NCBI RefSeq assembly: GCF_900105765.1
Contig: NZ_FNTX01000002.1
Span: 1,178,001 to 1,242,000, forward strand
Reading direction: 5' to 3'
Length of the DNA stretch: 64,000 nt
From: Ruania alba
GTDB taxonomy: Bacteria > Actinomycetota > Actinomycetes > Actinomycetales > Beutenbergiaceae
A program made the position numbers and the translations under genes. Within the stretch, counting starts at the first letter, position 1, and every line of letters begins with the position of its first letter. Of the stretch, positions 1 through 64,000 are shown one piece after another. The notes below the pieces were generated by a model, which was not told the DNA's origin, made no database searches, and saw nothing but the letters and a program-made list of their open reading frames with translations.

Positions 1-1221
1 GCCGGAGGGGAGGAGCCGCCACCGCAGGCAGAGGGCCCCGTGGAACTGGTGGTCTGGACGGACCCAGTCCGTCAGGTCGGGTTCGAGATGTACCAAGAGC
101 TGCACCCGGAGATCGACCTGCAGATCGAGGTCCTGCCCGACGACGTGGATTCCCGCCTGATGCTGGCCAACGAAGCCGGTGAGGGCTGGCCGGACATCAT
201 GACCCTCAAGCGCTTCCAGCTCGAGGCTTTCGGCCAGCCTCCGCTCGACTTCTCGGCAGACATCTCTGACTACGTCGACGAGGACATCCTCGCGGAGTTC
301 TCCCCAGGCCTGCTGGACCTGTGCCAGGACGGCGACGCTCTCCGGTGTATGAACAATGACCTCTCCCCACTCGTGCTCTGGTACGACCGGGACCTGATGG
401 AGGAGTTCGGATACGAGCTACCGACGACGTGGGAGGAGTTCGAAGAGATCGGGCTGCGCCTGGCCGACGAGCACCCCGGGTACATCGTGGGCCACGCAGC
501 AACGACAGCCATCCTGCCTGGTTCGCGCTGCCCGATGGCTGAGGTGACCGGCCAGATGGAGCTGCACGTGGACCTCGAGCACGAGCGGTGCACGCGCGTG
601 TTCGACCTCGTCGACAACCTGGTGGAGGCGGGAACAATGATCCCGGGATCCGCGAACGACCCCGACTACGTCGCCGAGTACGGTGCGCCACGCCAGATCC
701 TGATGTCCGTCCAGGCGCTGCACCGGGGGCGGTTCGGGTTCATCAACGAGTACAACTGGCCGGAAGGCTCGGTGGGTATCGCCCCGCCGTTGCGTTGGGC
801 CGATGAGGATGAGGTACACAACTACGCCGGGGGCGGGTCCGGATATGCGGTGTCGCGGCACAGTGAGTATCAGGCCGCTGCCGCAGAGCTGGCCGTCTGG
901 ATGGCAACAGGCGACTACCAGACCCATCCCGAGACTGTGACGTTCCCGGCCTACCGTCCGGCCCAGGAGGTATGGATCGAGAACAATCGCGACGCCTTCT
1001 ACACCGGTGATGCTGAGCTCGAGGAGATCATCGACGCCGCCGAGTCGCAGCTCTCTCCGTACTGGTCGGAGATCAATCTCGGATCGGTGCGAGGAAGTTA
1101 TGGGCAGGTGGTCGGTCCAGAACTGGTGCACGGGCGGACGATCGCTGAGCTGGTTCCGGAGTGGGAGCAGTACATCGTCAACGAAGCTGAAGCAGCCGGC
1201 TGGACCGTCGATGTCGGGTAG
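1..1221 (+). CDS. ABC transporter sugar-binding protein, 5' end outside window
   Basis: Solute-binding protein of the bacterial family-1 (maltose/oligosaccharide) type, which would deliver a sugar to the two permeases that follow. The reading frame is open from base 1, so the GTG at 40 is not a credible start; the missing part should hold a lipoprotein signal peptide. The visible part begins with a Pro/Glu-rich linker and then the usual first strand with VVWTDP. It contains the aromatic stretches typical of the fold (YDRDLMEEFG, PTTWEEFEEIG) and ends naturally at 1221. The gene leads an operon-like run to 6524 with MalF-type, MalG-type, PL22-like, DUF1961 and sulfatase genes, so the ligand is probably an acidic or sulfated oligosaccharide; that is inference. 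Confidence 0.88.
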   Translation, partial: AGGEEPPPQAEGPVELVVWTDPVRQVGFEMYQELHPEIDLQIEVLPDDVDSRLMLANEAGEGWPDIMTLKRFQLEAFGQPPLDFSADISDYVDEDILAEFSPGLLDLCQDGDALRCMNNDLSPLVLWYDRDLMEEFGYELPTTWEEFEEIGLRLADEHPGYIVGHAATTAILPGSRCPMAEVTGQMELHVDLEHERCTRVFDLVDNLVEAGTMIPGSANDPDYVAEYGAPRQILMSVQALHRGRFGFINEYNWPEGSVGIAPPLRWADEDEVHNYAGGGSGYAVSRHSEYQAAAAELAVWMATGDYQTHPETVTFPAYRPAQEVWIENNRDAFYTGDAELEEIIDAAESQLSPYWSEINLGSVRGSYGQVVGPELVHGRTIAELVPEWEQYIVNEAEAAGWTVDVG

Positions 1222-1266
1222 CAGCGTGTCGCGTGGGCCGTTGGCACGGCCCAGAAGGGAGGCCCC

Positions 1267-2199
1267 ATGGCCACGCTGACTGAATCGCCGGCGCGCTCGG
1301 TCGAGCGCCGTCGCGGTAGCCGGACTGTCACCCATGGACAGTCGGTGGCCGGATACGCCTTCTCCGCTCTCTACGTCGTTCTGCTCGGTGGATTCGCGTT
1401 GCTACCAGCGTTGTACGCCATCTATCTCGCGTTCGTACGCCCTGAGGGAGGATTCGCCTGGCTGAGCAACTTCGAGACAGTAATCACCGATTACCGGTAC
1501 GTCGAGACATTCAAGAACCTCGGGATCTATGCCTTGATGTTCTTGGTCCCGACCATGGTGGTCTCGATCGGGTTGGCTCTCCTGCTCCATGGGCGCCGCC
1601 CCGCGGTGGCTTCGACGTTCAGGGTGGTGTACTACCTGCCACACTCGGTGATCGGCGTGGCAGCCGTGCTGTTGTGGTTGTTCCTGCTGACCCCGCGGGT
1701 CTCGCCGATCGGCGGGCTCCTCCAGTCCCTCGGTTTCGACAGCCTCTACCACGTGGTGCGTCCGAGCAGTCCGGCCAGCCTGGCCGTGCTGTTCGCCATC
1801 ATCGCCGTGTGGACGTCTGGGCAGGGCATTCTGCTGATGTTCGCAGCGTTGTCCTCGGTGCCACGGGAGATCGAAGAGGCCGCTTCCATCGACGGCGCGA
1901 ACTCCTGGCAGCTCATCTGGCGCATTAAGCTCCCCCTGCTGCGTAAGTGGGTGGCCTACCTGCTGATCGTGAGTGTGGCGGCTTCGACGCAACTCTTTGC
2001 CGAGCCGCAGTTGATGTCGGCGGTCACGAACGGGGCCGTCGGTGAGAACTTCTCACCGCTGCAGCTCGCGTACACCTACGCCTACCAGTACGGCAACTTT
2101 CCCGCCTCGGCGGCACTGTCCATCCAGCTTCTGCTGCTGGGCATCCTCGCGGCCGTCCTCGTGGTGAAGAAGACCGGACTGTTTCGAGTGGAGATCTGA
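1267..2199 (+). CDS. ABC sugar transporter permease, MalF/UgpA type
   Basis: Inner-membrane permease of the carbohydrate-uptake CUT1 class, 310 residues. About six membrane segments are visible, starting near residue 25. The EAA loop that contacts the ATPase is present as EEAASIDGANSWQLIWRIKLPLL near residues 199-221. The ATG at 1267 follows AGAAGGGAGG at good spacing. It lies 45 bases after the binding-protein gene and 2 bases before the partner permease. No ATPase gene occurs in this operon, so a shared MsmK-type ATPase encoded elsewhere is expected, as is common for CUT1 systems in Actinobacteria. Confidence 0.92.
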   Translation: MATLTESPARSVERRRGSRTVTHGQSVAGYAFSALYVVLLGGFALLPALYAIYLAFVRPEGGFAWLSNFETVITDYRYVETFKNLGIYALMFLVPTMVVSIGLALLLHGRRPAVASTFRVVYYLPHSVIGVAAVLLWLFLLTPRVSPIGGLLQSLGFDSLYHVVRPSSPASLAVLFAIIAVWTSGQGILLMFAALSSVPREIEEAASIDGANSWQLIWRIKLPLLRKWVAYLLIVSVAASTQLFAEPQLMSAVTNGAVGENFSPLQLAYTYAYQYGNFPASAALSIQLLLLGILAAVLVVKKTGLFRVEI

Positions 2200-2201
2200 T
2201 C

Positions 2202-3179
2202 ATGCCCACTACTGAGCAACGCGTATCGTCTCGACCTCCTCGTGTGGGTGGGCCGCGTTTGTCCGCATCTGCGCCGCCCGAAGGTGGCCCCGTTCGGCAG
2301 GGGCTGTCCATCAACACCAGGGTGGCCCGGATCTTTGCCTGGGTCGGGCTCCTGCTGTGGGCGCTCTACGCGATCCTGCCTATGCTGTGGCTGCTGCTGG
2401 CCGCCACCAAGTCCGGCACAGAGCTCGCCACTCGGCCTCCGTTCGCGTTTGGCTCGTTCTCCCGGATCGCGGAATCGTGGGAGCACCTGGTGGAGTTCAA
2501 CAACGGTGCCATGTTCGGGTGGTTGGGCAATACGGTCATCCTGACCGGTGCGCAGATCGTGCTGACTCTCGTGGCGACGATCCCGGCCGGGTACGCCCTG
2601 GGGGCGTGTCAATTCCGGCTGCGGCGACCCATCCTCATCGTGACACTAGGGCTCATCCTGCTCCCGGGCGGGGCGTTGGTGTTGCCGCAGTTCCTCGAGA
2701 TGGTGGCGCTCGGACTGGTCGGTAACCGGCTTTCCGTCATTCTCCCGGGTGCGGTCTTCCCGTTGGGTATCTACCTGACGTTCATCTACTTCTCCACCAC
2801 GATCGGCAAGGACATCTATGACGCTGCACGTGTGGATGGGTGCACGGAGTGGCAGGTGTTCGTCAAGATTGCCTTGCCGCTGGCGGCGCCGATCATTGCG
2901 CTGGTCACGTTCTTCTCGTTCATGCGGAACTGGGGTGAATTCCTGCTGCCTTACATCATGCTCAACAGCGACCAGTTCCCCCTGCCTGTTGGACTCGCCG
3001 TGCTCGCATCGGCTGCGCCCGAACTGAACCCGAACACGATCGGGCAGTTCGACATCGGCGTCTCGGAAGTGATCCTCGCGACGCTGCTGACGATGGCGCC
3101 GGTACTGCTGGTGCTGTTGTTCACGCAACGGACGGTGCTGCGTGGAGCGACGATTCTCGGAGGCGCCCTGCGGGGATGA
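2202..3179 (+). CDS. ABC sugar transporter permease, MalG/UgpE type
   Basis: Second CUT1 permease, 325 residues, partner of the preceding MalF-type subunit. A long N-terminal cytoplasmic segment is followed by six membrane spans. The EAA motif reads YDAARVDGCTEWQVFVKIALPL near residues 206-227, and the C-terminal part has the MalG-type NWGEFLLPY segment. The ATG lies 2 bases after the previous stop, with GGAG upstream, so translation is probably coupled. An 8-bp stem-loop follows the stop codon, which may separate transport from enzyme expression. Confidence 0.92.
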   Translation: MPTTEQRVSSRPPRVGGPRLSASAPPEGGPVRQGLSINTRVARIFAWVGLLLWALYAILPMLWLLLAATKSGTELATRPPFAFGSFSRIAESWEHLVEFNNGAMFGWLGNTVILTGAQIVLTLVATIPAGYALGACQFRLRRPILIVTLGLILLPGGALVLPQFLEMVALGLVGNRLSVILPGAVFPLGIYLTFIYFSTTIGKDIYDAARVDGCTEWQVFVKIALPLAAPIIALVTFFSFMRNWGEFLLPYIMLNSDQFPLPVGLAVLASAAPELNPNTIGQFDIGVSEVILATLLTMAPVLLVLLFTQRTVLRGATILGGALRG

Positions 3180-3187
3180 GGGGTCAT

Positions 3188-3215
3188 GGCCACGGAGCGC
3201 CCGAATCCCGTGGCC
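3188..3215 (+). terminator. Intercistronic hairpin after the permease pair
   Basis: GGCCACGG at 3188-3195 is perfectly complementary to CCGTGGCC at 3208-3215, with a 12-base loop, 8 bases after the permease stop. No T-run follows and the next gene begins 30 bases later, so a partial terminator or an mRNA stability/processing hairpin is more likely than a full stop. Confidence 0.4.
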
Positions 3216-3245
3216 CGTCCAGAGCCACGACGATGAAGGAGAGAT

Positions 3246-4361
3246 GTGGGCGAATCATTGACGCGGACCGACGAGGTGACCGGCCGTCAGATCCTGCAGT
3301 TGACGAACAGTTCGGCACACTCGGTGCATTCCTACTACGACAATCCTCCGTGGTGTCCGATCACCAGTCGAGTCACGTTCAGCAGGCGGCGACCCGGCGC
3401 ACTGGACGGAGAGATCTGCGTGATCGACGCCGATGGTGGACAACCAGTCTCGGTCGCCAGCTCACATGCGATGACCCCGAACGACGGGGCCATGCCGCAG
3501 TGGTCCCATGACGGCGCTCGGATCTACTTCCGTGACCGTGATGAGGCGGGGGCACTCGTCGCGTGGGTGGACGTGGCGTCGGGGGAGAGGTCTCAACATC
3601 GCGGAGACCTCCGGATGATCCGGCCAGGAGCCCACGAGCATGCGTTCCACACCGACCGGCGTCACATGTCCGACGACGCTGTCCTGCGTGAGCGCGACAG
3701 CGCAGGCGTCTTCGTCCAGAATCTCGAGACCGGCTCGACACACCAGCTCGCCAGCATCGAGGACTGCGTACGTCTACACCCTCGACGGGCAGAGATTGCC
3801 GGGTGGCATCTCTATGTGAAACACACCAAGTGGTCACCGGATGGGAGCCGCCTGATGTTCGTCTTCACCAACGAGAAGTTCTACGACGCCAAGTTCGTCG
3901 AGCTTCCGCGTGTCAAGGATGTCTACGTGGTGGACGCCGATGGCCAGAACCTGCGTCGGGTCGGAGAATTCGGGGCGCACCCGAGCTGGCACCCCGGTGG
4001 CGAGGAGATCTTCGCCAACTCGCCATTCGGTGATCGCCCCGGGAACAGCCTGGTCCTGATGGATACGCGCACCGGTGACACACGCTTGGCGACGACCGCT
4101 ATGGGCGGGTTCGGGCATCCCTCGTACTCGCCCGACGGAACCCGGGTCGTTGTCGACCACGTGATTGCGTCAGAGGGCACCGCGTCACTGAATCTGATCC
4201 ATGCCGAGTCCGGAACTGTCGAGCATCTGGTGCAGGTCGCCGTCACAGATCACTCCCACCTGGGAACTCATCTCCATCCCGTCTGGTCCCGTGACGGTCG
4301 TCAGATCCTCTATGCGAGTGATGCTTCCGGCACCGCTCAACTCTGCGTGATCAGCGCGTGA
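3246..4361 (+). CDS. TolB/PL22-like beta-propeller protein (oligogalacturonate lyase-like)
   Basis: 371-residue protein of repeated propeller blades (for example WSHDGARIYF, WSPDGSRLMFVF, SYSPDGTRVVV, WSRDGRQILYASD). The N-terminus TGRQILQLTNSSAHS and the YYDNPPW segment resemble oligogalacturonate lyases of family PL22, which cut unsaturated or small uronate oligomers in the cytoplasm. There is no signal peptide, so it should act on imported oligosaccharides. The start is GTG at 3246 after GAAGGAGAG. Its place between an importer and a sulfatase suits an intracellular lyase acting on acidic oligosaccharides. A non-enzymatic TolB-like propeller remains possible because catalytic histidines and metal ligands were not verified by alignment. 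Confidence 0.7.
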   Translation: MGESLTRTDEVTGRQILQLTNSSAHSVHSYYDNPPWCPITSRVTFSRRRPGALDGEICVIDADGGQPVSVASSHAMTPNDGAMPQWSHDGARIYFRDRDEAGALVAWVDVASGERSQHRGDLRMIRPGAHEHAFHTDRRHMSDDAVLRERDSAGVFVQNLETGSTHQLASIEDCVRLHPRRAEIAGWHLYVKHTKWSPDGSRLMFVFTNEKFYDAKFVELPRVKDVYVVDADGQNLRRVGEFGAHPSWHPGGEEIFANSPFGDRPGNSLVLMDTRTGDTRLATTAMGGFGHPSYSPDGTRVVVDHVIASEGTASLNLIHAESGTVEHLVQVAVTDHSHLGTHLHPVWSRDGRQILYASDASGTAQLCVISA

Positions 4362-4401
4362 GGCTAATGGTGGATGCGAGCACACGGAAGGTGGACATGT
4401 C

Positions 4402-5106
4402 ATGGACCTAGCGGCGGCGTTCAGCAAGGGTGAGTTGCTGTATTCGAACGACCTACGGAACGAATCCGATATTGCTGGGTTCCGGCTCGAGGGCGACGGT
4501 GCCGTCACCTTCCCCCTGGAGCGGATGCGGTTGGAGAGTACCCGGTCTGCCGAGGAGGGTCAGGACGCCAACCTGGTGCTGTGGTGCAACGAAGAGTTCG
4601 ACGACAACGTGGCAATCGAATGGAAGTTCTGGCCCGTGCGCGAACCGGGCCTGGCCATCTTGTTCTTCGCAGCGCGCGGTAGGGGCGGCGACGACGTGTT
4701 CGATCCTGATCTGGCGCCGCGTACCGGGCGTTACGAGCAATATCACAGCGGTGACATCAACGCCTATCACGTGTCCTATTTCCGCAGGAGAGCTCCCCAC
4801 GAGCGCGCGTTTCACACGTGCAATCTGCGAAAGAGCCACGGTTTCCACCTCGTGGCGCAAGGTGCGGACCCGTTGCCGCCGGTATCTGACGCCAGGCCGC
4901 CCTATCGGATGCAGATCGTGAAGCAGTCCGACACCGTGGTGTTCGCCATTGATGGCCTGATCTCGTTCACATTTACCGACGACGGATCGGTCGGTGGCCC
5001 ACCCCATGACGGCGGACGGATCGGCTTTCGGCAGATGGCGCCGATGATCGGCGAGTATGCGGACTTGACCGTCAGACGGTTGCCGGCCCGAACGGCGATC
5101 CGGTGA
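4402..5106 (+). CDS. DUF1961 family protein
   Basis: 234 residues, no signal peptide. The opening LLYSNDLRNESDIAGFRLEGDGAVTF and later LWCNEEFDDNVAIEWKFWP follow the pattern of the DUF1961 family, which has a predicted concanavalin-like beta-sandwich fold and is often encoded in polysaccharide loci. Biochemical function is not established. A role in binding or cleaving a glycan is a reasonable guess from fold and context. GGAAGGTGG precedes the ATG. The last four bases overlap the start of the sulfatase gene, so the two are probably co-translated. Confidence 0.7.
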   Translation: MDLAAAFSKGELLYSNDLRNESDIAGFRLEGDGAVTFPLERMRLESTRSAEEGQDANLVLWCNEEFDDNVAIEWKFWPVREPGLAILFFAARGRGGDDVFDPDLAPRTGRYEQYHSGDINAYHVSYFRRRAPHERAFHTCNLRKSHGFHLVAQGADPLPPVSDARPPYRMQIVKQSDTVVFAIDGLISFTFTDDGSVGGPPHDGGRIGFRQMAPMIGEYADLTVRRLPARTAIR

Positions 5107-6524
5107 GCGAGGGCCGACACGTCCTACTGATCACTGTGGACCAGTGGCCGGCCCGCCTGCTCGGCTGCGCCGGGCACCCCGTGATCCAGACGCCGACCCT
5201 CGATGAGTTGGCCGCCGTCGGGACTCGATTCACCAACGTCTCCAGTGAGACACCGGTCTGCATCCCGGCCAGACGCGCGCTGATGACCGGGACGAGCGCA
5301 TCGACACACGGCCTCAGATGGAACGAACCCACCGCGCGGATGCCGCCCATGGCCACCCTGGCTGAGGTGTTCAGGCAGGGCGGCTACCAAACGACGGCGG
5401 TCGGCAAGCTACACGTTCATCCGCAACGATCTCGGATCGGCTTCGACGACGTGCTGCTGAGCGAGGAAGGACGAACCCAGTGGGGAGTGCAGGACGACTA
5501 CGAGACGGCCCTTGCTGATGCGGGCTACCCCGGTCAAGCCTTCACCCATGGCATGGGGAACAACCAGTACGTGACCCGGCCCTGGCACCTGCCGGAGCAG
5601 CTACATCCGACGGCGTGGGCCACTGAGCAGATGTGCCGGCAGATCAGGCGGCGCGACCCCACCAGGCCGGGCCTGTTCTATCTGTCCTACTCTCCACCGC
5701 ATCCCCCTCTCGTTCCCCCGGCGGCCTACGCCGACCTCTATCAGCACGAAGATCTGGATGAGCCCCCATACGGAGAGTGGCTCGTTGCCGAGCAGGTGCC
5801 ACCGATGGTTCTGCAGCGGCAGGCGGCGGCTCCCGCCGCATCGCTGCGCGACCGTGCTCGCCGCGCGTTCTACGCCCTGTGTACACACATCGACCATCAG
5901 ATCCGGGTGGTCATCGGGACGCTGCGCGAGGAGGGCATCCTCGACGAGACGGTGATTCTGTTCACCTCCGACCATGGCGACCTGTTGGGCGATCACGGCT
6001 TGTGGGGAAAGTCGATGTTCTACGAGGGGGCTGCCTCAATCCCAATGATCCTCGTCAGCGCAGCTGCGGACACGCGGGCAGGGGCCGGCCAGACGGACCC
6101 GCGACTGTGCGGGCTCGAAGACGTGCTGCCCACGTTGGCGGACCTTGCCGGCGTCGATACGCCTGCGGGGATCGGGGGGATCTCCATGCTCAGTGAACGC
6201 CGGCGGGAGTACTACTGGGGATGGGTTGGTACGGGCTCAGGTGAGTCTTGCATGGTGCGCGACGAGCGCTTCAAGCTCCTCTACTACCCAGCCGGAAACG
6301 TCGTCCAGTTGTTCGACCTGAGCAACGACCCGCAGGAGCGTCAAGACCTCTCGCACTCAGCCCAGCACTCCGACGTCCGGGACGGGCTGACCCGGTATCT
6401 GATCGAGGTTGCACCTGCAGAGAATCCGGAGTGGATCGTGGCGGGCGCACTGGCCGGGGCGGCGCCCCGAGCTGCCGCACCTGCGCGGAGCCGGGGACTG
6501 GCATCCCAGCGCGGTCGTCATTGA
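5103..6524 (+). CDS. Sulfatase (formylglycine-dependent), no signal peptide
   Basis: 473-residue type I sulfatase of the alkaline-phosphatase superfamily, removing sulfate esters from carbohydrates. The N-terminal metal-binding strand is LLITVDQW with the Asp near residue 13. The activation motif is C53-I-P-A-R57, matching CxPxR, in which the Cys is converted to formylglycine. The second metal site is SDHGDLLGDHG near residue 290. No signal peptide is present, so the enzyme is predicted to be cytoplasmic. The GTG start overlaps the DUF1961 stop by 4 bases. It needs a formylglycine-generating enzyme that is not encoded in this window. Substrate is unknown. Confidence 0.93.
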   Translation: MSEGRHVLLITVDQWPARLLGCAGHPVIQTPTLDELAAVGTRFTNVSSETPVCIPARRALMTGTSASTHGLRWNEPTARMPPMATLAEVFRQGGYQTTAVGKLHVHPQRSRIGFDDVLLSEEGRTQWGVQDDYETALADAGYPGQAFTHGMGNNQYVTRPWHLPEQLHPTAWATEQMCRQIRRRDPTRPGLFYLSYSPPHPPLVPPAAYADLYQHEDLDEPPYGEWLVAEQVPPMVLQRQAAAPAASLRDRARRAFYALCTHIDHQIRVVIGTLREEGILDETVILFTSDHGDLLGDHGLWGKSMFYEGAASIPMILVSAAADTRAGAGQTDPRLCGLEDVLPTLADLAGVDTPAGIGGISMLSERRREYYWGWVGTGSGESCMVRDERFKLLYYPAGNVVQLFDLSNDPQERQDLSHSAQHSDVRDGLTRYLIEVAPAENPEWIVAGALAGAAPRAAAPARSRGLASQRGRH

Positions 6525-6566
6525 TGGGGAGGTTGACGGGAAACGGGCCCGTCGTCCGCTCGGTGC

Positions 6567-7523
6567 TCAGGTGGAGCGGACCGGGCGCGTCCCGCGGGCC
6601 CGCTGGTCACCGGCCGGATTGAGGAGAGTGTCGTCGGCGATCACATCACGAGCGATCGCGAGGAAAGTGTCGAGCGCTGCCGGACGTCGGTTGACAGCGT
6701 AGGCAACATCCATGCCGCAGCGCAGTGTCTCCGGTTCGATGAGCCGCGTGGTGAGATCGAGCCTGGTCAGCTGAGCATTGGAGGCCGGCTGAAGTGACAC
6801 TCCGAATCCTGCGGCCACGAGCGCGAGCTGGGCCTCAAGGCTCTGCTCTTCCGAGACGACGTTCGGGTGAAAGCCACTCTTGAGGCAGCCACCGACGATC
6901 ACATCATGGAATTGCGGAGCCATGGAACGAGGCCAGAGGACCATCGGCTCATCGGCCAGTTCGCTGAGCGCCATCGCGGTACTGCCGTCCTTGGCGAGCC
7001 GGTGGCCGATTGGCATGTAGGTGACGAATGGCTCGTCGTAGAGACCGTGCACGGTCACTCCCGCTGTGGCGGGCGCGCCACGGAGCAGGGCGACGTCCAA
7101 AGTGCCGTCACGAATCTGACGAAGCAGCCGCGCGCTGCTCGGCTGCAATCGGAGCGTCACGTCGAGCTCCGGTGACTCGACTCGCAGTCGCCTGAGAATC
7201 GGCACCAAGACACCGTTGAAGCCTGCTGCCACGGAGCCGACCGTCAGTCTTCCCCCGCGCCCGGTGGCGACGTCGCGGACGGCGTCGCGGGTACGGTCGA
7301 TCTCACCTGCCACGGCTCGAGCCCCGTCCAAGAGGGCAACTCCGGCGGGTGTGAGCTCCACCCGGCGGCTCGTACGTTCGAGCAGAACGACGTCGAACTC
7401 TTGCTCCAGGGTTCTGATCTGTTGACTGAGGAGTGGCTGCGAAACGCCGAGCCGTGCTGCGGCGCGCCCGAAATGGAGCTCCTCGGCGGTGGCGATGAAA
7501 TACCTGAGCTGCCGGATGTCCAT
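6567..7523 (-). CDS. LysR family transcriptional regulator
   Basis: 318-residue LysR regulator. The N-terminal winged helix-turn-helix spans about residues 1-60 (LRYFIATAEELHFGRAAARLGVSQ, then SQQIRTLEQEF), followed by a linker helix and a periplasmic-binding-like effector domain. It lies 9 bases downstream of the acetylesterase gene on the same strand, so both are probably transcribed together. It may control that gene or the divergent Tat-exported glycoside hydrolase. No strong ribosome site was seen before the ATG, consistent with coupling to the upstream gene. It ends 43 bases from the convergent sulfatase gene. Confidence 0.93.
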   Translation of the reverse strand: MDIRQLRYFIATAEELHFGRAAARLGVSQPLLSQQIRTLEQEFDVVLLERTSRRVELTPAGVALLDGARAVAGEIDRTRDAVRDVATGRGGRLTVGSVAAGFNGVLVPILRRLRVESPELDVTLRLQPSSARLLRQIRDGTLDVALLRGAPATAGVTVHGLYDEPFVTYMPIGHRLAKDGSTAMALSELADEPMVLWPRSMAPQFHDVIVGGCLKSGFHPNVVSEEQSLEAQLALVAAGFGVSLQPASNAQLTRLDLTTRLIEPETLRCGMDVAYAVNRRPAALDTFLAIARDVIADDTLLNPAGDQRARGTRPVRST

Positions 7524-7532
7524 CAGGTGATG

Positions 7533-8240
7533 CTATCGACCTGCGTCTGGTGATGTGCCGTGGACTCGGGCCCTGACGACTTCCTCGATCTCATCGGCGA
7601 CGATCTCAGCGACGGCGCAGGCGCCGGCAAATGAGAAGTGTGTGTTGTCAGCAAGTCCGTCTGGGTACGACGGCGAGAGGCCGGGCGGGAGATGGGCGTA
7701 CAGACGAGCTGATTCCGAACTGCCCAACGTTCTGATGAGCTCGGTCGTGCTGGCGGTGAGGTCGACCAGCGGAATCTGGCGGCGTTCTGCCAATCGACGT
7801 GTGGCGTCGGGGTAGTCGCCGTGAGAGTTGATGAGCTCCTCGCCGCTCCAGGTCCTTCGCGCGGGCGGCGTGCACAGGATGGGGAGTGCGCCGCACTCCT
7901 GGACATCGTCGGTGAAGCGCTCCATGTTTGCCGAGAACCCGCCCGCCGGGGAAAGGTGCCCGAGCTTCTGGTCGTTGTGGGCGAACTGAATGAGGACGAC
8001 GTCGATTGGGGTGAGTTCCGCCAGGAGTGCCTTCCAGAGGCCCTCTTCGCGGAACGAATCGGTCGAGGCGCCGCCCTTGGCGATATTGAAGACTGGAATG
8101 GGTTCGCCGGTGACGGTCGAGATCCGTGCGTTGAGGGTCGCGCCGAGATGTACTCCCCAGCCAAATGAGGGCTTTTCATGGATCGGTCTCGCCGCCACTG
8201 TTGAATCTCCTGCGAGGAACACGATTGTCTGTTCTCTCAT
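7533..8240 (-). CDS. SGNH esterase, rhamnogalacturonan acetylesterase-like
   Basis: 235-residue SGNH/GDSL hydrolase that would remove acetyl groups from a polysaccharide or its oligomers. Block I is FLAGDST with nucleophile Ser13; block V gives Asp198 and His201 in ADNTHFS; the oxyanion region QFAHNDQK is also visible. Size and motifs match the rhamnogalacturonan acetylesterase group. The frame is open much further upstream, but the extension is Arg-rich and non-homologous in appearance; the ATG at 8240 begins exactly at the family's usual first strand. No signal peptide is seen, so it probably acts in the cytoplasm. The LysR gene follows. Confidence 0.82.
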   Translation of the reverse strand: MREQTIVFLAGDSTVAARPIHEKPSFGWGVHLGATLNARISTVTGEPIPVFNIAKGGASTDSFREEGLWKALLAELTPIDVVLIQFAHNDQKLGHLSPAGGFSANMERFTDDVQECGALPILCTPPARRTWSGEELINSHGDYPDATRRLAERRQIPLVDLTASTTELIRTLGSSESARLYAHLPPGLSPSYPDGLADNTHFSFAGACAVAEIVADEIEEVVRARVHGTSPDAGR

Positions 8241-8665
8241 GGAACCCAAGAACTCCGATTCTCGATTGGTCGCTCTGCGTGCGTTCGGGCGAACGAGTGT
8301 GAGTGTCGAGGCTACCCTTCGCCGTATGAACTGTCGAGGCCGTGCCATTTGGTGCGGACGTGGAGTGATTTTTGATAACGCGCCGTTATCGAGCCATCGG
8401 TGATCTCCTCTTGTAAGGTCTCGTGCCGGAGAGCTAATATCGAAGATGCGCCGGTGATACGAGCGAAATCGTGACCCGAACAGGTGACTGTGATCTCCGA
8501 AAAGCGTTCCGATTCGCATGTGCACGTTCTGGAGTCCACAGCGATGTGGCGATCGACGTGAATGCGGATAACGAATCTCGGGAACGAAGTTCTTGATGAC
8601 TCGCCCGGTTGTCGGCGTATCCATAATATGCCGCGCTGATGCGTCGAATGATGGGAGAGAGTGCC
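8241..8665. promoter_or_regulatory. Divergent intergenic region with a GATAACG palindrome
   Basis: 425 bases between the divergently transcribed acetylesterase and glycoside hydrolase genes, with no credible gene. It contains GATAACG-CGC-CGTTATC at 8374-8390, a perfect 7-bp inverted repeat with a 3-bp spacer, and a third half-site GATAACG at 8567-8573, about 95 bases before the hydrolase start. This looks like an operator. The regulator is not known, and the neighbouring LysR protein is only a candidate. Confidence 0.5.
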
Positions 8666-10927
8666 ATGGAACAGAGTCGTCGCACGTTCCTCGTAGGTGG
8701 TGGACTGGTAGCGGTCGGGACCTTGCTTCCGATCTATCCGGCCGCTGCAGGGACCGTTCCGCAACGAAAGAGCATGCCGCGTCTGGCGAACGTGGGCGCC
8801 GAGGACGGATCTGTGCCCGACTGGTTCACCGCAGAACGTGTTCAAGGGATGACACATGCGTCCCTGTGCGGCATCCGGGGCTATGTGGACGAACGCCTAC
8901 CCGAGGTGCCGGGCCTGTTCGCAGATGTGGGTGCCACGGTCCAGACTCACCTGATCAAGAATGAAGGGATCGAAGATCCATGGTGGCCTGCTGACCAGCC
9001 GCGGCATCCCGACGACGGATCGCGCCTCTATGACGGTAACCGGCTCACGTGCGACGGCGATATCGAGCTCGACGCCGGTGCGAACGTCAGTCAGGACATC
9101 ATCGACCGTGTTCATGATGAGGGCGCGCGGATCATCGCCTACTACTGGTTCATGTCAGAGCACCGGCTGGCCGAGCTGTATCCCGAGTGGGTCTGCCGAG
9201 ACGTGAACGGAAACCCCCTCTCGCACCCACGCAAGGGTGACTACCTCGATATCACTGGTCCGTACGGCGAGGTGGTGCTCGATCGTTTGCTCGAGCTCTC
9301 GGACATGGGCGTTGACGGGTTCTTCTTCGACAACCGCCACCTGCCGTTCGACGGGATCTGGGGCAGTGCGATCCAGGACTCCTTCGAGAGCGAAACCGGA
9401 CTCAGCATGCCGGCCGGGAACGACCACCACGATCCGAACTGGCGCCGGTTCATCGCTCACAAGGCTCGCAAGATCGAGGACACGATCCTGTGGTGGCGCG
9501 ATGAAATGAAGACGCGGAACCCAGAGTCGTTCTTCATCGTGAGCGCCGCCTCTGTCCCCGCCCTCACCCGGCCGGACTCCACCACACGCCTGTGCCGCAT
9601 CGCGGACTCCACAAAGTTGGAAGTCACGCTGGCGACGAAGACCTTGATGAATCTCGACATCTTCGAGGACAACCCGGACCTGGCGCAGCCCCCGGAACAC
9701 GTGAGCCAGGCGCTCGGTTGGGCCGTGGTCAACGGTGCAGCGAATGGCCGCCCCTCCCATGTGTGGACGACGGGAGTGCCGAACACCGACCACGCCCTTG
9801 CCATGGTCGCGCATCTGGTCTCTCATGGATGTGTAGCCAACGTCGATGTTCACCCGGCGGTGCTGCTCGGGATCAACCAGCCGCGTGGGAAGACCACGAT
9901 CGAGGCCGCGCGCGAGGCATTCGACTTCGGAGCGCGCCTGTCTCCGCACTTCGCCGGCACTCAACCGCTGCGATGGGCAGCGTGCCACTTCGCGGAGGAG
10001 AGCCGCGAGGCCCGCGCTGGGGACTACCGACAAGCGTGGGAGGAGGTGATGTGGCCACTGACCGGTGCCTATCGGGTGCTCACCCGGGCCGGTGTGCCGG
10101 TCGGCGTGGTGAACGACCACCAGCTGGCGAACGGGGAGTTGGACGACTATCAGCTTCTGGTCTTGACCAATCCCGATGAACTGACGGCCGAGCAGCAGGC
10201 ATCCGTGGATGCGTTCGCGGCATCTGGTGGCACGGTCGTGGTGAACGACCCGTCATGGCCGTGGAGCGACCCGGCGGCCACCGGCGACGCAGAGGACGCG
10301 TTCCGAGCTGTGGTCGCGGATCAGTTGTCCGACGCTCCAGTCGTCGTAGCCGAGCGTCCGCAGGACTCGTACGCCTTGGCCTATTCGCGGTCGGACGGTG
10401 CTCTGGTCGTCGCGGTGACCAATGACCTCACCTGGTTCCAGACGAACTCCGGCGGCGGTGTGCCTCCCGGGGAAGAGAACCCGGTCGGACCGCCGGCATC
10501 GGGCGTCCGCGTGACGTGGCGGGCGGGGATCGGGCTCCCGGCGCCTGCTCAGGTGACCGAGGTGCTGACGGAGACTGTCCTGGACGTGGAAGTCAGTGAC
10601 GGGATCTGCAGCGTCGTGCTGCCGGACTTCGTCTTCATGGGCCTGCTCGTGGTCGAGGATGACGGTAGGGAACCGGAACCGGCGGCTCCCTACGATGCCG
10701 CGCGGCAACACCTCGACGATTACGACGCGGACGGTTCAATCGGCACAGCCGAGTACCGGCGGATCAGAGCGCAGCTGAACTCGGCGGAACGCTTCGCAGA
10801 TCGAGGTCAGGGGCGGCAGGCCGACCGTGCGCTGGACCGTGCGGTGGACGTGGTGGAGCAGATCGACGATGACGCGGCGCGAGAGCACCTCACGGCGATC
10901 GTGACCGACCTGCGCGCACACCTGTAG
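8666..10927 (+). CDS. Tat-exported putative glycoside hydrolase with glutamine-amidotransferase-like domain and EF-hand loop
   Basis: 753 residues from the ATG at 8666, chosen over upstream ATGs because GGGAGAGAG sits just before it and the twin-arginine signal SRRTFLVGGG follows at once. The body looks like a TIM-barrel glycosidase (ARIIAYYWFMSEH, GVDGFFFDNRHLPF), then a segment like the beta-galactosidase trimerisation/GATase1-like domain (LVLTNPDELTAEQQASVDAFAASGG), then a beta domain. Near the C-terminus DYDADGSIGTAE (residues 685-696) is a textbook calcium EF-hand loop, followed by a charged helical tail. GH29- or GH42-related families are possible; the exact family and substrate were not identified. 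A strong terminator follows. Confidence 0.75.
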   Translation: MEQSRRTFLVGGGLVAVGTLLPIYPAAAGTVPQRKSMPRLANVGAEDGSVPDWFTAERVQGMTHASLCGIRGYVDERLPEVPGLFADVGATVQTHLIKNEGIEDPWWPADQPRHPDDGSRLYDGNRLTCDGDIELDAGANVSQDIIDRVHDEGARIIAYYWFMSEHRLAELYPEWVCRDVNGNPLSHPRKGDYLDITGPYGEVVLDRLLELSDMGVDGFFFDNRHLPFDGIWGSAIQDSFESETGLSMPAGNDHHDPNWRRFIAHKARKIEDTILWWRDEMKTRNPESFFIVSAASVPALTRPDSTTRLCRIADSTKLEVTLATKTLMNLDIFEDNPDLAQPPEHVSQALGWAVVNGAANGRPSHVWTTGVPNTDHALAMVAHLVSHGCVANVDVHPAVLLGINQPRGKTTIEAAREAFDFGARLSPHFAGTQPLRWAACHFAEESREARAGDYRQAWEEVMWPLTGAYRVLTRAGVPVGVVNDHQLANGELDDYQLLVLTNPDELTAEQQASVDAFAASGGTVVVNDPSWPWSDPAATGDAEDAFRAVVADQLSDAPVVVAERPQDSYALAYSRSDGALVVAVTNDLTWFQTNSGGGVPPGEENPVGPPASGVRVTWRAGIGLPAPAQVTEVLTETVLDVEVSDGICSVVLPDFVFMGLLVVEDDGREPEPAAPYDAARQHLDDYDADGSIGTAEYRRIRAQLNSAERFADRGQGRQADRALDRAVDVVEQIDDDAAREHLTAIVTDLRAHL

Positions 10928-10986
10928 CCCACGCATCCGGGCGTGACGCGTGGCGCCCTGCGACCGGGGTGCCTACTACCGGGCGG

Positions 10987-11022
10987 CCGTGGCCGAACCT
11001 GCATGCGCCGGTTCGGCCACGG
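10987..11022. terminator. Bidirectional hairpin terminator
   Basis: CCGTGGCCGAACC (10987-10999) pairs perfectly with GGTTCGGCCACGG (11010-11022) across a 10-base loop. It lies between the convergent ends of the glycoside hydrolase gene and the 66-residue minus-strand gene. Confidence 0.8.
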
Positions 11023-11045
11023 CGCGCGTCTCGGGCTCGGCCGTG

Positions 11046-11246
11046 TCACGCACTGCGACGGCTCTCGGAGAGCAGCGCGTCCAGCGCGCCCAGATCGTCC
11101 AGCAGTGCCATCTCCCGGGTATCCAGCCCGGCCGTGCCGGCGTGGTCGAGCCATTCGGCGTCGGCCAGTGCCGCCAGGACGGCGTCTCGCTCGTCGCGCG
11201 CACCCGCCAGGGTGAGGTTCTCATGCAGACGGTCCGTGCGTGCCAT
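11046..11246 (-). CDS. Small hypothetical protein, 66 residues
   Basis: Short acidic protein beginning MARTDRLHENLTLAGARDE and rich in Ala, Leu and Asp, predicted to be helical and cytoplasmic. The start is supported by AGGAAGG about 8 bases before the ATG; the frame is open further upstream but that part looks non-coding. No family was recognised. It is a single gene facing away from metF and bounded by a terminator hairpin at its 3' end. Confidence 0.55.
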   Translation of the reverse strand: MARTDRLHENLTLAGARDERDAVLAALADAEWLDHAGTAGLDTREMALLDDLGALDALLSESRRSA

Positions 11247-11348
11247 TCCGCGTTCCTTCCTGCGTGCTGCGCTTGCTCCCGAGTCTGCACCCGAGCACCG
11301 ACACCGGGGCGGCCGCCACCCCGAGCACTCTCTGGATCGGCGCCCAAT

Positions 11349-11409
11349 CCCGAAATCAAACGTCGTTTTGCCTGCTGCGTGGTAGCCAGATCGACGTTTG
11401 ATCTTCGGG
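11349..11409. repeat. 61-bp palindromic element
   Basis: CCCGAAATCAAACGTCG (11349-11365) is the inverted copy of CGACGTTTGATCTTCGGG (11392-11409) apart from a single inserted base, leaving a 26-base centre. The element is intergenic, between the 66-residue gene and the metF riboswitch. Size and form fit a REP-like dispersed palindrome; only one copy was noticed here. Confidence 0.55.
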
Positions 11410-11499
11410 TGCTGGTGTTGCCGCATGCCATGGACGGGTGGTCTCAGTCGGTGATACGCGGTGTAGATGCCCTCCCGGACCGGTAGCATCGAGTGCAGA

Positions 11500-11596
11500 C
11501 CATCCAGAGCGGCTGAGAGTCCTGGCTCGAGGACGCCGCAGCAACCCCCCAACGGAAGCCTCCCGCGGGGAAGGGTGCTACAGCCAGGTTCGATGG
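11500..11596 (+). promoter_or_regulatory. SAM-clan riboswitch upstream of metF-metE
   Basis: Layout matches the SAM-I/SAM-IV riboswitch clan. P1 is CCATC (11500-11504) with GATGG (11592-11596). P2 is GCGGC (11509-11513) with GCCGC (11535-11539), extended by GTCCT/AGGAC. The core GCAACCCCCC is followed by GGGGAAGGGTGCT. The P2 loop GGCT can pair with AGCC at 11582-11585, giving the pseudoknot expected in this clan. It ends about 50 bases before metF. High S-adenosylmethionine should lower expression of the methionine genes downstream. Whether it is SAM-I or SAM-IV needs a covariance model. Confidence 0.78.
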
Positions 11597-11648
11597 AGTC
11601 ATCTATGCAGGCACAGATTCACCCACATCCGAACCGTGGCGGTCGCTC

Positions 11649-12557
11649 ATGACGACCGCCACTCTCTACCGCAGCCCTCGCCCGGACCCGTGCGTCTCGT
11701 TCGAGCTCTATCCACCGCGCACCCCGAAGGGTGAGCAGACTCTGACCCGCACCGTCGGTGCCCTGGCGGAGATTCAGCCGGACTACTTCTCGGTCACCTA
11801 TGGGGCTTCCGGGTCCACCCGGAACACCTCTCGTGACCTGATCGGGCGCATCCTGAGCGGCACCCCGGTCACGCCACTGGCTCACCTCACCTGCGTGGGC
11901 GCGAGCGAGGAGGACCTCTCCGAGTACGTGAGCTCACTGCTGGAGGCCGGGGTCCGTGACTTCCTCGCCCTGCGCGGTGACCCACCGGCCGGACAACCCG
12001 ACTGGCGGCCGCACCCGGACGGCCTGACCCGCGCGAGCCAGCTCGTGCACCTGCTGCGGCGCCTCGCCACCGAGCACCTCGGCAGCGACGGCGCCGACGT
12101 CAGCATCAGTGTGGCTACCTACCCCGGTGGTTCCTACGACGAGTCCGGTCGCCCGGTGGTGTGCCCGAACGACGTCTCCGCCCTGCTGGAGAAGCAGGCC
12201 GCGGGCGCCGACTTCGCCATCACCCAGTTGTTCTACGACGCCAGGCACTACGCCGAACTCGTTCAGGCAGCACGTGCGGCCGGCGTGCACATCCCGATCG
12301 TGCCGGGCCTGATCCCGCTCACCGACCCGAACCGGCTCCGCCGCATGGTGGAACTCACCGGTGTGGCCGTGCCCCCGGTGCTTCTCGAGCATCTCGACGA
12401 GGCCGCCGACAAGGAGGAGGCCTACCGCCGCGGGCTCGCCGCCAGCGTGCGCCTGGTGCGCGAGGTGCTCGAGACCGGGGCACCGGGCATCCACTTCTAC
12501 ACCTTCAACTCCTCGAGGGCCGTGCTGGACCTGCTGCACGCCTCCGGTCTGCGCTGA
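11649..12557 (+). CDS. metF: 5,10-methylenetetrahydrofolate reductase
   Basis: 302-residue TIM-barrel flavoenzyme that reduces methylenetetrahydrofolate to 5-methyltetrahydrofolate, the methyl donor for MetE. Family hallmarks are SFELYPPRTPKGEQTL at the N-terminus, DYFSVTYGASG, HLTCVG, FLALRGDPP, and the ITQLFYDARHY segment. Length is normal for the family. It sits just downstream of a SAM-clan riboswitch and 137 bases before metE, so the two genes form the last-step methionine module. Cytoplasmic. Confidence 0.97.
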   Translation: MTTATLYRSPRPDPCVSFELYPPRTPKGEQTLTRTVGALAEIQPDYFSVTYGASGSTRNTSRDLIGRILSGTPVTPLAHLTCVGASEEDLSEYVSSLLEAGVRDFLALRGDPPAGQPDWRPHPDGLTRASQLVHLLRRLATEHLGSDGADVSISVATYPGGSYDESGRPVVCPNDVSALLEKQAAGADFAITQLFYDARHYAELVQAARAAGVHIPIVPGLIPLTDPNRLRRMVELTGVAVPPVLLEHLDEAADKEEAYRRGLAASVRLVREVLETGAPGIHFYTFNSSRAVLDLLHASGLR

Positions 12558-12601
12558 CCGACTGACCCACGTCACACCCGCCTGATACCCGCCCCCACCT
12601 C

Positions 12602-12661
12602 GCCGAACGCAACGTTGTGCGGCTTCTGCCTCCCCAAAAGCCGCACAAGGTTGCGCTCGGC
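12602..12661. repeat. 60-bp palindromic repeat, copy 1 (5' side of metE)
   Basis: Left arm 12602-12625 (GCCGAACGCAACGTTGTGCG and four more bases) pairs with 12638-12661, with 2 mismatches in 24. A related element lies after metE at 15034-15093. It ends 33 bases before the metE start, so it may form a hairpin in the metF-metE transcript. Confidence 0.75.
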
Positions 12662-12694
12662 AGGGTGGTTACTGACACACGTCTGGAGATTGTC

Positions 12695-14986
12695 ATGTCC
12701 GATCACCTGCCCGCGTTCCCCGCCAGCACGATCCTCGGTTACCCCCGCATCGGCCCGCGTCGAGAGCTGAAGCGTGCCCTGGAGTCCTTCTGGTCCGGGG
12801 CCACCACCAAGGCCGATCTCGCCGAGGCCGGCGCTGCGCTCCGCACCCGCACCCGCACCCACCTGACCGACCTGGGCCTCGACCCGCAGGCCGCCGCGAT
12901 TCCGTCCGACTTCAGCTACTACGACCAGGTGCTCAGCACCGCTGTGGCCGTGGGTGCCATCCCCGAGCGGTTCGGCATCGATGCCTCCACCCCGATCAGC
13001 CTGGCCGACTACTCCCGCCTGGCCCGCGGGGACGCCGAGACCGCCCCGCTCGAGCTCACCAAATGGTTCGACACCAACTACCACTACCTGGTGCCCGAGA
13101 TCGGTCCGGACACCCCCCTGCGGCACGCGCCCGGCTCGGCGCCGGTGGCGGAGTTCGCCGAGGCCCAGGCGACCGGCGTGCACACCCGGCCGGTCGTCGT
13201 CGGGCCGGTCACCCTGCTGGCTCTGGCCAAGGGGACCGATCCGCTCGCCCGGCTGGACGAGCTGGTGGCCGTGTACCAACAGCTGCTCGCAGAGCTGGCG
13301 GCCGCGGGCGCCACCTGGGTGCAGCTCGACGAACCCGCTCTGGTCAGCGACAACGGCGCGGTCCCCGCAGCGCAGCTCGGTGAGGCCGCTGACCGCGCCT
13401 ACCGCACTCTCGCCGCCACCGCCGACCGCCCCGGGATCCTCGTCGCTGCCCCGTACGGTGACCTTCGGGAGCGCTTCGCCACGCTCGCCGGCACGGGCGT
13501 GGAGGCGATCGCCCTCGATCTGGTGAAGGGTGAGATTCCCGACGACGGCGCCCTCGCCCACGCACGCGGCCTCACCCTGGTCGCCGGGCTGGTGGACGGC
13601 CACAACGTCTGGCGCACTGATCTTCACGCCGCTGCCGAGCGGCTGCAGCACCTGCGCGCCGCCCACGACGGGCCGGTCAGCGTGGCCACCTCCACCTCGC
13701 TGCTGCACGTCCCGCACACCGTGGCCGACGAGACCGACCTGCCCGAGCAGCTGCGCTCGTGGCTGGCGTTCGCCGACGAGAAGGTCGGCGAGGTACTGGC
13801 CCTCACCGCCGGACCCGAGACCGCACCGGAGGCGTTCACGACGTCGCGCGCCGTCCGCGAGGATCGCTCTGGGGCCCTCGGTGTGCGCCGCGACGAGGTC
13901 CGACGGCGGACCGCCGCCCTGACAGCGGCCGACACCGAACGGGCGGATGCCTCCGAGCGTGCGACCGCCCAGCAGGAGCGCCTGAACCTTCCGTCGCTGC
14001 CCACCACCACGATCGGGTCGTTCCCGCAGACGGGCGATCTGCGCCGGGCCCGGGCGCAGCGGCGTAAGGGTGAGCTCACGGAGGAGCAGTACGCCGAGGT
14101 GATCCGCGGCGAGATCAGCCGGGTGATCGAGCTGCAGACCGAGCTCGGGCTGGACGTGCTCGTGCACGGGGAGCCGGAGCGCAATGACATGGTGCAGTAC
14201 TTCGCCGAGCTGCTGGACGGGTTCGCCGTGACCCAGCACGGCTGGGTGCAGTCCTACGGGTCGCGGTGCACCCGCCCGTCGATCCTGTGGGGCGACGTCT
14301 CCCGCCCGGCACCGATGACGGTGGAGTGGACCCGGTACGCGGCCTCGCTCACCGACAAACCGGTCAAGGGCATGCTCACTGGCCCGGTGACGATCCTGGC
14401 CTGGTCGTTCGTGCGTGACGACCTGCCGCTGGGGGAGGTGGCCGACCAGGTGGCGCTCGCGCTCCGGGACGAGGTGAGCGATCTTGAGCATGCCGGGATC
14501 GGCGTGATCCAGGTGGACGAGCCTGCCCTGCGTGAGCTGCTGCCGCTACGCGCCGACGATCACCAGGCCTACCTGGACTGGTCGGTGCGCTCGTTCCGGC
14601 TGGCCACCTCCGGTGCCGCCACGCACACCCAGGTGCACACCCACCTGTGCTACTCCGAGTTCGGCGAGGTGATCGATGCCATCGACGGCCTCGGCGCCGA
14701 CGTCACCTCGTTGGAGGCGGCACGCTCCGCGATGGAGGTCGTGCCCGAGTTGGCCGAGGCCGGGTTCTCCCGCGGCATCGGCCCGGGCGTGTGGGACATC
14801 CACTCCCCGCGAGTGCCGAGCGAGGCGGAGATCGTCGACCTGCTGGGCCGGGCCCTGGCCGCGGTCCCGGATCGCCAGCTGTGGGTGAATCCGGACTGCG
14901 GGCTGAAGACCCGCGGGTACACCGAGACTGTCGAGTCCTTGCGGAACCTGGTCGCAGCGACCGAGCAGACCCGCGCCAGCCGGTAG
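12695..14986 (+). CDS. metE: Cobalamin-independent methionine synthase
   Basis: 763-residue 5-methyltetrahydropteroyltriglutamate-homocysteine methyltransferase, making methionine from homocysteine without B12. The N-terminal half begins with STILGYPRIGPRRELKRALE; the catalytic half carries TTIGSFPQT and the zinc ligands His650 and Cys652 (THLCYSEF) and Cys735 (NPDCGLKTR). The frame is open upstream to 12617, but that part is the palindromic repeat; ATG 12695 with GGAG upstream fits the family start. Full length and intact. It should be controlled with metF by the upstream SAM riboswitch. Confidence 0.97.
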   Translation: MSDHLPAFPASTILGYPRIGPRRELKRALESFWSGATTKADLAEAGAALRTRTRTHLTDLGLDPQAAAIPSDFSYYDQVLSTAVAVGAIPERFGIDASTPISLADYSRLARGDAETAPLELTKWFDTNYHYLVPEIGPDTPLRHAPGSAPVAEFAEAQATGVHTRPVVVGPVTLLALAKGTDPLARLDELVAVYQQLLAELAAAGATWVQLDEPALVSDNGAVPAAQLGEAADRAYRTLAATADRPGILVAAPYGDLRERFATLAGTGVEAIALDLVKGEIPDDGALAHARGLTLVAGLVDGHNVWRTDLHAAAERLQHLRAAHDGPVSVATSTSLLHVPHTVADETDLPEQLRSWLAFADEKVGEVLALTAGPETAPEAFTTSRAVREDRSGALGVRRDEVRRRTAALTAADTERADASERATAQQERLNLPSLPTTTIGSFPQTGDLRRARAQRRKGELTEEQYAEVIRGEISRVIELQTELGLDVLVHGEPERNDMVQYFAELLDGFAVTQHGWVQSYGSRCTRPSILWGDVSRPAPMTVEWTRYAASLTDKPVKGMLTGPVTILAWSFVRDDLPLGEVADQVALALRDEVSDLEHAGIGVIQVDEPALRELLPLRADDHQAYLDWSVRSFRLATSGAATHTQVHTHLCYSEFGEVIDAIDGLGADVTSLEAARSAMEVVPELAEAGFSRGIGPGVWDIHSPRVPSEAEIVDLLGRALAAVPDRQLWVNPDCGLKTRGYTETVESLRNLVAATEQTRASR

Positions 14987-15033
14987 TTCCACGCCGTCAT
15001 CCACCCCGTAGTCCATCCCCGCCCCCCCACCCG

Positions 15034-15093
15034 GCCGAGCGCAACCCTGTGCGGCGTTGTTCCCGCAGAATGCCGCACCAGGTTGCGTTCGGC
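15034..15093. repeat. 60-bp palindromic repeat, copy 2 (3' side of metE)
   Basis: GCCGAGCGCAACCCTGTGCG and the next two bases (15034-15055) pair with 15072-15093 with 3 mismatches in 22. Arms are clearly related to the copy at 12602-12661: both have GCCGA-CGCAAC and TGTGCGGC, and both right arms have GGTTGCG. The centre differs. It lies 48 bases after the metE stop, where it may also serve as a terminator. Confidence 0.75.
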
Positions 15094-15164
15094 GATGGGG
15101 GTGGGGATGGGGGCGGCGGACGCCGCTAGGGTGGTGCGCACACCGATCGCAGCTGGGAGGACGC

Positions 15165-15512
15165 ATGAACGGCAAGATCGCATTCATCATCGGAGCCGGC
15201 ATCGGGTACGTGCTCGGCACCCGCGCCGGCCGGGAGCAGTACGACCGGCTCAAGGGTGCCACGCAGACCGTGTGGCAGAATCCCAAGGTGCAGGAGCGCG
15301 TCTCCGCCGCCGAGGAGCGGGTCGGCACCGTGATGCGTGAGCAGGGCGCGCAGATGACCGACAAGGCGGCGCAGGTGGTCAAGGACCGCATCGCCGGCTT
15401 CACCACCTCGGGTGCGTCCGCCGACGACAGCGCCGCAGCTCCGGAGTCCGCGCCGACGGCAGAGACACCGGCATCGGATCACGACGCCGACGGCGGTCAC
15501 CCCGAGCGCTGA
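15165..15512 (+). CDS. YtxH-like small membrane-anchored protein
   Basis: 115 residues. The glycine-rich N-terminal hydrophobic segment (IAFIIGAGIGYVLGTRAG) and the following charged helix REQYDRLKGATQTVWQNPKVQERV match YtxH-type envelope proteins of Actinobacteria. The rest is a helical coil and a disordered Ala/Asp-rich tail. GGGAGG precedes ATG 15165. Function of the family is unclear; it is usually treated as an envelope or stress protein. It converges with the nuclease gene, leaving one base between the stops. Confidence 0.72.
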   Translation: MNGKIAFIIGAGIGYVLGTRAGREQYDRLKGATQTVWQNPKVQERVSAAEERVGTVMREQGAQMTDKAAQVVKDRIAGFTTSGASADDSAAAPESAPTAETPASDHDADGGHPER

Positions 15513-15513
15513 C

Positions 15514-17739
15514 TCAGCGACTCCGAGGACGGCGCTCCCGCGCACCGGTGCACAGCTCGAGGAACGATCCGAGAGTTGCGAGGTCCGTCGGATCGGCCGG
15601 AAGCCGCCGCGTGAGCGTGGGGGAGCGCACCAGGATCGTCGCCCATCGGGCCGCGGCGACCGCCGCCCCCCATCGGTCCGGAGCGAGGACGAACCGCAGG
15701 TCGCGCCGGACGTCCTCGGGGGTGGAGGCCGCGAGCGAACCGATCACGACGGCGGCCCGCTGCCCCTGCAGCTCGTGCACCGTGCCCACTCGCACACCAG
15801 TGATATCGGCCGCCCGCAGGTCCAGGCCGATCCGCCGCGCCTGCTCCGCATCCGCGGCGAGCACGAGGAGGTCCGCCGCGACCAGCGGCCGGGTCTGCTC
15901 GCCGTCGACGAGCTGCCGGCCAAGGAGCGAGGTCACCTGCGCGACGATCTCGGCTGACTCCTCGGAGGAGACCCTCGAGTTCCCGCGGTGCGGCACCGAC
16001 ACCAGGTGCAGCCCGGCGGCGATCCCCGCGAGGTGGTGGAGCGGCCCGGCCGCGTGGTCGTGCATTGCCGTGGCGTCGGACAACCCACGCACCGCCGACT
16101 CGACCGGCTCCGCTGCCACAGTCTCGCCGGTCGCCGTCTCGGCGGCTGCCCTCTCACCGGGCTCGGACGGTGTGACGGCCTCGTCCGGCCCGAGAGCATC
16201 CCGCTGCGCGAGCAACCAGTCCCGCAGTTGCCGCGTGGACAGACAGTCGTACCGGTTGTAGTCCGCCAGCTCGTCCAGCCGCGCTCGATACCCGGTCTCA
16301 TCGCCGCGATCGCGCATCGCGCAGGCGTCCTCGTACGCCACCACCGAATCACCCCCGGTGGTCACGCCGGAGCGTTGCTCGGCCCCCATGTACAGCGGCT
16401 CGAGCTTCTTCAACGAGTAGGACGCCTGCCCCACCCGCACCGAGCTCTTCACCGTGCGGTACAGGTCCACGAACAGCCCGGAATCGAGCAGCTCGGTGAC
16501 CTCCTCGACGCCCCCGTGCCGCTCCGCCAGGTTCCGCAAGGTGTACTGCTCGTACCCGGCGAAGTGATACACGTGCATCCCTGGGTGCCGAGCCCGCCGC
16601 TGCCGCAGGTAGTCGAGGAACTTCCGCAGCGCCACCCCCTCCGCCGCGCGATCGTGCGCCCAGAACGTCACGTACGCTCCGTCGACCTCCATCAGCCCGA
16701 ACAGGTACTCCAGCCCCCACACGGTGCGGTCGGCATCCACCCACAACGGGTCGCCCTCGAAGTCGAAGAACACATCGCCGGCATCCGGGGCAGGGAGCTC
16801 ATCCAGCCCCGTACGGTCGTGCGCCTCACTGAGCACCTGACCTGCGCCGTCGGCGATCACCTGCTCCTGCTTCAGCTGCAGGCGCGCCTGCGCCTGCAGC
16901 CGCTGCCACATCTCGGGCCGCACACCCTCCACGGGACGAGTGGCCATGGCCAGTGCATCGATGGTGGCGAGGCCCGCGCGGCGCAACGCCTCCCGGTGCT
17001 GGCGCCGGATCCCCCACACCAGCTGCACGTCCCGGGTGCGGGCGATCTCGGCCTTACAGTGTTCGCACCACAGGCACGCCATGAATCGCTCGTCGCCCCA
17101 CGGCACCGGTCCGTCGTCCGCGCGATGACCGTCCAGCAGGGTCTGCACGTGCCGTCGGTGCTCCCGATGGACGGCGACACTCGCGGCGGTCTCGTGCTCG
17201 GTGATCGCCCCGTTGCCCAGGTGCAGACGGGTGTGCTCAGCCAGTGGGATCCCCAGCCGCTGCAGCTGGTCGGCGTAGGCGGCCAGCTGCAGGATGGCCT
17301 TCGGCTTCGCCGAGCGGGCCAGCTTCGTGTCCACGACGGCGTAGCGCGGCCGCCCGTCCACGTCCCCCTCACGCACCAGAAAGTCCGAGCGTCCGTGGAA
17401 CCGGCCGTCGAAGAAGCTGCCCTGGACCACCACGTCCGCACCGTCGCGGAGCGCAGCGACCGTCTGGACCTGCTGCTGGCGCAGGGCGTGGGCGGTGTAC
17501 TCGGTGGGAGGGTCGATCTCCACCACTCCCGCCCCGAAGCGGTCGCGGTAGTCAGCGAGCACCAGCGCCTCGTGCTCGGCGCCGAGGCGGGCCGCGCGCT
17601 CGAGCATCGGGTCCGAGGTCTCCAGCTTCGGCACCCGACCCAGCTTCTCGTCGAGCTTGCGCAGGAGCTGGAACTCGCACGCGAACGCCGTGGAGAGGTC
17701 GCTCGCGCTGTACACGAGCACGTCATCTGCCAGGAACAC
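15514..17739 (-). CDS. TM0106-family RecB-like nuclease with gutted C-terminal helicase
   Basis: 741 residues from GTG 17739, preceded by AGAGGAGG; this start removes an Arg-rich extension and leaves MFLADDVLVYSASDL, the usual family start. Residues 1-230: Cas4/RecB-type PD-(D/E)XK nuclease with GRSDF (Asp119), VVDTK (137-139) and Cys21/222/225/228, the ligand pattern of an Fe-S cluster. Residues 320-510: RNase H-like DEDD exonuclease (FFDFEGD, HFAGYEQYTL, YNRYDC). Residues 583-730: only the last part of a DNA2/NAM7-type helicase (VGTVHELQGQ). Walker A and B are absent, and the motif VI region is AAVAAARW, without the usual arginine. Full-length relatives are about 1,150 residues or more. The acidic linker 515-580 marks the deletion. 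Confidence 0.82.
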   Translation of the reverse strand: MFLADDVLVYSASDLSTAFACEFQLLRKLDEKLGRVPKLETSDPMLERAARLGAEHEALVLADYRDRFGAGVVEIDPPTEYTAHALRQQQVQTVAALRDGADVVVQGSFFDGRFHGRSDFLVREGDVDGRPRYAVVDTKLARSAKPKAILQLAAYADQLQRLGIPLAEHTRLHLGNGAITEHETAASVAVHREHRRHVQTLLDGHRADDGPVPWGDERFMACLWCEHCKAEIARTRDVQLVWGIRRQHREALRRAGLATIDALAMATRPVEGVRPEMWQRLQAQARLQLKQEQVIADGAGQVLSEAHDRTGLDELPAPDAGDVFFDFEGDPLWVDADRTVWGLEYLFGLMEVDGAYVTFWAHDRAAEGVALRKFLDYLRQRRARHPGMHVYHFAGYEQYTLRNLAERHGGVEEVTELLDSGLFVDLYRTVKSSVRVGQASYSLKKLEPLYMGAEQRSGVTTGGDSVVAYEDACAMRDRGDETGYRARLDELADYNRYDCLSTRQLRDWLLAQRDALGPDEAVTPSEPGERAAAETATGETVAAEPVESAVRGLSDATAMHDHAAGPLHHLAGIAAGLHLVSVPHRGNSRVSSEESAEIVAQVTSLLGRQLVDGEQTRPLVAADLLVLAADAEQARRIGLDLRAADITGVRVGTVHELQGQRAAVVIGSLAASTPEDVRRDLRFVLAPDRWGAAVAAARWATILVRSPTLTRRLPADPTDLATLGSFLELCTGARERRPRSR

Positions 17740-18517
17740 CCGATCGCCTCCTCTCCCGCCGCGCCGACGAGGGCGCCGACCACCTGAGGCTATCGGCGCC
17801 GACCGACATCGCCGCATCGGCGATCGTTCTGTGGCACTCGCCGTCGAGCACCTCCGTCAACGCCGCCAGCTCCGCCGGGGCGATCCCCAAGCCGTAGGCA
17901 TCCTTGACGAGGATCTGCTGTGCCACGTACGCGCACCGGAATCCCTCGTTCGGTGGCAACCATCCCGCCGCATCGTCGGCACCCTTCTCCTGGTTCGCGG
18001 CTCCGTCGGTCGGGATCAGGTTGGCCGGGTCGTTCGCGAACGCCAACGCCCGTTCGGGTGCCCACTCCCGCCCGCCCTTGCGCCACGCGTCGGCGAGCGC
18101 CACCACATGATCGACCTGGACCGCCGCGCTGGTGGCCGGTCCGCGCCGGAAGTCGATCACGTGCCCGGTGTACGGGTCGTGCAAAGTCCCGGACTCCACC
18201 ACGCACGGCACCGTCGAGTCCCGCACCTGATCGGTCAGCCACAGGCCGAGCACGTCGTTGCGGGTATCGCACCCGTTGCCGTCCACATCGGCCCACGGGT
18301 CGCCGAAGAAGCGCCGGTCGTAGTCCTCCAGCGGCAGCGGTTCCACGACGGTCAGCTCCGGCAACGCCGCCCGAGCCTCCCGCAGTGTCTCCCGAGCCAC
18401 CGGTGTGGGCGGCATGGGCGCCACTTGGTCCCACCACCGCGGGAACACCCACGCGACCGCGGCGGCCAGGGCGACCACGGTGATCACGGTGACACTCCGC
18501 CGTCGGACCTCTGCCAT
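17723..18517 (-). CDS. Secreted HNH endonuclease family protein (DUF1524)
   Basis: 264 residues. An N-terminal hydrophobic segment (residues 8-26) suggests export or membrane anchoring. The domain carries the family marks YDRRFFGDPW, NGCDTRNDVL, DPYTGHVIDF, the catalytic QVDHVVALADAW (Asp136-His137), ANDPANLIPTDGAANQEKG and WLPPNEGFRCAY, and is close to secreted nucleases common in Actinobacteria. It overlaps the start of the nuclease gene by 17 bases. A 9-bp inverted repeat (GGCCACAGC at 18518-18526 with GCTGTGGCC at 18535-18543) abuts the ATG and replaces a ribosome site, so either initiation is unusual or the start lies upstream. Confidence 0.8.
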   Translation of the reverse strand: MAEVRRRSVTVITVVALAAAVAWVFPRWWDQVAPMPPTPVARETLREARAALPELTVVEPLPLEDYDRRFFGDPWADVDGNGCDTRNDVLGLWLTDQVRDSTVPCVVESGTLHDPYTGHVIDFRRGPATSAAVQVDHVVALADAWRKGGREWAPERALAFANDPANLIPTDGAANQEKGADDAAGWLPPNEGFRCAYVAQQILVKDAYGLGIAPAELAALTEVLDGECHRTIADAAMSVGADSLRWSAPSSARRERRRSGVPGR

Positions 18518-18624
18518 GGCCACAGCATGGCCACGCTGTGGCCTGCATGACCTCCCCGACGGCGGCCGGCTGTGGACGGGAGAGCATCGCACCGTTGCCT
18601 GTGGATGGACAGCCGACAACGACC

Positions 18625-18653
18625 CGGACGCGTGAGGGGACGCGCGTTCCGGG
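18625..18653 (-). terminator. Possible terminator after the large LPXTG gene
   Basis: CCGGACGCGT (18625-18634) can pair with ACGCG (18641-18645) and TCCGG (18649-18653) with a 3-base bulge and a 6-base loop. It lies 18 bases beyond the stop of the minus-strand surface-protein gene. No T-run. Confidence 0.4.
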
Positions 18654-18670
18654 CCGTTGCCGGGGCTCTG

Positions 18671-21600
18671 TCAGCCGATCAGGCTCTTTCGGCGTCGGGC
18701 GATGGCGAGGAGCGCCAACCCGAGACCAAGGATCACGGCTGCGATGCTGCCGAGTTCGCTGGGTGCACCAGTCGCGGGCAGTGCCGACGACGGTACCGAT
18801 GGCGACGGTACTGATGGCGGGACGCACTCGACGTCGTCGAAGGCTGTCTCGAAGGTCGCCTCAGTCGGTGACCTCTCGGTCCAGCCGTCGGGCAGCTCGC
18901 CCCACGCGTAGCCGTCGGCGAGGGTGGCCGTGACGATCACCGAGTCACCGGCCTGGTAACCGCCCCGAGGGCTGGCCATGGAGGTGATGCCCTCGGTCTC
19001 GGCCAGGGTGAGCGTGGGATCGGAGAGGTCTCCGTCCACGCAGACCGCCTGAGTGAGGTCCGGGCTCTCCGGGACGGCAGGGGTGCACTCGACTTCCTCG
19101 AAGGTGACCTCGAAGGTCGCCTCGGTCGGCGACACCCAGGTCCAGCTCTCCGGCCACCCGGAGGGCAGCGGAATCTCGTCCGCGACCATGAGGCCCATCA
19201 CCTTGGCGAGCGCGATGGTCTCCTCGCCCCATGCATAGCCGTCGGCGAGGGTCGCGGTGATGACCACGGTCTGGCCTGGCTCGTAGGGTCCGGCCGGGTC
19301 GACGGTGTAGGTGACGCCTTCGGTCTCCGGGAGAGTGAGCGTCGGATCGGTGAGCCCGCCGTCCACGCAGACCGCCTGGGTCACGTCCGGATCGGCGGGG
19401 AGCGCCGGGATGCACTCCACCTCGTCGAAGATGACGACGTAGCTGGCCTGGGTGAGGGAGTCCTCGACCCAGGGCAGGGGCAGCAGGTCGGCCCATGCGT
19501 AGCCGTCGTTCAGGGTGGCGGTCACGGTGACCGTTTGGCCCGGTGCATACGGCCCGGAGACGTCAACGGTGTAGGTGAGTGCCTCGGTGTCGGCCGGCAA
19601 GGTGAGGGTGGGATCGGTGAGTTCGCCGTCCTTGCAGACTGCCTGGGTGATGGTGGGGTTCTCGGGGGCGACGGGGATGCACTCGACGTCGTCGAAGGTG
19701 ACGGCGTAGCTCGCCTGGGTGGGGGAGTCCTCGGTCCAGCCGTCGGTCAGGGTGCCCCACTCGTAGCCGTCAGCGAGGGTGGCGGCCACCGTGACCATCT
19801 GCCCGGGCTCGTAGGGTCCGGACGGGGCGGCGGCGTACGTGATCGCCACAGTGTCACCCGGAAGGATCAGGGTCGGTGGTGTCACCGCTCCGTCTTCACA
19901 GACTGCTTGGGTGATGGTCGGGTTCTCGGGGGCGACGGGGATGCACTCGACGTCGTCGAAGGTGACGGCGTAGCTCGCCTGGGTGGGTGAGTCCTGGGTC
20001 CAGCCCTCGGTCAGCGTGCCCCATTCGTATCCGTCGGCGAGGGTTGCGGTCACCGTGACGGTGTCGCCGGCGGAGTAGGGCCCGCCGGGGGTGGCCATGT
20101 AGGTGAGGGCGTCAGTGTCGGCGGGCAGGGTGAGGGTGGGATTGGTGAGTTCGCCGTCTTCACAGACTGCCTGGGTGATGGTGGGGTCCTCGGGGGCGAC
20201 GGGGATGCACTCGACGTCGTCGAAGGTGACGGCGTAGCTCGCCTGGGTGGGGGAGTCCTCGGTCCAGCCGGCGCTGAGGGTGCCCCATTCGTATCCGTCG
20301 GCGAGGGTTGCGGTCACCGTGACGGTGTCGCCGGCGGAGTAGGGCCCGCCGGGGGTGGCCATGTAGGTGAGTGCGTCCGTGTCGGCCGGCAGGGTCAGGG
20401 TGGGTTCGGTGAGTTCGCCGCCTTCACAGACTGCCTGGGTGACCTGCGGGTCCATCGGCGTCACGGGCACGCACTCGACGTCGTCGAAGGTGACGGCGTA
20501 GCTCGCCTGGGTGGGTGAGTCCTGGGTCCAGCCCTCGGTCAGCGTGCCCCATTCGTATCCGTCGGCGAGGGTTGCGGTCACCGTGACGGTGTCGCCGGCG
20601 GAGTAGGGCCCGCCGGGGGTGGCCATGTAGGTGAGGGCGTCAGTGTCGGCGGGCAGGGTGAGGGTGGGTTCGGTGAGTTCGCCGCCTTCACAGACTGCCT
20701 GGGTGACCTGCGGGTCCATCGGCGTCACGGGCACGCACTCGACGTCGTCGAAGGTGAGGACGTAGCTCGCCTGGGTGGGGGAGTCCTCGGTCCAGCCCTC
20801 GGGGAGGGTGCCCCATTCGTATCCGTCGGCGAGGGTTGCGGTCACGGTGACTGTTTGGCCGGGTTCGTAGGTGTCGGCGGGGTCGGCGGTGTAGGTGAGT
20901 GCGTCGGTGTCGCTGGGCAGGGTGAGGGTGGGTTCGGTGAGTTCGCCGTTCTCACAGACTGCTTGGGTGATGGTCGGGTCCTCGGGGGCGACGGGGATGC
21001 ACTCGACGTCGTCGAAGGTGACGACGTAGCTCGCCTGAGTGGGTGAGTCCTGGGTCCAGCCCTCGCCGAGGGTGCCCCATTCGTATCCGTCGGCCAGGGT
21101 CGCGGTCACCGTGACCGTGTCACCGGCGGAGTAGGGTCCGGATGGATCGGCACTGTAGGTGACGCCCTCAGTCTCCGGGAGGGTGAGGGTCGGGTCGATG
21201 AGTTCACCGTCCTCACAGACTGCCTGGGTGATGGTGGGGTCCTCGGGGGCGACGGGGATGCACTCGACGTCGTCGAAGGTGACGACATACTCGGCGGTTG
21301 TCGGTGAGGTCTGAGTCCATCCGGCGGGCATGTCGCCCCAGGCGTAGCCGGCGCTCAGGGTGGCAGTAACGGTCACCGTGTCACCGGGGGAGTAGGGCCC
21401 ACCGGGGTTGGCGCTGTAGGTGATCGCGTCGGTGTCCGCGGGCAAGGTAAGCGTCGGGTCGGTGAGCTCCCCGTCCACGCAGACCGCCTGAGTCACGCTC
21501 GGGTTGCTCGGCTGTGTGGTGATCAGCACGGCGTTGGAGAACAGCGGCACGGTCTGGTTGCCGCCGCCGGTGGTGTTGGAGGGGCCGTCACCGGCGTTCT

Positions 21601-22669
21601 GGCTGATCACCGTGGAGTCGTGGGAGGCGTGCAGGTTCCCGCTGATCGTTCCGGGCGGGTTCCCGCAGGTGAGCAGGGCGTGGTACTCGATCACGATCGT
21701 CTCGCCGGCCTCCACATCGCTCACGGTCGTGGCGATCGTCATCGTCCCGTCCGACCAGGTACCACTGGCACCCGTGCCGCTCGTGATCGTTTCCTCGCCG
21801 TCACTGACGTAGCCGGAGTCATCGAACGCCAGGAAGGCAGTGACCTGCGTGTAGCCGACCTGATCGTTGTTTCCGAAGCGGGTGTCGAACACCTGCGTGA
21901 CCGTGGCTGTGGACTCCCCCTCGGCGGACCCGGTGACCGGGATGATCTCGAAGAAGATGATGGTGTCGCCGCACTCGAAGACGCGGTCCGAGCTGGTCAG
22001 CTGGGTCACCACGTCTGAGGAATCAGCAGCCCCGAGGTTCGCGTTGGAGTAGGTGGCTCCTCGTGCCGCGCGGAAGCGCTCCTGGTCGACGGCACCGGCA
22101 GTGGGTCCCGGGCCGACGGTGTCGACGAGTGGGGTGATCTCCACATCCTCGGCTTCGACGGGTGCCGGTTCCTCGTCCGATTCCGTGGTGCTCTCGGCAA
22201 TGTCCGTGCCCGGAGCGGACTCGTCGGTCGTGGGCTGCTCGGGTTCAGCAGGCTCCTCAGACTCTGCAGGTGCTTCCGGCTCAGCGGGCTCCGGTTCCGG
22301 CTCCGCAGGTTCCTCTGTCTCGAGGACCTCCGCTTCGGCGGGCTCCTCTGGCTCGGGAGCCTCGGGTTCGGCCGGCTGCTCCGGCTCGGGTGCGTTCTCT
22401 GCGACTGCTTCTGGCTCGGACTCTGAAAGGGCCGCGAACGCAGTCTCCGCCTCCTGCGTCTCGACGCTCTCTTCTTCGGCAACTGCCTCTGGCGTGCGTA
22501 CGGTGCGCTCGTCCTCGGAGGACGCTGACGGATCGACCGTCTCTGCCCAGGCTGCTCCGGCGCCACTGGTGAGTACCAGCAAGGTGGCGACTGCGGCACC
22601 GAGCATGGCTCTTCGAATGGACCAGGTGTGAATTTCAGACGGATTCCGAGCTATTCGGGCGTGCCTCAT
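18671..22669 (-). CDS. LPXTG wall-anchored protein with ten 88-residue repeats
   Basis: 1332 residues. ATG 22669 follows GGGGAGAC and starts a signal peptide cleaved near AWA-E (about residue 42). Next come a disordered Glu/Pro/Ala-rich stalk, a beta domain (about residues 180-380) and then ten tandem repeats of about 88 residues from residue 387. Each repeat opens TQAVCxDGxLTxPTLTLP and closes TFDDVEC, with two conserved cysteines. The C-terminus is a sortase signal: LPATG at 1297-1301, a hydrophobic span and RRRKSLIG. It is predicted to be attached to peptidoglycan and to act at the cell surface, perhaps in adhesion; the ligand is unknown. No sortase gene is in the window. Confidence 0.88.
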   Translation of the reverse strand: MRHARIARNPSEIHTWSIRRAMLGAAVATLLVLTSGAGAAWAETVDPSASSEDERTVRTPEAVAEEESVETQEAETAFAALSESEPEAVAENAPEPEQPAEPEAPEPEEPAEAEVLETEEPAEPEPEPAEPEAPAESEEPAEPEQPTTDESAPGTDIAESTTESDEEPAPVEAEDVEITPLVDTVGPGPTAGAVDQERFRAARGATYSNANLGAADSSDVVTQLTSSDRVFECGDTIIFFEIIPVTGSAEGESTATVTQVFDTRFGNNDQVGYTQVTAFLAFDDSGYVSDGEETITSGTGASGTWSDGTMTIATTVSDVEAGETIVIEYHALLTCGNPPGTISGNLHASHDSTVISQNAGDGPSNTTGGGNQTVPLFSNAVLITTQPSNPSVTQAVCVDGELTDPTLTLPADTDAITYSANPGGPYSPGDTVTVTATLSAGYAWGDMPAGWTQTSPTTAEYVVTFDDVECIPVAPEDPTITQAVCEDGELIDPTLTLPETEGVTYSADPSGPYSAGDTVTVTATLADGYEWGTLGEGWTQDSPTQASYVVTFDDVECIPVAPEDPTITQAVCENGELTEPTLTLPSDTDALTYTADPADTYEPGQTVTVTATLADGYEWGTLPEGWTEDSPTQASYVLTFDDVECVPVTPMDPQVTQAVCEGGELTEPTLTLPADTDALTYMATPGGPYSAGDTVTVTATLADGYEWGTLTEGWTQDSPTQASYAVTFDDVECVPVTPMDPQVTQAVCEGGELTEPTLTLPADTDALTYMATPGGPYSAGDTVTVTATLADGYEWGTLSAGWTEDSPTQASYAVTFDDVECIPVAPEDPTITQAVCEDGELTNPTLTLPADTDALTYMATPGGPYSAGDTVTVTATLADGYEWGTLTEGWTQDSPTQASYAVTFDDVECIPVAPENPTITQAVCEDGAVTPPTLILPGDTVAITYAAAPSGPYEPGQMVTVAATLADGYEWGTLTDGWTEDSPTQASYAVTFDDVECIPVAPENPTITQAVCKDGELTDPTLTLPADTEALTYTVDVSGPYAPGQTVTVTATLNDGYAWADLLPLPWVEDSLTQASYVVIFDEVECIPALPADPDVTQAVCVDGGLTDPTLTLPETEGVTYTVDPAGPYEPGQTVVITATLADGYAWGEETIALAKVMGLMVADEIPLPSGWPESWTWVSPTEATFEVTFEEVECTPAVPESPDLTQAVCVDGDLSDPTLTLAETEGITSMASPRGGYQAGDSVIVTATLADGYAWGELPDGWTERSPTEATFETAFDDVECVPPSVPSPSVPSSALPATGAPSELGSIAAVILGLGLALLAIARRRKSLIG
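18790..21511 (-). repeat. Tandem 264-bp repeat array inside the LPXTG gene
   Basis: Ten repeats encoding about 88 residues each; the most distal two are longer or shorter by a few codons. The central units are nearly identical in DNA: the stretch TCACCGTGACGGTGTCGCCG and its long surroundings occur near 20052, 20315 and 20580 at 264-base steps. Outer units are more diverged. This points to recent duplication or gene conversion in the middle of the array. Confidence 0.85.
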
Positions 22670-22864
22670 CGTATGTCTCCCCACATCGCTTTGGACGCAC
22701 CTGGTAGAACCCATGAGCGACGCCAGAAAAGGGGTCGATGGGCTACTGCGTGGTGTGCCGTCAGTGTGCTCCTCGGACTACGAATAAGCACCAGGCTGTA
22801 CGGGTGAAAAGTGGGGCTTTTAGAGGGTGAGGTGAGGGTGAGAAGGGTGAGGAGAGGGGGTGAG
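22670..22864 (-). promoter_or_regulatory. Upstream region of the LPXTG gene with a CTCACCC array
   Basis: Read on the minus strand, four CTCACCC copies (plus-strand GGGTGAG at 22825, 22836, 22845 and 22858) are followed by the core TTTTCACCCGTAC (22810-22798), then about 130 bases to the start codon. The same arrangement precedes the second LPXTG gene. It is probably a multimeric regulator-binding array; the protein is unknown. Confidence 0.6.
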
Positions 22865-23183
22865 TTGCACTCCTGTGATTCGCCGCGGAGTCCTGCTGAG
22901 GGCTGCGTTGGCGTGTTGTGCGGCCGGCCGGGGCGGGGTGAGGTGGGGGATTCCTCGGCGGAGATGTATCGATGGACTGGTGACGCGGGGCGCCAGGATC
23001 GCTTTTCAGCGACACTTTTCTATTGCGATGAATCCCATTGCTCATCACGTTGAGGTCGAAATATTCACTCCACACGTCAATTCCGGTCGGCGCGCGACTA
23101 TTGCGCGGCCCGTGGCGATTTCCCCGCAGTACGCGCCCGTGGGGCCCGGGCGCACACGCCCGGGCCCCACCGACGGCGGATAC
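22865..23183. other. Intergenic stretch between the two LPXTG genes
   Basis: About 320 bases with no credible gene. Apart from the terminator hairpin at 23139-23170, no distinct feature was recognised. Confidence 0.5.
23139..23170 (-). terminator. Strong hairpin terminator after second LPXTG gene
   Basis: GTGGGGCCCGGGCG (23139-23152) pairs perfectly with CGCCCGGGCCCCAC (23157-23170) across a 4-base loop. It starts 13 bases beyond the stop codon of the minus-strand gene. Confidence 0.85.
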
Positions 23184-25568
23184 TCAGCCGATCGTGGTGC
23201 GCCGACGGCGCGCGACGCTCGCCAGCAGCAACCCTCCGGCCAGCGTCGCCAGTGTCAGAGCGGCAAGGTCGAGCGACGGTGTCCCGGTGCTCGGCAACTG
23301 CGGTGACGCGGCCACCTGCGGCGGCTGCGTCTGCGGGCACTCCGGGTCCTCGAAGGTGACCTCGAACGTCGCCTCCGTGGGTGAGACGTACGTCCACTCC
23401 TCGGGCCAACCGACGGGCTGAGCCTCGGTGTCCGACACTGCGTGCTCGGTCGGGACCCGAGCGGGCACAGAACGTCCGCCAGCGGTGGCGGCGGCCGGTG
23501 CGAGCGTCATCGCGGCCGGTTCCCCCCAGCTGTACCCCTCGGCTAGCGTCGCAGTGACGGTCACCGTCTGACCCGGCTCATATGGCTCGGACGGATCCAC
23601 CGAGTAGGTGATGCCCGCGGTCTCACCGAGCGTCAGGCTCGGCGGTACACCGGCACCGTCCTCGCAGTCGCCGTCATCCACGCTCGGCGGCTCCGGCAAG
23701 GTCGGGATGCAAGGCACCTCTTCGAGGGTCACGTCGGTGGTCACGGTCAGGTCGTCGACGATGGTCCACTCGGACCCGACCTCGCCCCAGACGTAACCCT
23801 CGGTGAGACTCGCCATGATCCCCACGGTCTGACCACCTGCGTACGGGCCCTCGCTGTCGACCGCGTACTCGATGCCATCGGTCTCGGCGAGAGCGAGCGT
23901 CGGGTGCACCAGTACGCCGTCGGTGCAGATCCCTGGGGTCAGGGTCGGCACGACTGGTGTGGTCTCCAGGCACACGACCTCCACGGTCACCGACTCGTCG
24001 GCGGACTGCTCCGTCTGCGTGATGGTCGCGGCGTTGTCGTAGCTGTACGCACCACATGCGTCGAGACCGAACTCCGACCACGCAAAGTCCCAGTCGTAGG
24101 TGATCGTGCCACCGTTCGGAGCGGTGAACGACTCGTTGACAAGACCGTTGAGGTCACTGACGTCCGTCACGTCGATCGTGGCGTTCACCTCGCTGTCCGG
24201 GTCACCCCAGGTGATGGGCGCCGGATCGGCAGCGTAGCTGTTCTCGCTCGTGACGATCTCCAGGACGCTCTGACCCGAGACCGCACTGTCCACCGGATGG
24301 GAGTACGTGCAGGTGAACGTGCCCCCTGGGTCGAGGATGGGCACCGGCGGTACGCAGTCCAGGTCCGGGAGGATGTTGCCCTCGCTGGTCTCCAGCACAT
24401 GGGTGCCATCGAACGCGGCCGTAGTGTCGCCGGTGTTCTCGATCGAGATCGTGCCCGAGACCACATGGCCGGAGTCCTCGTGGCCCTCGTAGCCGACGTC
24501 GACGGTCCAGTCGATAGTGCCGCTAGTGGGACCGGCTTCGGCGAACGGGTACAGGGTGAGTGACTCGGGGTCGGCCCACTTGTCGATCGACCAGAAGTGC
24601 TCGCGGTCGAACGTGGTCTCGAGGGTCTGAGTGACGGTCAGCTCCTCCTCGGGCTCGTTGTAGCAGAACGTGAGGTGACTGATCGCCTGTTGACCGCCGA
24701 TCTCGCGGAATCCTGCGGTCCCGCCGGCAAGCTGCTGGCTACCCTGGCCGGCCTTGACGAGGATGGCGCCGACTGCCGGATCGGCCATGAAGGAGAACGT
24801 GTGCGAGTCCGCGATGGTCACGCTCAGCGCGATGTCGATGCCGTCCGGCTCCCACGGGCCGGACCCGTAGTAGGTATAGCTACCCGCGGCGCCGGTGTCC
24901 AGCTTCACCCCGAAGTCGAATCCGATGTCCGCACACTCGGTCGCAGCACCACCGCCGACGTCCTGGATCACCTCGACGTCACGCTCGGTCAGCTGCACCG
25001 ACTCCTCGGCGCTCGCAACGGCCACGTCCTGCTCGGCGCCCTCGTCGGCAGTGCCGTCCTCGGCTGATGCCTCATCCGTGGACTCCTCGGACTCATCAGC
25101 TTCCTCGGCACCTTCACCACCCTCGACTTCTGTGCTCTGCTCGCTCTCGGCGGCTACCGCCTCATGGGATTCCTCGGCCTCATGGGATTGCTCGGCGTCT
25201 TCTCCGGTGCTCTCGGATTCTTCGGAGTCGGCTGGTGTGGTGGATTCTTCAGCGCCACCAGATTCTTCCGATTCATCGGACTCCTCGGTGGGCAACGGTG
25301 TCACCGATTCTTGTGCCTGGTCGGCCGCCTCCTCGCCGGCCTCGTCCGTGCTCTCTGTAGTTGCAGTTTCCGTGACTGCCTCTGCGGCTTCCGCGGCGTT
25401 CTGGGCCTCGGCAGTGATCGCGGTATCGGCGTCGTCGGGCGGGGCGCTCTCGGCCCACCCGGCGCTCGCCCCGACGGTCATGGCGAGGATAGCCGCCATG
25501 ACCGTGCCGAGAGCAACGCCCGCGGGGCGCCTCGACACCTTTCCTGGGTACGTTCGTGCGTGTCTCAT
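23184..25568 (-). CDS. LPXTG wall-anchored protein, second copy
   Basis: 794 residues. ATG 25568 follows AGGAGG and starts MRHARTYPGKVSRRPAG, closely like the MRHARIARNP start of the neighbouring wall protein; cleavage is expected near GWA-E. A very acidic Ser/Glu/Ala stalk (about residues 50-180) is followed by beta domains and two copies of the same repeat family seen in the larger protein (TLTPGICTDGVLVHPTL and a second). The C-terminus has LPSTG at 758-762, a hydrophobic span and RRRRTTIG, a sortase signal. The two genes appear to be ancient duplicates sharing upstream control sequences. Confidence 0.87.
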   Translation of the reverse strand: MRHARTYPGKVSRRPAGVALGTVMAAILAMTVGASAGWAESAPPDDADTAITAEAQNAAEAAEAVTETATTESTDEAGEEAADQAQESVTPLPTEESDESEESGGAEESTTPADSEESESTGEDAEQSHEAEESHEAVAAESEQSTEVEGGEGAEEADESEESTDEASAEDGTADEGAEQDVAVASAEESVQLTERDVEVIQDVGGGAATECADIGFDFGVKLDTGAAGSYTYYGSGPWEPDGIDIALSVTIADSHTFSFMADPAVGAILVKAGQGSQQLAGGTAGFREIGGQQAISHLTFCYNEPEEELTVTQTLETTFDREHFWSIDKWADPESLTLYPFAEAGPTSGTIDWTVDVGYEGHEDSGHVVSGTISIENTGDTTAAFDGTHVLETSEGNILPDLDCVPPVPILDPGGTFTCTYSHPVDSAVSGQSVLEIVTSENSYAADPAPITWGDPDSEVNATIDVTDVSDLNGLVNESFTAPNGGTITYDWDFAWSEFGLDACGAYSYDNAATITQTEQSADESVTVEVVCLETTPVVPTLTPGICTDGVLVHPTLALAETDGIEYAVDSEGPYAGGQTVGIMASLTEGYVWGEVGSEWTIVDDLTVTTDVTLEEVPCIPTLPEPPSVDDGDCEDGAGVPPSLTLGETAGITYSVDPSEPYEPGQTVTVTATLAEGYSWGEPAAMTLAPAAATAGGRSVPARVPTEHAVSDTEAQPVGWPEEWTYVSPTEATFEVTFEDPECPQTQPPQVAASPQLPSTGTPSLDLAALTLATLAGGLLLASVARRRRTTIG

Positions 25569-25764
25569 CGGTCCTCCTGGGGACGGGAATTCGGCCCCCG
25601 GACCCACGCATATTCGCGGCGTGGCGGATTCCCGGAAGCTCTCCCTGGCATCGTGCTCTTGAAAGCGCCCTCTGATACATGCCGGATGGCTATGAGTACG
25701 GGTGAAAAATGCCGCCCGGAAAGGGTGAGATGAGGGTGAGGCAGAGGGTGAGGCGGAGGGTGAG
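25569..25764 (-). promoter_or_regulatory. Upstream region of second LPXTG gene with a CTCACCC array
   Basis: Plus-strand GGGTGAG copies start at 25723, 25734, 25746 and 25758 (steps of 11, 12 and 12 bases, about one helical turn), next to GTACGGGTGAAAA at 25696-25708. The core is 127 bases from the start codon, against 129 in the other LPXTG gene. The far edge lies only about 65 bases from the divergent metal-transporter gene, so it could affect that gene too. Confidence 0.6.
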
Positions 25765-25830
25765 GTGCGCCGTCGGGGTTGACCGCTGCCACAGTTTCGG
25801 CAGCCGCGCGCCGCCTGGAAGACTGGACCC

Positions 25831-26904
25831 ATGACGACCACTCGCGAACCACAGCGTGCGGACGTGCGCCGATGGCGCCGTTATCTCGCGGAGGAACGAG
25901 CGGAGGCCGCCCTCTACACACAACTCGCTGCACGGCGGGACGGTGAGGAGCGGGAGATCCTGCTCGACCTTGCCAACGCCGAGGGCCGGCACGCCGCCCA
26001 CTGGGTGCAGTTGCTCGGTGACCAGATCGGCCGGGAGCGACCGCCGTCGATGCGGTCACGTCTGCTGATCGCCCTGGCCCGCCGGTTCGGCTCGGTCTTC
26101 GTGCTGGCCCTCGCCCAGCGCGCCGAGGCACGGTCCGAGTACGCCGGGGACTCGCACGCCACTCCAGCGATGGCCGCCGACGAACGCATCCACGAGGAGG
26201 TCATCCGCTCGCTCGCGATGCGCGGCCGGGCCAAGATGTCCGGCACGTTCCGGGCCGCGGTGTTCGGGATGAACGATGGGCTTGTCTCGAACCTCGCCCT
26301 CGTGATGGGTATCGGAGCCTCAGGGCTCGGCACCAGCGCTGTGCTGCTGACCGGGATCGCCGGCCTCCTTGCCGGCGCGCTCTCCATGGGAGCCGGCGAG
26401 TACGTCTCGGTCCGCTCCCAACGGGAACTGCTCGAGGCGTCCACGCCTAGCCCGCAGGCGCACGCCGCCGTCGGGGACCTGGACGTGAACGCCAACGAAC
26501 TCGCCCTGGTCTACCGGGCGCGCGGGATGAGCGCCGAGGAAGCACAGGAAAAGGCGGAGCAGCGACTGGCCGACTACAACCCGACCGTTCCACCGCGCCG
26601 GATCGCGCCGCACTCGCTCGAGGAGGTCGGCTCCGCCTGGCAGGCCGCCATCTCCAGCTTCGCGTTCTTCTCCTCCGGAGCGGTGATCCCGGTGCTGCCG
26701 TACGCACTCGGGCTCACCGGTCTGACGGCGGTGCTGCTTGCGGCAGGACTGGTCGGCCTGGCATTGGTGGCCACCGGTGCCGCGGTCGGGGTTCTCTCCG
26801 GTGCTCCGCCGATGCGCCGGGCGCTGCGGCAACTGTTGATCGGGTGGGGTGCTGCCGGGGTCACCTATCTCCTCGGGCTCGCCTTCGGCACCACGGTGGG
26901 CTGA
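25831..26904 (+). CDS. Ferritin-like/VIT1-CCC1 family metal transporter
   Basis: 357 residues in two parts. Residues 1-140 form a ferritin-like helical domain (RYLAEERAEAALYTQLAARRDGEER, NAEGRHAAHW) with Glu and His residues suited to metal binding. Residues 145-357 form the VIT1/CCC1 membrane domain with FGMNDGLVSNLALVMG, SMGAGEYVSVRSQRE and several membrane spans. Relatives move Fe2+ or Mn2+; here export or sequestration is likely. The start sits 10 bases after the sequence CCTGGAAGA. Nothing nearby suggests a special role; it is transcribed away from the LPXTG gene. Confidence 0.9.
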   Translation: MTTTREPQRADVRRWRRYLAEERAEAALYTQLAARRDGEEREILLDLANAEGRHAAHWVQLLGDQIGRERPPSMRSRLLIALARRFGSVFVLALAQRAEARSEYAGDSHATPAMAADERIHEEVIRSLAMRGRAKMSGTFRAAVFGMNDGLVSNLALVMGIGASGLGTSAVLLTGIAGLLAGALSMGAGEYVSVRSQRELLEASTPSPQAHAAVGDLDVNANELALVYRARGMSAEEAQEKAEQRLADYNPTVPPRRIAPHSLEEVGSAWQAAISSFAFFSSGAVIPVLPYALGLTGLTAVLLAAGLVGLALVATGAAVGVLSGAPPMRRALRQLLIGWGAAGVTYLLGLAFGTTVG

Positions 26905-26975
26905 CGGCGACCGGTCACCAGGCCGGGCGTCCCTGCGGTGGTGCCGGACGCCGTCAGGCGCCAGACTGGGTGTGA

Positions 26976-26994
26976 GGTGGTGAGAGCCACCACC
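26976..26994 (+). terminator. Small hairpin before the DUF1918 gene
   Basis: GGTGGTG (26976-26982) pairs with CACCACC (26988-26994) across a 5-base loop. It is 72 bases after the transporter stop and 22 bases before the next ATG. It may be a weak terminator or a leader hairpin. Confidence 0.3.
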
Positions 26995-27016
26995 GGCGAT
27001 GATGCGGGAGGTCTCG

Positions 27017-27202
27017 ATGAGGGCCGCAGTGGGAGACCGCGTGGTGATCACGTCCGCACACACGGACGTCCCGGCACGCGAAGGTGAAGTCGTCAGCGTC
27101 TCGGAGCACGGTGAACCACCGTGGCACGTGCGCTGGTCCGAGGACGAGCACGAGACGACGTACTGTCCCGGACCCGACACCTTCGTCGAGCCCAAGAAGT
27201 AG
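27017..27202 (+). CDS. DUF1918 domain protein
   Basis: 61 residues. The start MRAAVGDRVVITS and the segment VPAREGEVVSVSEHGEPPWHVRWSEDEHET with a final FVEPKK match DUF1918, a small SH3-like beta-barrel protein widespread in Actinobacteria and of unknown function. ATG 27017 is chosen over 26999 because GGGAGGT lies just before it. Cytoplasmic. Confidence 0.82.
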   Translation: MRAAVGDRVVITSAHTDVPAREGEVVSVSEHGEPPWHVRWSEDEHETTYCPGPDTFVEPKK

Positions 27203-27229
27203 CCGGCGTCGCGACCTGAAGGGACGGCG

Positions 27230-28267
27230 TCAGAGGGCGCGCAGCACTGCGGAGAGCTGCGGTGCGAGGTCGAAGCCGTCCGCACCGGTGATCTCGGGTG
27301 CGGGGCTCTGTCCGCGGTACTCACCCGGCTCCACCGTGGGCATCGGCGTTCCGTGGGCGAGCACCTGCTCACCCGGAGTGAGCTGGCGGATCGCGATCGC
27401 TGCCACCCGGGTGGGGTACTCCCGGGCGAACTCCCGGTAGATCGAGGGGTCGTGCTGGCCGTCGTCGCCCACCAGGACCCAGCGCACGTGCGGAAACTCG
27501 GCGGCGAGCCTGCGCAACGCCACCCGTTTGTGCTCCTGACCGGATCGGAACCAGCCGGTGTTCGTGGGGCCCCAGTCGGTCATCAGCATCGGCCCGGCCG
27601 GGAAAGCGTGGCTGCGCAGGAACTGCACCAGCGTCGGCATGATGTTCCACGCCCCGGTAGAGAGATAGAACATCGGCGTGCCCGGGTGCTCCTGGGCGAT
27701 CCGCTGATACATCTGCGCCATCCCCGGGACCACATGCCGGGCGCTCCCGTGCCGTACGAAGGTGTTCCAGAGGGCGATGAACGGTCGCGGCACGAGGGTC
27801 ACCAGGGCGGTGTCGTCGATGTCGCTGACGATCCCCAGCTGGGAATCGGTGTCGATGATCCGCACCCGGGCATAGGCAGGGGCAGCGGCCTTCGCCCGGA
27901 TCTCGACGCTGTGCCACCCGGCGGGCAGGTCGTGGCCATTGATCACCAGGTCCAGGTACCCGCTGCGGTCCGTGACAGTGGTGTGCTCGTACCCGCCGAC
28001 GCGCACCGTCACCGGGATGAAGGAGACGGGTGCCGTGACGTAGGCACGCCAGCCACGACGCTCGATCAGGTCCAGCGCGGAGAGGCGAGCATCGTCGTCG
28101 GAGGGTTGCCGAGAGAGCACCACGCGGGCGAGCACCCGGACAACCTGCCGGTTCCCATAGCCGATGTAGTCGATCGTGCGCGGCAGCCAGCCACGGCTTC
28201 GGAGATAGGGGATCAGGCGGCGGTGGAAACCGTCCTCGAACCGGGCGGCCACGTGCGTCGCTGACAT
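27230..28267 (-). CDS. App1 family phosphatase-domain protein (DUF2183)
   Basis: 345 residues. The central DIDDT motif (149-153) is the HAD-type catalytic signature of the App1/DUF2183 domain; FYLSTGAWN, MLMTDWGPTNTGWFRSG and WVLVGDDGQHDP are further family blocks. In yeast App1 is a phosphatidate phosphatase; bacterial substrates are not established. The N-terminal 140 residues contain a beta-rich segment often found with this domain. No signal peptide is visible. It converges with the DUF1918 gene. Confidence 0.85.
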   Translation of the reverse strand: MSATHVAARFEDGFHRRLIPYLRSRGWLPRTIDYIGYGNRQVVRVLARVVLSRQPSDDDARLSALDLIERRGWRAYVTAPVSFIPVTVRVGGYEHTTVTDRSGYLDLVINGHDLPAGWHSVEIRAKAAAPAYARVRIIDTDSQLGIVSDIDDTALVTLVPRPFIALWNTFVRHGSARHVVPGMAQMYQRIAQEHPGTPMFYLSTGAWNIMPTLVQFLRSHAFPAGPMLMTDWGPTNTGWFRSGQEHKRVALRRLAAEFPHVRWVLVGDDGQHDPSIYREFAREYPTRVAAIAIRQLTPGEQVLAHGTPMPTVEPGEYRGQSPAPEITGADGFDLAPQLSAVLRAL

Positions 28268-28646
28268 GCCCCTCAGGGTAGGGGAGATGAAGGGCCCGGG
28301 CCCGACGGATAGCCGGGGCGGTCACGAACGGGAGTGCTGGCCGCCACGAACGGGGAGTGCGGGACGTGGCCGGCGCAGGGGATGCCGGCCACGTCCCGTA
28401 TGCGCCCCATTGCGCAGTTCCGAACGCGAGGCGCTCTGGAACCGACTCCATCCTGACCTACCACGCCCCGGATGGCGGTCGCGGATGCGTTACATCACTG
28501 CAACGATTCCGTCACGATTGGGTCTGCTGGGTTGCCCGATGGGCCAGCAGGACATCCTGCTGGCCGGGTAGGTGCGAGCCTGCATGGCCCAGGTTCATGG
28601 TCTCGTTCCGTCCGACTCATCCCCTGAAACGTGCCAAGATGGAGTG
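28268..28646. other. Divergent intergenic region with hairpin and direct repeat
   Basis: 380 bases without a credible gene. CACGAACGG-GAGTGC occurs twice, 22 bases apart (28323 and 28345; the second has one extra G). Right after it GGGACGTGGCCGGC (28361-28374) pairs perfectly with GCCGGCCACGTCCC (28384-28397), a terminator-like hairpin oddly placed between two divergent genes. This may mark the edge where the catabolic region joins the older backbone. Confidence 0.45.
28499..28510 (+). promoter_or_regulatory. Candidate LacI-type operator before the lacI-family gene
   Basis: TGCAACGATTCC, on the other strand GGAATCGTTGCA, shares 9 of 12 positions with the TGAATCGTATCA operator found at 43071 and 51657. 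It lies 137 bases before the regulator start, so autoregulation is possible. Confidence 0.35.
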
Positions 28647-29723
28647 GTGAGCGATCGCAGGAGTCATGACGCGGGCACTCCGCCGGTGCCCGCCGGCACG
28701 ACCAACAGACCGAACAGTCGTGACGTCGCGAGACATGCAGGTGTGTCGGTCGGGACGGTCTCGAACGTGTTGAACAAGCCCGAGCTCGTGGCCAGCGAGA
28801 CCCGTGCGAAGGTCGAGGCCGCGATCGGTGACCTGGGCTTCGTGCGGAATCGTTCGGCCCGCCAACTTCGGATGGGGCGGAGCCAGACCGTCGGCCTGCT
28901 CGTCGGTAGCATCAGGGGGCCGTACTTTTCCGAGGTTGCCGCAGGCGTCGAGCGGCGTCTCACCGAAGCCGAGCTCAGTCTCACGCTCAGCAGCTGCGAC
29001 CGCGATGCGGAGACGGAACGCCGGCTGCTCGTCCAGCTCGAGGAGCAGGGGGTTCGCGGGATTCTCCTAGCGCCGTCGAGCGACGATTTCACTGCGATGA
29101 ACCAGCTCCGCAGCCGCGGGACGCCGGTGGTCTTGCTGGATCTGCCGAGTCCCTACCCGGACCAGTGCTCTGTTGCCTCCGACGACGTCAAGGGCGGCGC
29201 CATGGCAGCCGCACACCTGATCGAGATGGGGCACCGCCGGATCGGCCTGGTGACGGCGGGGGCAGCTTTCCACCAGGCGGTTGAGCGTCGTGCCGGCCTG
29301 CATCAGGCAGTCGAGGCTGCCGGCTTGGATGTCAAGACAACGGTTCGAGAGGTCACCGTCGTCACGCCCGGCGCGCAGGCGGGCGAGGCGGCCGTGCCGC
29401 AGCTCATGGCAGGCTCGAATCCCCCGACCGCTGTGATGTGCATCAACGACCTCCTCGCGCTCGGAGTGCTGCGCGGATTGCGTGCGCAGGGCCTTCAGGT
29501 ACCCGACGACGTTGCTGTCGTCGGATACGACGACCTCGAGTTCTCGTCGATGCTGTCACCGTCGCTGACCTCGGTCCGTCGACCGAAGGCGGAGTTCGGT
29601 TCTCGCGCTGCCGCCCTCCTCCTGGACGAGATCGAGCACGGGCAGTCGCACCTTCATGAGCAGGTGCTCTTCACACCGGAGCTCGTCGTCCGTTCCTCGA
29701 GCGACCCGGCCCGGACGCCGTAG
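28647..29723 (+). CDS. LacI family transcriptional regulator
   Basis: 358 residues from GTG 28647. The LacI helix-turn-helix RDVARHAGVSVGTVSNVLNKP lies at about residues 25-45, followed by the hinge helix and a periplasmic-binding-like sugar-sensing domain (VGLLVGSIRGPYFSEVAAGV, MCINDLLALGVLRGL, VAVVGYDDLEFS). The start is uncertain: GGAG sits only 2 bases from it, and an open extension to 28572 exists but looks non-coding. It is the probable repressor of part of this locus; LacI-like operators occur at 31344, 42929, 43071 and 51657. Confidence 0.9.
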   Translation: MSDRRSHDAGTPPVPAGTTNRPNSRDVARHAGVSVGTVSNVLNKPELVASETRAKVEAAIGDLGFVRNRSARQLRMGRSQTVGLLVGSIRGPYFSEVAAGVERRLTEAELSLTLSSCDRDAETERRLLVQLEEQGVRGILLAPSSDDFTAMNQLRSRGTPVVLLDLPSPYPDQCSVASDDVKGGAMAAAHLIEMGHRRIGLVTAGAAFHQAVERRAGLHQAVEAAGLDVKTTVREVTVVTPGAQAGEAAVPQLMAGSNPPTAVMCINDLLALGVLRGLRAQGLQVPDDVAVVGYDDLEFSSMLSPSLTSVRRPKAEFGSRAAALLLDEIEHGQSHLHEQVLFTPELVVRSSSDPARTP

Positions 29724-29874
29724 ACCTGTGACGGAGCCGCGACGCTCGGCGCAGTTGCTGCTGGTGACGGCAGGCCGCGTCCATGGCTGGCACCAGAGAT
29801 ATCCGGGCGTGCTCCCGGTTCGATGACGGTGTAGGACCGAGCATCGACACCGAGAGTACGCCCCGGATCAAATC

Positions 29875-30966
29875 TCAACGACGACCAGCTGCTCGCCCGA
29901 GTTCACGGAGCACCCTCATCTGACTGGCACCTTCCGGCGGCAGTGGTCCGAGGTCGTCCGGGACCGTATGGTCCGGGTGGGGGTGGAAGGGCGTCAGGAT
30001 GTACCGGTCCGCCTTTCCCCCGTGACGGATGAACTGGTCAATGCCGTCCAAGACGTGCTCCCGCCAGAGGTTGTTCCCGCGGTTCCCGCCGATCTCGTCG
30101 GTGCAATTGAGGCCGAACGTGATGCCCAGCTCGTCCCGTACGAAGTCCGCTTGGGCGACCATCCTCTCCCAGGTCATCTTTCCTGCTGGTCCGACGTGCT
30201 CCCTCCGGGGGCGATCGAACGGCTTGTCGAAGTGAATGAAGCTGAGCTCGTATCCGGCGTACTGGAGCTCTCTCTGGAGCCATTCAGCTCGGTGGACGCC
30301 GTCCTCCCAGTGGTCCGGTAGCGGGTCGATGATCCCGATCCGTACGTCCGGTAGCTCAGGCTTGACCTGGTGGAAGAAATCGACCACATCCTGGATGCGA
30401 CGCTCCATGGGGTACCCCTTGTACCTTCCAGGGCCTGGCTTGGAGAGCACACTCTGGACAGCGATGTCCGTCGGGATGATCCCAGCTTCCTTGAACTGGC
30501 GGATGTGTCTGAGCGTCGCGCTGTACACGGGCGGGCCGTCGGGCACCTCCCCCGTTCGGTTGTACTCGCGCCACCACCAGGCGACCACCTCGGTGACGTT
30601 GAAGGCGAAGTTCGAGTTGTGATGGACCGTCGCCATCTTCTCGAGGAACGGGATGTCTCCCTCGAACTGTCCCTCATAGCTGCCCATCCGGACCATGTAC
30701 GTGTCCATGACCCTGCGGGCGGCGGCAAATGAGTCGGGATCGTCGTACCGGCTGAAGAAGTCCGGCGGGATGCCCTTGCCCCAGCCCATGTTGTTCTCGC
30801 AATACCAGAGTTCCGGCAAGTCGCGCGGTCCGTGCGTGGGGTTCGCCGCGCCCGCGGGCAAAGCGGTCAAGGTGCTCGCTCCGGCGGCTCCGGCGATGGC
30901 GCCGCCGGCCACAGTGAGGGCCTGCCGTCTCGTCAGGTTCATCGCTCGTCCGTTCGATGTCGTCAT
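29875..30966 (-). CDS. Tat-exported protein of unrecognised family, paralog P1
   Basis: 363 residues. GGAAGGAT precedes ATG 30966; the signal has LTRRQALTVAGG and a likely cleavage near PAGA-A. The mature part has blocks shared with the proteins at 35606 and 36708: WYxxNN, SRYD, NFAFNVTEVVAWWW, GPPVYSAT, KPGPGR, RIGIIDP, FIHFDKPFDR, TFGLNCTDE, DRYILTPF and GPLPPEGASQMRV. Alternating strand-helix blocks suggest an alpha/beta (TIM-like) barrel; family and activity were not recognised. Position between a LacI gene and a uronate-metabolism pair suggests an extracellular glycan-cleaving enzyme. P1 is the most diverged of the three. Confidence 0.78.
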   Translation of the reverse strand: MTTSNGRAMNLTRRQALTVAGGAIAGAAGASTLTALPAGAANPTHGPRDLPELWYCENNMGWGKGIPPDFFSRYDDPDSFAAARRVMDTYMVRMGSYEGQFEGDIPFLEKMATVHHNSNFAFNVTEVVAWWWREYNRTGEVPDGPPVYSATLRHIRQFKEAGIIPTDIAVQSVLSKPGPGRYKGYPMERRIQDVVDFFHQVKPELPDVRIGIIDPLPDHWEDGVHRAEWLQRELQYAGYELSFIHFDKPFDRPRREHVGPAGKMTWERMVAQADFVRDELGITFGLNCTDEIGGNRGNNLWREHVLDGIDQFIRHGGKADRYILTPFHPHPDHTVPDDLGPLPPEGASQMRVLRELGRAAGRR

Positions 30967-31388
30967 GGTGGATCCTTCCCGGGCTCACCGTGGGTCCGCG
31001 ATCGTGAACCGGGTGAGACCGACTTGTGGGTTCGTTGGTGTGGGGGTCTGCGTCGTGCGCGAATGCTCGGGCGCTCCGGCCGAAGGGTGATCGGGGGAGA
31101 TCTGCCACCTCCGACATAGCCGCCTGTCGTGTCGTCACGGCACTCGGCAGAGCCTTGGGCTCCCCTTCGAACGACCAGTTCCTCTCCAACGAGGACGGTG
31201 CGCGACCGGAGAGGTGCCGTCACGTCCCTTGAAAGGGCGACGGGCCACCAGAGCGGGAGTGGGAGAGATGCGCGCTGGGTATTCCTCATCGTTCACAGCT
31301 CCTTCGCGATGAACTCGATGGGCGGTCGGGATGCGATCTGTCTACTGAGACGTTTCAGTCGGGGGCGAGCGCACGTGATGATGTCCGG
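30967..31388. promoter_or_regulatory. Upstream region of P1 with LacI-type operator
   Basis: 422 bases with no credible gene between the isomerase and P1. ACTGAGACGTTTCAGT at 31344-31359 is a near-perfect 16-bp palindrome with the central CG of LacI-family operators. It is 378 bases upstream of P1 and 30 bases beyond the isomerase stop, so it most likely controls P1, possibly through the LacI protein encoded on its other side. Confidence 0.55.
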
Positions 31389-31841
31389 TCACCCCTGACG
31401 TTCGAGTGCGTCGATCTTGCGTACCCGACGAACGAAGTCCTCCTCCCACATGAACTGTGCGGCGAGGAATGTGTCGCACAGCTCGCGAGCGAGGGCAATG
31501 CCGATGACACGGGCGCCTAGGCAGAGGACGTTCGCTCGGTCATGTTCGACCGCCTGGTGTGCGGAGTAGGTGTCGTGCGCGAGCGCCGCCCGGATCCCGT
31601 TGACCTTGTTGGCCGCGATCGAGACGCCCACACCGGATCCGCAGATCAGGATTCCCCGCGCCTCGGATCCGGCGCTCGCAACAACATGGGCAACGTCAGC
31701 GGCTATATCCGGGAAGTCCGTGACGACGGGAGTTGCCGGCCCGCGGTCGTCTACGGTGTAACCGCGGCGGCGAAGGTGGTCGACGAGATCACCCCGTAGC
31801 GCAAGGCCTGCGTGGTCCGAGCTGATCACCACTGTGGTCAT
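31389..31841 (-). CDS. RpiB/LacAB family sugar isomerase (DhuI-like)
   Basis: 150 residues from ATG 31841, preceded by AGGAGG; the longer open frame upstream is a shadow of the dehydrogenase gene. Family signatures are VVISSDHAG (Asp9-His10), ILICGSGVGVSIAANKVNGIRAA with Cys67, and HDRANVLCLGARVIG. Relatives isomerise ribose-5-phosphate, galactose-6-phosphate or, in streptococcal DhuI, the ketouronate from unsaturated uronic acids. The adjacent upstream KduD-type gene makes the DhuI role the best fit. This is inference from pairing; substrate was not proved. Confidence 0.85.
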   Translation of the reverse strand: MTTVVISSDHAGLALRGDLVDHLRRRGYTVDDRGPATPVVTDFPDIAADVAHVVASAGSEARGILICGSGVGVSIAANKVNGIRAALAHDTYSAHQAVEHDRANVLCLGARVIGIALARELCDTFLAAQFMWEEDFVRRVRKIDALERQG

Positions 31842-31899
31842 GAAAGGCCTCCTGGATTGCCGTGTCTTCCGTGAAGGGGGTATCGGTCCCGCTGCGGCG

Positions 31900-32724
31900 T
31901 CACCGTGCCAGCCATCCGCCGTCCACGGGCAGCACGATCCCGTGGATATAGCGCGCGGAGTCGGATGCCAGGAACAGGGCTGCGTCGGCGATCTCGTCGG
32001 GCTCGCCCCATCGGTCTGCTGGAATGCGGCGCATGATCTCCGTGGACCGGACATCATCTTCCTTGAGCGCGGTGTTGAGTTCGGTCTCGATATAGCCGGG
32101 TGCGATCGCGTTGACATTGACGCCGAGCGGCGCCCACTCGTTGCAGAGTGCCTTGGTCAGTTGGGCGACCGCGCCCTTGGACGCGACGTATGCCGGTGCG
32201 CGGTAGCCGCCGATGAACGACGTCAGGGATGCAATGGTGATGATCTTCCCTGCGCGGCGTTCGACCATCCGCGATCCGATCGCCTGTGTCAGGTGGAAGA
32301 CCGCACGCAGGTTCACCTCCAGAATTCGATCGAACTCATCGAGCGGGAAGTCTGCGCTGTCGTGCCATGCTTGCATCCCTGCGTTGTTCACCAGGATGTC
32401 GATCGGGCCCTCGTCGTTGACGTCGGACGCTAGCTGTCCGACCGACTCCCGCGACGTGAGGTCGACCTCCTTCGTCGAGATGCTTCCTCCGTTATGGATG
32501 TCGTGCCCGCCGAGATCTCCCGGTGTTCGTTGGGCGCAGGTGACGTCGGCGCCGGAGCGTGCGAACGCCAAGGCGATGCCGCGGCCGATTCCCCGGGATC
32601 CTCCCGTCACCAGCACACGTGAACCCTGAAAGTTGTATGAGGCTCCGGCTGGGCGCGCCGTGGTTGGGCGACCGCACTCATTCCCAACGGTTCGGTTGGC
32701 GGGAGTGGGCGAGGTCTCGTCCAT
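31900..32724 (-). CDS. Short-chain dehydrogenase, KduD/DhuD-like
   Basis: 274 residues from ATG 32724 after GGGAAGGACG. Classical SDR motifs: TGGSRGIG (40-47) for NAD(P), NNAG (113-116), Ser166/169 with Tyr179 and Lys183. The C-terminal half strongly resembles 2-dehydro-3-deoxy-D-gluconate 5-dehydrogenase (KduD): NEWAPLGVNVNAIAPGYIET, RIPADRWGEPDEIADAALFLAS and the final VDGGWLAR. KduD acts in breakdown of unsaturated uronic acids from lyase products. The isomerase gene follows 58 bases downstream, giving a likely two-gene operon. An operator for the SorC regulator lies about 70 bases upstream. Confidence 0.86.
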   Translation of the reverse strand: MDETSPTPANRTVGNECGRPTTARPAGASYNFQGSRVLVTGGSRGIGRGIALAFARSGADVTCAQRTPGDLGGHDIHNGGSISTKEVDLTSRESVGQLASDVNDEGPIDILVNNAGMQAWHDSADFPLDEFDRILEVNLRAVFHLTQAIGSRMVERRAGKIITIASLTSFIGGYRAPAYVASKGAVAQLTKALCNEWAPLGVNVNAIAPGYIETELNTALKEDDVRSTEIMRRIPADRWGEPDEIADAALFLASDSARYIHGIVLPVDGGWLAR

Positions 32725-32790
32725 GAGACGTCCTTCCCTCGTTGCCGACACACATCCCTGGATGTCCCGTGACTCCCCTCGACGCTGTGT

Positions 32791-32804
32791 CGCTCATGTG
32801 AGCG
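32791..32804 (-). promoter_or_regulatory. SorC-type operator before the KduD-like gene
   Basis: CGCTCA-TG-TGAGCG is a perfect 6-bp inverted repeat with a 2-bp centre, 67 bases upstream of the dehydrogenase start. The same half-sites and spacing occur at 33887-33904 on the other side of the SorC gene. Confidence 0.65.
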
Positions 32805-32873
32805 GAGTATGTGCTCGAATGGCAAGGAGCCTAGTCGACGTGTCATGAGTGCGCAACCATGGTTCCGCCGGAG

Positions 32874-33818
32874 TCAGTACCTCGCAAGGATCGCCTCGGC
32901 AAGGGCGCGGTCGGCGACCAGCTCGTTGACGTAGCCCGCCCGTACTGCGGCGATCGTGGCTTCTGCGCGCACTTCCCCGAAGGCGCCGGCGAGGAGCCGT
33001 GGCACCCTCGTGAGCTGGTCGAGGTGGATGCCGAGTACGCGATTGCCGATGACGTTCTCGACAGGCGCTCCGGTCTGGTCGAAGAGTCTCCCGTTGACCT
33101 CGCCGACCACGCCGTGTGCGTCGGCCTGCGTTCGGTCGCGCTCGGATGCCGACGCGTGGACGGTCGACTCGCCCGCCGTCCAAGCGCCGACCGATATCGC
33201 AGCCGTGTCGATCGAGTCGAACATCGCGGTCGCCGCTGCGATTGCCGGCTGTCCGAGGAGTGATCGGAGAGCGGCCTCGTCCGTCACGAGCAATGGGGCC
33301 GGGATGGGGAATGCGTCGCCCCCCGAAGCCCGGGCGATCCGGCGCACGAGTTCGGAGGTATCAGGCAAGTCTGTCCCGATCGCCGCGTGACCGGCGAGTT
33401 GGACCGTGGTGCACCTCGGCAGTCGCGTCAGGTGGCGCGTCATCGTGACGAGTGCGCGGCTCCAGTTCATCCCGATGACCTCGCCGGTCTGCACGGTGCT
33501 CTCGAGGACCCTCGCCATCGTGGACCCCACAAGTTCCACGGGGTCCTCCTCGTCGGGTTCGACCACCCAGGCTGCCGTGAGGCCGAGCGCTTCCCGCAGC
33601 TCACTACTCAGGCCAACGTTCACCCCATCGGCGGACCGGATGTCGATGCGGACCAGCCCTTGTTCGCGTGCGCGTTGCAGGAGTCGGGCGACCTGAAACC
33701 TGCTGATGCCATGCGTTTTGGCGATGGCCACTTTCGACTCGTCCTCGACGTAGTACGCGTGCGCTATGGCTGACATGAGCCCAGGCGACAGGTGCGGCTC
33801 GATCGCCGATGGTGCCAT
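32874..33818 (-). CDS. SorC/DeoR-type sugar-binding transcriptional regulator
   Basis: 314 residues. The N-terminal helix-turn-helix (AYYVEDESKVAIAKTHGISRFQVARLLQRAREQGLVRI, about residues 21-58) is followed by the SorC sugar-phosphate sensing domain (IGMNWSRAL, CTTVQLAGHAA, VVGEVNGRLFDQTG). GAAGGAC precedes ATG 33818. Operators with matching half-sites lie upstream of its own start (33887-33904, shared with the sulfatase promoter) and upstream of the dehydrogenase-isomerase operon (32791-32804). It probably represses these genes and itself until a sugar or uronate intermediate builds up. Confidence 0.9.
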   Translation of the reverse strand: MAPSAIEPHLSPGLMSAIAHAYYVEDESKVAIAKTHGISRFQVARLLQRAREQGLVRIDIRSADGVNVGLSSELREALGLTAAWVVEPDEEDPVELVGSTMARVLESTVQTGEVIGMNWSRALVTMTRHLTRLPRCTTVQLAGHAAIGTDLPDTSELVRRIARASGGDAFPIPAPLLVTDEAALRSLLGQPAIAAATAMFDSIDTAAISVGAWTAGESTVHASASERDRTQADAHGVVGEVNGRLFDQTGAPVENVIGNRVLGIHLDQLTRVPRLLAGAFGEVRAEATIAAVRAGYVNELVADRALAEAILARY

Positions 33819-33840
33819 CGTGTGTCCTTCTGGTCGTTGG

Positions 33841-33904
33841 TTGCCGGGTGTGACGCCTGCAGGTAGTCTCTCAAGTGTATCACAGCAGCGCTCAGATGAG
33901 CGCT
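33841..33904 (+). promoter_or_regulatory. Sulfatase promoter and SorC-type operator
   Basis: TTGCCG (33841-33846) and TAGTCT (33864-33869) with a 17-base spacer form a sigma70-like promoter. AGCGCTCA-GA-TGAGCGCT at 33887-33904 is a perfect 8-bp inverted repeat placed just after the expected start of transcription, consistent with repression. It is also 69 bases before the divergent SorC gene. Confidence 0.62.
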
Positions 33905-33970
33905 ATGACGCTAGTTCACGACGTTCCCTTCGCACGCCCGCCACCTAGGTCGCGACCAACGGAAGAGTTC

Positions 33971-35425
33971 ATGGAAGAGTCGGCACGACGACCGAATATC
34001 GTCTTTATCATCACCGACCAGCAGCGCTGGGACACGATCGCGGCTCTCGGGCACGCGCACGCGCATACTCCACACCTCGATCGCCTGGTGCGCGAGGGAA
34101 CGGCGTTCTCCCACATGTACGTGACCTCTCCGTCGTGTGCACCATCCCGCGCCAGCCTCTTCACCGGCCTCTATCCGCACACGACCGGCGTGTACAAGAA
34201 CGACGACGTGTGGCGGCACTCGTGGGTCGAGGAGGTCGCTGCTCAGGGGTACAGGTGCGCGAACGTCGGGAAGATGCACACCTTCCCCTATGACGCTTCC
34301 GTCGGCTTCCACGAGCGTCACGTCGTGGAGAACAAGGATCGTGGGAGCCCCGATCTCCCGTTCCTCTTCGACGACTGGGACAAGGCGCTCTGGAGCCACG
34401 GACATGTCAAGCCGGACCGCCGGACGTTGCGGAACCTCCCGGACTACGGTGACCGGCTCGGCGCATTCGACTGGGAGCTCCCCGAAGACTTGCACGTGGA
34501 CAACTTCGTCGGGAACATGGCACGCCATTGGATCGATGTCTCTCCAGACATCTCCGATCAGCCGTTCTTCCTCCAGGTCGGCTTCCCCGGCCCGCACCCG
34601 CCCTACGATGCCGTACCGCGATACATCGAGAAGTACACGGACCGGGAGATCCCGGACCCGTGCAACTCCCGGCGCGACCGCGACGGTCAGCCGGACGTCC
34701 TCAAGGCACTGCGAGAGCAGCACGTCAGGAACGATCACGACTCGGTGGTCCACGACGAGGACCCGTCACCTGAACGAAGCCGTCGTCAACGTCAGCACTA
34801 CCTGGCGAACATCTCGATGATCGACGCTCAGGTCGGTGGTCTGATCGAGTCGCTCGACGCGCGCGGCGTCCTCGAGGACACCGTCATCATCTTCACGTCG
34901 GACCACGGCGACGCGCTCGGGGACCATGGGCATAGCCAGAAGTGGACCATGTACGAACCGAGCGTCCGTGTGCCAGCCATCGTCTGGGGGCCGGGTCGGG
35001 TTCGAGCGGGGTACGTCGTCGACGAGCTCACCTCGTTGTTCGACCTGGGACCGACCGTCCTCGACCTCGTCGGGGCGGACACGCCGGCCTGGATGGAGGC
35101 GAGGTCCCTGCTCGGTGCTTGTACCGGAGCGGATTGGCGGGGACGCGAGTATGTCTTTGCCGAGCACGCGCGCGACGGGATCCTCACGGAGACCGCCTTA
35201 ATGACCATGGTGCGTAGCTCCGACTGGAAGTTGGTCGAGTTCGTCGACTCCGACCAGGGGCAGTTGTTCGATCTTCGGAGCGACCCGATGGAGGAACAGT
35301 CGCTGTGGGACGACCCTGCCTGTTTGTCAGTCAAGGCGGAGCTTCGGCAGACGATCTCGCGCTGGCGGGCCGAGAGCGCCCTCCACACGGCAGCGGTGGG
35401 GAGAATGCCGACAGCGCTGAGTTGA
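33971..35425 (+). CDS. Sulfatase, no signal peptide
   Basis: 484 residues. The start ATG 33971 has GGAAGAG upstream and gives MEESARRPNIVFIITDQQRWDT, the normal beginning of the fold; a longer frame to 33875 runs through the operator and is not used. Activation motif C56-A-P-S-R60; metal site SDHGDALGDHGHSQKWTMYEPSVRVP further on. It is predicted to be cytoplasmic and to hydrolyse sulfate esters of imported oligosaccharides. Controlled by a promoter with a SorC-type operator, so it should be induced with the KduD/DhuI-like pair. Confidence 0.93.
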   Translation: MEESARRPNIVFIITDQQRWDTIAALGHAHAHTPHLDRLVREGTAFSHMYVTSPSCAPSRASLFTGLYPHTTGVYKNDDVWRHSWVEEVAAQGYRCANVGKMHTFPYDASVGFHERHVVENKDRGSPDLPFLFDDWDKALWSHGHVKPDRRTLRNLPDYGDRLGAFDWELPEDLHVDNFVGNMARHWIDVSPDISDQPFFLQVGFPGPHPPYDAVPRYIEKYTDREIPDPCNSRRDRDGQPDVLKALREQHVRNDHDSVVHDEDPSPERSRRQRQHYLANISMIDAQVGGLIESLDARGVLEDTVIIFTSDHGDALGDHGHSQKWTMYEPSVRVPAIVWGPGRVRAGYVVDELTSLFDLGPTVLDLVGADTPAWMEARSLLGACTGADWRGREYVFAEHARDGILTETALMTMVRSSDWKLVEFVDSDQGQLFDLRSDPMEEQSLWDDPACLSVKAELRQTISRWRAESALHTAAVGRMPTALS

Positions 35426-35512
35426 GGCAGCATGCCGCGGAATGTCGAGTCATGTTGAGCGCGACCGTTGCGCTGTGCGAGGGTTGACGGCCGAGAAGGG
35501 GTGCCGTGCGGT

Positions 35513-35545
35513 GGCGGGAGAGCAGCTCAGCGCTGCCCTCCCGCC
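35513..35545. terminator. Bidirectional terminator between sulfatase and P2
   Basis: GGCGGGAGAGCAGC (35513-35526) pairs with GCTGCCCTCCCGCC (35532-35545) with one mismatch and a 5-base loop, between convergent genes. Confidence 0.7.
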
Positions 35546-35605
35546 GTATCGAGGCGATGCCGTCCGCCTGCTCACTGCGCTGGTGGCAGTACGGTCCGCA
35601 CCGTT

Positions 35606-36688
35606 CTAGCGACGCCGCGCCGCCCCCCGGGCGAGCTCGCGGAAGACGCGCATGTGGCTGGCGCCCTCGGGCGGGAGCGGGCCGAGATCGTCGGGCGTCG
35701 AGTGGTCCGGGTAGCGGAAGAAAGGCCACAGGATGTAGCGGTCCGCCGTCCCGCCGTGCGCGACGTAGTTCGCGAGCCCTTCCAAGGTGTATTTGCGGAA
35801 GTCGTTGTTGCTGGTGTTTCCGGCCCGTTCATCGACGCACTGGAGGCCGAAAGTGATGCCGAGTTCGTTCTGGACGAATTCGCTGGCCTCGACCATCCGG
35901 TCCCAGGTGATGACCCCCTTCGGGGTGTCGCGTTCGAGCCGGATCCGGTCGAAGGGCTTGTCCAGATGGATGAAGTCGAGCTCGTGTCCGTTGGCTCTCA
36001 GTTCATCCTGGAGCCACGTGGACTCGACCTTCAGCGGCCAGGGGTCGATGATGCCGATGCGCACGTCGGGGAACTCGGGCTTGACCTGGTCGTAGAACTC
36101 GACGACGTCCTGGATGCGCCGCTCCACGCTATAGCCCTTGAACCGTCCCGGCCCGGGCTTGGTGAGCACGCTCTGCAACATGATGTCGCCCAGGTTGAAC
36201 CCGGCCGATCGAACCTGGCGCAAGTTGTTGATCGTGGCGGAGTAGTCCGGCGGACCGTCAGGGATCTCTCCCGTGTCACGGTACTTGTGCCACCACCAGG
36301 TGGTTGCCTGGGTCACATTGAACGAGAAGTTCGATTGCGAATGGGCGGCCACCATCTTGTCGAGGAGTTCGGGCGAGTACTTGACCTCGTCGGCGTAGTT
36401 GTCCCCGGCGCCGAGCTGGCTGAAGCAGAACGTGTGCATGGCTCGGCGTGCGTGCTGCCAGGTGTCGAGGGCGTCGTACCTGCTGACGAGGTCCGGCGGC
36501 ATACCGTTGCCACCGAGGCCAAGGTTGTTGTCCTGATACCAGAATTCAGGCACACGGTCGGACGCGTCGGATCCCGCCGACGCCGCTGCGGCGGCCGCTG
36601 GTGCGCCGATCGCTCCTGCGATTGAGGCGCCCGCGGCGGAGGTCAGCACCTGGCGACGGGTGAAGTGGTTCCTGGTCGTGCTGCTCAT
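35606..36688 (-). CDS. Tat-exported protein of unrecognised family, paralog P2
   Basis: 360 residues. GAGGATT precedes ATG 36688; Tat signal FTRRQVLTSAAGAS with an Ala-rich core. It is a close tandem relative of P3 (36708) and a more distant relative of P1 (29875). Shared blocks: PEFWYQDNNLGLGG, PPDLVSRYD, NFSFNVTQATTWWW, PDYSATINNLRQ, KPGPGRFKGYS, RIGIIDPWP, FIHLDKPFDR, TFGLQCVDE, DRYILWPFF, HSTPDDLGPLPPEGAS. Conserved Asp and Glu residues in FDKPFDR, IDP and DE are possible catalytic groups. Last gene of the five-gene minus operon starting at 42786. Activity unknown; an exported polysaccharide-cleaving enzyme is inferred from context only. Confidence 0.78.
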   Translation of the reverse strand: MSSTTRNHFTRRQVLTSAAGASIAGAIGAPAAAAAASAGSDASDRVPEFWYQDNNLGLGGNGMPPDLVSRYDALDTWQHARRAMHTFCFSQLGAGDNYADEVKYSPELLDKMVAAHSQSNFSFNVTQATTWWWHKYRDTGEIPDGPPDYSATINNLRQVRSAGFNLGDIMLQSVLTKPGPGRFKGYSVERRIQDVVEFYDQVKPEFPDVRIGIIDPWPLKVESTWLQDELRANGHELDFIHLDKPFDRIRLERDTPKGVITWDRMVEASEFVQNELGITFGLQCVDERAGNTSNNDFRKYTLEGLANYVAHGGTADRYILWPFFRYPDHSTPDDLGPLPPEGASHMRVFRELARGAARRR

Positions 36689-36707
36689 GGTGAATCCTCT
36701 CGATTGG

Positions 36708-37805
36708 TCACGGGTAGCGTCGGGCGGGCACTCCGCGGGCGAGCTCGCGGAAGATTCTCATCTGGCTCGCGCCCTCGGGTGGGAGCGCACCGAGATCGTC
36801 GGGGGTCGAGTGCTCGGGGTGCGGAAAGAAGGGCCACAGGATGTAGCGGTCTGCTGTCCCGCCGTGCGCGACGTAGTTCGCGAGCCCTTCCAACGTGTGC
36901 TTGCGGAAGTCGTTGCTGCTGGTCTTGCCCGCCTGTTCGTCGACGCACTGGAGCCCGAAGGTGAGGCCTAACTCGTTCTTGACGAACTCACCGACCTCGA
37001 CCATCCGGTCCCAGGTGATGACACCATGCGGGGTGTTGCGTTCGAGACGGACTCGGTCGAAGGGCTTGTCGAAATGGATGAAGTCGAGTTCGTGCCCGTT
37101 GGACCGAAGCTCGTCCTTCAGAAACCGGTAGGCGTCTTGCCACGGAAACTGCCCTGGCAGGGGGTCGATGATCCCGATGCGCACGTCGGGGAACTCTGGT
37201 CTGACTTGGTCGTAGAACTCGACGACGTCCCGGATGCGACGCTCCATGCTGTAGCCCAGGAACCGACCAGGCCCCGGCTTCGCCAGGACGCTCTGCAGAA
37301 TGACGTCCGTGATGGTGAACCCGGTCGAGCGGAGCTGACGCAGGTGGTTGATCGTCGTGGTGTAGTCGGGCGGTCCCTCGGGAACTTCGCCGGTCTCGTT
37401 ATAGTGCGGCCACCACCAGGCCACTGCTTGGGTCACGTTGTAGCAGAAGTTCATTCCGGCGTGGGCGGCCGCCATCTTCTCGAGGAACGCGGGCCGCTCC
37501 GAAAGCCCCTGCCTGACGAAGGTGCCCTGTTCGAGCGCGAAGGTATGCATCTGTGCGCGTGCGAGTGCCCATGAGTCGAGGTCGTCGTACCTGCTGAAGA
37601 AGTCGGTGGGGACCCCTCTGCCGCCCAACCCCAGATTGTTGTCCTGATACCAGAACTCGGGTACGCGTTCGGACGCTTCCGCAGCGCTGTGATCCGTGGC
37701 AGTCGCCGCGGACGCGGTGGCGATGCTCGCGCCCGCGATCGAGATACCTGCTGCGGAGGTCAGTACCTGCCGCCTGGTCATCGCGGGATCGTTCGGATTG
37801 TGCAT
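36708..37805 (-). CDS. Tat-exported protein of unrecognised family, paralog P3
   Basis: 365 residues from ATG 37805, preceded by GGAAGG; the longer open frame upstream is not supported. Tat signal MTRRQVLTSAAGIS, then VPEFWYQDNNLGLGGRG. It matches P2 along its whole length, including NVTQAVAWWW, KPGPGRFLGYSMERRI, RIGIIDPLP, FIHFDKPFDRVRLERNTPHG and TPDDLGALPPEGASQ. Twenty bases separate it from P2, so the two are a recent tandem duplication. Upstream are a sulfatase and a glycosidase in the same operon. No signature of a described glycoside hydrolase or lyase family was recognised. Confidence 0.78.
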   Translation of the reverse strand: MHNPNDPAMTRRQVLTSAAGISIAGASIATASAATATDHSAAEASERVPEFWYQDNNLGLGGRGVPTDFFSRYDDLDSWALARAQMHTFALEQGTFVRQGLSERPAFLEKMAAAHAGMNFCYNVTQAVAWWWPHYNETGEVPEGPPDYTTTINHLRQLRSTGFTITDVILQSVLAKPGPGRFLGYSMERRIRDVVEFYDQVRPEFPDVRIGIIDPLPGQFPWQDAYRFLKDELRSNGHELDFIHFDKPFDRVRLERNTPHGVITWDRMVEVGEFVKNELGLTFGLQCVDEQAGKTSSNDFRKHTLEGLANYVAHGGTADRYILWPFFPHPEHSTPDDLGALPPEGASQMRIFRELARGVPARRYP

Positions 37806-37860
37806 GGTGCTTACCTTCCATCTGTGTCGCCGTTGAATCACTCGTGGAATCGGTGCGTGG

Positions 37861-39420
37861 TTATCGACTAGGTACGTGTTCGTGGTGGACGCCTGAAGGG
37901 AAGTCCGGGAAACCGGCGACGCCGCGCGACCGGTCGAACTGGTAGACCCGCTGTCGTTCCCACGTCTCGTAGGGCTGCGTCCATAGCCGTGTGGGTTGGC
38001 CTGCCGCCATGACGAGGGCATCCTTGCGCCCCTCGGCGAGGAGCTCGGTGACGAGCGCCTCGGTCAGCTCCTCGACCACCTGCGGGTGGCTGTCCTGGAC
38101 AGGACGGAGCTCGTGCGGATCGGCATCGACGTCGAAGAGCAGCCGATGCCCGCCGTTCGCGAGGAAGATCAGCTTCCACTGGTCCTGGCGGATCATCGCC
38201 TTGAACTTTTTCGTGCGGGGCCGGCCGTGGAAACCGAAGAGACGCCGTCGTGGTTCGACGTCGCCGGACAGCATCCCGAGGACGTCGTGGCCCTGCCGCA
38301 GGTCGGGCCATCCGGTCGCGCCGGTGCAGATACCGAACAGGTCGGTCAAGGACACGAGGTCGTCGCTCTCCTGGTCGGCTGGAATAACGCTCGGCCAGCT
38401 CAGCAGGAACGGGATCCGGGTCGAGGCCTCGAAGAAGCTCTCCTTCTGCCACGCGGTGTGGTCGCCGAGCAGGTCGCCGTGATCGGAGACGAAGCAGATG
38501 AGCACGTTCTCCGGGTCGTCGAGCCGATCGACCGCGTCGAGGATCCGGCCGAGGCAGCTGTCGATGTAACTGATCTCGCCGTAGTATCGGGCCTTCAGTG
38601 CCCGTGCCCGGTCGTCGTCGACGTTCTCCGCGAACGTCATCGCGTTCATCCAGGGGAGCTGCTGATCGAGATGATCGACCTCCAGGTCGCCGGTGACGGG
38701 GAGCGGCATCCGGTCTGGGTCGTACATGCGATGGAACGGCATCGGCGGAGCGAACGGTGGATGCGGGCCGATGAAGGAGACGAAGCCGAAGAATGGACGA
38801 CCGTCGTCCATGGCGATCTGTTCCACTGCACGGTCGGCCGCCCATGCTTCGACGGTCAGGTCTGCGGGCAGCGGGCTCATCTGGGGCATGTAGTACATCT
38901 CGGTTCGCTCGCCCATGAGGCCTTCGACCCAGTCGTACTCGGGATGTTCCGAGGCGATCCACGCCGCGTACGCGTCTCCGGCCCGCTGCGCCGGCGTGTC
39001 GTACAGCTCCTCGCTGTGGAGCTGGACCGTGTAGCCGACATCGGCGTCCCATGGATAGGTGTGGAACTTGCCGATACCGAACGTCCGGTATCCGCGTTCC
39101 TTCATCGCACCGGCGAGATAGGGGCCGGCCTCATCTCGGATCTCCTCGTGCCGACCTGGCGGCACGAGGTTGTCCCAGATGTCGGTGCGGGTGGGTTCCC
39201 AGCCGGTACGCATGGTGTACCGGGCAGGCACGCAGACCGGACACGTCGAGTATCCGCGGTGGAAGACGGTGCCACGCCTCGCGAGCCGATCCAAGTTGGG
39301 TGTGTGGATGCTGTCGTTCCCCAGGCACGCCAACGTGTCGAAGCGCTGCTGATCTGTCGAGATGAGCAGGACGTCGGGGCGACGTGCGTCCTTCTGCCCC
39401 TTTCCGGAGTCTTCGCTCAT
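37861..39420 (-). CDS. Sulfatase, no signal peptide
   Basis: 519 residues. ATG 39420 overlaps the stop of the glycosidase gene (ATGA), so it is translationally coupled; the longer frame to 39477 has no support. N-terminal LLISTDQQRFDT, activation motif C63-V-P-A-R67, metal site VSDHGDLLGDHTAWQKESFFE. No signal peptide, so a cytoplasmic enzyme. Third gene of the operon binding protein, GH63-like, sulfatase, P3, P2. A type I sulfatase with unknown regiospecificity, probably removing sulfate before or after the action of the adjoining glycosidase. Confidence 0.93.
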   Translation of the reverse strand: MSEDSGKGQKDARRPDVLLISTDQQRFDTLACLGNDSIHTPNLDRLARRGTVFHRGYSTCPVCVPARYTMRTGWEPTRTDIWDNLVPPGRHEEIRDEAGPYLAGAMKERGYRTFGIGKFHTYPWDADVGYTVQLHSEELYDTPAQRAGDAYAAWIASEHPEYDWVEGLMGERTEMYYMPQMSPLPADLTVEAWAADRAVEQIAMDDGRPFFGFVSFIGPHPPFAPPMPFHRMYDPDRMPLPVTGDLEVDHLDQQLPWMNAMTFAENVDDDRARALKARYYGEISYIDSCLGRILDAVDRLDDPENVLICFVSDHGDLLGDHTAWQKESFFEASTRIPFLLSWPSVIPADQESDDLVSLTDLFGICTGATGWPDLRQGHDVLGMLSGDVEPRRRLFGFHGRPRTKKFKAMIRQDQWKLIFLANGGHRLLFDVDADPHELRPVQDSHPQVVEELTEALVTELLAEGRKDALVMAAGQPTRLWTQPYETWERQRVYQFDRSRGVAGFPDFPSGVHHEHVPSR

Positions 39421-40712
39421 GAGGGATGCCCGCCTGCGTCGTCCTCGGCCTGGGGGAGCTCGAGACCGCGCAACCACCAGTCGCTACCGGTCTCGAGGTC
39501 GGAGACCAGCTGGGGCAGCATCAGTCCCCAACTGCCGATGCCCAGAGCTGCGAGGCCACTCCCGGTCTCGGCATCGAAGTTCTCGAAGTAGGCGCCGTGC
39601 TCCTCGAGGGAAGCCGCGTGCAACGTCATGATCCGCGCCGCGACCTCGCGCGCTTCATCGAAGTAGCCGTAGCGGCGCAGGTACTGGACGGCGAAGTAGT
39701 TGTGGAGCGCCCACACGGGGCCTTGCCAGTTCGAGCACGTTGCGGTGTCGATCGCGGGACCTTGCATCGCGTGATGTCCGATCGGCATGGCGATCCCGTT
39801 GTGCGCATTGTTGTAGTGCCGCGAGGACCTACTCAGCGACCGGATGCCGTAGTCGCTCCACATGTGTTCGGCGGAGAGAACGTACCGGTCGATGATTCGC
39901 CGAGCGCGGGTATCCGGGACGATGCCGAGCCAGAGCGGCCACAGGTTGGACGCATGCGCGGCACTGATGTGCTGAGAGGGCGACTGCCGCAGCGGCGGAA
40001 TGTAGAGGCTGTAGTAGAACGCGTCCTCCTCGTTCCAGAGCAGCCTGTTGATGCTCGCTGCAAGGCGCCTCGCGTATGCGGTGTGGCGCGATGCCCGGCG
40101 TTCGTCGCCGACTCGCGTAGCCAGCCAGGCGAACGCGGTGTGCTCGTAGACCATCTGGGCATTGAGGTCAACGGCTTCGACGACGTTCGGCTCCCAGGCC
40201 CAGTTCGCCGTCGCGTTGTCGCCGAAGCCTTCGTCGATGTGCAGCCACGTGAGGAGGCCCTCGCGTCCCATGTTGTGGGAGTGCCGGTACAGCAGGTAGG
40301 CCTCGAGCTGCTCGAAGCCCTCAGGCCCGAGCCACGTGACGTCGTCGGTCTCGCGCGAGAGCACGAAGCAACCCGCGGCGAGGAACGGGCGGATCTGGTA
40401 CGGCGGAGCGCTGTACCGGTCCTTCCCGATCCGCCGCTGGCCCTTGCCGTCGGGGCCGATGTGCTCGAGCAGGTTGAGGAGGCTGTTGCGGAGCGGCTCG
40501 GCGTCTCCGTCGATCAGGTACGCCGCGCCCGCCCAGATCGCGTCCCAGTCCGTGAGGTCCGGGTAGGTCTGTCCAGTCCCTGCGGACAAGTACGGTCGCG
40601 TCAGCATGCCGGCTGCTGGCCGTAGCAAGCCACTCTTGATCTCGGAGCGGTACGCATGGATCCGGTCGGCGTCTGACTGGAGCTTCGTCGGCTGGTCGGG
40701 AGCGTCGGGCAT
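39417..40712 (-). CDS. GH63/GH37-like (alpha/alpha)6 glycoside hydrolase
   Basis: 431 residues, no signal peptide. Marks of the trehalase/glucosidase-like MGH1-type barrel: DWDAIWAG (55-62), DLNAQMVYEH (182-191) and NWQGPVWALHNYF (328-340), the last being a near-invariant block of GH37/GH63 and mannosylglycerate-hydrolase-type enzymes. The frame ends by overlapping the sulfatase start. It is predicted to hydrolyse an imported oligosaccharide in the cytoplasm; the sugar and linkage cannot be told from sequence. GAGG precedes ATG 40712. Confidence 0.8.
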   Translation of the reverse strand: MPDAPDQPTKLQSDADRIHAYRSEIKSGLLRPAAGMLTRPYLSAGTGQTYPDLTDWDAIWAGAAYLIDGDAEPLRNSLLNLLEHIGPDGKGQRRIGKDRYSAPPYQIRPFLAAGCFVLSRETDDVTWLGPEGFEQLEAYLLYRHSHNMGREGLLTWLHIDEGFGDNATANWAWEPNVVEAVDLNAQMVYEHTAFAWLATRVGDERRASRHTAYARRLAASINRLLWNEEDAFYYSLYIPPLRQSPSQHISAAHASNLWPLWLGIVPDTRARRIIDRYVLSAEHMWSDYGIRSLSRSSRHYNNAHNGIAMPIGHHAMQGPAIDTATCSNWQGPVWALHNYFAVQYLRRYGYFDEAREVAARIMTLHAASLEEHGAYFENFDAETGSGLAALGIGSWGLMLPQLVSDLETGSDWWLRGLELPQAEDDAGGHPS

Positions 40713-40743
40713 CGAAAACCTCGTTCTTGGGTCAGGGACTGCA

Positions 40744-40782
40744 GGCGCGAGCGGACGGTGACTCTCGGCGTCCGCCCGCGCC
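40744..40782 (-). terminator. Intercistronic hairpin after the binding-protein gene
   Basis: GGCGCGAGCGGACG (40744-40757) pairs with CGTCCGCCCGCGCC (40769-40782) with one mismatch. It lies in the 94-base gap between the binding protein and the glycosidase. Such hairpins often leave the binding-protein mRNA more abundant than the downstream message. Confidence 0.5.
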
Positions 40783-40806
40783 GGGCGGAGCGGCGAGCAG
40801 GTTCAG

Positions 40807-42786
40807 CTACTCGCGGAAGTACTGGCAGGGATTGGTGCTTGCCGGATTCGGGTATGCCCCGGTCACCAGGTTCTCGGGGACGTTGTGGAAGTCGTTCTTG
40901 ACGATCCCGAATGCGTCGGCCCACAGGGAGATGCCGATCGTGTAGAACTCCTCCTTGGCGATCTGCAGGATCTCCGTGAGGATTTCTTTCTGCCGATCGG
41001 CATCGGCGACGGTGGTGAGCTCGTCGTACAGCTCCATCTGCCGCTTGACTGGTTCGATCGGCTCCTCGCCCGCCTCGCCCCGGCTGGTGTACCACTGCAT
41101 CCACGGGAGGGCGTACCTGCTGAACGGGCCGAAGGGGAAGTACATGCTCGGTTCGACCAGAGCATTCAGCCCGCCGGTGGCGAAGTGGACAGCAGCATCG
41201 TGCTGATTGCCGTTCAGCCGCTCGGTGTAGAGCGACGGGTCCTCGGACTTGATGGTGATCTCGATGCCGACGGCCTGCCAGTCGTCTTTGACGAACTGCA
41301 TCGAGTCGACGTCGGGCGTTCGCTGGACCATGGCCTCGACCTCGAAGGAGATCGGGTTTCCGTCGGGCCCGAGGCGGATCCCGTTCCCGTTCGTCTCGGT
41401 GTAGCCGGCCCGATCGAGGAACTCGTTGGCGAGGTCGACGTCGTACTCGGTGTACTGGTGAGCCATTTCCTCGTCGTAGAACTCCGACGACGGCCGAGGC
41501 GACGCCTGGTAGGGCTCGCCCTGGCGGGCATAGACGGCGTCGATGATCGCCTGGCGGTTGATCGCATGGGAGAGCCCGATGCGGAAATCCTTGTTCTGGA
41601 AGATCTCCCGCTTGACCGCGTCTTGGTGGGCGAGGTTGAGCTGGATGACGGGCGCTACCGAGTGCGATCGCTCGATACTGATGAAGTCGTAGTTGCCATC
41701 CTCGCGGTTCTCGGCGAACAAGGGCTTGTTGGTCGACTGGCCGATGTTCGGGAAATGGAAGTCGAGTTCTCCGTTGATCGCATTGAGCGTGAGGGCCTCG
41801 ACGTCGGAGTAGACCGGGAAGTTGACCGTGTCGATGTAGGGCAGCTGGCTCCCCTCGGGGTCGACCTTCCAGTAGTACGGGTTCCGAGTGGCGACGAACT
41901 CCTGGACGTCCTCGTTCAGGCCGTGGTCGAGGACCCACGCGGAGAGCGTCGGCAGTTCCGGGTTGTTGTACCGCGTATCGAAGGTTCCTCCCTTCGCGGC
42001 GAATAGCTCGACCCAGCTACTGGCGCCCTCCTCGGCGATCAGGGCGTCGATGTCGTCGGCGTAGTCCGGGTGGAACTGGGAGAGGTAGTGCTTCGGGGAC
42101 CGAGTGATCTGATCGCCCTCCTGGGCCATCTTCGACAGGAAGAGGCCGTTCGGTTGCGCGAAGGTGAACGTGACCGTGTAGTCGTCGAGCTTCTCCACCA
42201 CCACGGGTTCACCGGCCGAGGTGAGCCACGATGTCTTGGCCGGGTAGAGGTCGTCGTTGAGGAAGACGGCCTCGTACCAGAACATGATGTCGTCGGCGGT
42301 CAACGGCTCGCCGTCGGACCACCGCATCCCCTCGCGCAGGGTGAACGTGTACTGCGTGCTGTCGTCGCTGTACTCGAACGACTCCGCCACGTTGGCGACC
42401 ACGCCCTGTGCGGTCATGTCTGTGGTGTTCGGCTGGAACGTGACCAGGTACTCGCCGCCGATGGTGAAGTCCACCCAGGCACCGCTGTTGGCGGCGCCGA
42501 GCATCGCCGTGCGCCACGACCCGCCGTAGATCCCTACGCGATCGACCGGTTCGACGACCGACGGAGCGGACGGAAGGCGTTCCTCGACCGGGGGAAGGTC
42601 GCCTGCCTCCACCCGGGCGGCGAGGTCGGGCGCCTCGGCTCCCTTCTCAGCCGAGGTGCCGTTCCCGCCGTCACCCCCCTCGTCCAAGAGGTCGCAGCCG
42701 CTGACGAGGAAGGAGGTGGCAAGCGCCCCACCTCCCAGTACGAGGAAGTTCCGGCGCGGCATGTTCTGCAGTGTGCTGTCTCGCAT
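40807..42786 (-). CDS. ABC oligosaccharide/peptide-binding lipoprotein (SBP family 5)
   Basis: 659 residues. Tat-like lipoprotein signal PRRNFLVLGGG with lipobox VSGC and Cys31 as the lipidated residue; an Asp/Gly-rich linker follows. Family-5 blocks include YTFTLREGMRWSDGEPLTADDIMFWYEAV, FPNIGQSTNKP and IGLSHAINRQAIIDAVY. Such proteins bind peptides but in carbohydrate loci often bind oligosaccharides. AAAGGAGC precedes ATG 42786. It heads the minus operon and is divergent from the matching permease genes, with two LacI-type operators between them. Confidence 0.92.
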   Translation of the reverse strand: MRDSTLQNMPRRNFLVLGGGALATSFLVSGCDLLDEGGDGGNGTSAEKGAEAPDLAARVEAGDLPPVEERLPSAPSVVEPVDRVGIYGGSWRTAMLGAANSGAWVDFTIGGEYLVTFQPNTTDMTAQGVVANVAESFEYSDDSTQYTFTLREGMRWSDGEPLTADDIMFWYEAVFLNDDLYPAKTSWLTSAGEPVVVEKLDDYTVTFTFAQPNGLFLSKMAQEGDQITRSPKHYLSQFHPDYADDIDALIAEEGASSWVELFAAKGGTFDTRYNNPELPTLSAWVLDHGLNEDVQEFVATRNPYYWKVDPEGSQLPYIDTVNFPVYSDVEALTLNAINGELDFHFPNIGQSTNKPLFAENREDGNYDFISIERSHSVAPVIQLNLAHQDAVKREIFQNKDFRIGLSHAINRQAIIDAVYARQGEPYQASPRPSSEFYDEEMAHQYTEYDVDLANEFLDRAGYTETNGNGIRLGPDGNPISFEVEAMVQRTPDVDSMQFVKDDWQAVGIEITIKSEDPSLYTERLNGNQHDAAVHFATGGLNALVEPSMYFPFGPFSRYALPWMQWYTSRGEAGEEPIEPVKRQMELYDELTTVADADRQKEILTEILQIAKEEFYTIGISLWADAFGIVKNDFHNVPENLVTGAYPNPASTNPCQYFRE

Positions 42787-42928
42787 CGTGTCTCAGCTCC
42801 TTTGCTCTCGACTCGGCCTGCGCGGCGTTGCCTCGGCCGTCGGGCAGACGGCCACGTCTGGCATCGGATCCGGTCGGGTCCGATGTGCAACGTGAGGAGA
42901 TTCCGCGTCGCGGCGACGGATTGTCGTC

Positions 42929-42940
42929 CAATACGTTTCA
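42929..42940 (-). promoter_or_regulatory. LacI-type operator near the binding-protein gene
   Basis: CAATACGTTTCA (minus strand TGAAACGTATTG) resembles the operator at 43071 and the palindrome at 31344. It is 143 bases upstream of the binding-protein start. The divergent region 42787-43194 otherwise shows no gene. Confidence 0.45.
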
Positions 42941-43070
42941 ATGCATCGGCAATCCTTCAGTGGTCGCGATCCAGGATGTTTGGCGGATTCCGGCCACTTA
43001 TCGCCACTGGCGTGGCTCGCGTTGCGGTGCTCATGCTTGCCCAGCTGCATGCATAGTGTCAAGAGTAGTC

Positions 43071-43082
43071 TGATACGATTCA
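43071..43082 (+). promoter_or_regulatory. LacI-type operator before the permease operon
   Basis: TGATACGATTCA (other strand TGAATCGTATCA) is identical to the 12-mer at 51657-51668 before a sulfatase gene. It is 113 bases before the permease start. Confidence 0.6.
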
Positions 43083-43194
43083 ATCGGCAAGCCGCGGAGA
43101 TGCGGTGTGCACGTTGGAGGTGAGGGTCGATGATGATGCGGTCGCTGGCCGGCTGTGTGATGGCCACGCCGGCCCGGACGGAAGGTGTGACTCC

Positions 43195-44148
43195 GTGTTG
43201 AGCTTTTTGGGTCGGCGGGTGCTGTACATGGTGCCGACTCTGTTCCTGATCTCGATCGCGGCGTTCGTGATCATCCAGTTGCCGCCCGGCGACTATGCGA
43301 CGTCGTACGTGGCGCGTTTGGAGGCTGAGGGGCAGAGTGTCGACACGGCGCAGCTGGAGGCGCTGCAAAGTCGGTACGGTCTCGGTGATCCGATGCTGGC
43401 GCAGTACTGGAAGTGGATCTCGGGGATCGTGTTCCATCTGGACTTCGGCTACTCGTTCGAGTACGCGGCGCCGGTGGGGGGCCTGTTGGCGGATCGCCTG
43501 CCGTTGACGGTCCTCTTGTCGTTGTCGACGTTGCTGTTCACGTGGGCGGTGGCATTGCCGATCGGGGTGTACTCGGCGTTGAAGCAGTACTCGGTGGGTG
43601 ACTACATCGTCACGACTATCGGCTTCTTGGGGTTGGCGACACCGAACTTCCTGCTCGCTCTGATCATGATGTGGCTGGCGTTCTCGACGTTCGGGTTGAG
43701 CGTGGGGACGAACAACCTGCCCACACTCATCATCGCGATCATCGTGCTCGGCACTGCCGGGACGGCAGGGTTGATCCGGATCCTTCGGGCGAACTTGTTG
43801 GACGAGCTGCGCAAGCCCTATGTGGTGGCGGCCCGGGCGCAGGGCATGGCCGAAGGCCCATTGTTGTTGCGCTACCCGCTGCGCGTGGCGCTGAACCCGT
43901 TCATCTCCACCATTGGGTGGTTGCTGCCCGGGATCATCGGCGGTGAGGTCATCGTGGCGCAGGTCGCCAACCTGAGCACCATCGGCCCGCTGTTGCTGGG
44001 TGCGTTGCGCAGTCAGGACATGTATCTGGCCGGGTCGATCATCCTGATCACCGCGGTGCTCACGGTGATCGGGACGCTGCTCTCGGACCTGGCGTTGGCC
44101 TGGGCTGATCCGAGGGTGCGGCTACGCACGGTGGGAGGTGGCGCATGA
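43195..44148 (+). CDS. ABC transporter permease, DppB/OppB type
   Basis: 317 residues from GTG 43195, preceded by GGAAGG; upstream parts of the frame run through the operator region. The N-terminus LSFLGRRVLYMVPTLFLISIAAFVIIQLPPGD is typical of this family, followed by further membrane spans and the EAA-like loop RKPYVVAARAQGMAEGPLLLRYPLRVALNP. Part of a peptide/oligosaccharide importer with the divergent family-5 binding protein. It overlaps the next permease gene by 4 bases. Confidence 0.93.
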   Translation: MLSFLGRRVLYMVPTLFLISIAAFVIIQLPPGDYATSYVARLEAEGQSVDTAQLEALQSRYGLGDPMLAQYWKWISGIVFHLDFGYSFEYAAPVGGLLADRLPLTVLLSLSTLLFTWAVALPIGVYSALKQYSVGDYIVTTIGFLGLATPNFLLALIMMWLAFSTFGLSVGTNNLPTLIIAIIVLGTAGTAGLIRILRANLLDELRKPYVVAARAQGMAEGPLLLRYPLRVALNPFISTIGWLLPGIIGGEVIVAQVANLSTIGPLLLGALRSQDMYLAGSIILITAVLTVIGTLLSDLALAWADPRVRLRTVGGGA

Positions 44149-45338
44149 ACGCGCAGGTCAGTATGCAGACACCAGGGATCGACTCCCAGGGCGAGCCCGG
44201 CGGGGTACCCACCGACACCGGAACGCGCCGGGGCCGCAAGGGGGCCGGCGCAGCGAAGGCGTCGCAGTGGCGCCTGATCGCGCGGCGGTTCCGCAAACAT
44301 CGGCTGGCGATGATCGGCCTGATCATGACGCTGTTCCTGTACGTCGTTGCGGCGTTCGCGGCGTTCATCGCGCCGTATGGCAGCGGAGACCTGAATGCGG
44401 AGTTCACGTACGCGCCGCCGACTCCATTGCAGGTGGTGGATACCTCCGGCGACGGGTGGGACTGGGGCCTGTATTACCACGGCTACTCGGTCGAGCAGGA
44501 CCCGGAGACGCTGGCGTTGGCGTTCACGGTGGACGAGTCGGTGAAGGTTCCGGTGGAACTCTTCGCCGAAGGACCGGAGTATCGGTTCTGGGGGTTGTTC
44601 ACCACGAATGTGCATCTGATCGGGCCGGCCGATCCGGACACAGCCCACCCGATGTACCTGTGGGGCGCGGACCGGTTGGGGCATGACCTGTTCTCCCGGG
44701 TGGTGCTGGGTACGCAGATCTCGATGTCGGTGGGCCTGGTCGGTGTGTCGTTGGCGTTCGTGCTTGGGATCACCCTCGGCGGGTTGTCCGGCTACTTCGG
44801 TGGCCGGGTCGACACGCTGATCCAGCGCATCATCGAGACGTTCATGGCGATCCCGACGCTGCCGTTGTGGCTCGGCCTAGCGGCCGCGGTCCCGCGGGAT
44901 TGGGGCCCGGTACAGCAGTATCTGGCCATCACGGTGGTGCTCTCGTTGGTGGGCTGGACCGGGTTGGCCCGTGAAGTCCGGGGCCGGTTTCTCTCGCTGC
45001 GTGAGGAGGATTTCGTCACGGCGGCGAAGCTGGACGGTGCGGGGAAGCCCACGATCATCTTCTCCCACATGCTGCCGTCGTTCACCTCGCACCTGATCGC
45101 GACGCTGACGCTGTCGATCCCGGCGATGATCTTGGCCGAGACTGCGCTCTCCTTCCTCGGTATCGGCCTCCAGCCGCCGACGGTCTCCTGGGGCGTGCTG
45201 TTGCAGGAGGCGCAGAACCTGCGGGCGATCGCCACCGCGCCGTGGTTGATGCTGCCCGGCGCTGCCGTGGTCGTGGCCGTCCTGTCCCTGAACTTCCTCG
45301 GCGACGGACTGCGGGACAGCGCCGACCCGTACCGATGA
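44145..45338 (+). CDS. ABC transporter permease, DppC/OppC type
   Basis: 397 residues, longer than usual because of a loop of about 90 residues after the first membrane span (PTPLQVVDTSGDGWDWGLYYHGYS onward), which is seen in some members of this group. The core has LGADRLGHDLFSRV-like GADRLGHDLFSRVVLGTQIS, five membrane segments and the EAA loop EDFVTAAKLDGAGKPTIIFSHMLP. ATGA overlap with the previous and next genes supports one operon. Partner of the DppB-type permease. Confidence 0.93.
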   Translation: MNAQVSMQTPGIDSQGEPGGVPTDTGTRRGRKGAGAAKASQWRLIARRFRKHRLAMIGLIMTLFLYVVAAFAAFIAPYGSGDLNAEFTYAPPTPLQVVDTSGDGWDWGLYYHGYSVEQDPETLALAFTVDESVKVPVELFAEGPEYRFWGLFTTNVHLIGPADPDTAHPMYLWGADRLGHDLFSRVVLGTQISMSVGLVGVSLAFVLGITLGGLSGYFGGRVDTLIQRIIETFMAIPTLPLWLGLAAAVPRDWGPVQQYLAITVVLSLVGWTGLAREVRGRFLSLREEDFVTAAKLDGAGKPTIIFSHMLPSFTSHLIATLTLSIPAMILAETALSFLGIGLQPPTVSWGVLLQEAQNLRAIATAPWLMLPGAAVVVAVLSLNFLGDGLRDSADPYR

Positions 45339-47560
45339 TGGAAGACGAGCCGATGACATCACAGAGTGATTCCATGACCCAGACCGCATCCGCGCCGACC
45401 GACGGCGGCAATGTCCTGTCCGTCGACGGCCTGCGGACCTATTTTCACACCGACGACGGGGTGGTCAAGGCTGCCGACGGCGTCACCTTTACCGTGCCGC
45501 GGGGCAGGACCATGTGCGTGGTCGGGGAGTCGGGGTGCGGCAAGTCCATCACGGCACGCTCGATCGCGGGGCTGGTCGACGCCCCCGGGCGCGTCGAGGG
45601 GGGCACCGTCAGGTTCCAGCGCGAACCGAACGGTGAGGTGGTCGACCTCGCTGCCCTCGATCCCCGAGGTGCGGAGATTCGCGAGATCCGTGGCGGTCAG
45701 ATCGGGTTCGTCTTCCAGGAGCCGGGTGCCTCGCTGTCGCCGATGTACACGATCGGTGCCCAGCTCTCCCGGGCGATCCGCTTGCACCAGCCCATCTCGA
45801 AGGCAGAGGCCAAGGAACAGGCGATCGATCACCTGCGTCGTGTCGGTATCCCGCGCGCCGACAAGCGATTCGACGCGTACCCGTTCCAACTCTCGGGCGG
45901 GATGAACCAGCGCGCGATGATCGCCATCGCTCTGGCGAACGACCCGGCTCTGTTGATCGCCGATGAGCCGACCACCGCACTCGACGTGACCACCCAGGCG
46001 AGGATCCTCGACCTGCTCGCCGAGCTCCAGGACGAGACCGGCATGTCGATGTTGTTCATCACCCACGACCTCGGTGTCGTCGCCGAGATCGCGGACGACG
46101 TCACCGTGATGTACCTCGGCACCGTCGTCGAACGCGGCAGTGTGACGGACATCTTCGACCGGCCGCAGCATCCTTACACCAAGGCTCTGCTCGAATCGAT
46201 CCCGTCGATCTCACCCGAGAACCGCGGGAAGAAGCTCCCCGCCATCTCCGGGATCGTTCCTCACCCGAGCGAACGCCCCGACGGGTGTCCGTTCCACACC
46301 CGATGCGCCGTCGCGATCTCCGGTCTGTGCGACACGACCGCGCCGCCGGTGATCGAGCAGAACGACGGGCGCCTCGCCGCCTGCCACCTTCTGGACCCCG
46401 ACCGTCCGGAGGGCCCGTCCGACTCGGGCACGAAGCCAGCACCCGACGCGGAGACGGCGGCTGCACCCGCGGCTGCACCCGCCACCGCGGACGCACCCGC
46501 CCAGGCCGAGACGCCGTCGGACAAGGGACGGCGAGGCAGCGACGAACCGTTGCTCTCCGTACGGGACCTCCGGGTGCACTTCCCGATCCGTAGCGGCTTC
46601 TTCAGCCGAGTCACCGGCAAGGTCCACGCCGTCGACGGGGTCGACCTGGACATCCGTCAGGGCGAGACCCTCGGCCTGGTCGGAGAATCCGGCTGCGGCA
46701 AGACCACCTTGGGGCGCACCATCGTGCGGGCCATCGACCCCACCGAGGGCACGATCACCTACCACCCGGGCGGTGAGGACATTGACCTGACCGCCCTGGA
46801 CAACAACGCGCTGCGCCGCTACCGCGGTGAGATCCGCATGATTTTCCAGGACCCGTTCACCTCGCTGAACCCCCGGAAGAACCTGTTGCAGATCGTCGGT
46901 GAGCCGCTGACCAAGATCAAGCAGGAGGACGACTCCAGCATCGAGGACGAGGTCGCAAGTATGTTGCGGCGTGTCGGGCTGCGCCCGGAGTATTTGCGCC
47001 GTTACCCGCACGCGTTCTCCGGTGGTGAGCGCCAGCGCGTGAACATCGCCCGCGCCCTGATCACCCGGCCGCGGCTGGTGGTCGCCGACGAGGCCGTCTC
47101 CGCGCTGGACGTGTCGGTGCGGGCGCAGATCCTCAACCTGCTGGGAGACCTCCAGGAGGAGTACGACCTGACGTACCTGTTCATCTCCCACGACCTCTCC
47201 GTCGTCGAGCATCTCTGCGACCGAGTCGCCGTGATGTACCTCGGTCGCGTGGTGGAGCAGGCTGACACCGACGAACTGTTCACAGCGCCGCGTCATCCCT
47301 ACACCGAGGCGCTCTTCTCGGCGGTGCCCCAGCCTGACCCCCACCGGCGCGATGACGGCCGGCGCGTCCGCCTCAACGACGAGCTGCCCGACCCGACCAA
47401 CCCGCCCGCCGGCTGCCCGTTCCACACTCGATGCCCGCACCGTCGCGACGAGCTCTGCGACTCGGACATTCCCATGCTCAGCGAACTGGCTCCGGCCCAC
47501 CGCGCCGCCTGCCACTACCCACTCGAAACAACCGGCGACGAGGAACGAGAGAAGGCATGA
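45335..47560 (+). CDS. Fused double ABC ATPase, DppD-DppF type
   Basis: 741 residues holding two complete ATPase domains that are separate proteins in the classic Dpp/Opp systems. First domain: Walker A GESGCGKS (64-71), signature [12 protein letters not shown], Walker [10 protein letters not shown]. Second domain from about residue 405: Walker A GESGCGKT near 450, signature [12 protein letters not shown], Walker [13 protein letters not shown]. Both end with the CPFHTRC-type cysteine motif of this family. An Ala/Pro/Asp-rich linker joins them. ATG 45335 overlaps the permease stop; ATG 45353 with GGAAG upstream is an alternative start. It energises the two preceding permeases. Confidence 0.93.
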
Positions 47561-49872
47561 CGACGCATCACCCGGGCGACCCCAAGGACAGCACCGACAG
47601 GGACGTCAGCTCACCACTCCATGGCGCCACGATGATCGCGCCCGACCAGGACTTCGACGGCGCACCTCTTCTCCGCACGGAGTTCTCCCTCGCCAGCGGG
47701 CACGGCGACGTGGTCGCGGCCACGCTGACCAGCACCGCGCTCGGCGTCCACGAGATGTTCGTCAACGGGCAGCCCGTCGGCCCGGACGTGCTCTCGCCCG
47801 GTTGGTCGAGCTACCAGTGGCGCCTACGGTGGCGCAGTCATGACATCACCGAGCGGCTCCCCTCCGAGGGGCAGGTGGCGATCGGTGCCGCGCTCGGCAA
47901 CGGCTGGTATCGCGGCCGGCTCGGTTTCACGGGTGGCCGCGCCCTCTACGGGGACGAGCTCGGCCTGATCGCCCAGCTCGAGGTCACCTACGCGGACGGA
48001 CACGTCCAAACGGTCGTGACCGGGGAGACGTGGCGGTCCGGCCCGTCGAGCACCGTTGCGAACGACCTCTACGACGGTCAGACGATCGACGCCCGCCGCA
48101 GCACACCGGGCTGGAACGCTCCCGGCTTCGACGACGAGGCATGGGCCGGGATCCATGCCCTCGACTTCGATCGCGGCCGATTGACCGCACCGATCGGCCC
48201 GCCCGTGGTCCGGCACGAGACGATCAGGCCGACGGCGATCTTCACCTCGCCGTCGGGCAAGACCCTGGTGGACTTCGGCCAGAATCTCGTCGGTTGGATC
48301 CGGTTCTCGGTGTCCGCGCCCGCTGGTACGACGATCACGATCCGGCATGCCGAGGTGCTGGAGCACGGCGAACTTGGCACTCGGCCGCTGCGCGATGTCG
48401 AGGCAACCGACCGGTTCATCACATCTGGGGATGTGGACCATTTTGAGCCGACGCTGACGTTCCACGGCTTCCGCTACGCGGAGGTCACGGGTTGGCCTGG
48501 CGAGCTGACGACGGACTCGTTGGAGGCTGTCGTCGTCAGTTCCGATCTGCGCAGGATCGGTTCCTTCGAATGCTCCGACGACATGATCAACAAGCTCCAC
48601 GAGAACGTGGTCTGGGGGCAGCGCGGCAACTTCCTCGACTTGCCGACCGACTGCCCGCAACGCGACGAGCGCCTCGGCTGGACCGGTGATATCTCCGTGT
48701 TCGCCGACACCGCGGCCTATCTCTTCGACGTCAAGGACTTCCTGGCGGACTGGTTGGCCGATCTCAGGTTCGAGCAGAGCCATCAGAACGGCCGCGTCCC
48801 GTTCGTGGTCCCCGACGTGATCAGGATCGGCCCGAGGGACCCGGACCGAGGCGACGAGAAGGACGGCGCGATCACGGCGATCTGGGGCGACGCGGCCGTC
48901 TGGGTGCCGTGGTCCCTGTACCAGGCCTACGGCGACCTGACGATCCTGGCGGACCAGTACGGGTCGATGGTCGCCCACGCCACAGCGATCGCGGAGCACC
49001 TGTCTCCGAGCGGAGTGTGGGACACCGGCTTCCAGTTCGCCGACTGGCTCGACCCGGACGCGCCACCAGACCGTCCAGGTGCCGCCAAGGCGGACAAGGG
49101 TGTCGTCTCCACGGCGTGTGCCTATCGGACCGCGGACCTTGTCTCACGCACGGCAGAACTGCTCGGGAACACCGAGGACAGTCAAAGGTTCCGCACCATG
49201 GCTGACGGCCTGAAACGTGCCTTCCATGAGCACTACGTGGACGAGCGTGGCACAGTCGCCAGCGACTGCGCCACGGTCTATGCTCTGGCGATCCAGTTCG
49301 GCCTCGTCGACGGCGCCCAACGGGGCTTCGCCGGACAACGGCTCGCCGAGCTGGTCGCCGAGGCCGGATACCGGGTATCGACCGGTTTCGCCGGTACCCC
49401 GTTCGTGACCTGGGCACTGAGTGAGACAGGGCACCTGGATGCCGCCTACCGCCTCCTCCTCGAGAAGGAGTGCCCGTCGTGGCTGTACCCCGTGACGATG
49501 GGCGCCACCACGATATGGGAGCGGTGGAACTCCATGCTTCCGGACGGTTCCATCAACCCGGGCAAGATGACGAGTTTCAACCACTACGCACTCGGCGCCG
49601 TCGCGGACTGGCTGCACAAGGCGGTGGCCGGCATCCAACCCGCCGAACCGGGCTACTCGCGCATCCGAATCACCCCCAAGCCGGGCGGTGGTCTGACCTG
49701 GGCGCGGTCCAGCCTGGTCACCCCGCACGGCGAGGTGAGCTCATCCTGGCGCCTCGATGGCGACGAGTTCCACCTGGATGTTGCCATTCCCGACGGGACG
49801 ACGGCGGAGGTCACGCTGCCCGGCGGCGAGACGGTCACGGCCGGGCCGGGTGAGCACCGCTTCACCGCCTGA
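47557..49872 (+). CDS. Alpha-L-rhamnosidase, GH78
   Basis: 771 residues, no signal peptide. The N-terminal beta domains (ALGVHEMFVNGQPVGPDVLSPGWSSYQWR, GNGWYRGRLGF, VDFGQNLVGWIRF) and the catalytic barrel with DCPQRDERLGWTGD (365-378), VWGQRGNF and NHYALGAVADWLHK are GH78 hallmarks. It cleaves terminal alpha-L-rhamnose, here in the cytoplasm after import. The ATG overlaps the ATPase stop by 4 bases and GAGAAGG precedes it, so transporter and rhamnosidase are one operon. This gene gives the clearest clue that the locus handles a rhamnose-containing glycan. Confidence 0.93.
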   Translation: MTTHHPGDPKDSTDRDVSSPLHGATMIAPDQDFDGAPLLRTEFSLASGHGDVVAATLTSTALGVHEMFVNGQPVGPDVLSPGWSSYQWRLRWRSHDITERLPSEGQVAIGAALGNGWYRGRLGFTGGRALYGDELGLIAQLEVTYADGHVQTVVTGETWRSGPSSTVANDLYDGQTIDARRSTPGWNAPGFDDEAWAGIHALDFDRGRLTAPIGPPVVRHETIRPTAIFTSPSGKTLVDFGQNLVGWIRFSVSAPAGTTITIRHAEVLEHGELGTRPLRDVEATDRFITSGDVDHFEPTLTFHGFRYAEVTGWPGELTTDSLEAVVVSSDLRRIGSFECSDDMINKLHENVVWGQRGNFLDLPTDCPQRDERLGWTGDISVFADTAAYLFDVKDFLADWLADLRFEQSHQNGRVPFVVPDVIRIGPRDPDRGDEKDGAITAIWGDAAVWVPWSLYQAYGDLTILADQYGSMVAHATAIAEHLSPSGVWDTGFQFADWLDPDAPPDRPGAAKADKGVVSTACAYRTADLVSRTAELLGNTEDSQRFRTMADGLKRAFHEHYVDERGTVASDCATVYALAIQFGLVDGAQRGFAGQRLAELVAEAGYRVSTGFAGTPFVTWALSETGHLDAAYRLLLEKECPSWLYPVTMGATTIWERWNSMLPDGSINPGKMTSFNHYALGAVADWLHKAVAGIQPAEPGYSRIRITPKPGGGLTWARSSLVTPHGEVSSSWRLDGDEFHLDVAIPDGTTAEVTLPGGETVTAGPGEHRFTA

Positions 49873-49878
49873 ATGGCC

Positions 49879-49913
49879 GCCGGGCGCCGGTGAACGCTCC
49901 ACCTCCGCCCGGC
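49879..49913. terminator. Terminator between GH78 gene and convergent sulfatase
   Basis: GCCGGGCG (49879-49886) pairs with CGCCCGGC (49906-49913), with an inner GGTG/CACC stem (49889-49892 with 49900-49903). It begins just after the rhamnosidase stop. Confidence 0.6.
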
Positions 49914-49989
49914 TGCCGGTCGTTGTCGATCGCGGCTCGAGCTCCGCGTCATCTCCCGATGGCGCCGTGCTCATGGTCGTCCGACGTGA

Positions 49990-51378
49990 TCAGGCCGGAT
50001 CAGCGTTCACGGCCTCGTCGAGGATCGACACCGACTGTTCGTGCAAGGGACTGGTGACCGCGCCGTCGAGGAGCGGATCCTGCGTCTCGTGCATCCACCG
50101 ATGCAGGTCCTGCAGCAACTCGATGCGCACTGATTCGTAGGCGGGGTCGTCGGCCACGTTGTGCGCCTCGATCGGGTCTTCGACGAGGTCGTACAGCTCC
50201 ACCGCCGGGTGGAAGCGGCGCACGGGAGTGCGCGGCGTGGTCCGTGGCCGCCACGACTGTGACGAGTCCATGAACTCTGGCGCTGCGGTGAAGTTGACGA
50301 TCAGCTTGTGCCTCTCCGTACGAATGCACCGCCTCGGGTCGTAGTAGTCGTGGTAGGTCATCTCCCCGTAGACAGCGTCACGCCCCACCGCGGGGCCGTC
50401 GCTGGTGCCGTCGAGCAGCGGACGGAGGCTGCGGCCGTGGACGCGGTCGGTCGGCTCGATCCCTGCAGCGGTCAGCACGGTGGGGAAGATGTCGATGTTG
50501 GAGACCAACTCGTCATACCTGGAACCGCCGGTCCAGCCGAGGCGCGGGCACCGCATGAGCCACGCCACCTCGAGGCCGGGGTCGTAGAGCGCGCACTTCG
50601 CGCGCGGGAGCGCGACGCCGTGGTCGGTCGTGAAGATCACGAGCGTGTTCTCGGTCAGCCCGTCCTCGTCTAGCCGGCGGAGCACCTGGCCTACTGCCTG
50701 GTCGAGGTGGTGGATCGCGCCCTGCAGCTCGGCGAGCTCGGTGCGGGTGCACTCACCCTCGTCTTCGATGTACGGGGGTATCTCGACGCCAAGTTCGTCA
50801 TCGGGCTCCATGTAGTCGCTGATGAAACCCTGGTATCCCGGCTCGTCTCGGGTGCCGCCAGGGAGGCGGTGGGGCTCGACGAACCCGACCTGCAGATAGA
50901 AGGGATGGTCGCCCGCAGTCAGACGGTCCAGTTCCGCACAGGCTGCCTCGGCGACTGCCTGTGCGCGGTCAGGTCGGCCGGCTCGTTCCACGGCCGGAAC
51001 AGCACGGTCGAAACCCAGCCGGGCAGCCATCTCCTCGGGCGTCCGGCTGGCGCGTGACTCGTGCTGTACCCCGAGGAGGGATGTGGTGTACCCCGCGTCC
51101 TTGAACTCTCGCGCGAGATGACGTTCCTCGGGGTATAGGTCCCAGGCGAACTGGGCGTGTGTGAGTCCCATGACGCCGGCCGAGTGGGGGTATCTGCCGG
51201 TGAACAACGAGGCGCGCGAGGGACTGCACTGCGGTGCCGTGCAGAAGGCCTGCTCGAATGTGACGCCGTCAGCTGCGAGGGCGTCGAGATGGGGGGTGCG
51301 AACGGTGGTGACCCCATAGCAGCCGAGGTAGCGGCCAAGGTCGTGGCAGTGCAGCAGGAGGACGTTTGGTCGGCTCAC
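49990..51378 (-). CDS. Sulfatase, SGSH/N-sulfoglucosamine sulfohydrolase-like
   Basis: 462 residues with GTG start at 51378. N-terminal NVLLLHCHDLGRYLGCYG, activation motif C51-S-P-S-R55 in CSPSRASLFTGRYPHSAG, metal site FTTDHGVALPRAKCALYDPG. The HDLGRYLGCYG and MGLTHAQFAW features recall the heparan N-sulfatase group, but the exact subfamily was not established. No signal peptide. An upstream LacI-type operator identical to that of the transporter operon (51657) links it to the same regulon. Confidence 0.91.
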   Translation of the reverse strand: MSRPNVLLLHCHDLGRYLGCYGVTTVRTPHLDALAADGVTFEQAFCTAPQCSPSRASLFTGRYPHSAGVMGLTHAQFAWDLYPEERHLAREFKDAGYTTSLLGVQHESRASRTPEEMAARLGFDRAVPAVERAGRPDRAQAVAEAACAELDRLTAGDHPFYLQVGFVEPHRLPGGTRDEPGYQGFISDYMEPDDELGVEIPPYIEDEGECTRTELAELQGAIHHLDQAVGQVLRRLDEDGLTENTLVIFTTDHGVALPRAKCALYDPGLEVAWLMRCPRLGWTGGSRYDELVSNIDIFPTVLTAAGIEPTDRVHGRSLRPLLDGTSDGPAVGRDAVYGEMTYHDYYDPRRCIRTERHKLIVNFTAAPEFMDSSQSWRPRTTPRTPVRRFHPAVELYDLVEDPIEAHNVADDPAYESVRIELLQDLHRWMHETQDPLLDGAVTSPLHEQSVSILDEAVNADPA

Positions 51379-51767
51379 GAGGCTCTCTTTCCGGTTGGCT
51401 GTGAATGTATGCCGCGGCTCACGTGTGCCGCGGCTGATGTCAGTGAGGGGCGGTTAGCTTGCCGGCATGGTCGGCGGCCTGGTCCTGATCGCAGATCGCG
51501 TCCACCACATTCGTCGACTCGATGTCGTCGTGGAACTACCCACATCGCCCGTCCCTTCCGAGAGATCCTGCACTGACCCGGCGGCCGGCGTTGCCGCATT
51601 CGAGCACTGCGCAGAGTTCTTCGACCGTGGTGATCATCCACCGTAGTCGCAAGCATTGATACGATTCATAATTGTACGGCACCTCCCTGTCGCTGAATCG
51701 CAGCCCTCGCCACGACGCACTTGCTCGACTGAGGTCAGGCTGCCTCAGACGTCCAACTCGTCGGATG
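51379..51767 (-). promoter_or_regulatory. Sulfatase upstream region with LacI-type operator
   Basis: 389 bases without a credible gene. TGATACGATTCA at 51657-51668 is followed on the upstream side by a minus-strand TACAAT (51676-51671), a good -10 box, so the operator lies just after the expected start of transcription. The site is about 280 bases before the GTG start, which implies a long leader; nothing distinctive was seen in it. Confidence 0.55.
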
Positions 51768-53492
51768 TCACGAGTAGTGCCAGTCGGCGTCCGTTTCGTG
51801 TCGATGCCGGCCGCATCGTTGCAGCCACACGGTGGTCTCGCCTGGGACGGCGGTGGTGAGCGTGCTGCTCGCCAGCAGGACCTCGCCGTCGGGCATACCT
51901 ACCGGTTCAGCGGAGAAGTTGGTCACGCATACCCAGCCGTTCGGCCGGGCGAAGGCGAGGACGTTCGGCGGGTTTTCCAGCCACTCCAGCCGCTCCTCGC
52001 TCTGCAGCCGGTGTCGCAGCGCGATCGCCTCCCGGTACAGCGCCAGGGTGGAGGCAGCGTCCTCGGCCTGTCCAGATGCCGCTAGCTCGGCGAACCAACT
52101 TGGCTGAGGCAGGTGCGGCGGACCGTCGGAGAATCCGAAGGATGGGCCCTCAAGTGACCATGGCAGCGGGACACGGACACCGTCCCGCCCCACGTCGCGG
52201 CCTGGCTTGCGCGTGAACGTCGGGTCCTGCCGGGCGTGGTCGGGAATGTCAGCCACCTCGTGCAGACCGAGCTCCTCACCCTGGTACAGGTAGGCCGAAC
52301 CGGGCAATGCGAGCTCGAGCATGGTCGCGGCGCGTGCCCGGCGCAGCCCTCGGTCGGCCTCCAGCACCGGCTCAGTGCCGCGACTGAGCAGCCACTGCCG
52401 GCCCTGCTTGAACTCGTCCGGATCGTACGGGAGCCCGTAGCGGGTGGCGTGCCGCACCAGGTCATGGTTGGAGAGCACCCAGGTGGTGGAGGACCCGCTC
52501 TGTGCGGCGAGCTCGAGGTTGCGGGCGATCACGTCACGGAACGCCTCGGCTTCGAAGGGTGCCTGCAGCAGGTCGAAGTTGAATGCCTGGCCCAGACCCT
52601 CAGCACTGGCATAGCGAGCTCGCCGGTGTGCCGGCACCCAGGCTTCGGCCACGGCGGTGCGCGGTGGGTCGTAGGAGTTGAATACCTCACGCCACTCGGC
52701 GTAGATCTCGTGCACCTCGTCCCGGTCCAGGGTGGGGTGGTTGCCGTCGAAGGGCATCGCTCGCAATTGCTCCATCGTGGGCAACTCGTCCGGCAACCGC
52801 TTGGCGGTCATGTGCGCCACGTCAACCCGGAAGCCCGCCACCCCGCGGTCGGACCAGAACCGCAACGTCTGCAGGAAATCCTCCCGGACCTCACGGTTGT
52901 CCCAGTTCAGATCGGGCTGCTCCACCGCGAAGCGGTGCAGGTACCACTGACCGTCCTCGACTCGCTCCCAGGCGGAGCCGCCGAAGGCGCTGGTCCAGTC
53001 GGACGGCGGCTCCTCGCCGTCGGGACCAGTGCCGTCCCGGAAGAGGTACTTGTCCCGCTCCGGCGAGCCCTTCGGGGCGGCCAGCGCGGCTCGGAACCAC
53101 TCGTGCTGGTTCGAGGTGTGGTTCGGCACGATGTCGATGATGAGCTTGATGCCGGCCTCGGTGAGCGCAGCGAGCATCTCGTCGAAGTCGTCCAGAGTGC
53201 CGAAGCGCGGATCGACGTTGCGGTAGTCGTCCACGTCGTAACCGCCGTCGGCGAGCGCCGAGGGGTAGAACGGGCTGAGCCAGACGGCGTCCACCCCGAG
53301 GTCGCGCAGGTAGGGCACGCGGCTGGTGATCCCGGGCAGGTCGCCGATGCCGTCGCCGTTCGAGTCGGCGAAGGAGCGGGGGTAGATCTGGTAGACGACG
53401 GCCTGACGCCACCAGTTCGGGTCGCCGCTGAGGAGGCTCGCCCCGCCCTGGTGCGTGCTCGGTGCCTTGTCGCGGTGTTCGGCGTCAGTCAC
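51768..53492 (-). CDS. GH13 alpha-glucosidase (oligo-1,6-glucosidase/alpha-amylase family)
   Basis: 574 residues, no signal peptide. N-terminal WWRQAVVYQIYPRSFADSNGDGIGDLPG is typical of GH13 alpha-glucosidases. Catalytic residues: nucleophile Asp224 in GFRVDVAH, acid/base Glu283 in AVAEAW, and Asp344 in LSNHDLVRH. It hydrolyses alpha-glucosides in the cytoplasm. The start is GTG at 53492 after GGAG. It lies between two sulfatase genes on the same strand, but its connection to the sulfated glycan is uncertain: it may handle glucose branches or simply be a neighbour. Confidence 0.93.
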   Translation of the reverse strand: MTDAEHRDKAPSTHQGGASLLSGDPNWWRQAVVYQIYPRSFADSNGDGIGDLPGITSRVPYLRDLGVDAVWLSPFYPSALADGGYDVDDYRNVDPRFGTLDDFDEMLAALTEAGIKLIIDIVPNHTSNQHEWFRAALAAPKGSPERDKYLFRDGTGPDGEEPPSDWTSAFGGSAWERVEDGQWYLHRFAVEQPDLNWDNREVREDFLQTLRFWSDRGVAGFRVDVAHMTAKRLPDELPTMEQLRAMPFDGNHPTLDRDEVHEIYAEWREVFNSYDPPRTAVAEAWVPAHRRARYASAEGLGQAFNFDLLQAPFEAEAFRDVIARNLELAAQSGSSTTWVLSNHDLVRHATRYGLPYDPDEFKQGRQWLLSRGTEPVLEADRGLRRARAATMLELALPGSAYLYQGEELGLHEVADIPDHARQDPTFTRKPGRDVGRDGVRVPLPWSLEGPSFGFSDGPPHLPQPSWFAELAASGQAEDAASTLALYREAIALRHRLQSEERLEWLENPPNVLAFARPNGWVCVTNFSAEPVGMPDGEVLLASSTLTTAVPGETTVWLQRCGRHRHETDADWHYS

Positions 53493-53772
53493 CCGTCATC
53501 TCCATTCATGTATTCGTTCGTGATTGTCACTTGCGCGTCCGTCGCTGCCCGGGTCAAGCAGCGAGGTGCCACCCGATGTCGCTCTCAAGTAGCGATCGCG
53601 ACACGTATCGGCACCCACCTTGCGCGCGTGTGGTGATCCCGGGGCGGTAGGTGTCACTCATCGTCCCTGTCAGGTGGGTTGAGCGACGGTGGGTGACGCC
53701 TACCTGGGTGGCCGGGCGGCGAGGTGCCCATCGCCGTCGGAATGGCCGGGGCGAGACGACATCGATGGGCAC

Positions 53773-55170
53773 TTACTGGCCGACCGGCGTGATGCTGCTG
53801 TCGGCGGGCGGTGTTCCGACCGGGGTGTTGACTTCGAAGTAGTGCTCGAGTCCGTCGGCGTGCAGGTAGGTCTCGGGTGGTGCGAAGTCGTCGTCGAGGT
53901 CGGCGAGCCAGTGGTTCAGCTCGGCGTCGAGGTCGCGTTGTAGGCCGGTGGCTTCCGGTTGCCCGCACAGGTTCTGCTGCTGGTACGGATCGGCCACGTT
54001 GTCGTAGAGCAGCCAGGGGCTGGTGCGGGTGCGGATGTAGGTGTGGGTTGCGGTGCGGATGCCGCGGTAGGCGTCGAAGCCGTAGCTGCGTGCCCACAGG
54101 ATCGGCACGGGGAGGGAGAGGAAGGATGAGTGGGCGCGGTGTGCGGGGCGCGTCCCGAAGACGTCGGTGCCGGTGACATGGCCTGGTACCGGCAGACCGC
54201 ACAGGCCCAGGAGGGTGGGCATCAGGTCGGGCATGTCGAACGGCGAGGTGTCGGTGCGGCCTTCGCGGCCGAATCGGCGGGGGTAGCGCACCAGCATCGG
54301 CACCCGCACTGCTTCGTCCCAGGGGCAGACTTTCACGTCGTGGCGGATGCCGTGGGAGCCCATCATGTCGCCGTGGTCGGAGGCGAAGATGATGATGGTG
54401 TCTTCGGCTGTGCCGCTGTTCTCCACCGCTGCCAGCAACTGGGCTAGGCAGTCGTCCAGGGCGGCGATGTGGGCGTAGTAGCCGCGCAGCGCCTGCGCCG
54501 ATTCCTGCGCCGCTTCGTCGGGGACGTTCGCCCGCAGGGTGATCTCGGCATCGGTGTACCGCTGCCGGTACTCCTGCGGTGCGGTGTGCAGCGGGAAGTG
54601 TGGTGGCCCGTAGGAGAGCATCAGGAAGTACGGGTCCTCACCGGCGCTGTTCTGTGCGATGAATCCGCAGGCGTCCTCGGTTTGGGCGTGGGCGTCATAC
54701 CCGGGCCAGGTTTTGGGCTGCGGGTCGTCGCCGTGGAAGTAGAGCGAGCTGTTGTAGTTGTGGGTGCATTCGGCGGCTTTCCAGTACTCGAACCCGAACC
54801 GCTTCTCGCGCGGCACCGGGAGCTTGCGGCGACCGTAGTTGCCGTCCGGGCTGCCGTACAGGTGCCATTTGCCGATATACCCGGTGCGGTACCCGGCTGT
54901 CGCGAATTCTTCGGCGAGGGTGGACCCGGTCGGTTCCAGTTCGACGTCGTTGATGTAGACCCCGTGCTGGAGCGGGTACTGGCCGGTGAGCATGCTCGCC
55001 CGGGCGGGGCAGCACACCGGAGTCCCGGAGACCGCCTCGGTGAAGTTCACCGACTCGGCTGCCAAGGTGTCCAGCACCGGCGTCGAGACATTCTCATCGC
55101 CGGCATAACCGGTCGCCTGAGCCCTCCACTGATCAGTCAGCACCACCAGCACATTCGGTCGCCGCGTCAC
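53773..55170 (-). CDS. Sulfatase, no signal peptide
   Basis: 465 residues from GTG 55170, which has AAAGGG 8 bases upstream and gives MTRRPNVLVVLTDQWRAQ; the long open extension to 55578 is a shadow of the YesL-like gene. Activation motif C53-C-P-A-R57, metal site ASDHGDMMGSHGIRHDVKVCPWDEAVRVP. Cytoplasmic by prediction. Last gene of the operon esterase, binding protein, two permeases, YesL-like, sulfatase. Fifth sulfatase of the window; all five differ in length and neighbours, which suggests different sulfate positions. Confidence 0.92.
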   Translation of the reverse strand: MTRRPNVLVVLTDQWRAQATGYAGDENVSTPVLDTLAAESVNFTEAVSGTPVCCPARASMLTGQYPLQHGVYINDVELEPTGSTLAEEFATAGYRTGYIGKWHLYGSPDGNYGRRKLPVPREKRFGFEYWKAAECTHNYNSSLYFHGDDPQPKTWPGYDAHAQTEDACGFIAQNSAGEDPYFLMLSYGPPHFPLHTAPQEYRQRYTDAEITLRANVPDEAAQESAQALRGYYAHIAALDDCLAQLLAAVENSGTAEDTIIIFASDHGDMMGSHGIRHDVKVCPWDEAVRVPMLVRYPRRFGREGRTDTSPFDMPDLMPTLLGLCGLPVPGHVTGTDVFGTRPAHRAHSSFLSLPVPILWARSYGFDAYRGIRTATHTYIRTRTSPWLLYDNVADPYQQQNLCGQPEATGLQRDLDAELNHWLADLDDDFAPPETYLHADGLEHYFEVNTPVGTPPADSSITPVGQ

Positions 55171-55211
55171 GGGCACATCCCTTTCTTCTCGGTTGTCAGT
55201 TGGCGCGGGGA

Positions 55212-55844
55212 TCACGACGGCGTCCCTCGAGCCCGTAGGCCCCTCGCCACGATCCGGTCGATCGCCCAGGCGGCCCCGCTGCCCGCCACGAGCGCGCCGG
55301 CCAGCGGGGAGACCGCCGTGACGGCGAGGGCAGCGGCGAGCGTCAGCAGGGCCCCCGCCACGTGCACCGGCATGGCCAAGGTGAGGGTCGTCGTCGTGCG
55401 CAGCAGCCCGCGCCACGGCAGGTCGTAGGAGACGATGACGGGGAACAGCACGGTGGAGGCGCCAGCGAACAACAGGGCGAGCGCCCCGGTGATCACGCCG
55501 AGCACCATCGAGGCCCCGGCTCCCATCTGCTGGACGATCACGACATCCACGGCAAGCACCCCGGCCACGGCCAGCCATCCGAGACCGAGGAGGGTGCGCC
55601 GTCGTAGATCGGTGCGCAGGGCGCGCGCGAAAGCGACTACCGGCGTCACCTCGGAGCCGAGACGTCGATCGCGCAGCACCGAGAACAGGGCCGCTGTCGC
55701 CGGGACGAAGGTGACCACCGGAAGGGAGGCGAGCAACCAGACCAGGTTCAGCAGCACCATGTCGCTGGCCGCCGCGAGCGACCGGTAGAGGGGGCCGGCG
55801 GTGACGTCGCGGGGGCGGGCGCCGGTGACAGTACTCGCGCTCAT
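55212..55844 (-). CDS. YesL family membrane protein (DUF624)
   Basis: 210 residues with about five membrane spans (LNLVWLLASLPVVTFVPATAALFSVLRD, then GLGWLAVAGVLAVDVVIV and others). The N-terminal LYRSLAAASDMVLLNLVWLL and PATAALF motif are typical of YesL/DUF624 proteins, which accompany CUT1 sugar importers; in Bacillus subtilis yesL is next to the rhamnogalacturonan genes yesOPQ. Exact role unknown, perhaps assembly or control of the transporter. It starts 16 bases after the permease gene. Confidence 0.87.
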   Translation of the reverse strand: MSASTVTGARPRDVTAGPLYRSLAAASDMVLLNLVWLLASLPVVTFVPATAALFSVLRDRRLGSEVTPVVAFARALRTDLRRRTLLGLGWLAVAGVLAVDVVIVQQMGAGASMVLGVITGALALLFAGASTVLFPVIVSYDLPWRGLLRTTTTLTLAMPVHVAGALLTLAAALAVTAVSPLAGALVAGSGAAWAIDRIVARGLRARGTPS

Positions 55845-55860
55845 CCCTTGCTCCTCGTGC

Positions 55861-56742
55861 TCATCCTTTGAACCCCGTGGTGGCGATCCCTTCGATCAGC
55901 CCACGCTGGAAGAACAGGAAGAACGCGAACAGCGGCACCAGGGAGACCACGCTCATCGCGAACATCGGACCCCACGAAGAGACCGTGGACTGGTCCAGGA
56001 ACAGCTTCAACGCCAACGGTGCGGTGAAGTTCTCGTTGCTGGACAGGAAGATCACCTGGGCGAAGAAGTCGTTGTAGGACCAGATGAACGTGAAGATCGC
56101 TGTGGTCACCAGCGCCGGCTTGAGCAGCGGCAGGATGATCCGGAAGAAGATGTTCACCGGGCCACAGCCGTCCACGCGGGCGGCGAAGTCCAGCTCCTTC
56201 GGGATACCGCGGATGAACTGCACGATCAGGAAGATGAAGAACGCGTCCACGGCGAGGAACTTCGGCACCACCAGCGGCAGGAACGTGTCCAGCCAGGCGA
56301 GCGAGTCGAAGATGATGTACTGCGGGATGATCTGCACGTGGATCGGCAGCATCATCGTGCCGAGCATGATCGCGAACAGGGTCCGCTTCAGCGGGAAGTG
56401 CAGCCGTGCGAAGGCATAGGCCGCGAGCGAGCACGCGATCACGTTCCCGAGCACCGCGAGCACGGCGATGAGGATCGAGTTCAGCATGTAGTGGGAGAAC
56501 GGGCGCTGGATCCCGTTCCATCCCTCGATGTAGTTGCTCAGCGTCCACTCCTGCGGGATCAGCCCCGGCGAGCTGAAGATCTCACTCTCCGGCTTCAACG
56601 AGCTGGAGATCATCCACACCAGCGGGTACATCATCAGCACGGCGATCGCGATCAGCCCGATGTGGGCGAGGATGCGGGGGCGCGGACCTTTCGTGGCGCG
56701 CTGGGGTGCAGTCATTGCGGTGTCAGTGGTCATCTCGCTCAT
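55861..56742 (-). CDS. ABC sugar transporter permease, MalG/YesQ type
   Basis: 293 residues, six membrane spans. N-terminal HIGLIAIAVLMMYPLVWMISSSLKPESEIF is the classic MalG-type beginning; the EAA loop is LDFAARVDGCGPVNIFFRIILPLLKPAL. The ATG overlaps the stop of the partner permease gene by 4 bases. It works with the permease at 56739 and the lipoprotein at 57725; no dedicated ATPase is nearby. Confidence 0.93.
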   Translation of the reverse strand: MSEMTTDTAMTAPQRATKGPRPRILAHIGLIAIAVLMMYPLVWMISSSLKPESEIFSSPGLIPQEWTLSNYIEGWNGIQRPFSHYMLNSILIAVLAVLGNVIACSLAAYAFARLHFPLKRTLFAIMLGTMMLPIHVQIIPQYIIFDSLAWLDTFLPLVVPKFLAVDAFFIFLIVQFIRGIPKELDFAARVDGCGPVNIFFRIILPLLKPALVTTAIFTFIWSYNDFFAQVIFLSSNENFTAPLALKLFLDQSTVSSWGPMFAMSVVSLVPLFAFFLFFQRGLIEGIATTGFKG

Positions 56743-57725
56743 CCCTCATCCCCGTAGAACACCCAGAACCGGCTGAACAGGAAGTTGGCCGCGGTGAAGA
56801 TGCCGATCACGATCAGCAGCACCCACGCCATGGCGGCGGCATAGCCCATGTCCAGGTTCGCGAAGCCCTGCTGGTAGAGGTACAGCGTGTAAAACAGGGT
56901 CGAGTCGGTCGGGCCACCCGTGCCGCCGCTGACGATGTAGGCCGGGGTGAACGCCTGGAACGCGTTGATGATCCGCAGGATCAGGTTGAAGAAGATGATC
57001 GGCGTGAGCAGCGGCAGGGTGATCGCGAGGAACTTGCGCACCACGGAGGCGCCGTCCACCGAGGCCGCCTCGTACAGCTCGCCCGGGACCTGCCGCAGGC
57101 CAGCCAGGAAGATCACCATCGGGGCACCGAACTGCCACACGTTCAGGATGATCAGCGTGCCCAGCGCCGTGTCCGGTGAGGCCACCCAGCTCTGCGTCTC
57201 GATCCCGAACATGCCGAGGAACTGGTTCACCAGCCCTTCTACGCCGAACAACTGCCGCCACAGGATCGCGATCGCCACGCTCCCGCCCAGCAATGAGGGC
57301 AGGTAGAACACGGCTCGGTACAGGTTGAGCGCCCGCAGCCCGCGGTTCAGCACGACGGCCACCAGCAACGCCATCGCGAGCTCCAGCGGCACTCCGACGA
57401 GCACGTAGGTGAGCGTCACCTTCGCCGACTGCCAGTACCGGGAGTCCTCGGTGAACATCCGCACGTAGTTGTCCACGCCGGTCCACTCGGGCGAGGAGAT
57501 GAGGTTGTAGTCGGTGAAGGAGAAGTACAGGGAGGCGATCAGCGGTCCGAGCGTGAGCCCGAGTAGCCCGAGGAACCACGGCGCGAGGAAGGCATATCCC
57601 CACAGGCCCTCGTGCGCCATCCGCGCCGCGTGCTGTGGCTTGCCGCGGCGCTTCCGACCGGGCCTGGGTGGGTCGGTCCTGCCGCCTCCTCGCGCCGGCG
57701 ATCGCCGGAGTGAGGCAGTCGTCAT
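56739..57725 (-). CDS. ABC sugar transporter permease, MalF/YesP type
   Basis: 328 residues. A basic, Arg-rich N-terminus precedes six membrane spans; the EAA loop is YEAASVDGASVVRKFLAITLPLLTP. It shares one base with the end of the binding-protein gene (TGATG), so it is translationally coupled. CUT1-type oligosaccharide importer subunit. Confidence 0.93.
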   Translation of the reverse strand: MTTASLRRSPARGGGRTDPPRPGRKRRGKPQHAARMAHEGLWGYAFLAPWFLGLLGLTLGPLIASLYFSFTDYNLISSPEWTGVDNYVRMFTEDSRYWQSAKVTLTYVLVGVPLELAMALLVAVVLNRGLRALNLYRAVFYLPSLLGGSVAIAILWRQLFGVEGLVNQFLGMFGIETQSWVASPDTALGTLIILNVWQFGAPMVIFLAGLRQVPGELYEAASVDGASVVRKFLAITLPLLTPIIFFNLILRIINAFQAFTPAYIVSGGTGGPTDSTLFYTLYLYQQGFANLDMGYAAAMAWVLLIVIGIFTAANFLFSRFWVFYGDEG

Positions 57726-59011
57726 CAGGCGAAGGCTCCTTCCGCCTCGGTGAAGAACTGCTCGACGGCCTGGTCCACGCCGGCGCTGCCGAAGCCGACC
57801 TCTTCGTTGGCTCGCTTGAGCAGGTCGCGCACGGTGTTTGCGCCGACCGGTGCCGGCTCGGGTGCCACCGCACCCTCGGTCTCGCTCGCGGTGTACTCGA
57901 TCACGCGGGCGGTGTCCTCGTCCCCTGCCGCGGAGAGTTCGTCCGCCACAGTGGACGAAGCCGGGACCCCGAGCAGCAGGCCGAGGGGCTCGCGGGCCTC
58001 CGGGTCGTTCAGGATGTAGTCCATCACCTCGCCGACCTTTTCCGGGTCTTCGGTGGCGGAGGAGGCGCAGAAGTACACGGCCGGCCGGGGATACTGGCCG
58101 GTCGTGCCGTCCTCAGCCACGGGGAAGCTGGTGAAGTCTGCCGGGCCGTCGTTGAGGTTGTGCACCGCGTCGAGAATGTTGATGCCCGCGAATCGGACCG
58201 CTGCCAGGCCGCGGATCATCGGGGAGTCGTTCAGCCCGAGCCCACCTTCCGCAGTGATATCGGCGGGGGTCGCGGCACCGGACTGGCGCAGTTCCTCCCA
58301 GTAGGTGAGCCAGGCGGTGAGGTCCTCGGGGGTGAAGCCCAGGCCATCCGCCGTAAACAGGGTGGAGCCCCGCTGCCGGACGAAAATCTCCAGGAAGGTG
58401 TCATAGCCGCCGTGGTCACCGGTGCCGTAGAAGCCATCCTCGGTGACGTCGGAGATGTTCTGCATGGCATCGGCGAACTCCGACCAGGTCCACCGTCCGT
58501 CCGGGATCGCGACACCGGCGGACTCGAACGAGCCGACGTCGAAGAACGCCGTCTGGGCGGCCACACCCCACGGCACGCCGTAGAGGGTGCCGTTCACCTT
58601 GCCGACGTCCACGGCGGCGTCGGAGTAGGTGGACAGGTCGAGGGAGTCCAGGCTGTCCAGCTCGAGCAGCGCCCCGTTCTCGGCGTACTCGCGCAGTCCG
58701 GGCACGCTCATCTCGAACAGGTCCGGGTGGTTGTCGGAGGCAACTTGGGTGGTGAGCCGGTCGAAGTAGGTGTCGAAGGCGGTGAACTCGCCCTCGATGG
58801 CGACGCCCTCGACGTTCTGGTTCGCGAGGTCGACCATCGAGGTCACGGCACCGTTGATGGCGTCGGAGCCCCACCAGCTCATCCGGAGGTCGAGGGTGCC
58901 GCCGCCGTTCGCGCCGCCGCCGTTGTCGTCGCTGCTGCATGCGGTGAGCATGCCGGCCAGGGATGTGCCCGCTGCTGCGGTGAGGAACGTGCGCCTGTTC
59001 AGGGGATTCAT
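57725..59011 (-). CDS. ABC sugar-binding lipoprotein, family 1 (YesO-like)
   Basis: 428 residues from ATG 59011, preceded by AAGGAGC. Tat-like lipoprotein signal NRRTFLTAAAG with lipobox LTAC and Cys25. The mature part has TLDLRMSWWGSDAINGAVTSMVDLANQN and the usual hinge and aromatic regions. It provides substrate to the two following permeases. The order binding protein, MalF-type, MalG-type, YesL-like mirrors the yes locus for rhamnogalacturonan in Bacillus, again suggesting an acidic rhamnose-containing oligosaccharide. Confidence 0.93.
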   Translation of the reverse strand: MNPLNRRTFLTAAAGTSLAGMLTACSSDDNGGGANGGGTLDLRMSWWGSDAINGAVTSMVDLANQNVEGVAIEGEFTAFDTYFDRLTTQVASDNHPDLFEMSVPGLREYAENGALLELDSLDSLDLSTYSDAAVDVGKVNGTLYGVPWGVAAQTAFFDVGSFESAGVAIPDGRWTWSEFADAMQNISDVTEDGFYGTGDHGGYDTFLEIFVRQRGSTLFTADGLGFTPEDLTAWLTYWEELRQSGAATPADITAEGGLGLNDSPMIRGLAAVRFAGINILDAVHNLNDGPADFTSFPVAEDGTTGQYPRPAVYFCASSATEDPEKVGEVMDYILNDPEAREPLGLLLGVPASSTVADELSAAGDEDTARVIEYTASETEGAVAPEPAPVGANTVRDLLKRANEEVGFGSAGVDQAVEQFFTEAEGAFA

Positions 59012-59072
59012 CGTTGCTCCTTGAGTGGTGTCGTTGTCGGGTCGGGGAGGACGGGGGCAGGTGTGGGAAAGC

Positions 59073-61826
59073 TCATGGCGACCCAGCCGCCATGGCGAAG
59101 ACATGCATCCGTTCGTTCGCTGGTAGCCGCACAGCCAGCAACTGCCGGTCAGGATCGAGCGGGATAGCGGTGGCGAAGATGTTCCCGAGTGCTTCCTCGG
59201 GCTCACCACGGCGCATCGTGGAGGGGGTGCTGGCCACCAGCTCGCTGCCGGCCGGTGAATTCATGGCTCGCCAGTTGGGGAGGGTGAGATCGAAGGGTGC
59301 GCTCCCGCCGTCGGTATAGAACACCTCGCCGGAGGCGGTGTATGTGCTGTAGGCGGACGCTCCGAGGAAGGCGAGGGCGTGCGCGTGACCCGAGAGCCGG
59401 ACGTACTCACCGCCGAGTGCGACATTGTCCGGTTCGCCGAGCCGGGTATCGGGCCAGGTGAACGTGAGCCCCGCACCGGTCACGGACGCTCCGGGTGCCA
59501 GGCCCGCCTCGGCGAGCGCCTCGCGGGAGTAGCTGTGGCCACGGTCGGTGAAGGCGCCGATCACGGTGCCCGCCTCGTCCGAGGTGGCCACATTGGTGAA
59601 TGCCGCCGGCAGCGACGCGGCCACCTCGGGCACGGTGAACGCGATCTGGAGGGTGTGGCGTGCCGTCTGCCCACCTGTGGCGTAGGCCAGTGTCAGGGCA
59701 CCGGTGTGGACACCCGGCTCCGCGGTCTCCGGCACCGCCAATGACCACGACGATTCGGCAGTCGACCCAGCCTCGATCAGCCGCGGTAGATCCGGGACGG
59801 CCTCGCTTGCCCACCCGGACGGTGGCGTGAGGCTCAGCTCGATGTCGCGGATCGCGTCATCGAGCCCGTTGAGTGCGCGGATCGCGGCCGTTGCCCGCCC
59901 TCCGGGCAGGAGTAGATCGCCGACGGCGGCCCGCACCGTGATCCCGGACGTCACCAGGGGTGCGGGGGCTGGGAAATCATCGACCTCGACCTCGTCAATG
60001 TCGCCGCGGAATCCGCTGCGCCCCTGGCTGAGGTCCACCGGGCGGCCGAGCGTGACGATGCCAGGCTGCAGCGTGGACCGGCCGGAGGTACTCACCACGC
60101 GGTCGGCGATCGAGAGCCTGACCTCGTGCTGGTCCAGCGTGAGATGGACCTGAGTCCACTCACCGGTCGGGAGCGGGCTGGTATCGCTCAGCGGCGCATC
60201 ACCGAGGGCGGTGCCGAGCCGACCGACGGGGTCGAGGGACAGCCAGGGCGCGTCGCCGTCACCACCGTCGAGGATCACCTGCTGCTGCCCGGTGGGAGCA
60301 TCTGGTCGTAGCCACAGGTGAATACCGATCCCGGGGATCGCGGCACGGCCGAGTTGTTTCAGGCGCGCCCAGGACCCTTCTCCGTCGAAGGATGCGGCCA
60401 CGCCCTCGACGCCGTCGGCCACGGTCGTCAGGGCGGTGGCGGAGACGTCGTGCCCGAATCCCGACCCATCGGTGAGCGTTCCCGAGGCAGCATCGGCCAT
60501 CGAGTACCGCATCACCGTGGCCGGCAGGAACTCCAGGGTCACATCCTCGAGGTCGAACGTGCCGCCGTCGAGAGCCTTGGCCACGAGCCGAGCGGATTCG
60601 AGCCGGCCCTCCCAGGTGATCTCCCGGGTGCCGGCGATCCGGCCGTCGGAGCTGGCACCGGGGACCGGACCGAGCGGGAAGGAACGGGTATCGCCCTTCG
60701 CGCTGTCGGTGACCACGAGTGCCAGTTCGACCGGCGCGCTCGCGTCGCTCACGCGTGCCCCCATCAGGTAGGCGCCGCGGCCTCGTGCCCGGAGTGCGTC
60801 GGTGACATCGCAGCTGAGGCCCCCAGCTGCGTCGTCCTGGTCGATCCGGGCCGTGCCGGAGGCGATACGCACGCTCGTGCCTGTTCCGGTGGACCACCCG
60901 TGCAGACCCCGGGTGAAGTCGCCGTTGCTCAGCAACTGCCCGGGTTCGGGCCGCACGTCCTGGTGGCCGTCGAGGAAGCCGAGCTCGCACAGGAAGCGGT
61001 CCAGCTGGCGGGCGCCTTCGAAACCATAGGGGTTGTGGATCAGGGGGCGGACATTGGTGAAGCCATGCGGCTGGCCGTCGAAGGTGACCAGCTCCGCCTC
61101 GTTCCCGACCTCCCTCATCGCGGCGATGAACTGGGCAGAGTTGTCCACGTGCACCACCTCGTCACCAGTGCCGTGCAGGATCAGCGTCGGTGGGCCGCCG
61201 CTGGTGATGTGGTGTACGGGGGAATAGCTGCGCGCGTGCGCGGCATCGTCGAAGAGCTGACGGCCATAGCCGGCGGGGAATCGGCCGGTGGTGTCTGTGA
61301 CGGGATTGAGCAGCGCCAACGCGGCCGGACGAACCCCGGCCTGAGTGTTCGGTAGCGTCAGGAAGGCTGTCGCCGCGGCGAGGTGACCACCTGCGGAGGC
61401 TCCGGCGGCGACGAGCCGGTGAGGATCGACCCCCAGCTCATCGGCGTGGGTGATGACGTGATTCAGCGCGTCCACGGCATCCTCGGAGGCTGGTACAGGC
61501 CCCTCGGTCCGGTACTCCACCGAGAAGGCGCGCATCCCCCGGGAGGCGAAGTACTGGGCGAGCCACTCGAACTGGGTCCAGTTCCCAATCCGCCAGCCGC
61601 CTCCGTGGAAAAAGACGATGCTCGGCCGGGCGCCGCTTCCCTCCGGCTCCCAGCGGTGCAGCAGCAGGTCCTTGCCCGTGGCGGTCTTGTAGACGACCGG
61701 GCTCGACTCATCGACGTTGGCAGCGGCGCGGGTGGCGAACGGCACCCCGCAAAGACCCGCGGCCGCAACGCCTGCGGCCGCTGCTCCGCCTGCCAGGAGT
61801 GACCTCCTGCTGATCTGTGCTGTCAT
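59073..61826 (-). CDS. Exported multidomain carbohydrate esterase
   Basis: 917 residues from ATG 61826 after GGAGC. Tat signal ISRRSLLAGG. Residues 45-300: alpha/beta hydrolase of the esterase/lipase (BD-FAE, acetyl-xylan-esterase-like) type with HGGGW (74-78) and G-A-S144-A-G. Then a beta domain, a LamG/concanavalin-like domain (SFDGEGSWARLKQLG, IHLWLRPDAP), a NEW3-like domain (LSLTPPSGWASEAVPDLPRL) and a C-terminal beta domain. It probably removes acyl groups from a polysaccharide outside the cell while holding on with its binding domains. First gene of the operon running to 53773. Confidence 0.83.
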   Translation of the reverse strand: MTAQISRRSLLAGGAAAAGVAAAGLCGVPFATRAAANVDESSPVVYKTATGKDLLLHRWEPEGSGARPSIVFFHGGGWRIGNWTQFEWLAQYFASRGMRAFSVEYRTEGPVPASEDAVDALNHVITHADELGVDPHRLVAAGASAGGHLAAATAFLTLPNTQAGVRPAALALLNPVTDTTGRFPAGYGRQLFDDAAHARSYSPVHHITSGGPPTLILHGTGDEVVHVDNSAQFIAAMREVGNEAELVTFDGQPHGFTNVRPLIHNPYGFEGARQLDRFLCELGFLDGHQDVRPEPGQLLSNGDFTRGLHGWSTGTGTSVRIASGTARIDQDDAAGGLSCDVTDALRARGRGAYLMGARVSDASAPVELALVVTDSAKGDTRSFPLGPVPGASSDGRIAGTREITWEGRLESARLVAKALDGGTFDLEDVTLEFLPATVMRYSMADAASGTLTDGSGFGHDVSATALTTVADGVEGVAASFDGEGSWARLKQLGRAAIPGIGIHLWLRPDAPTGQQQVILDGGDGDAPWLSLDPVGRLGTALGDAPLSDTSPLPTGEWTQVHLTLDQHEVRLSIADRVVSTSGRSTLQPGIVTLGRPVDLSQGRSGFRGDIDEVEVDDFPAPAPLVTSGITVRAAVGDLLLPGGRATAAIRALNGLDDAIRDIELSLTPPSGWASEAVPDLPRLIEAGSTAESSWSLAVPETAEPGVHTGALTLAYATGGQTARHTLQIAFTVPEVAASLPAAFTNVATSDEAGTVIGAFTDRGHSYSREALAEAGLAPGASVTGAGLTFTWPDTRLGEPDNVALGGEYVRLSGHAHALAFLGASAYSTYTASGEVFYTDGGSAPFDLTLPNWRAMNSPAGSELVASTPSTMRRGEPEEALGNIFATAIPLDPDRQLLAVRLPANERMHVFAMAAGSP

Positions 61827-61861
61827 CGGTGCTCCATTGCCCGGTGGTCGGGACGACATTC

Positions 61862-61907
61862 ATCATGAATCGATTCATGATACTAACAGCCATGCCGAAT
61901 CCGTCAA
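61862..61907 (-). promoter_or_regulatory. Esterase-operon promoter with 20-bp palindromic operator
   Basis: On the minus strand TTGACG (61907-61902), a 16-base spacer and TAGTAT (61885-61880) form a good sigma70-type promoter. ATCATGAATCGATTCATGAT (61862-61881) is a perfect palindrome with the central CG of LacI operators and overlaps the -10 and start region, consistent with repression. Confidence 0.7.
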
Positions 61908-61930
61908 CCTTCACAGAACCGCTTGACTCC

Positions 61931-61977
61931 TTGACGCGGGTGGCGCTCTTCTTCTAGGTTGACATGAATCCATTCAT
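61931..61977 (+). promoter_or_regulatory. Beta-helix gene promoter with LacI-type operator
   Basis: TTGACG (61931-61936), an 18-base spacer and TAGGTT (61955-61960) form a promoter 46 bases before the start codon. ATGAATCCATTCAT (61964-61977) is a near-palindrome like the one in the divergent promoter and covers the start region. The LacI protein starting at 63924 is the obvious candidate regulator. Confidence 0.68.
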
Positions 61978-62006
61978 TTCAACTTTCATCGACGAAAGGT
62001 GAACCC

Positions 62007-63794
62007 ATGAGCAGGACCACGTCCGCATCTCCAGCCCCCGCGCCCGTCAGCCGAGGTGCGTTCCTCGCGGCAGTCGGAGCATCCGCCGTCGCCGGCGTGA
62101 GCCTCGTCGGTAGCCGTGCCCACGCCACACCCCCACCGTCGAGCACGAGCACATCGACCACAGGAGTGGTCAACGTCCGCGACCACGGCGCCGTCGGCGA
62201 CGGCGTCACGGACGACAGCGCTGCCTTCCAGCAGGCATTGGACGCGATCGTGGCCGCTGAGGAGGGGTGCCTGTACGTCCCGCCCGGGAACTACCTCTTC
62301 GACCACCGTGTGACCGTGACGGCGGGACGACTGAACGTGAGCATCGTCGGGGCCGGGCAGGGTGTGTCCAACCTGTTCTCCGACAACTCCGACGGCGTCC
62401 TGTCGATCGAGACCGGGCGTCAGGGCCAGGTGACCGTGACGGACCTCTCCTTCTTCTCAATGCGCGCCGGTGGCGGCACTGCCCTGGAGGCGATTCGCCC
62501 GATCGGTGACCGTCACAACCGCACGATGACCATCCGGAACGTGGAGATGCGCGGCGTCGCTCTCAACAACGACTACTTCGACTACGGGCTGCGCGCCATC
62601 AGTCAGGTCAACCCGCTCGTCACGAACGTGATCTTCGCCGGGCCGTTCGCAGGCGGCGTCAACCGGGACCGGACCGACGACTCACTGCTGTACGCCGCCA
62701 CGTGCGGGATCTTCATCGACGAGTGCTATGCGCCGGTGGTGGAGAACTGCTACGTCTGGTCCGCGTTCACCGGATACAGACTGGTGACCGAGCGCACGGA
62801 GCCGGCGCCTGAGGGTGGCTGGTTCTACAACTGCTCCGCGGTGGGCGTGCGCGTCGGGTTTGAGGTTCGGACCCCGAACAGCCTCGAACCAGGGACGGCG
62901 ATCGAGCGCTGCCACGCGAACGGGCGCGACATTGGCATCCACATCAACCGCGCACAGTTCACGATCACGAACTGCCTGCTCTACAACTCCCTGCCCGGCG
63001 ACGACTTCACTCCGGAGACCGCGCCGGAGTACACCGACATCCTGGTGGAGTCGGGCTGGTTGGGCACCATCTCTCACAACATCTTCCGGCAGCCGTTCAA
63101 CCTCAACCGCACCGGCGTGCGCATCGCCGACCAGCAGAACGATGTGACCGGCGATCCCTCGCACCTGCTGATCTCCGGGAACCACTTCACCTCCCCCGGA
63201 ACCGCGATCTCGGTGGCGCCGAACGCCACCCGGGTGAACGTCACCGGGAACATGTTCCACACCGAACCCGACCCCTACAACGGCACCCCGCTGGTGGCGA
63301 CGATTCTCGACGACCCTGCCGGAGCTGTGGCCTTCTCCTCCGACGAGCTCCGCGCCGTCACTGCCCTGGCTGAGCAGTCCCAACAGGTGCCGGATGCGGA
63401 GTGGACCACGGTGCAGTGGCACGGGACGGAACTGGACACGGCAGGGTTCTGGAACAGCTCCGAACCCGACTCGATCACCATCCCCGCCGGGCAGGGGGTG
63501 CGCTACGTGAAGGTGATCGCTTCTGTGGGGTGGGAGTCTTCCCCGAGCGGAGTGCGCGAACTGCAGATCCTGCGCAACTCCGAACCGGTCACCGCGGGGA
63601 GTTGTGTGCAGGACAAGGGCGTCGCGAACACACCCGGGTCCGGCGACGTCGACATGCAGACCGTGCACACAGCCATCGTCCCGGTCTCCGGCGGCGACAT
63701 CATCCAGGCACGGGTGCGGCAGACCAGCGGTGACGCCCTTACGCTCGACGAGAGTGGACGGACGAGCCTGTCCGTCGAGACCGTCAACGGATGA
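62007..63794 (+). CDS. Pectate-lyase-like right-handed beta-helix protein
   Basis: 595 residues. The N-terminus has SRGAFLAAVGASAVAGVSL and HA-TPPP, an export signal with only one arginine, so Sec or atypical Tat. Residues 53-110 (VVNVRDHGAVGDGVTDDSAAFQQALDAI, YVPPGNYLF) are the classic start of the Pectate_lyase_3/GH28-like beta-helix, followed by coils with NVEMRG, NCYVWSAF and CHANGRDIGI. After about residue 450 a beta-sandwich tail follows. Proteins of this group are polysaccharide lyases or hydrolases, or non-catalytic. AAAGGTG precedes ATG 62007. Divergent from the esterase operon and jointly controlled with it. Confidence 0.82.
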   Translation: MSRTTSASPAPAPVSRGAFLAAVGASAVAGVSLVGSRAHATPPPSSTSTSTTGVVNVRDHGAVGDGVTDDSAAFQQALDAIVAAEEGCLYVPPGNYLFDHRVTVTAGRLNVSIVGAGQGVSNLFSDNSDGVLSIETGRQGQVTVTDLSFFSMRAGGGTALEAIRPIGDRHNRTMTIRNVEMRGVALNNDYFDYGLRAISQVNPLVTNVIFAGPFAGGVNRDRTDDSLLYAATCGIFIDECYAPVVENCYVWSAFTGYRLVTERTEPAPEGGWFYNCSAVGVRVGFEVRTPNSLEPGTAIERCHANGRDIGIHINRAQFTITNCLLYNSLPGDDFTPETAPEYTDILVESGWLGTISHNIFRQPFNLNRTGVRIADQQNDVTGDPSHLLISGNHFTSPGTAISVAPNATRVNVTGNMFHTEPDPYNGTPLVATILDDPAGAVAFSSDELRAVTALAEQSQQVPDAEWTTVQWHGTELDTAGFWNSSEPDSITIPAGQGVRYVKVIASVGWESSPSGVRELQILRNSEPVTAGSCVQDKGVANTPGSGDVDMQTVHTAIVPVSGGDIIQARVRQTSGDALTLDESGRTSLSVETVNG

Positions 63795-63923
63795 CAACCG
63801 TGTCCTCATGGCGGTGTGCCGACGCGTGCCCGCGTCGGCACACCCACCGGGCATGATGGTCCCCTACGGGACTGCTCAGGCATCCCGGACGAGTTCGAGA
63901 GCGGTACCGGAAGGGACGTCGTC

Positions 63924-64000
63924 GTGGTCAGTATGAAGGAGGTCGCGCGCAGTGCCGGCGTCTCGGTCGGTACGGTGTCGAACGTCCTGAACCGGCCCGA
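63924..64000 (+). CDS. LacI family transcriptional regulator, 3' end outside window
   Basis: Only the first 25 codons are visible. Translation gives MKEVARSAGVSVGTVSNVLNRP, the LacI-family helix-turn-helix, almost the same as the LacI protein at 28647. GTG 63924 has GGAAGGG 8 bases upstream and is preferred; ATG 63933 is an alternative. It follows the beta-helix gene and probably governs the divergent promoters at 61862-61977. Confidence 0.88.
   Translation, partial: MVSMKEVARSAGVSVGTVSNVLNRP

Follow-up and report, generated by a model that had tools for sequence, protein, structure and literature searches.

S1 sulfatase PULs combine sulfatases and glycosidases with ABC import and with regulators of the LacI and SorC types. 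Genes of all these kinds also surround three paralogous genes, P0001, P0002, and P0003, in a 64,000-nucleotide stretch of the Ruania alba genome, hereafter called the window. In contrast to the described PULs, the chain-cleaving slot would here be filled by a family without a described member, and the genome is without GH88 or GH105. The (beta/alpha)8 barrel is very common among glycan-cleaving enzymes and carries its active site at the C-terminal ends of the strands, and TIM barrels also serve many enzymes that do not act on glycans. In clan GH-A, strand 4 of the barrel ends in Asn-Glu, which contains the acid/base, and the nucleophile is a Glu at the end of strand 7. The usual source of 4-deoxy-5-hexosulose uronate is GH88 or GH105. 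The dhuD-dhuI clusters for this compound have been described (PMC12838403).

The three genes were present at the positions given in a preliminary description of the window, all on the minus strand, which had not been stated there. P0003 (36708..37805, 365 aa), which comprises a Tat signal and, at residues 46-365, a predicted (beta/alpha)8-barrel domain, is the first gene of a tandem pair, and P0002 (35606..36688, 360 aa), 72% identical to P0003, begins 20 bp downstream of it. P0001 (29875..30966, 363 aa) is the most divergent copy in the window, with 56–57% identity to P0002 and P0003. The proposed paralogy was borne out by the mutual identity of 56–72% over about 320 aa, which is far beyond chance, with conserved blocks throughout the mature part. 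The shared motifs that had been listed are real, except that two were misspelled and should read NVT-x4-WWW (not x3) and IH[FL]DKPFDR (not FxDKPFDR). The Tat signal, read from the sequence as TRRQ[AV]L, a hydrophobic stretch, and AxA, was likewise confirmed in all three proteins. All complete copies of the family carry an export signal, which resembles that of a Tat lipoprotein in the homolog L034 and is Sec-like in the homolog L035.

That the family is an unrecognised one also proved correct. P0001–P0003 gave no match above the curated cut-offs in Pfam-A, including its GH and PL families, or in NCBIfam, the best scores being at chance level (10–15 bits), and a profile search of the PDB by sequence returned chance matches only. 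No description of the family was found in the open-access literature.

P0003 and P0002 are the last two genes in a same-strand order of solute-binding protein, GH63/trehalase-like glycosidase, sulfatase, P0003, and P0002. The run is headed by a family-5 extracellular solute-binding protein (40807..42786, minus strand). The GH63/trehalase-like (MGH1-like) glycosidase (39417..40712, minus strand) overlaps the start of the sulfatase gene (PF00884; 37861..39477, minus strand), which lies 55 bp upstream of P0003. The same order, ending in two homologs, is kept in the congener G004, in which the partners are 69–77% identical (69% for the solute-binding protein, 71% for the glycosidase of the same operon, and 77% for the sulfatase in the same position). 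A second sulfatase gene (33875..35425, plus strand), the closest solved structures of which are choline-sulfatase-like, is convergent to P0002.

The direct neighbours of P0001 are a convergent LacI-family regulator (28572..29723, plus strand) and an RpiB/LacAB-like isomerase with a possible DhuI role (31389..31838, minus strand). The isomerase lies between P0001 and a KduD/DhuD-like short-chain dehydrogenase (31900..32751, minus strand), for which the best PDB match was 2-deoxy-D-gluconate 3-dehydrogenase (E = 2e-63), and a regulator with a SorC-type sugar-binding domain is encoded at 32874..33818 (minus strand). The neighbours are of the kinds that had been reported, namely, sulfatase, glycosidase, or uronate-metabolism genes. 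P0001 is not directly beside a sulfatase, the nearest sulfatase domain being 3.05 kb away.

Besides the three window copies, the Ruania alba genome contains two further tandem copies at a second locus, and one of the seven other genomes of the genus, that of G004, carries a tandem pair. In the tandem homologs of G004 at L015:9792-12058, the C-terminal halves are mostly identical at the protein level while the N-terminal halves diverge, and this pattern suggests a recent gene conversion. When 396 genomes of the phylum were searched with a seven-sequence profile, a single further genus was picked up, with the distant relatives L024 and L025. An earlier scan of GTDB contigs with a narrower profile returned no relatives; a wider profile detected L033 and L034 in two actinobacterial draft genomes, one of them labelled Rubrobacteraceae, and L035 and L036 in two Methylococcaceae draft genomes. 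The complete relatives in the Rubrobacteraceae and Methylococcaceae drafts align end to end with the family at 24–39% identity. Matches in G061 and G076 were rejected as chance, as they were SRAP-type peptidases aligned over 50–58 residues only, and G282 gave a weak profile match. Members occurred in 2 of 24 genomes of the host's own family and in 1 of 395 of the host's class. For the order that includes the Rubrobacteraceae the count was 2 of 39, and for the class to which the Methylococcaceae genome belongs it was 1 of 369. No members were found in plasmid and viral sequences. This very sparse distribution suggests that the family was spread by horizontal transfer or was often lost.

The association with sulfatases was also observed at other loci. 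At the second locus, which is common to Ruania alba and G004 (L020 and L015), another, unrelated sulfatase flanks the tandem copies. In the Rubrobacteraceae contig L034, the homolog at 9854-10981 stands in a tight run of sulfatase, sulfatase, homolog, and sulfatase, and in L033 a sulfatase directly follows the homolog. The sulfatase subfamilies at the window locus, the second locus, and L034, which represent two actinobacterial lineages, share only 21–30% identity. Since the three groups are so dissimilar, the association arose more than once, or the sulfatases were replaced. About 1.5% of random contig positions were as near a sulfatase as the P0002/P0003 pair. The Ruania alba genome (4.8 Mb) gave 55 sulfatase-domain hits, and the adjacency is therefore less surprising, and weaker evidence, than it would be in an average genome.

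Conversely, L026 and L027, which are secreted proteins of 620–640 aa from other families of the phylum with a barrel that has no Pfam match, have no sulfatase neighbours. They constitute a second unnamed family, which a profile–profile comparison identified as a remote sister group (probability 97.9%, P = 4e-13 over 176 columns). As in the P0001–P0003 family, strand 6 carries His-x-Asp, and the motif at strand 8 is similar, whereas they have extra C-terminal domains and a Glu at strand 4 in place of Gln171. The expectation that homologs would stand beside sulfatases elsewhere held for the distant lineage of L034. Two outcomes had been named as contrary to a new enzyme class, a clear match to a described family of unrelated function and homologs located mostly away from glycan-degradation genes; neither was observed, apart from the lack of sulfatase neighbours in the remote sister group L026/L027.

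The Methylococcaceae relatives lie within an exopolysaccharide-synthesis cluster containing rml-type genes and GT2 and GT61 glycosyltransferases, part of which is repeated in the second Methylococcaceae draft genome. The cluster also encodes two sulfotransferase-like proteins, one of them with a weak Pfam match. Glycan-cleaving enzymes, such as PslG and AlgL, are common inside synthesis clusters. Proteins that start with HIGMHKTGS[TS]SIQ, a sulfotransferase-like P-loop, are encoded beside the homolog in the methanotroph clusters (L035:8417-9772, L035:12629-13996, and L046:3707-5071); none of them had a confident Pfam match.

The fold was predicted with AlphaFold2 from a seven-row alignment of sequences from the window and the relatives' contigs; a first model from three sequences had been too poor for use (pLDDT 49). 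The model is an eight-stranded (beta/alpha)8 barrel with strands alternating with helices (pLDDT 80.9, pTM 0.85). In VIA-align, GH1 and GH53 glycosidases ranked at the top (Z 15–16, rmsd 4.2–4.5 over about 260–290 residues), although all of the matches were TIM barrels. The Foldseek matches were mixed, including pyruvate carboxylase, which had the best E-values, GH10, GH26, GH53, and epimerases. Neither search identified a single close family, and many TIM barrels tied; therefore, the fold by itself leaves the function undecided.

In P0003 numbering, which equals the model numbering plus 45, 12 polar residues are invariant: Tyr53, Asn56, Asn57, Asp68, Gln171, Lys176, Arg190, Asp193, His244, Asp246, Thr264, and Tyr321. 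Seven of these 12 lie at the C-terminal ends of strands in the model (P = 0.003 in a post hoc test), namely, Tyr53, Asn56, and Asn57 at strand 1, Gln171 and Lys176 at strand 4, and His244 and Asp246 at strand 6. The same test with all 33 invariant residues gave a P value of only 0.09. Asp246 is the sole invariant acid at a strand end, Asp68 is the only other one on a loop of this face, and the pair of invariant carboxylates usual in glycosidases was not found in the alignment.

These features were compared with clan GH-A, which shares the barrel fold, as seen in the model and its matches to GH1, GH53, and GH10, and likewise holds catalytic residues at the C-terminal face, where the family's invariant polar residues cluster. 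Sequence identity to clan GH-A is only about 7–14%. In contrast to the Asn-Glu of the clan, strand 4 ends in Gln171-Ser/Gly, and strand 7 ends in [Cys/Thr]-[Val/Thr]-[Asp/Ser]-[Glu/Gly/Arg], with no conserved Glu at either end. Because the paired catalytic glutamates are missing, the family lies, on the features tested, outside clan GH-A, although it may still act in a glycosidase-like manner.

Taken together, the homology of the proteins, their export signals and predicted fold, the residues that are conserved, and the gene neighbourhoods lead us to infer catalysis, a sulfated glycan as the substrate, and hydrolysis. P0001–P0003 would then be exported (beta/alpha)8-barrel enzymes of a new family that cuts sulfated glycan, with a probability of roughly 0.58. 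The exported paralogs would cut glycosidic bonds of a sulfated polysaccharide or its oligosaccharides extracellularly, the sulfatases of the same operon would strip the sulfate, the GH63/trehalase-like enzyme would act on the products, and the linked solute-binding protein and ABC transporter would take them up. The active site would lie at the C-terminal face of the barrel, formed by Tyr53, Asn56, Asn57, Gln171, Lys176, His244, Asp246, and perhaps Asp68, with His244/Asp246 as the most likely acid–base pair. We propose more tentatively, at somewhat less than even odds, that this is a new family of barrel CAZymes, the site of which is non-canonical (Asn-Asn, Gln, Lys, and His-x-Asp) and serves to cleave sulfated polysaccharides. 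Actinobacteria would use the family for degradation together with sulfatases, and methanotrophs would use it inside the exopolysaccharide-synthesis cluster.

The uronate evidence at the locus consists of the one RpiB-like isomerase and the one KduD-like reductase beside P0001. The adjacency of these two genes resembles that in dhuD-dhuI/kduD clusters (PMC12838403), whereas Ruania alba is without GH88/GH105, and the role of the isomerase is here inseparable from that of a ribose-5-phosphate isomerase. The resemblance would fit a polysaccharide lyase, in which Lys176, His244, or Tyr53 takes the C5 proton of a uronate, Asn56, Asn57, or Gln171 neutralises the carboxylate, and the unsaturated products pass to the RpiB-like and KduD-like enzymes. 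A lyase site would also fit the scarcity of carboxylates among the invariant residues, which include Asn, Gln, Lys, His, and Tyr. However, no GH88/GH105 unsaturated-uronate hydrolase was found in the genomes of Ruania alba and G004, and the isomerase–reductase pair occurs with P0001 only and did not appear in the flanking stretches covered at the second locus and in Rubrobacteraceae. A lyase is for these two reasons not favoured, being possible but unlikely, and no TIM-barrel polysaccharide lyase was found in the open-access literature. Because of the absence of GH88/GH105 from both family-carrying genomes of the genus, hydrolysis is more likely than elimination, and the argument of the preliminary description, that the locus serves unsaturated uronates yet shows no standard extracellular lyase apart from one beta-helix protein, is weakened and was set aside as proof of a new lyase. 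The idea that the paralogs are candidate polysaccharide-cleaving enzymes is strengthened.

The missing canonical catalytic pair, together with the glutamine that replaces the strand-4 glutamate of L026/L027, would also be expected of a non-catalytic or formerly catalytic protein. Such a barrel, either secreted or held by a lipid anchor, would bind sulfated glycan and pass it on to the sulfatases or to the solute-binding protein. The tandem copies and the Tat-lipoprotein form (L034) suit such binding, but the strand-end polar residues are kept across phyla at 24–39% identity, beyond the needs of loose binding, which makes this role quite improbable. Sugar chemistry other than chain cleavage, for example, by an extracellular epimerase or a sulfatase-assisting ester hydrolase, is about as improbable. 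D-tagatose/D-psicose 3-epimerases and pyruvate carboxylase gave similar Foldseek E-values, whereas glycosidases led in VIA-align, albeit among TIM barrels throughout. Moreover, xylose-isomerase-like epimerases, such as D-tagatose 3-epimerase, hold a Glu-Asp-His-Glu metal site at the strand ends, and this set is absent from the P0001–P0003 family, in which strands 5, 7, and 8 end without an invariant Glu or His.

If the hydrolytic reading of the P0001–P0003 family is true, an enzyme family would be added for sulfated polysaccharides. To our knowledge, enzymes that cleave these polysaccharides are scarce, and they are useful for structure analysis and for preparing defined oligosaccharides. The family would also help to account for the cleavage of such chains by actinobacteria that are rich in sulfatases but do not follow the usual lyase route, and the unusual set of residues would offer a mechanism open to testing. 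Direct tests are feasible because the domain, at about 320 aa, is compact and is found in unrelated bacteria.

Several other genes of the window were noted. A 318-aa open reading frame at 55801-56757 (plus strand), between sulfatase and transporter genes, has no Pfam match and is possibly false. A gene for a DUF1961 protein (4402-6524, plus strand) overlaps the start of a sulfatase gene, and the two may form a functional pair. The 762-aa protein encoded at 8639-10927 (plus strand), which has a FIMAH domain and matches GHL6 below the threshold, is possibly another glycan-active enzyme. In addition, two large surface proteins (18671-22714 and 23184-25841, minus strand) have acidic N-terminal regions, repeats of the type 'VTQAVCxxGxLxxPTLTLP...VTVTATLADGYEWG', and an LPxTG-like sorting signal at the end.
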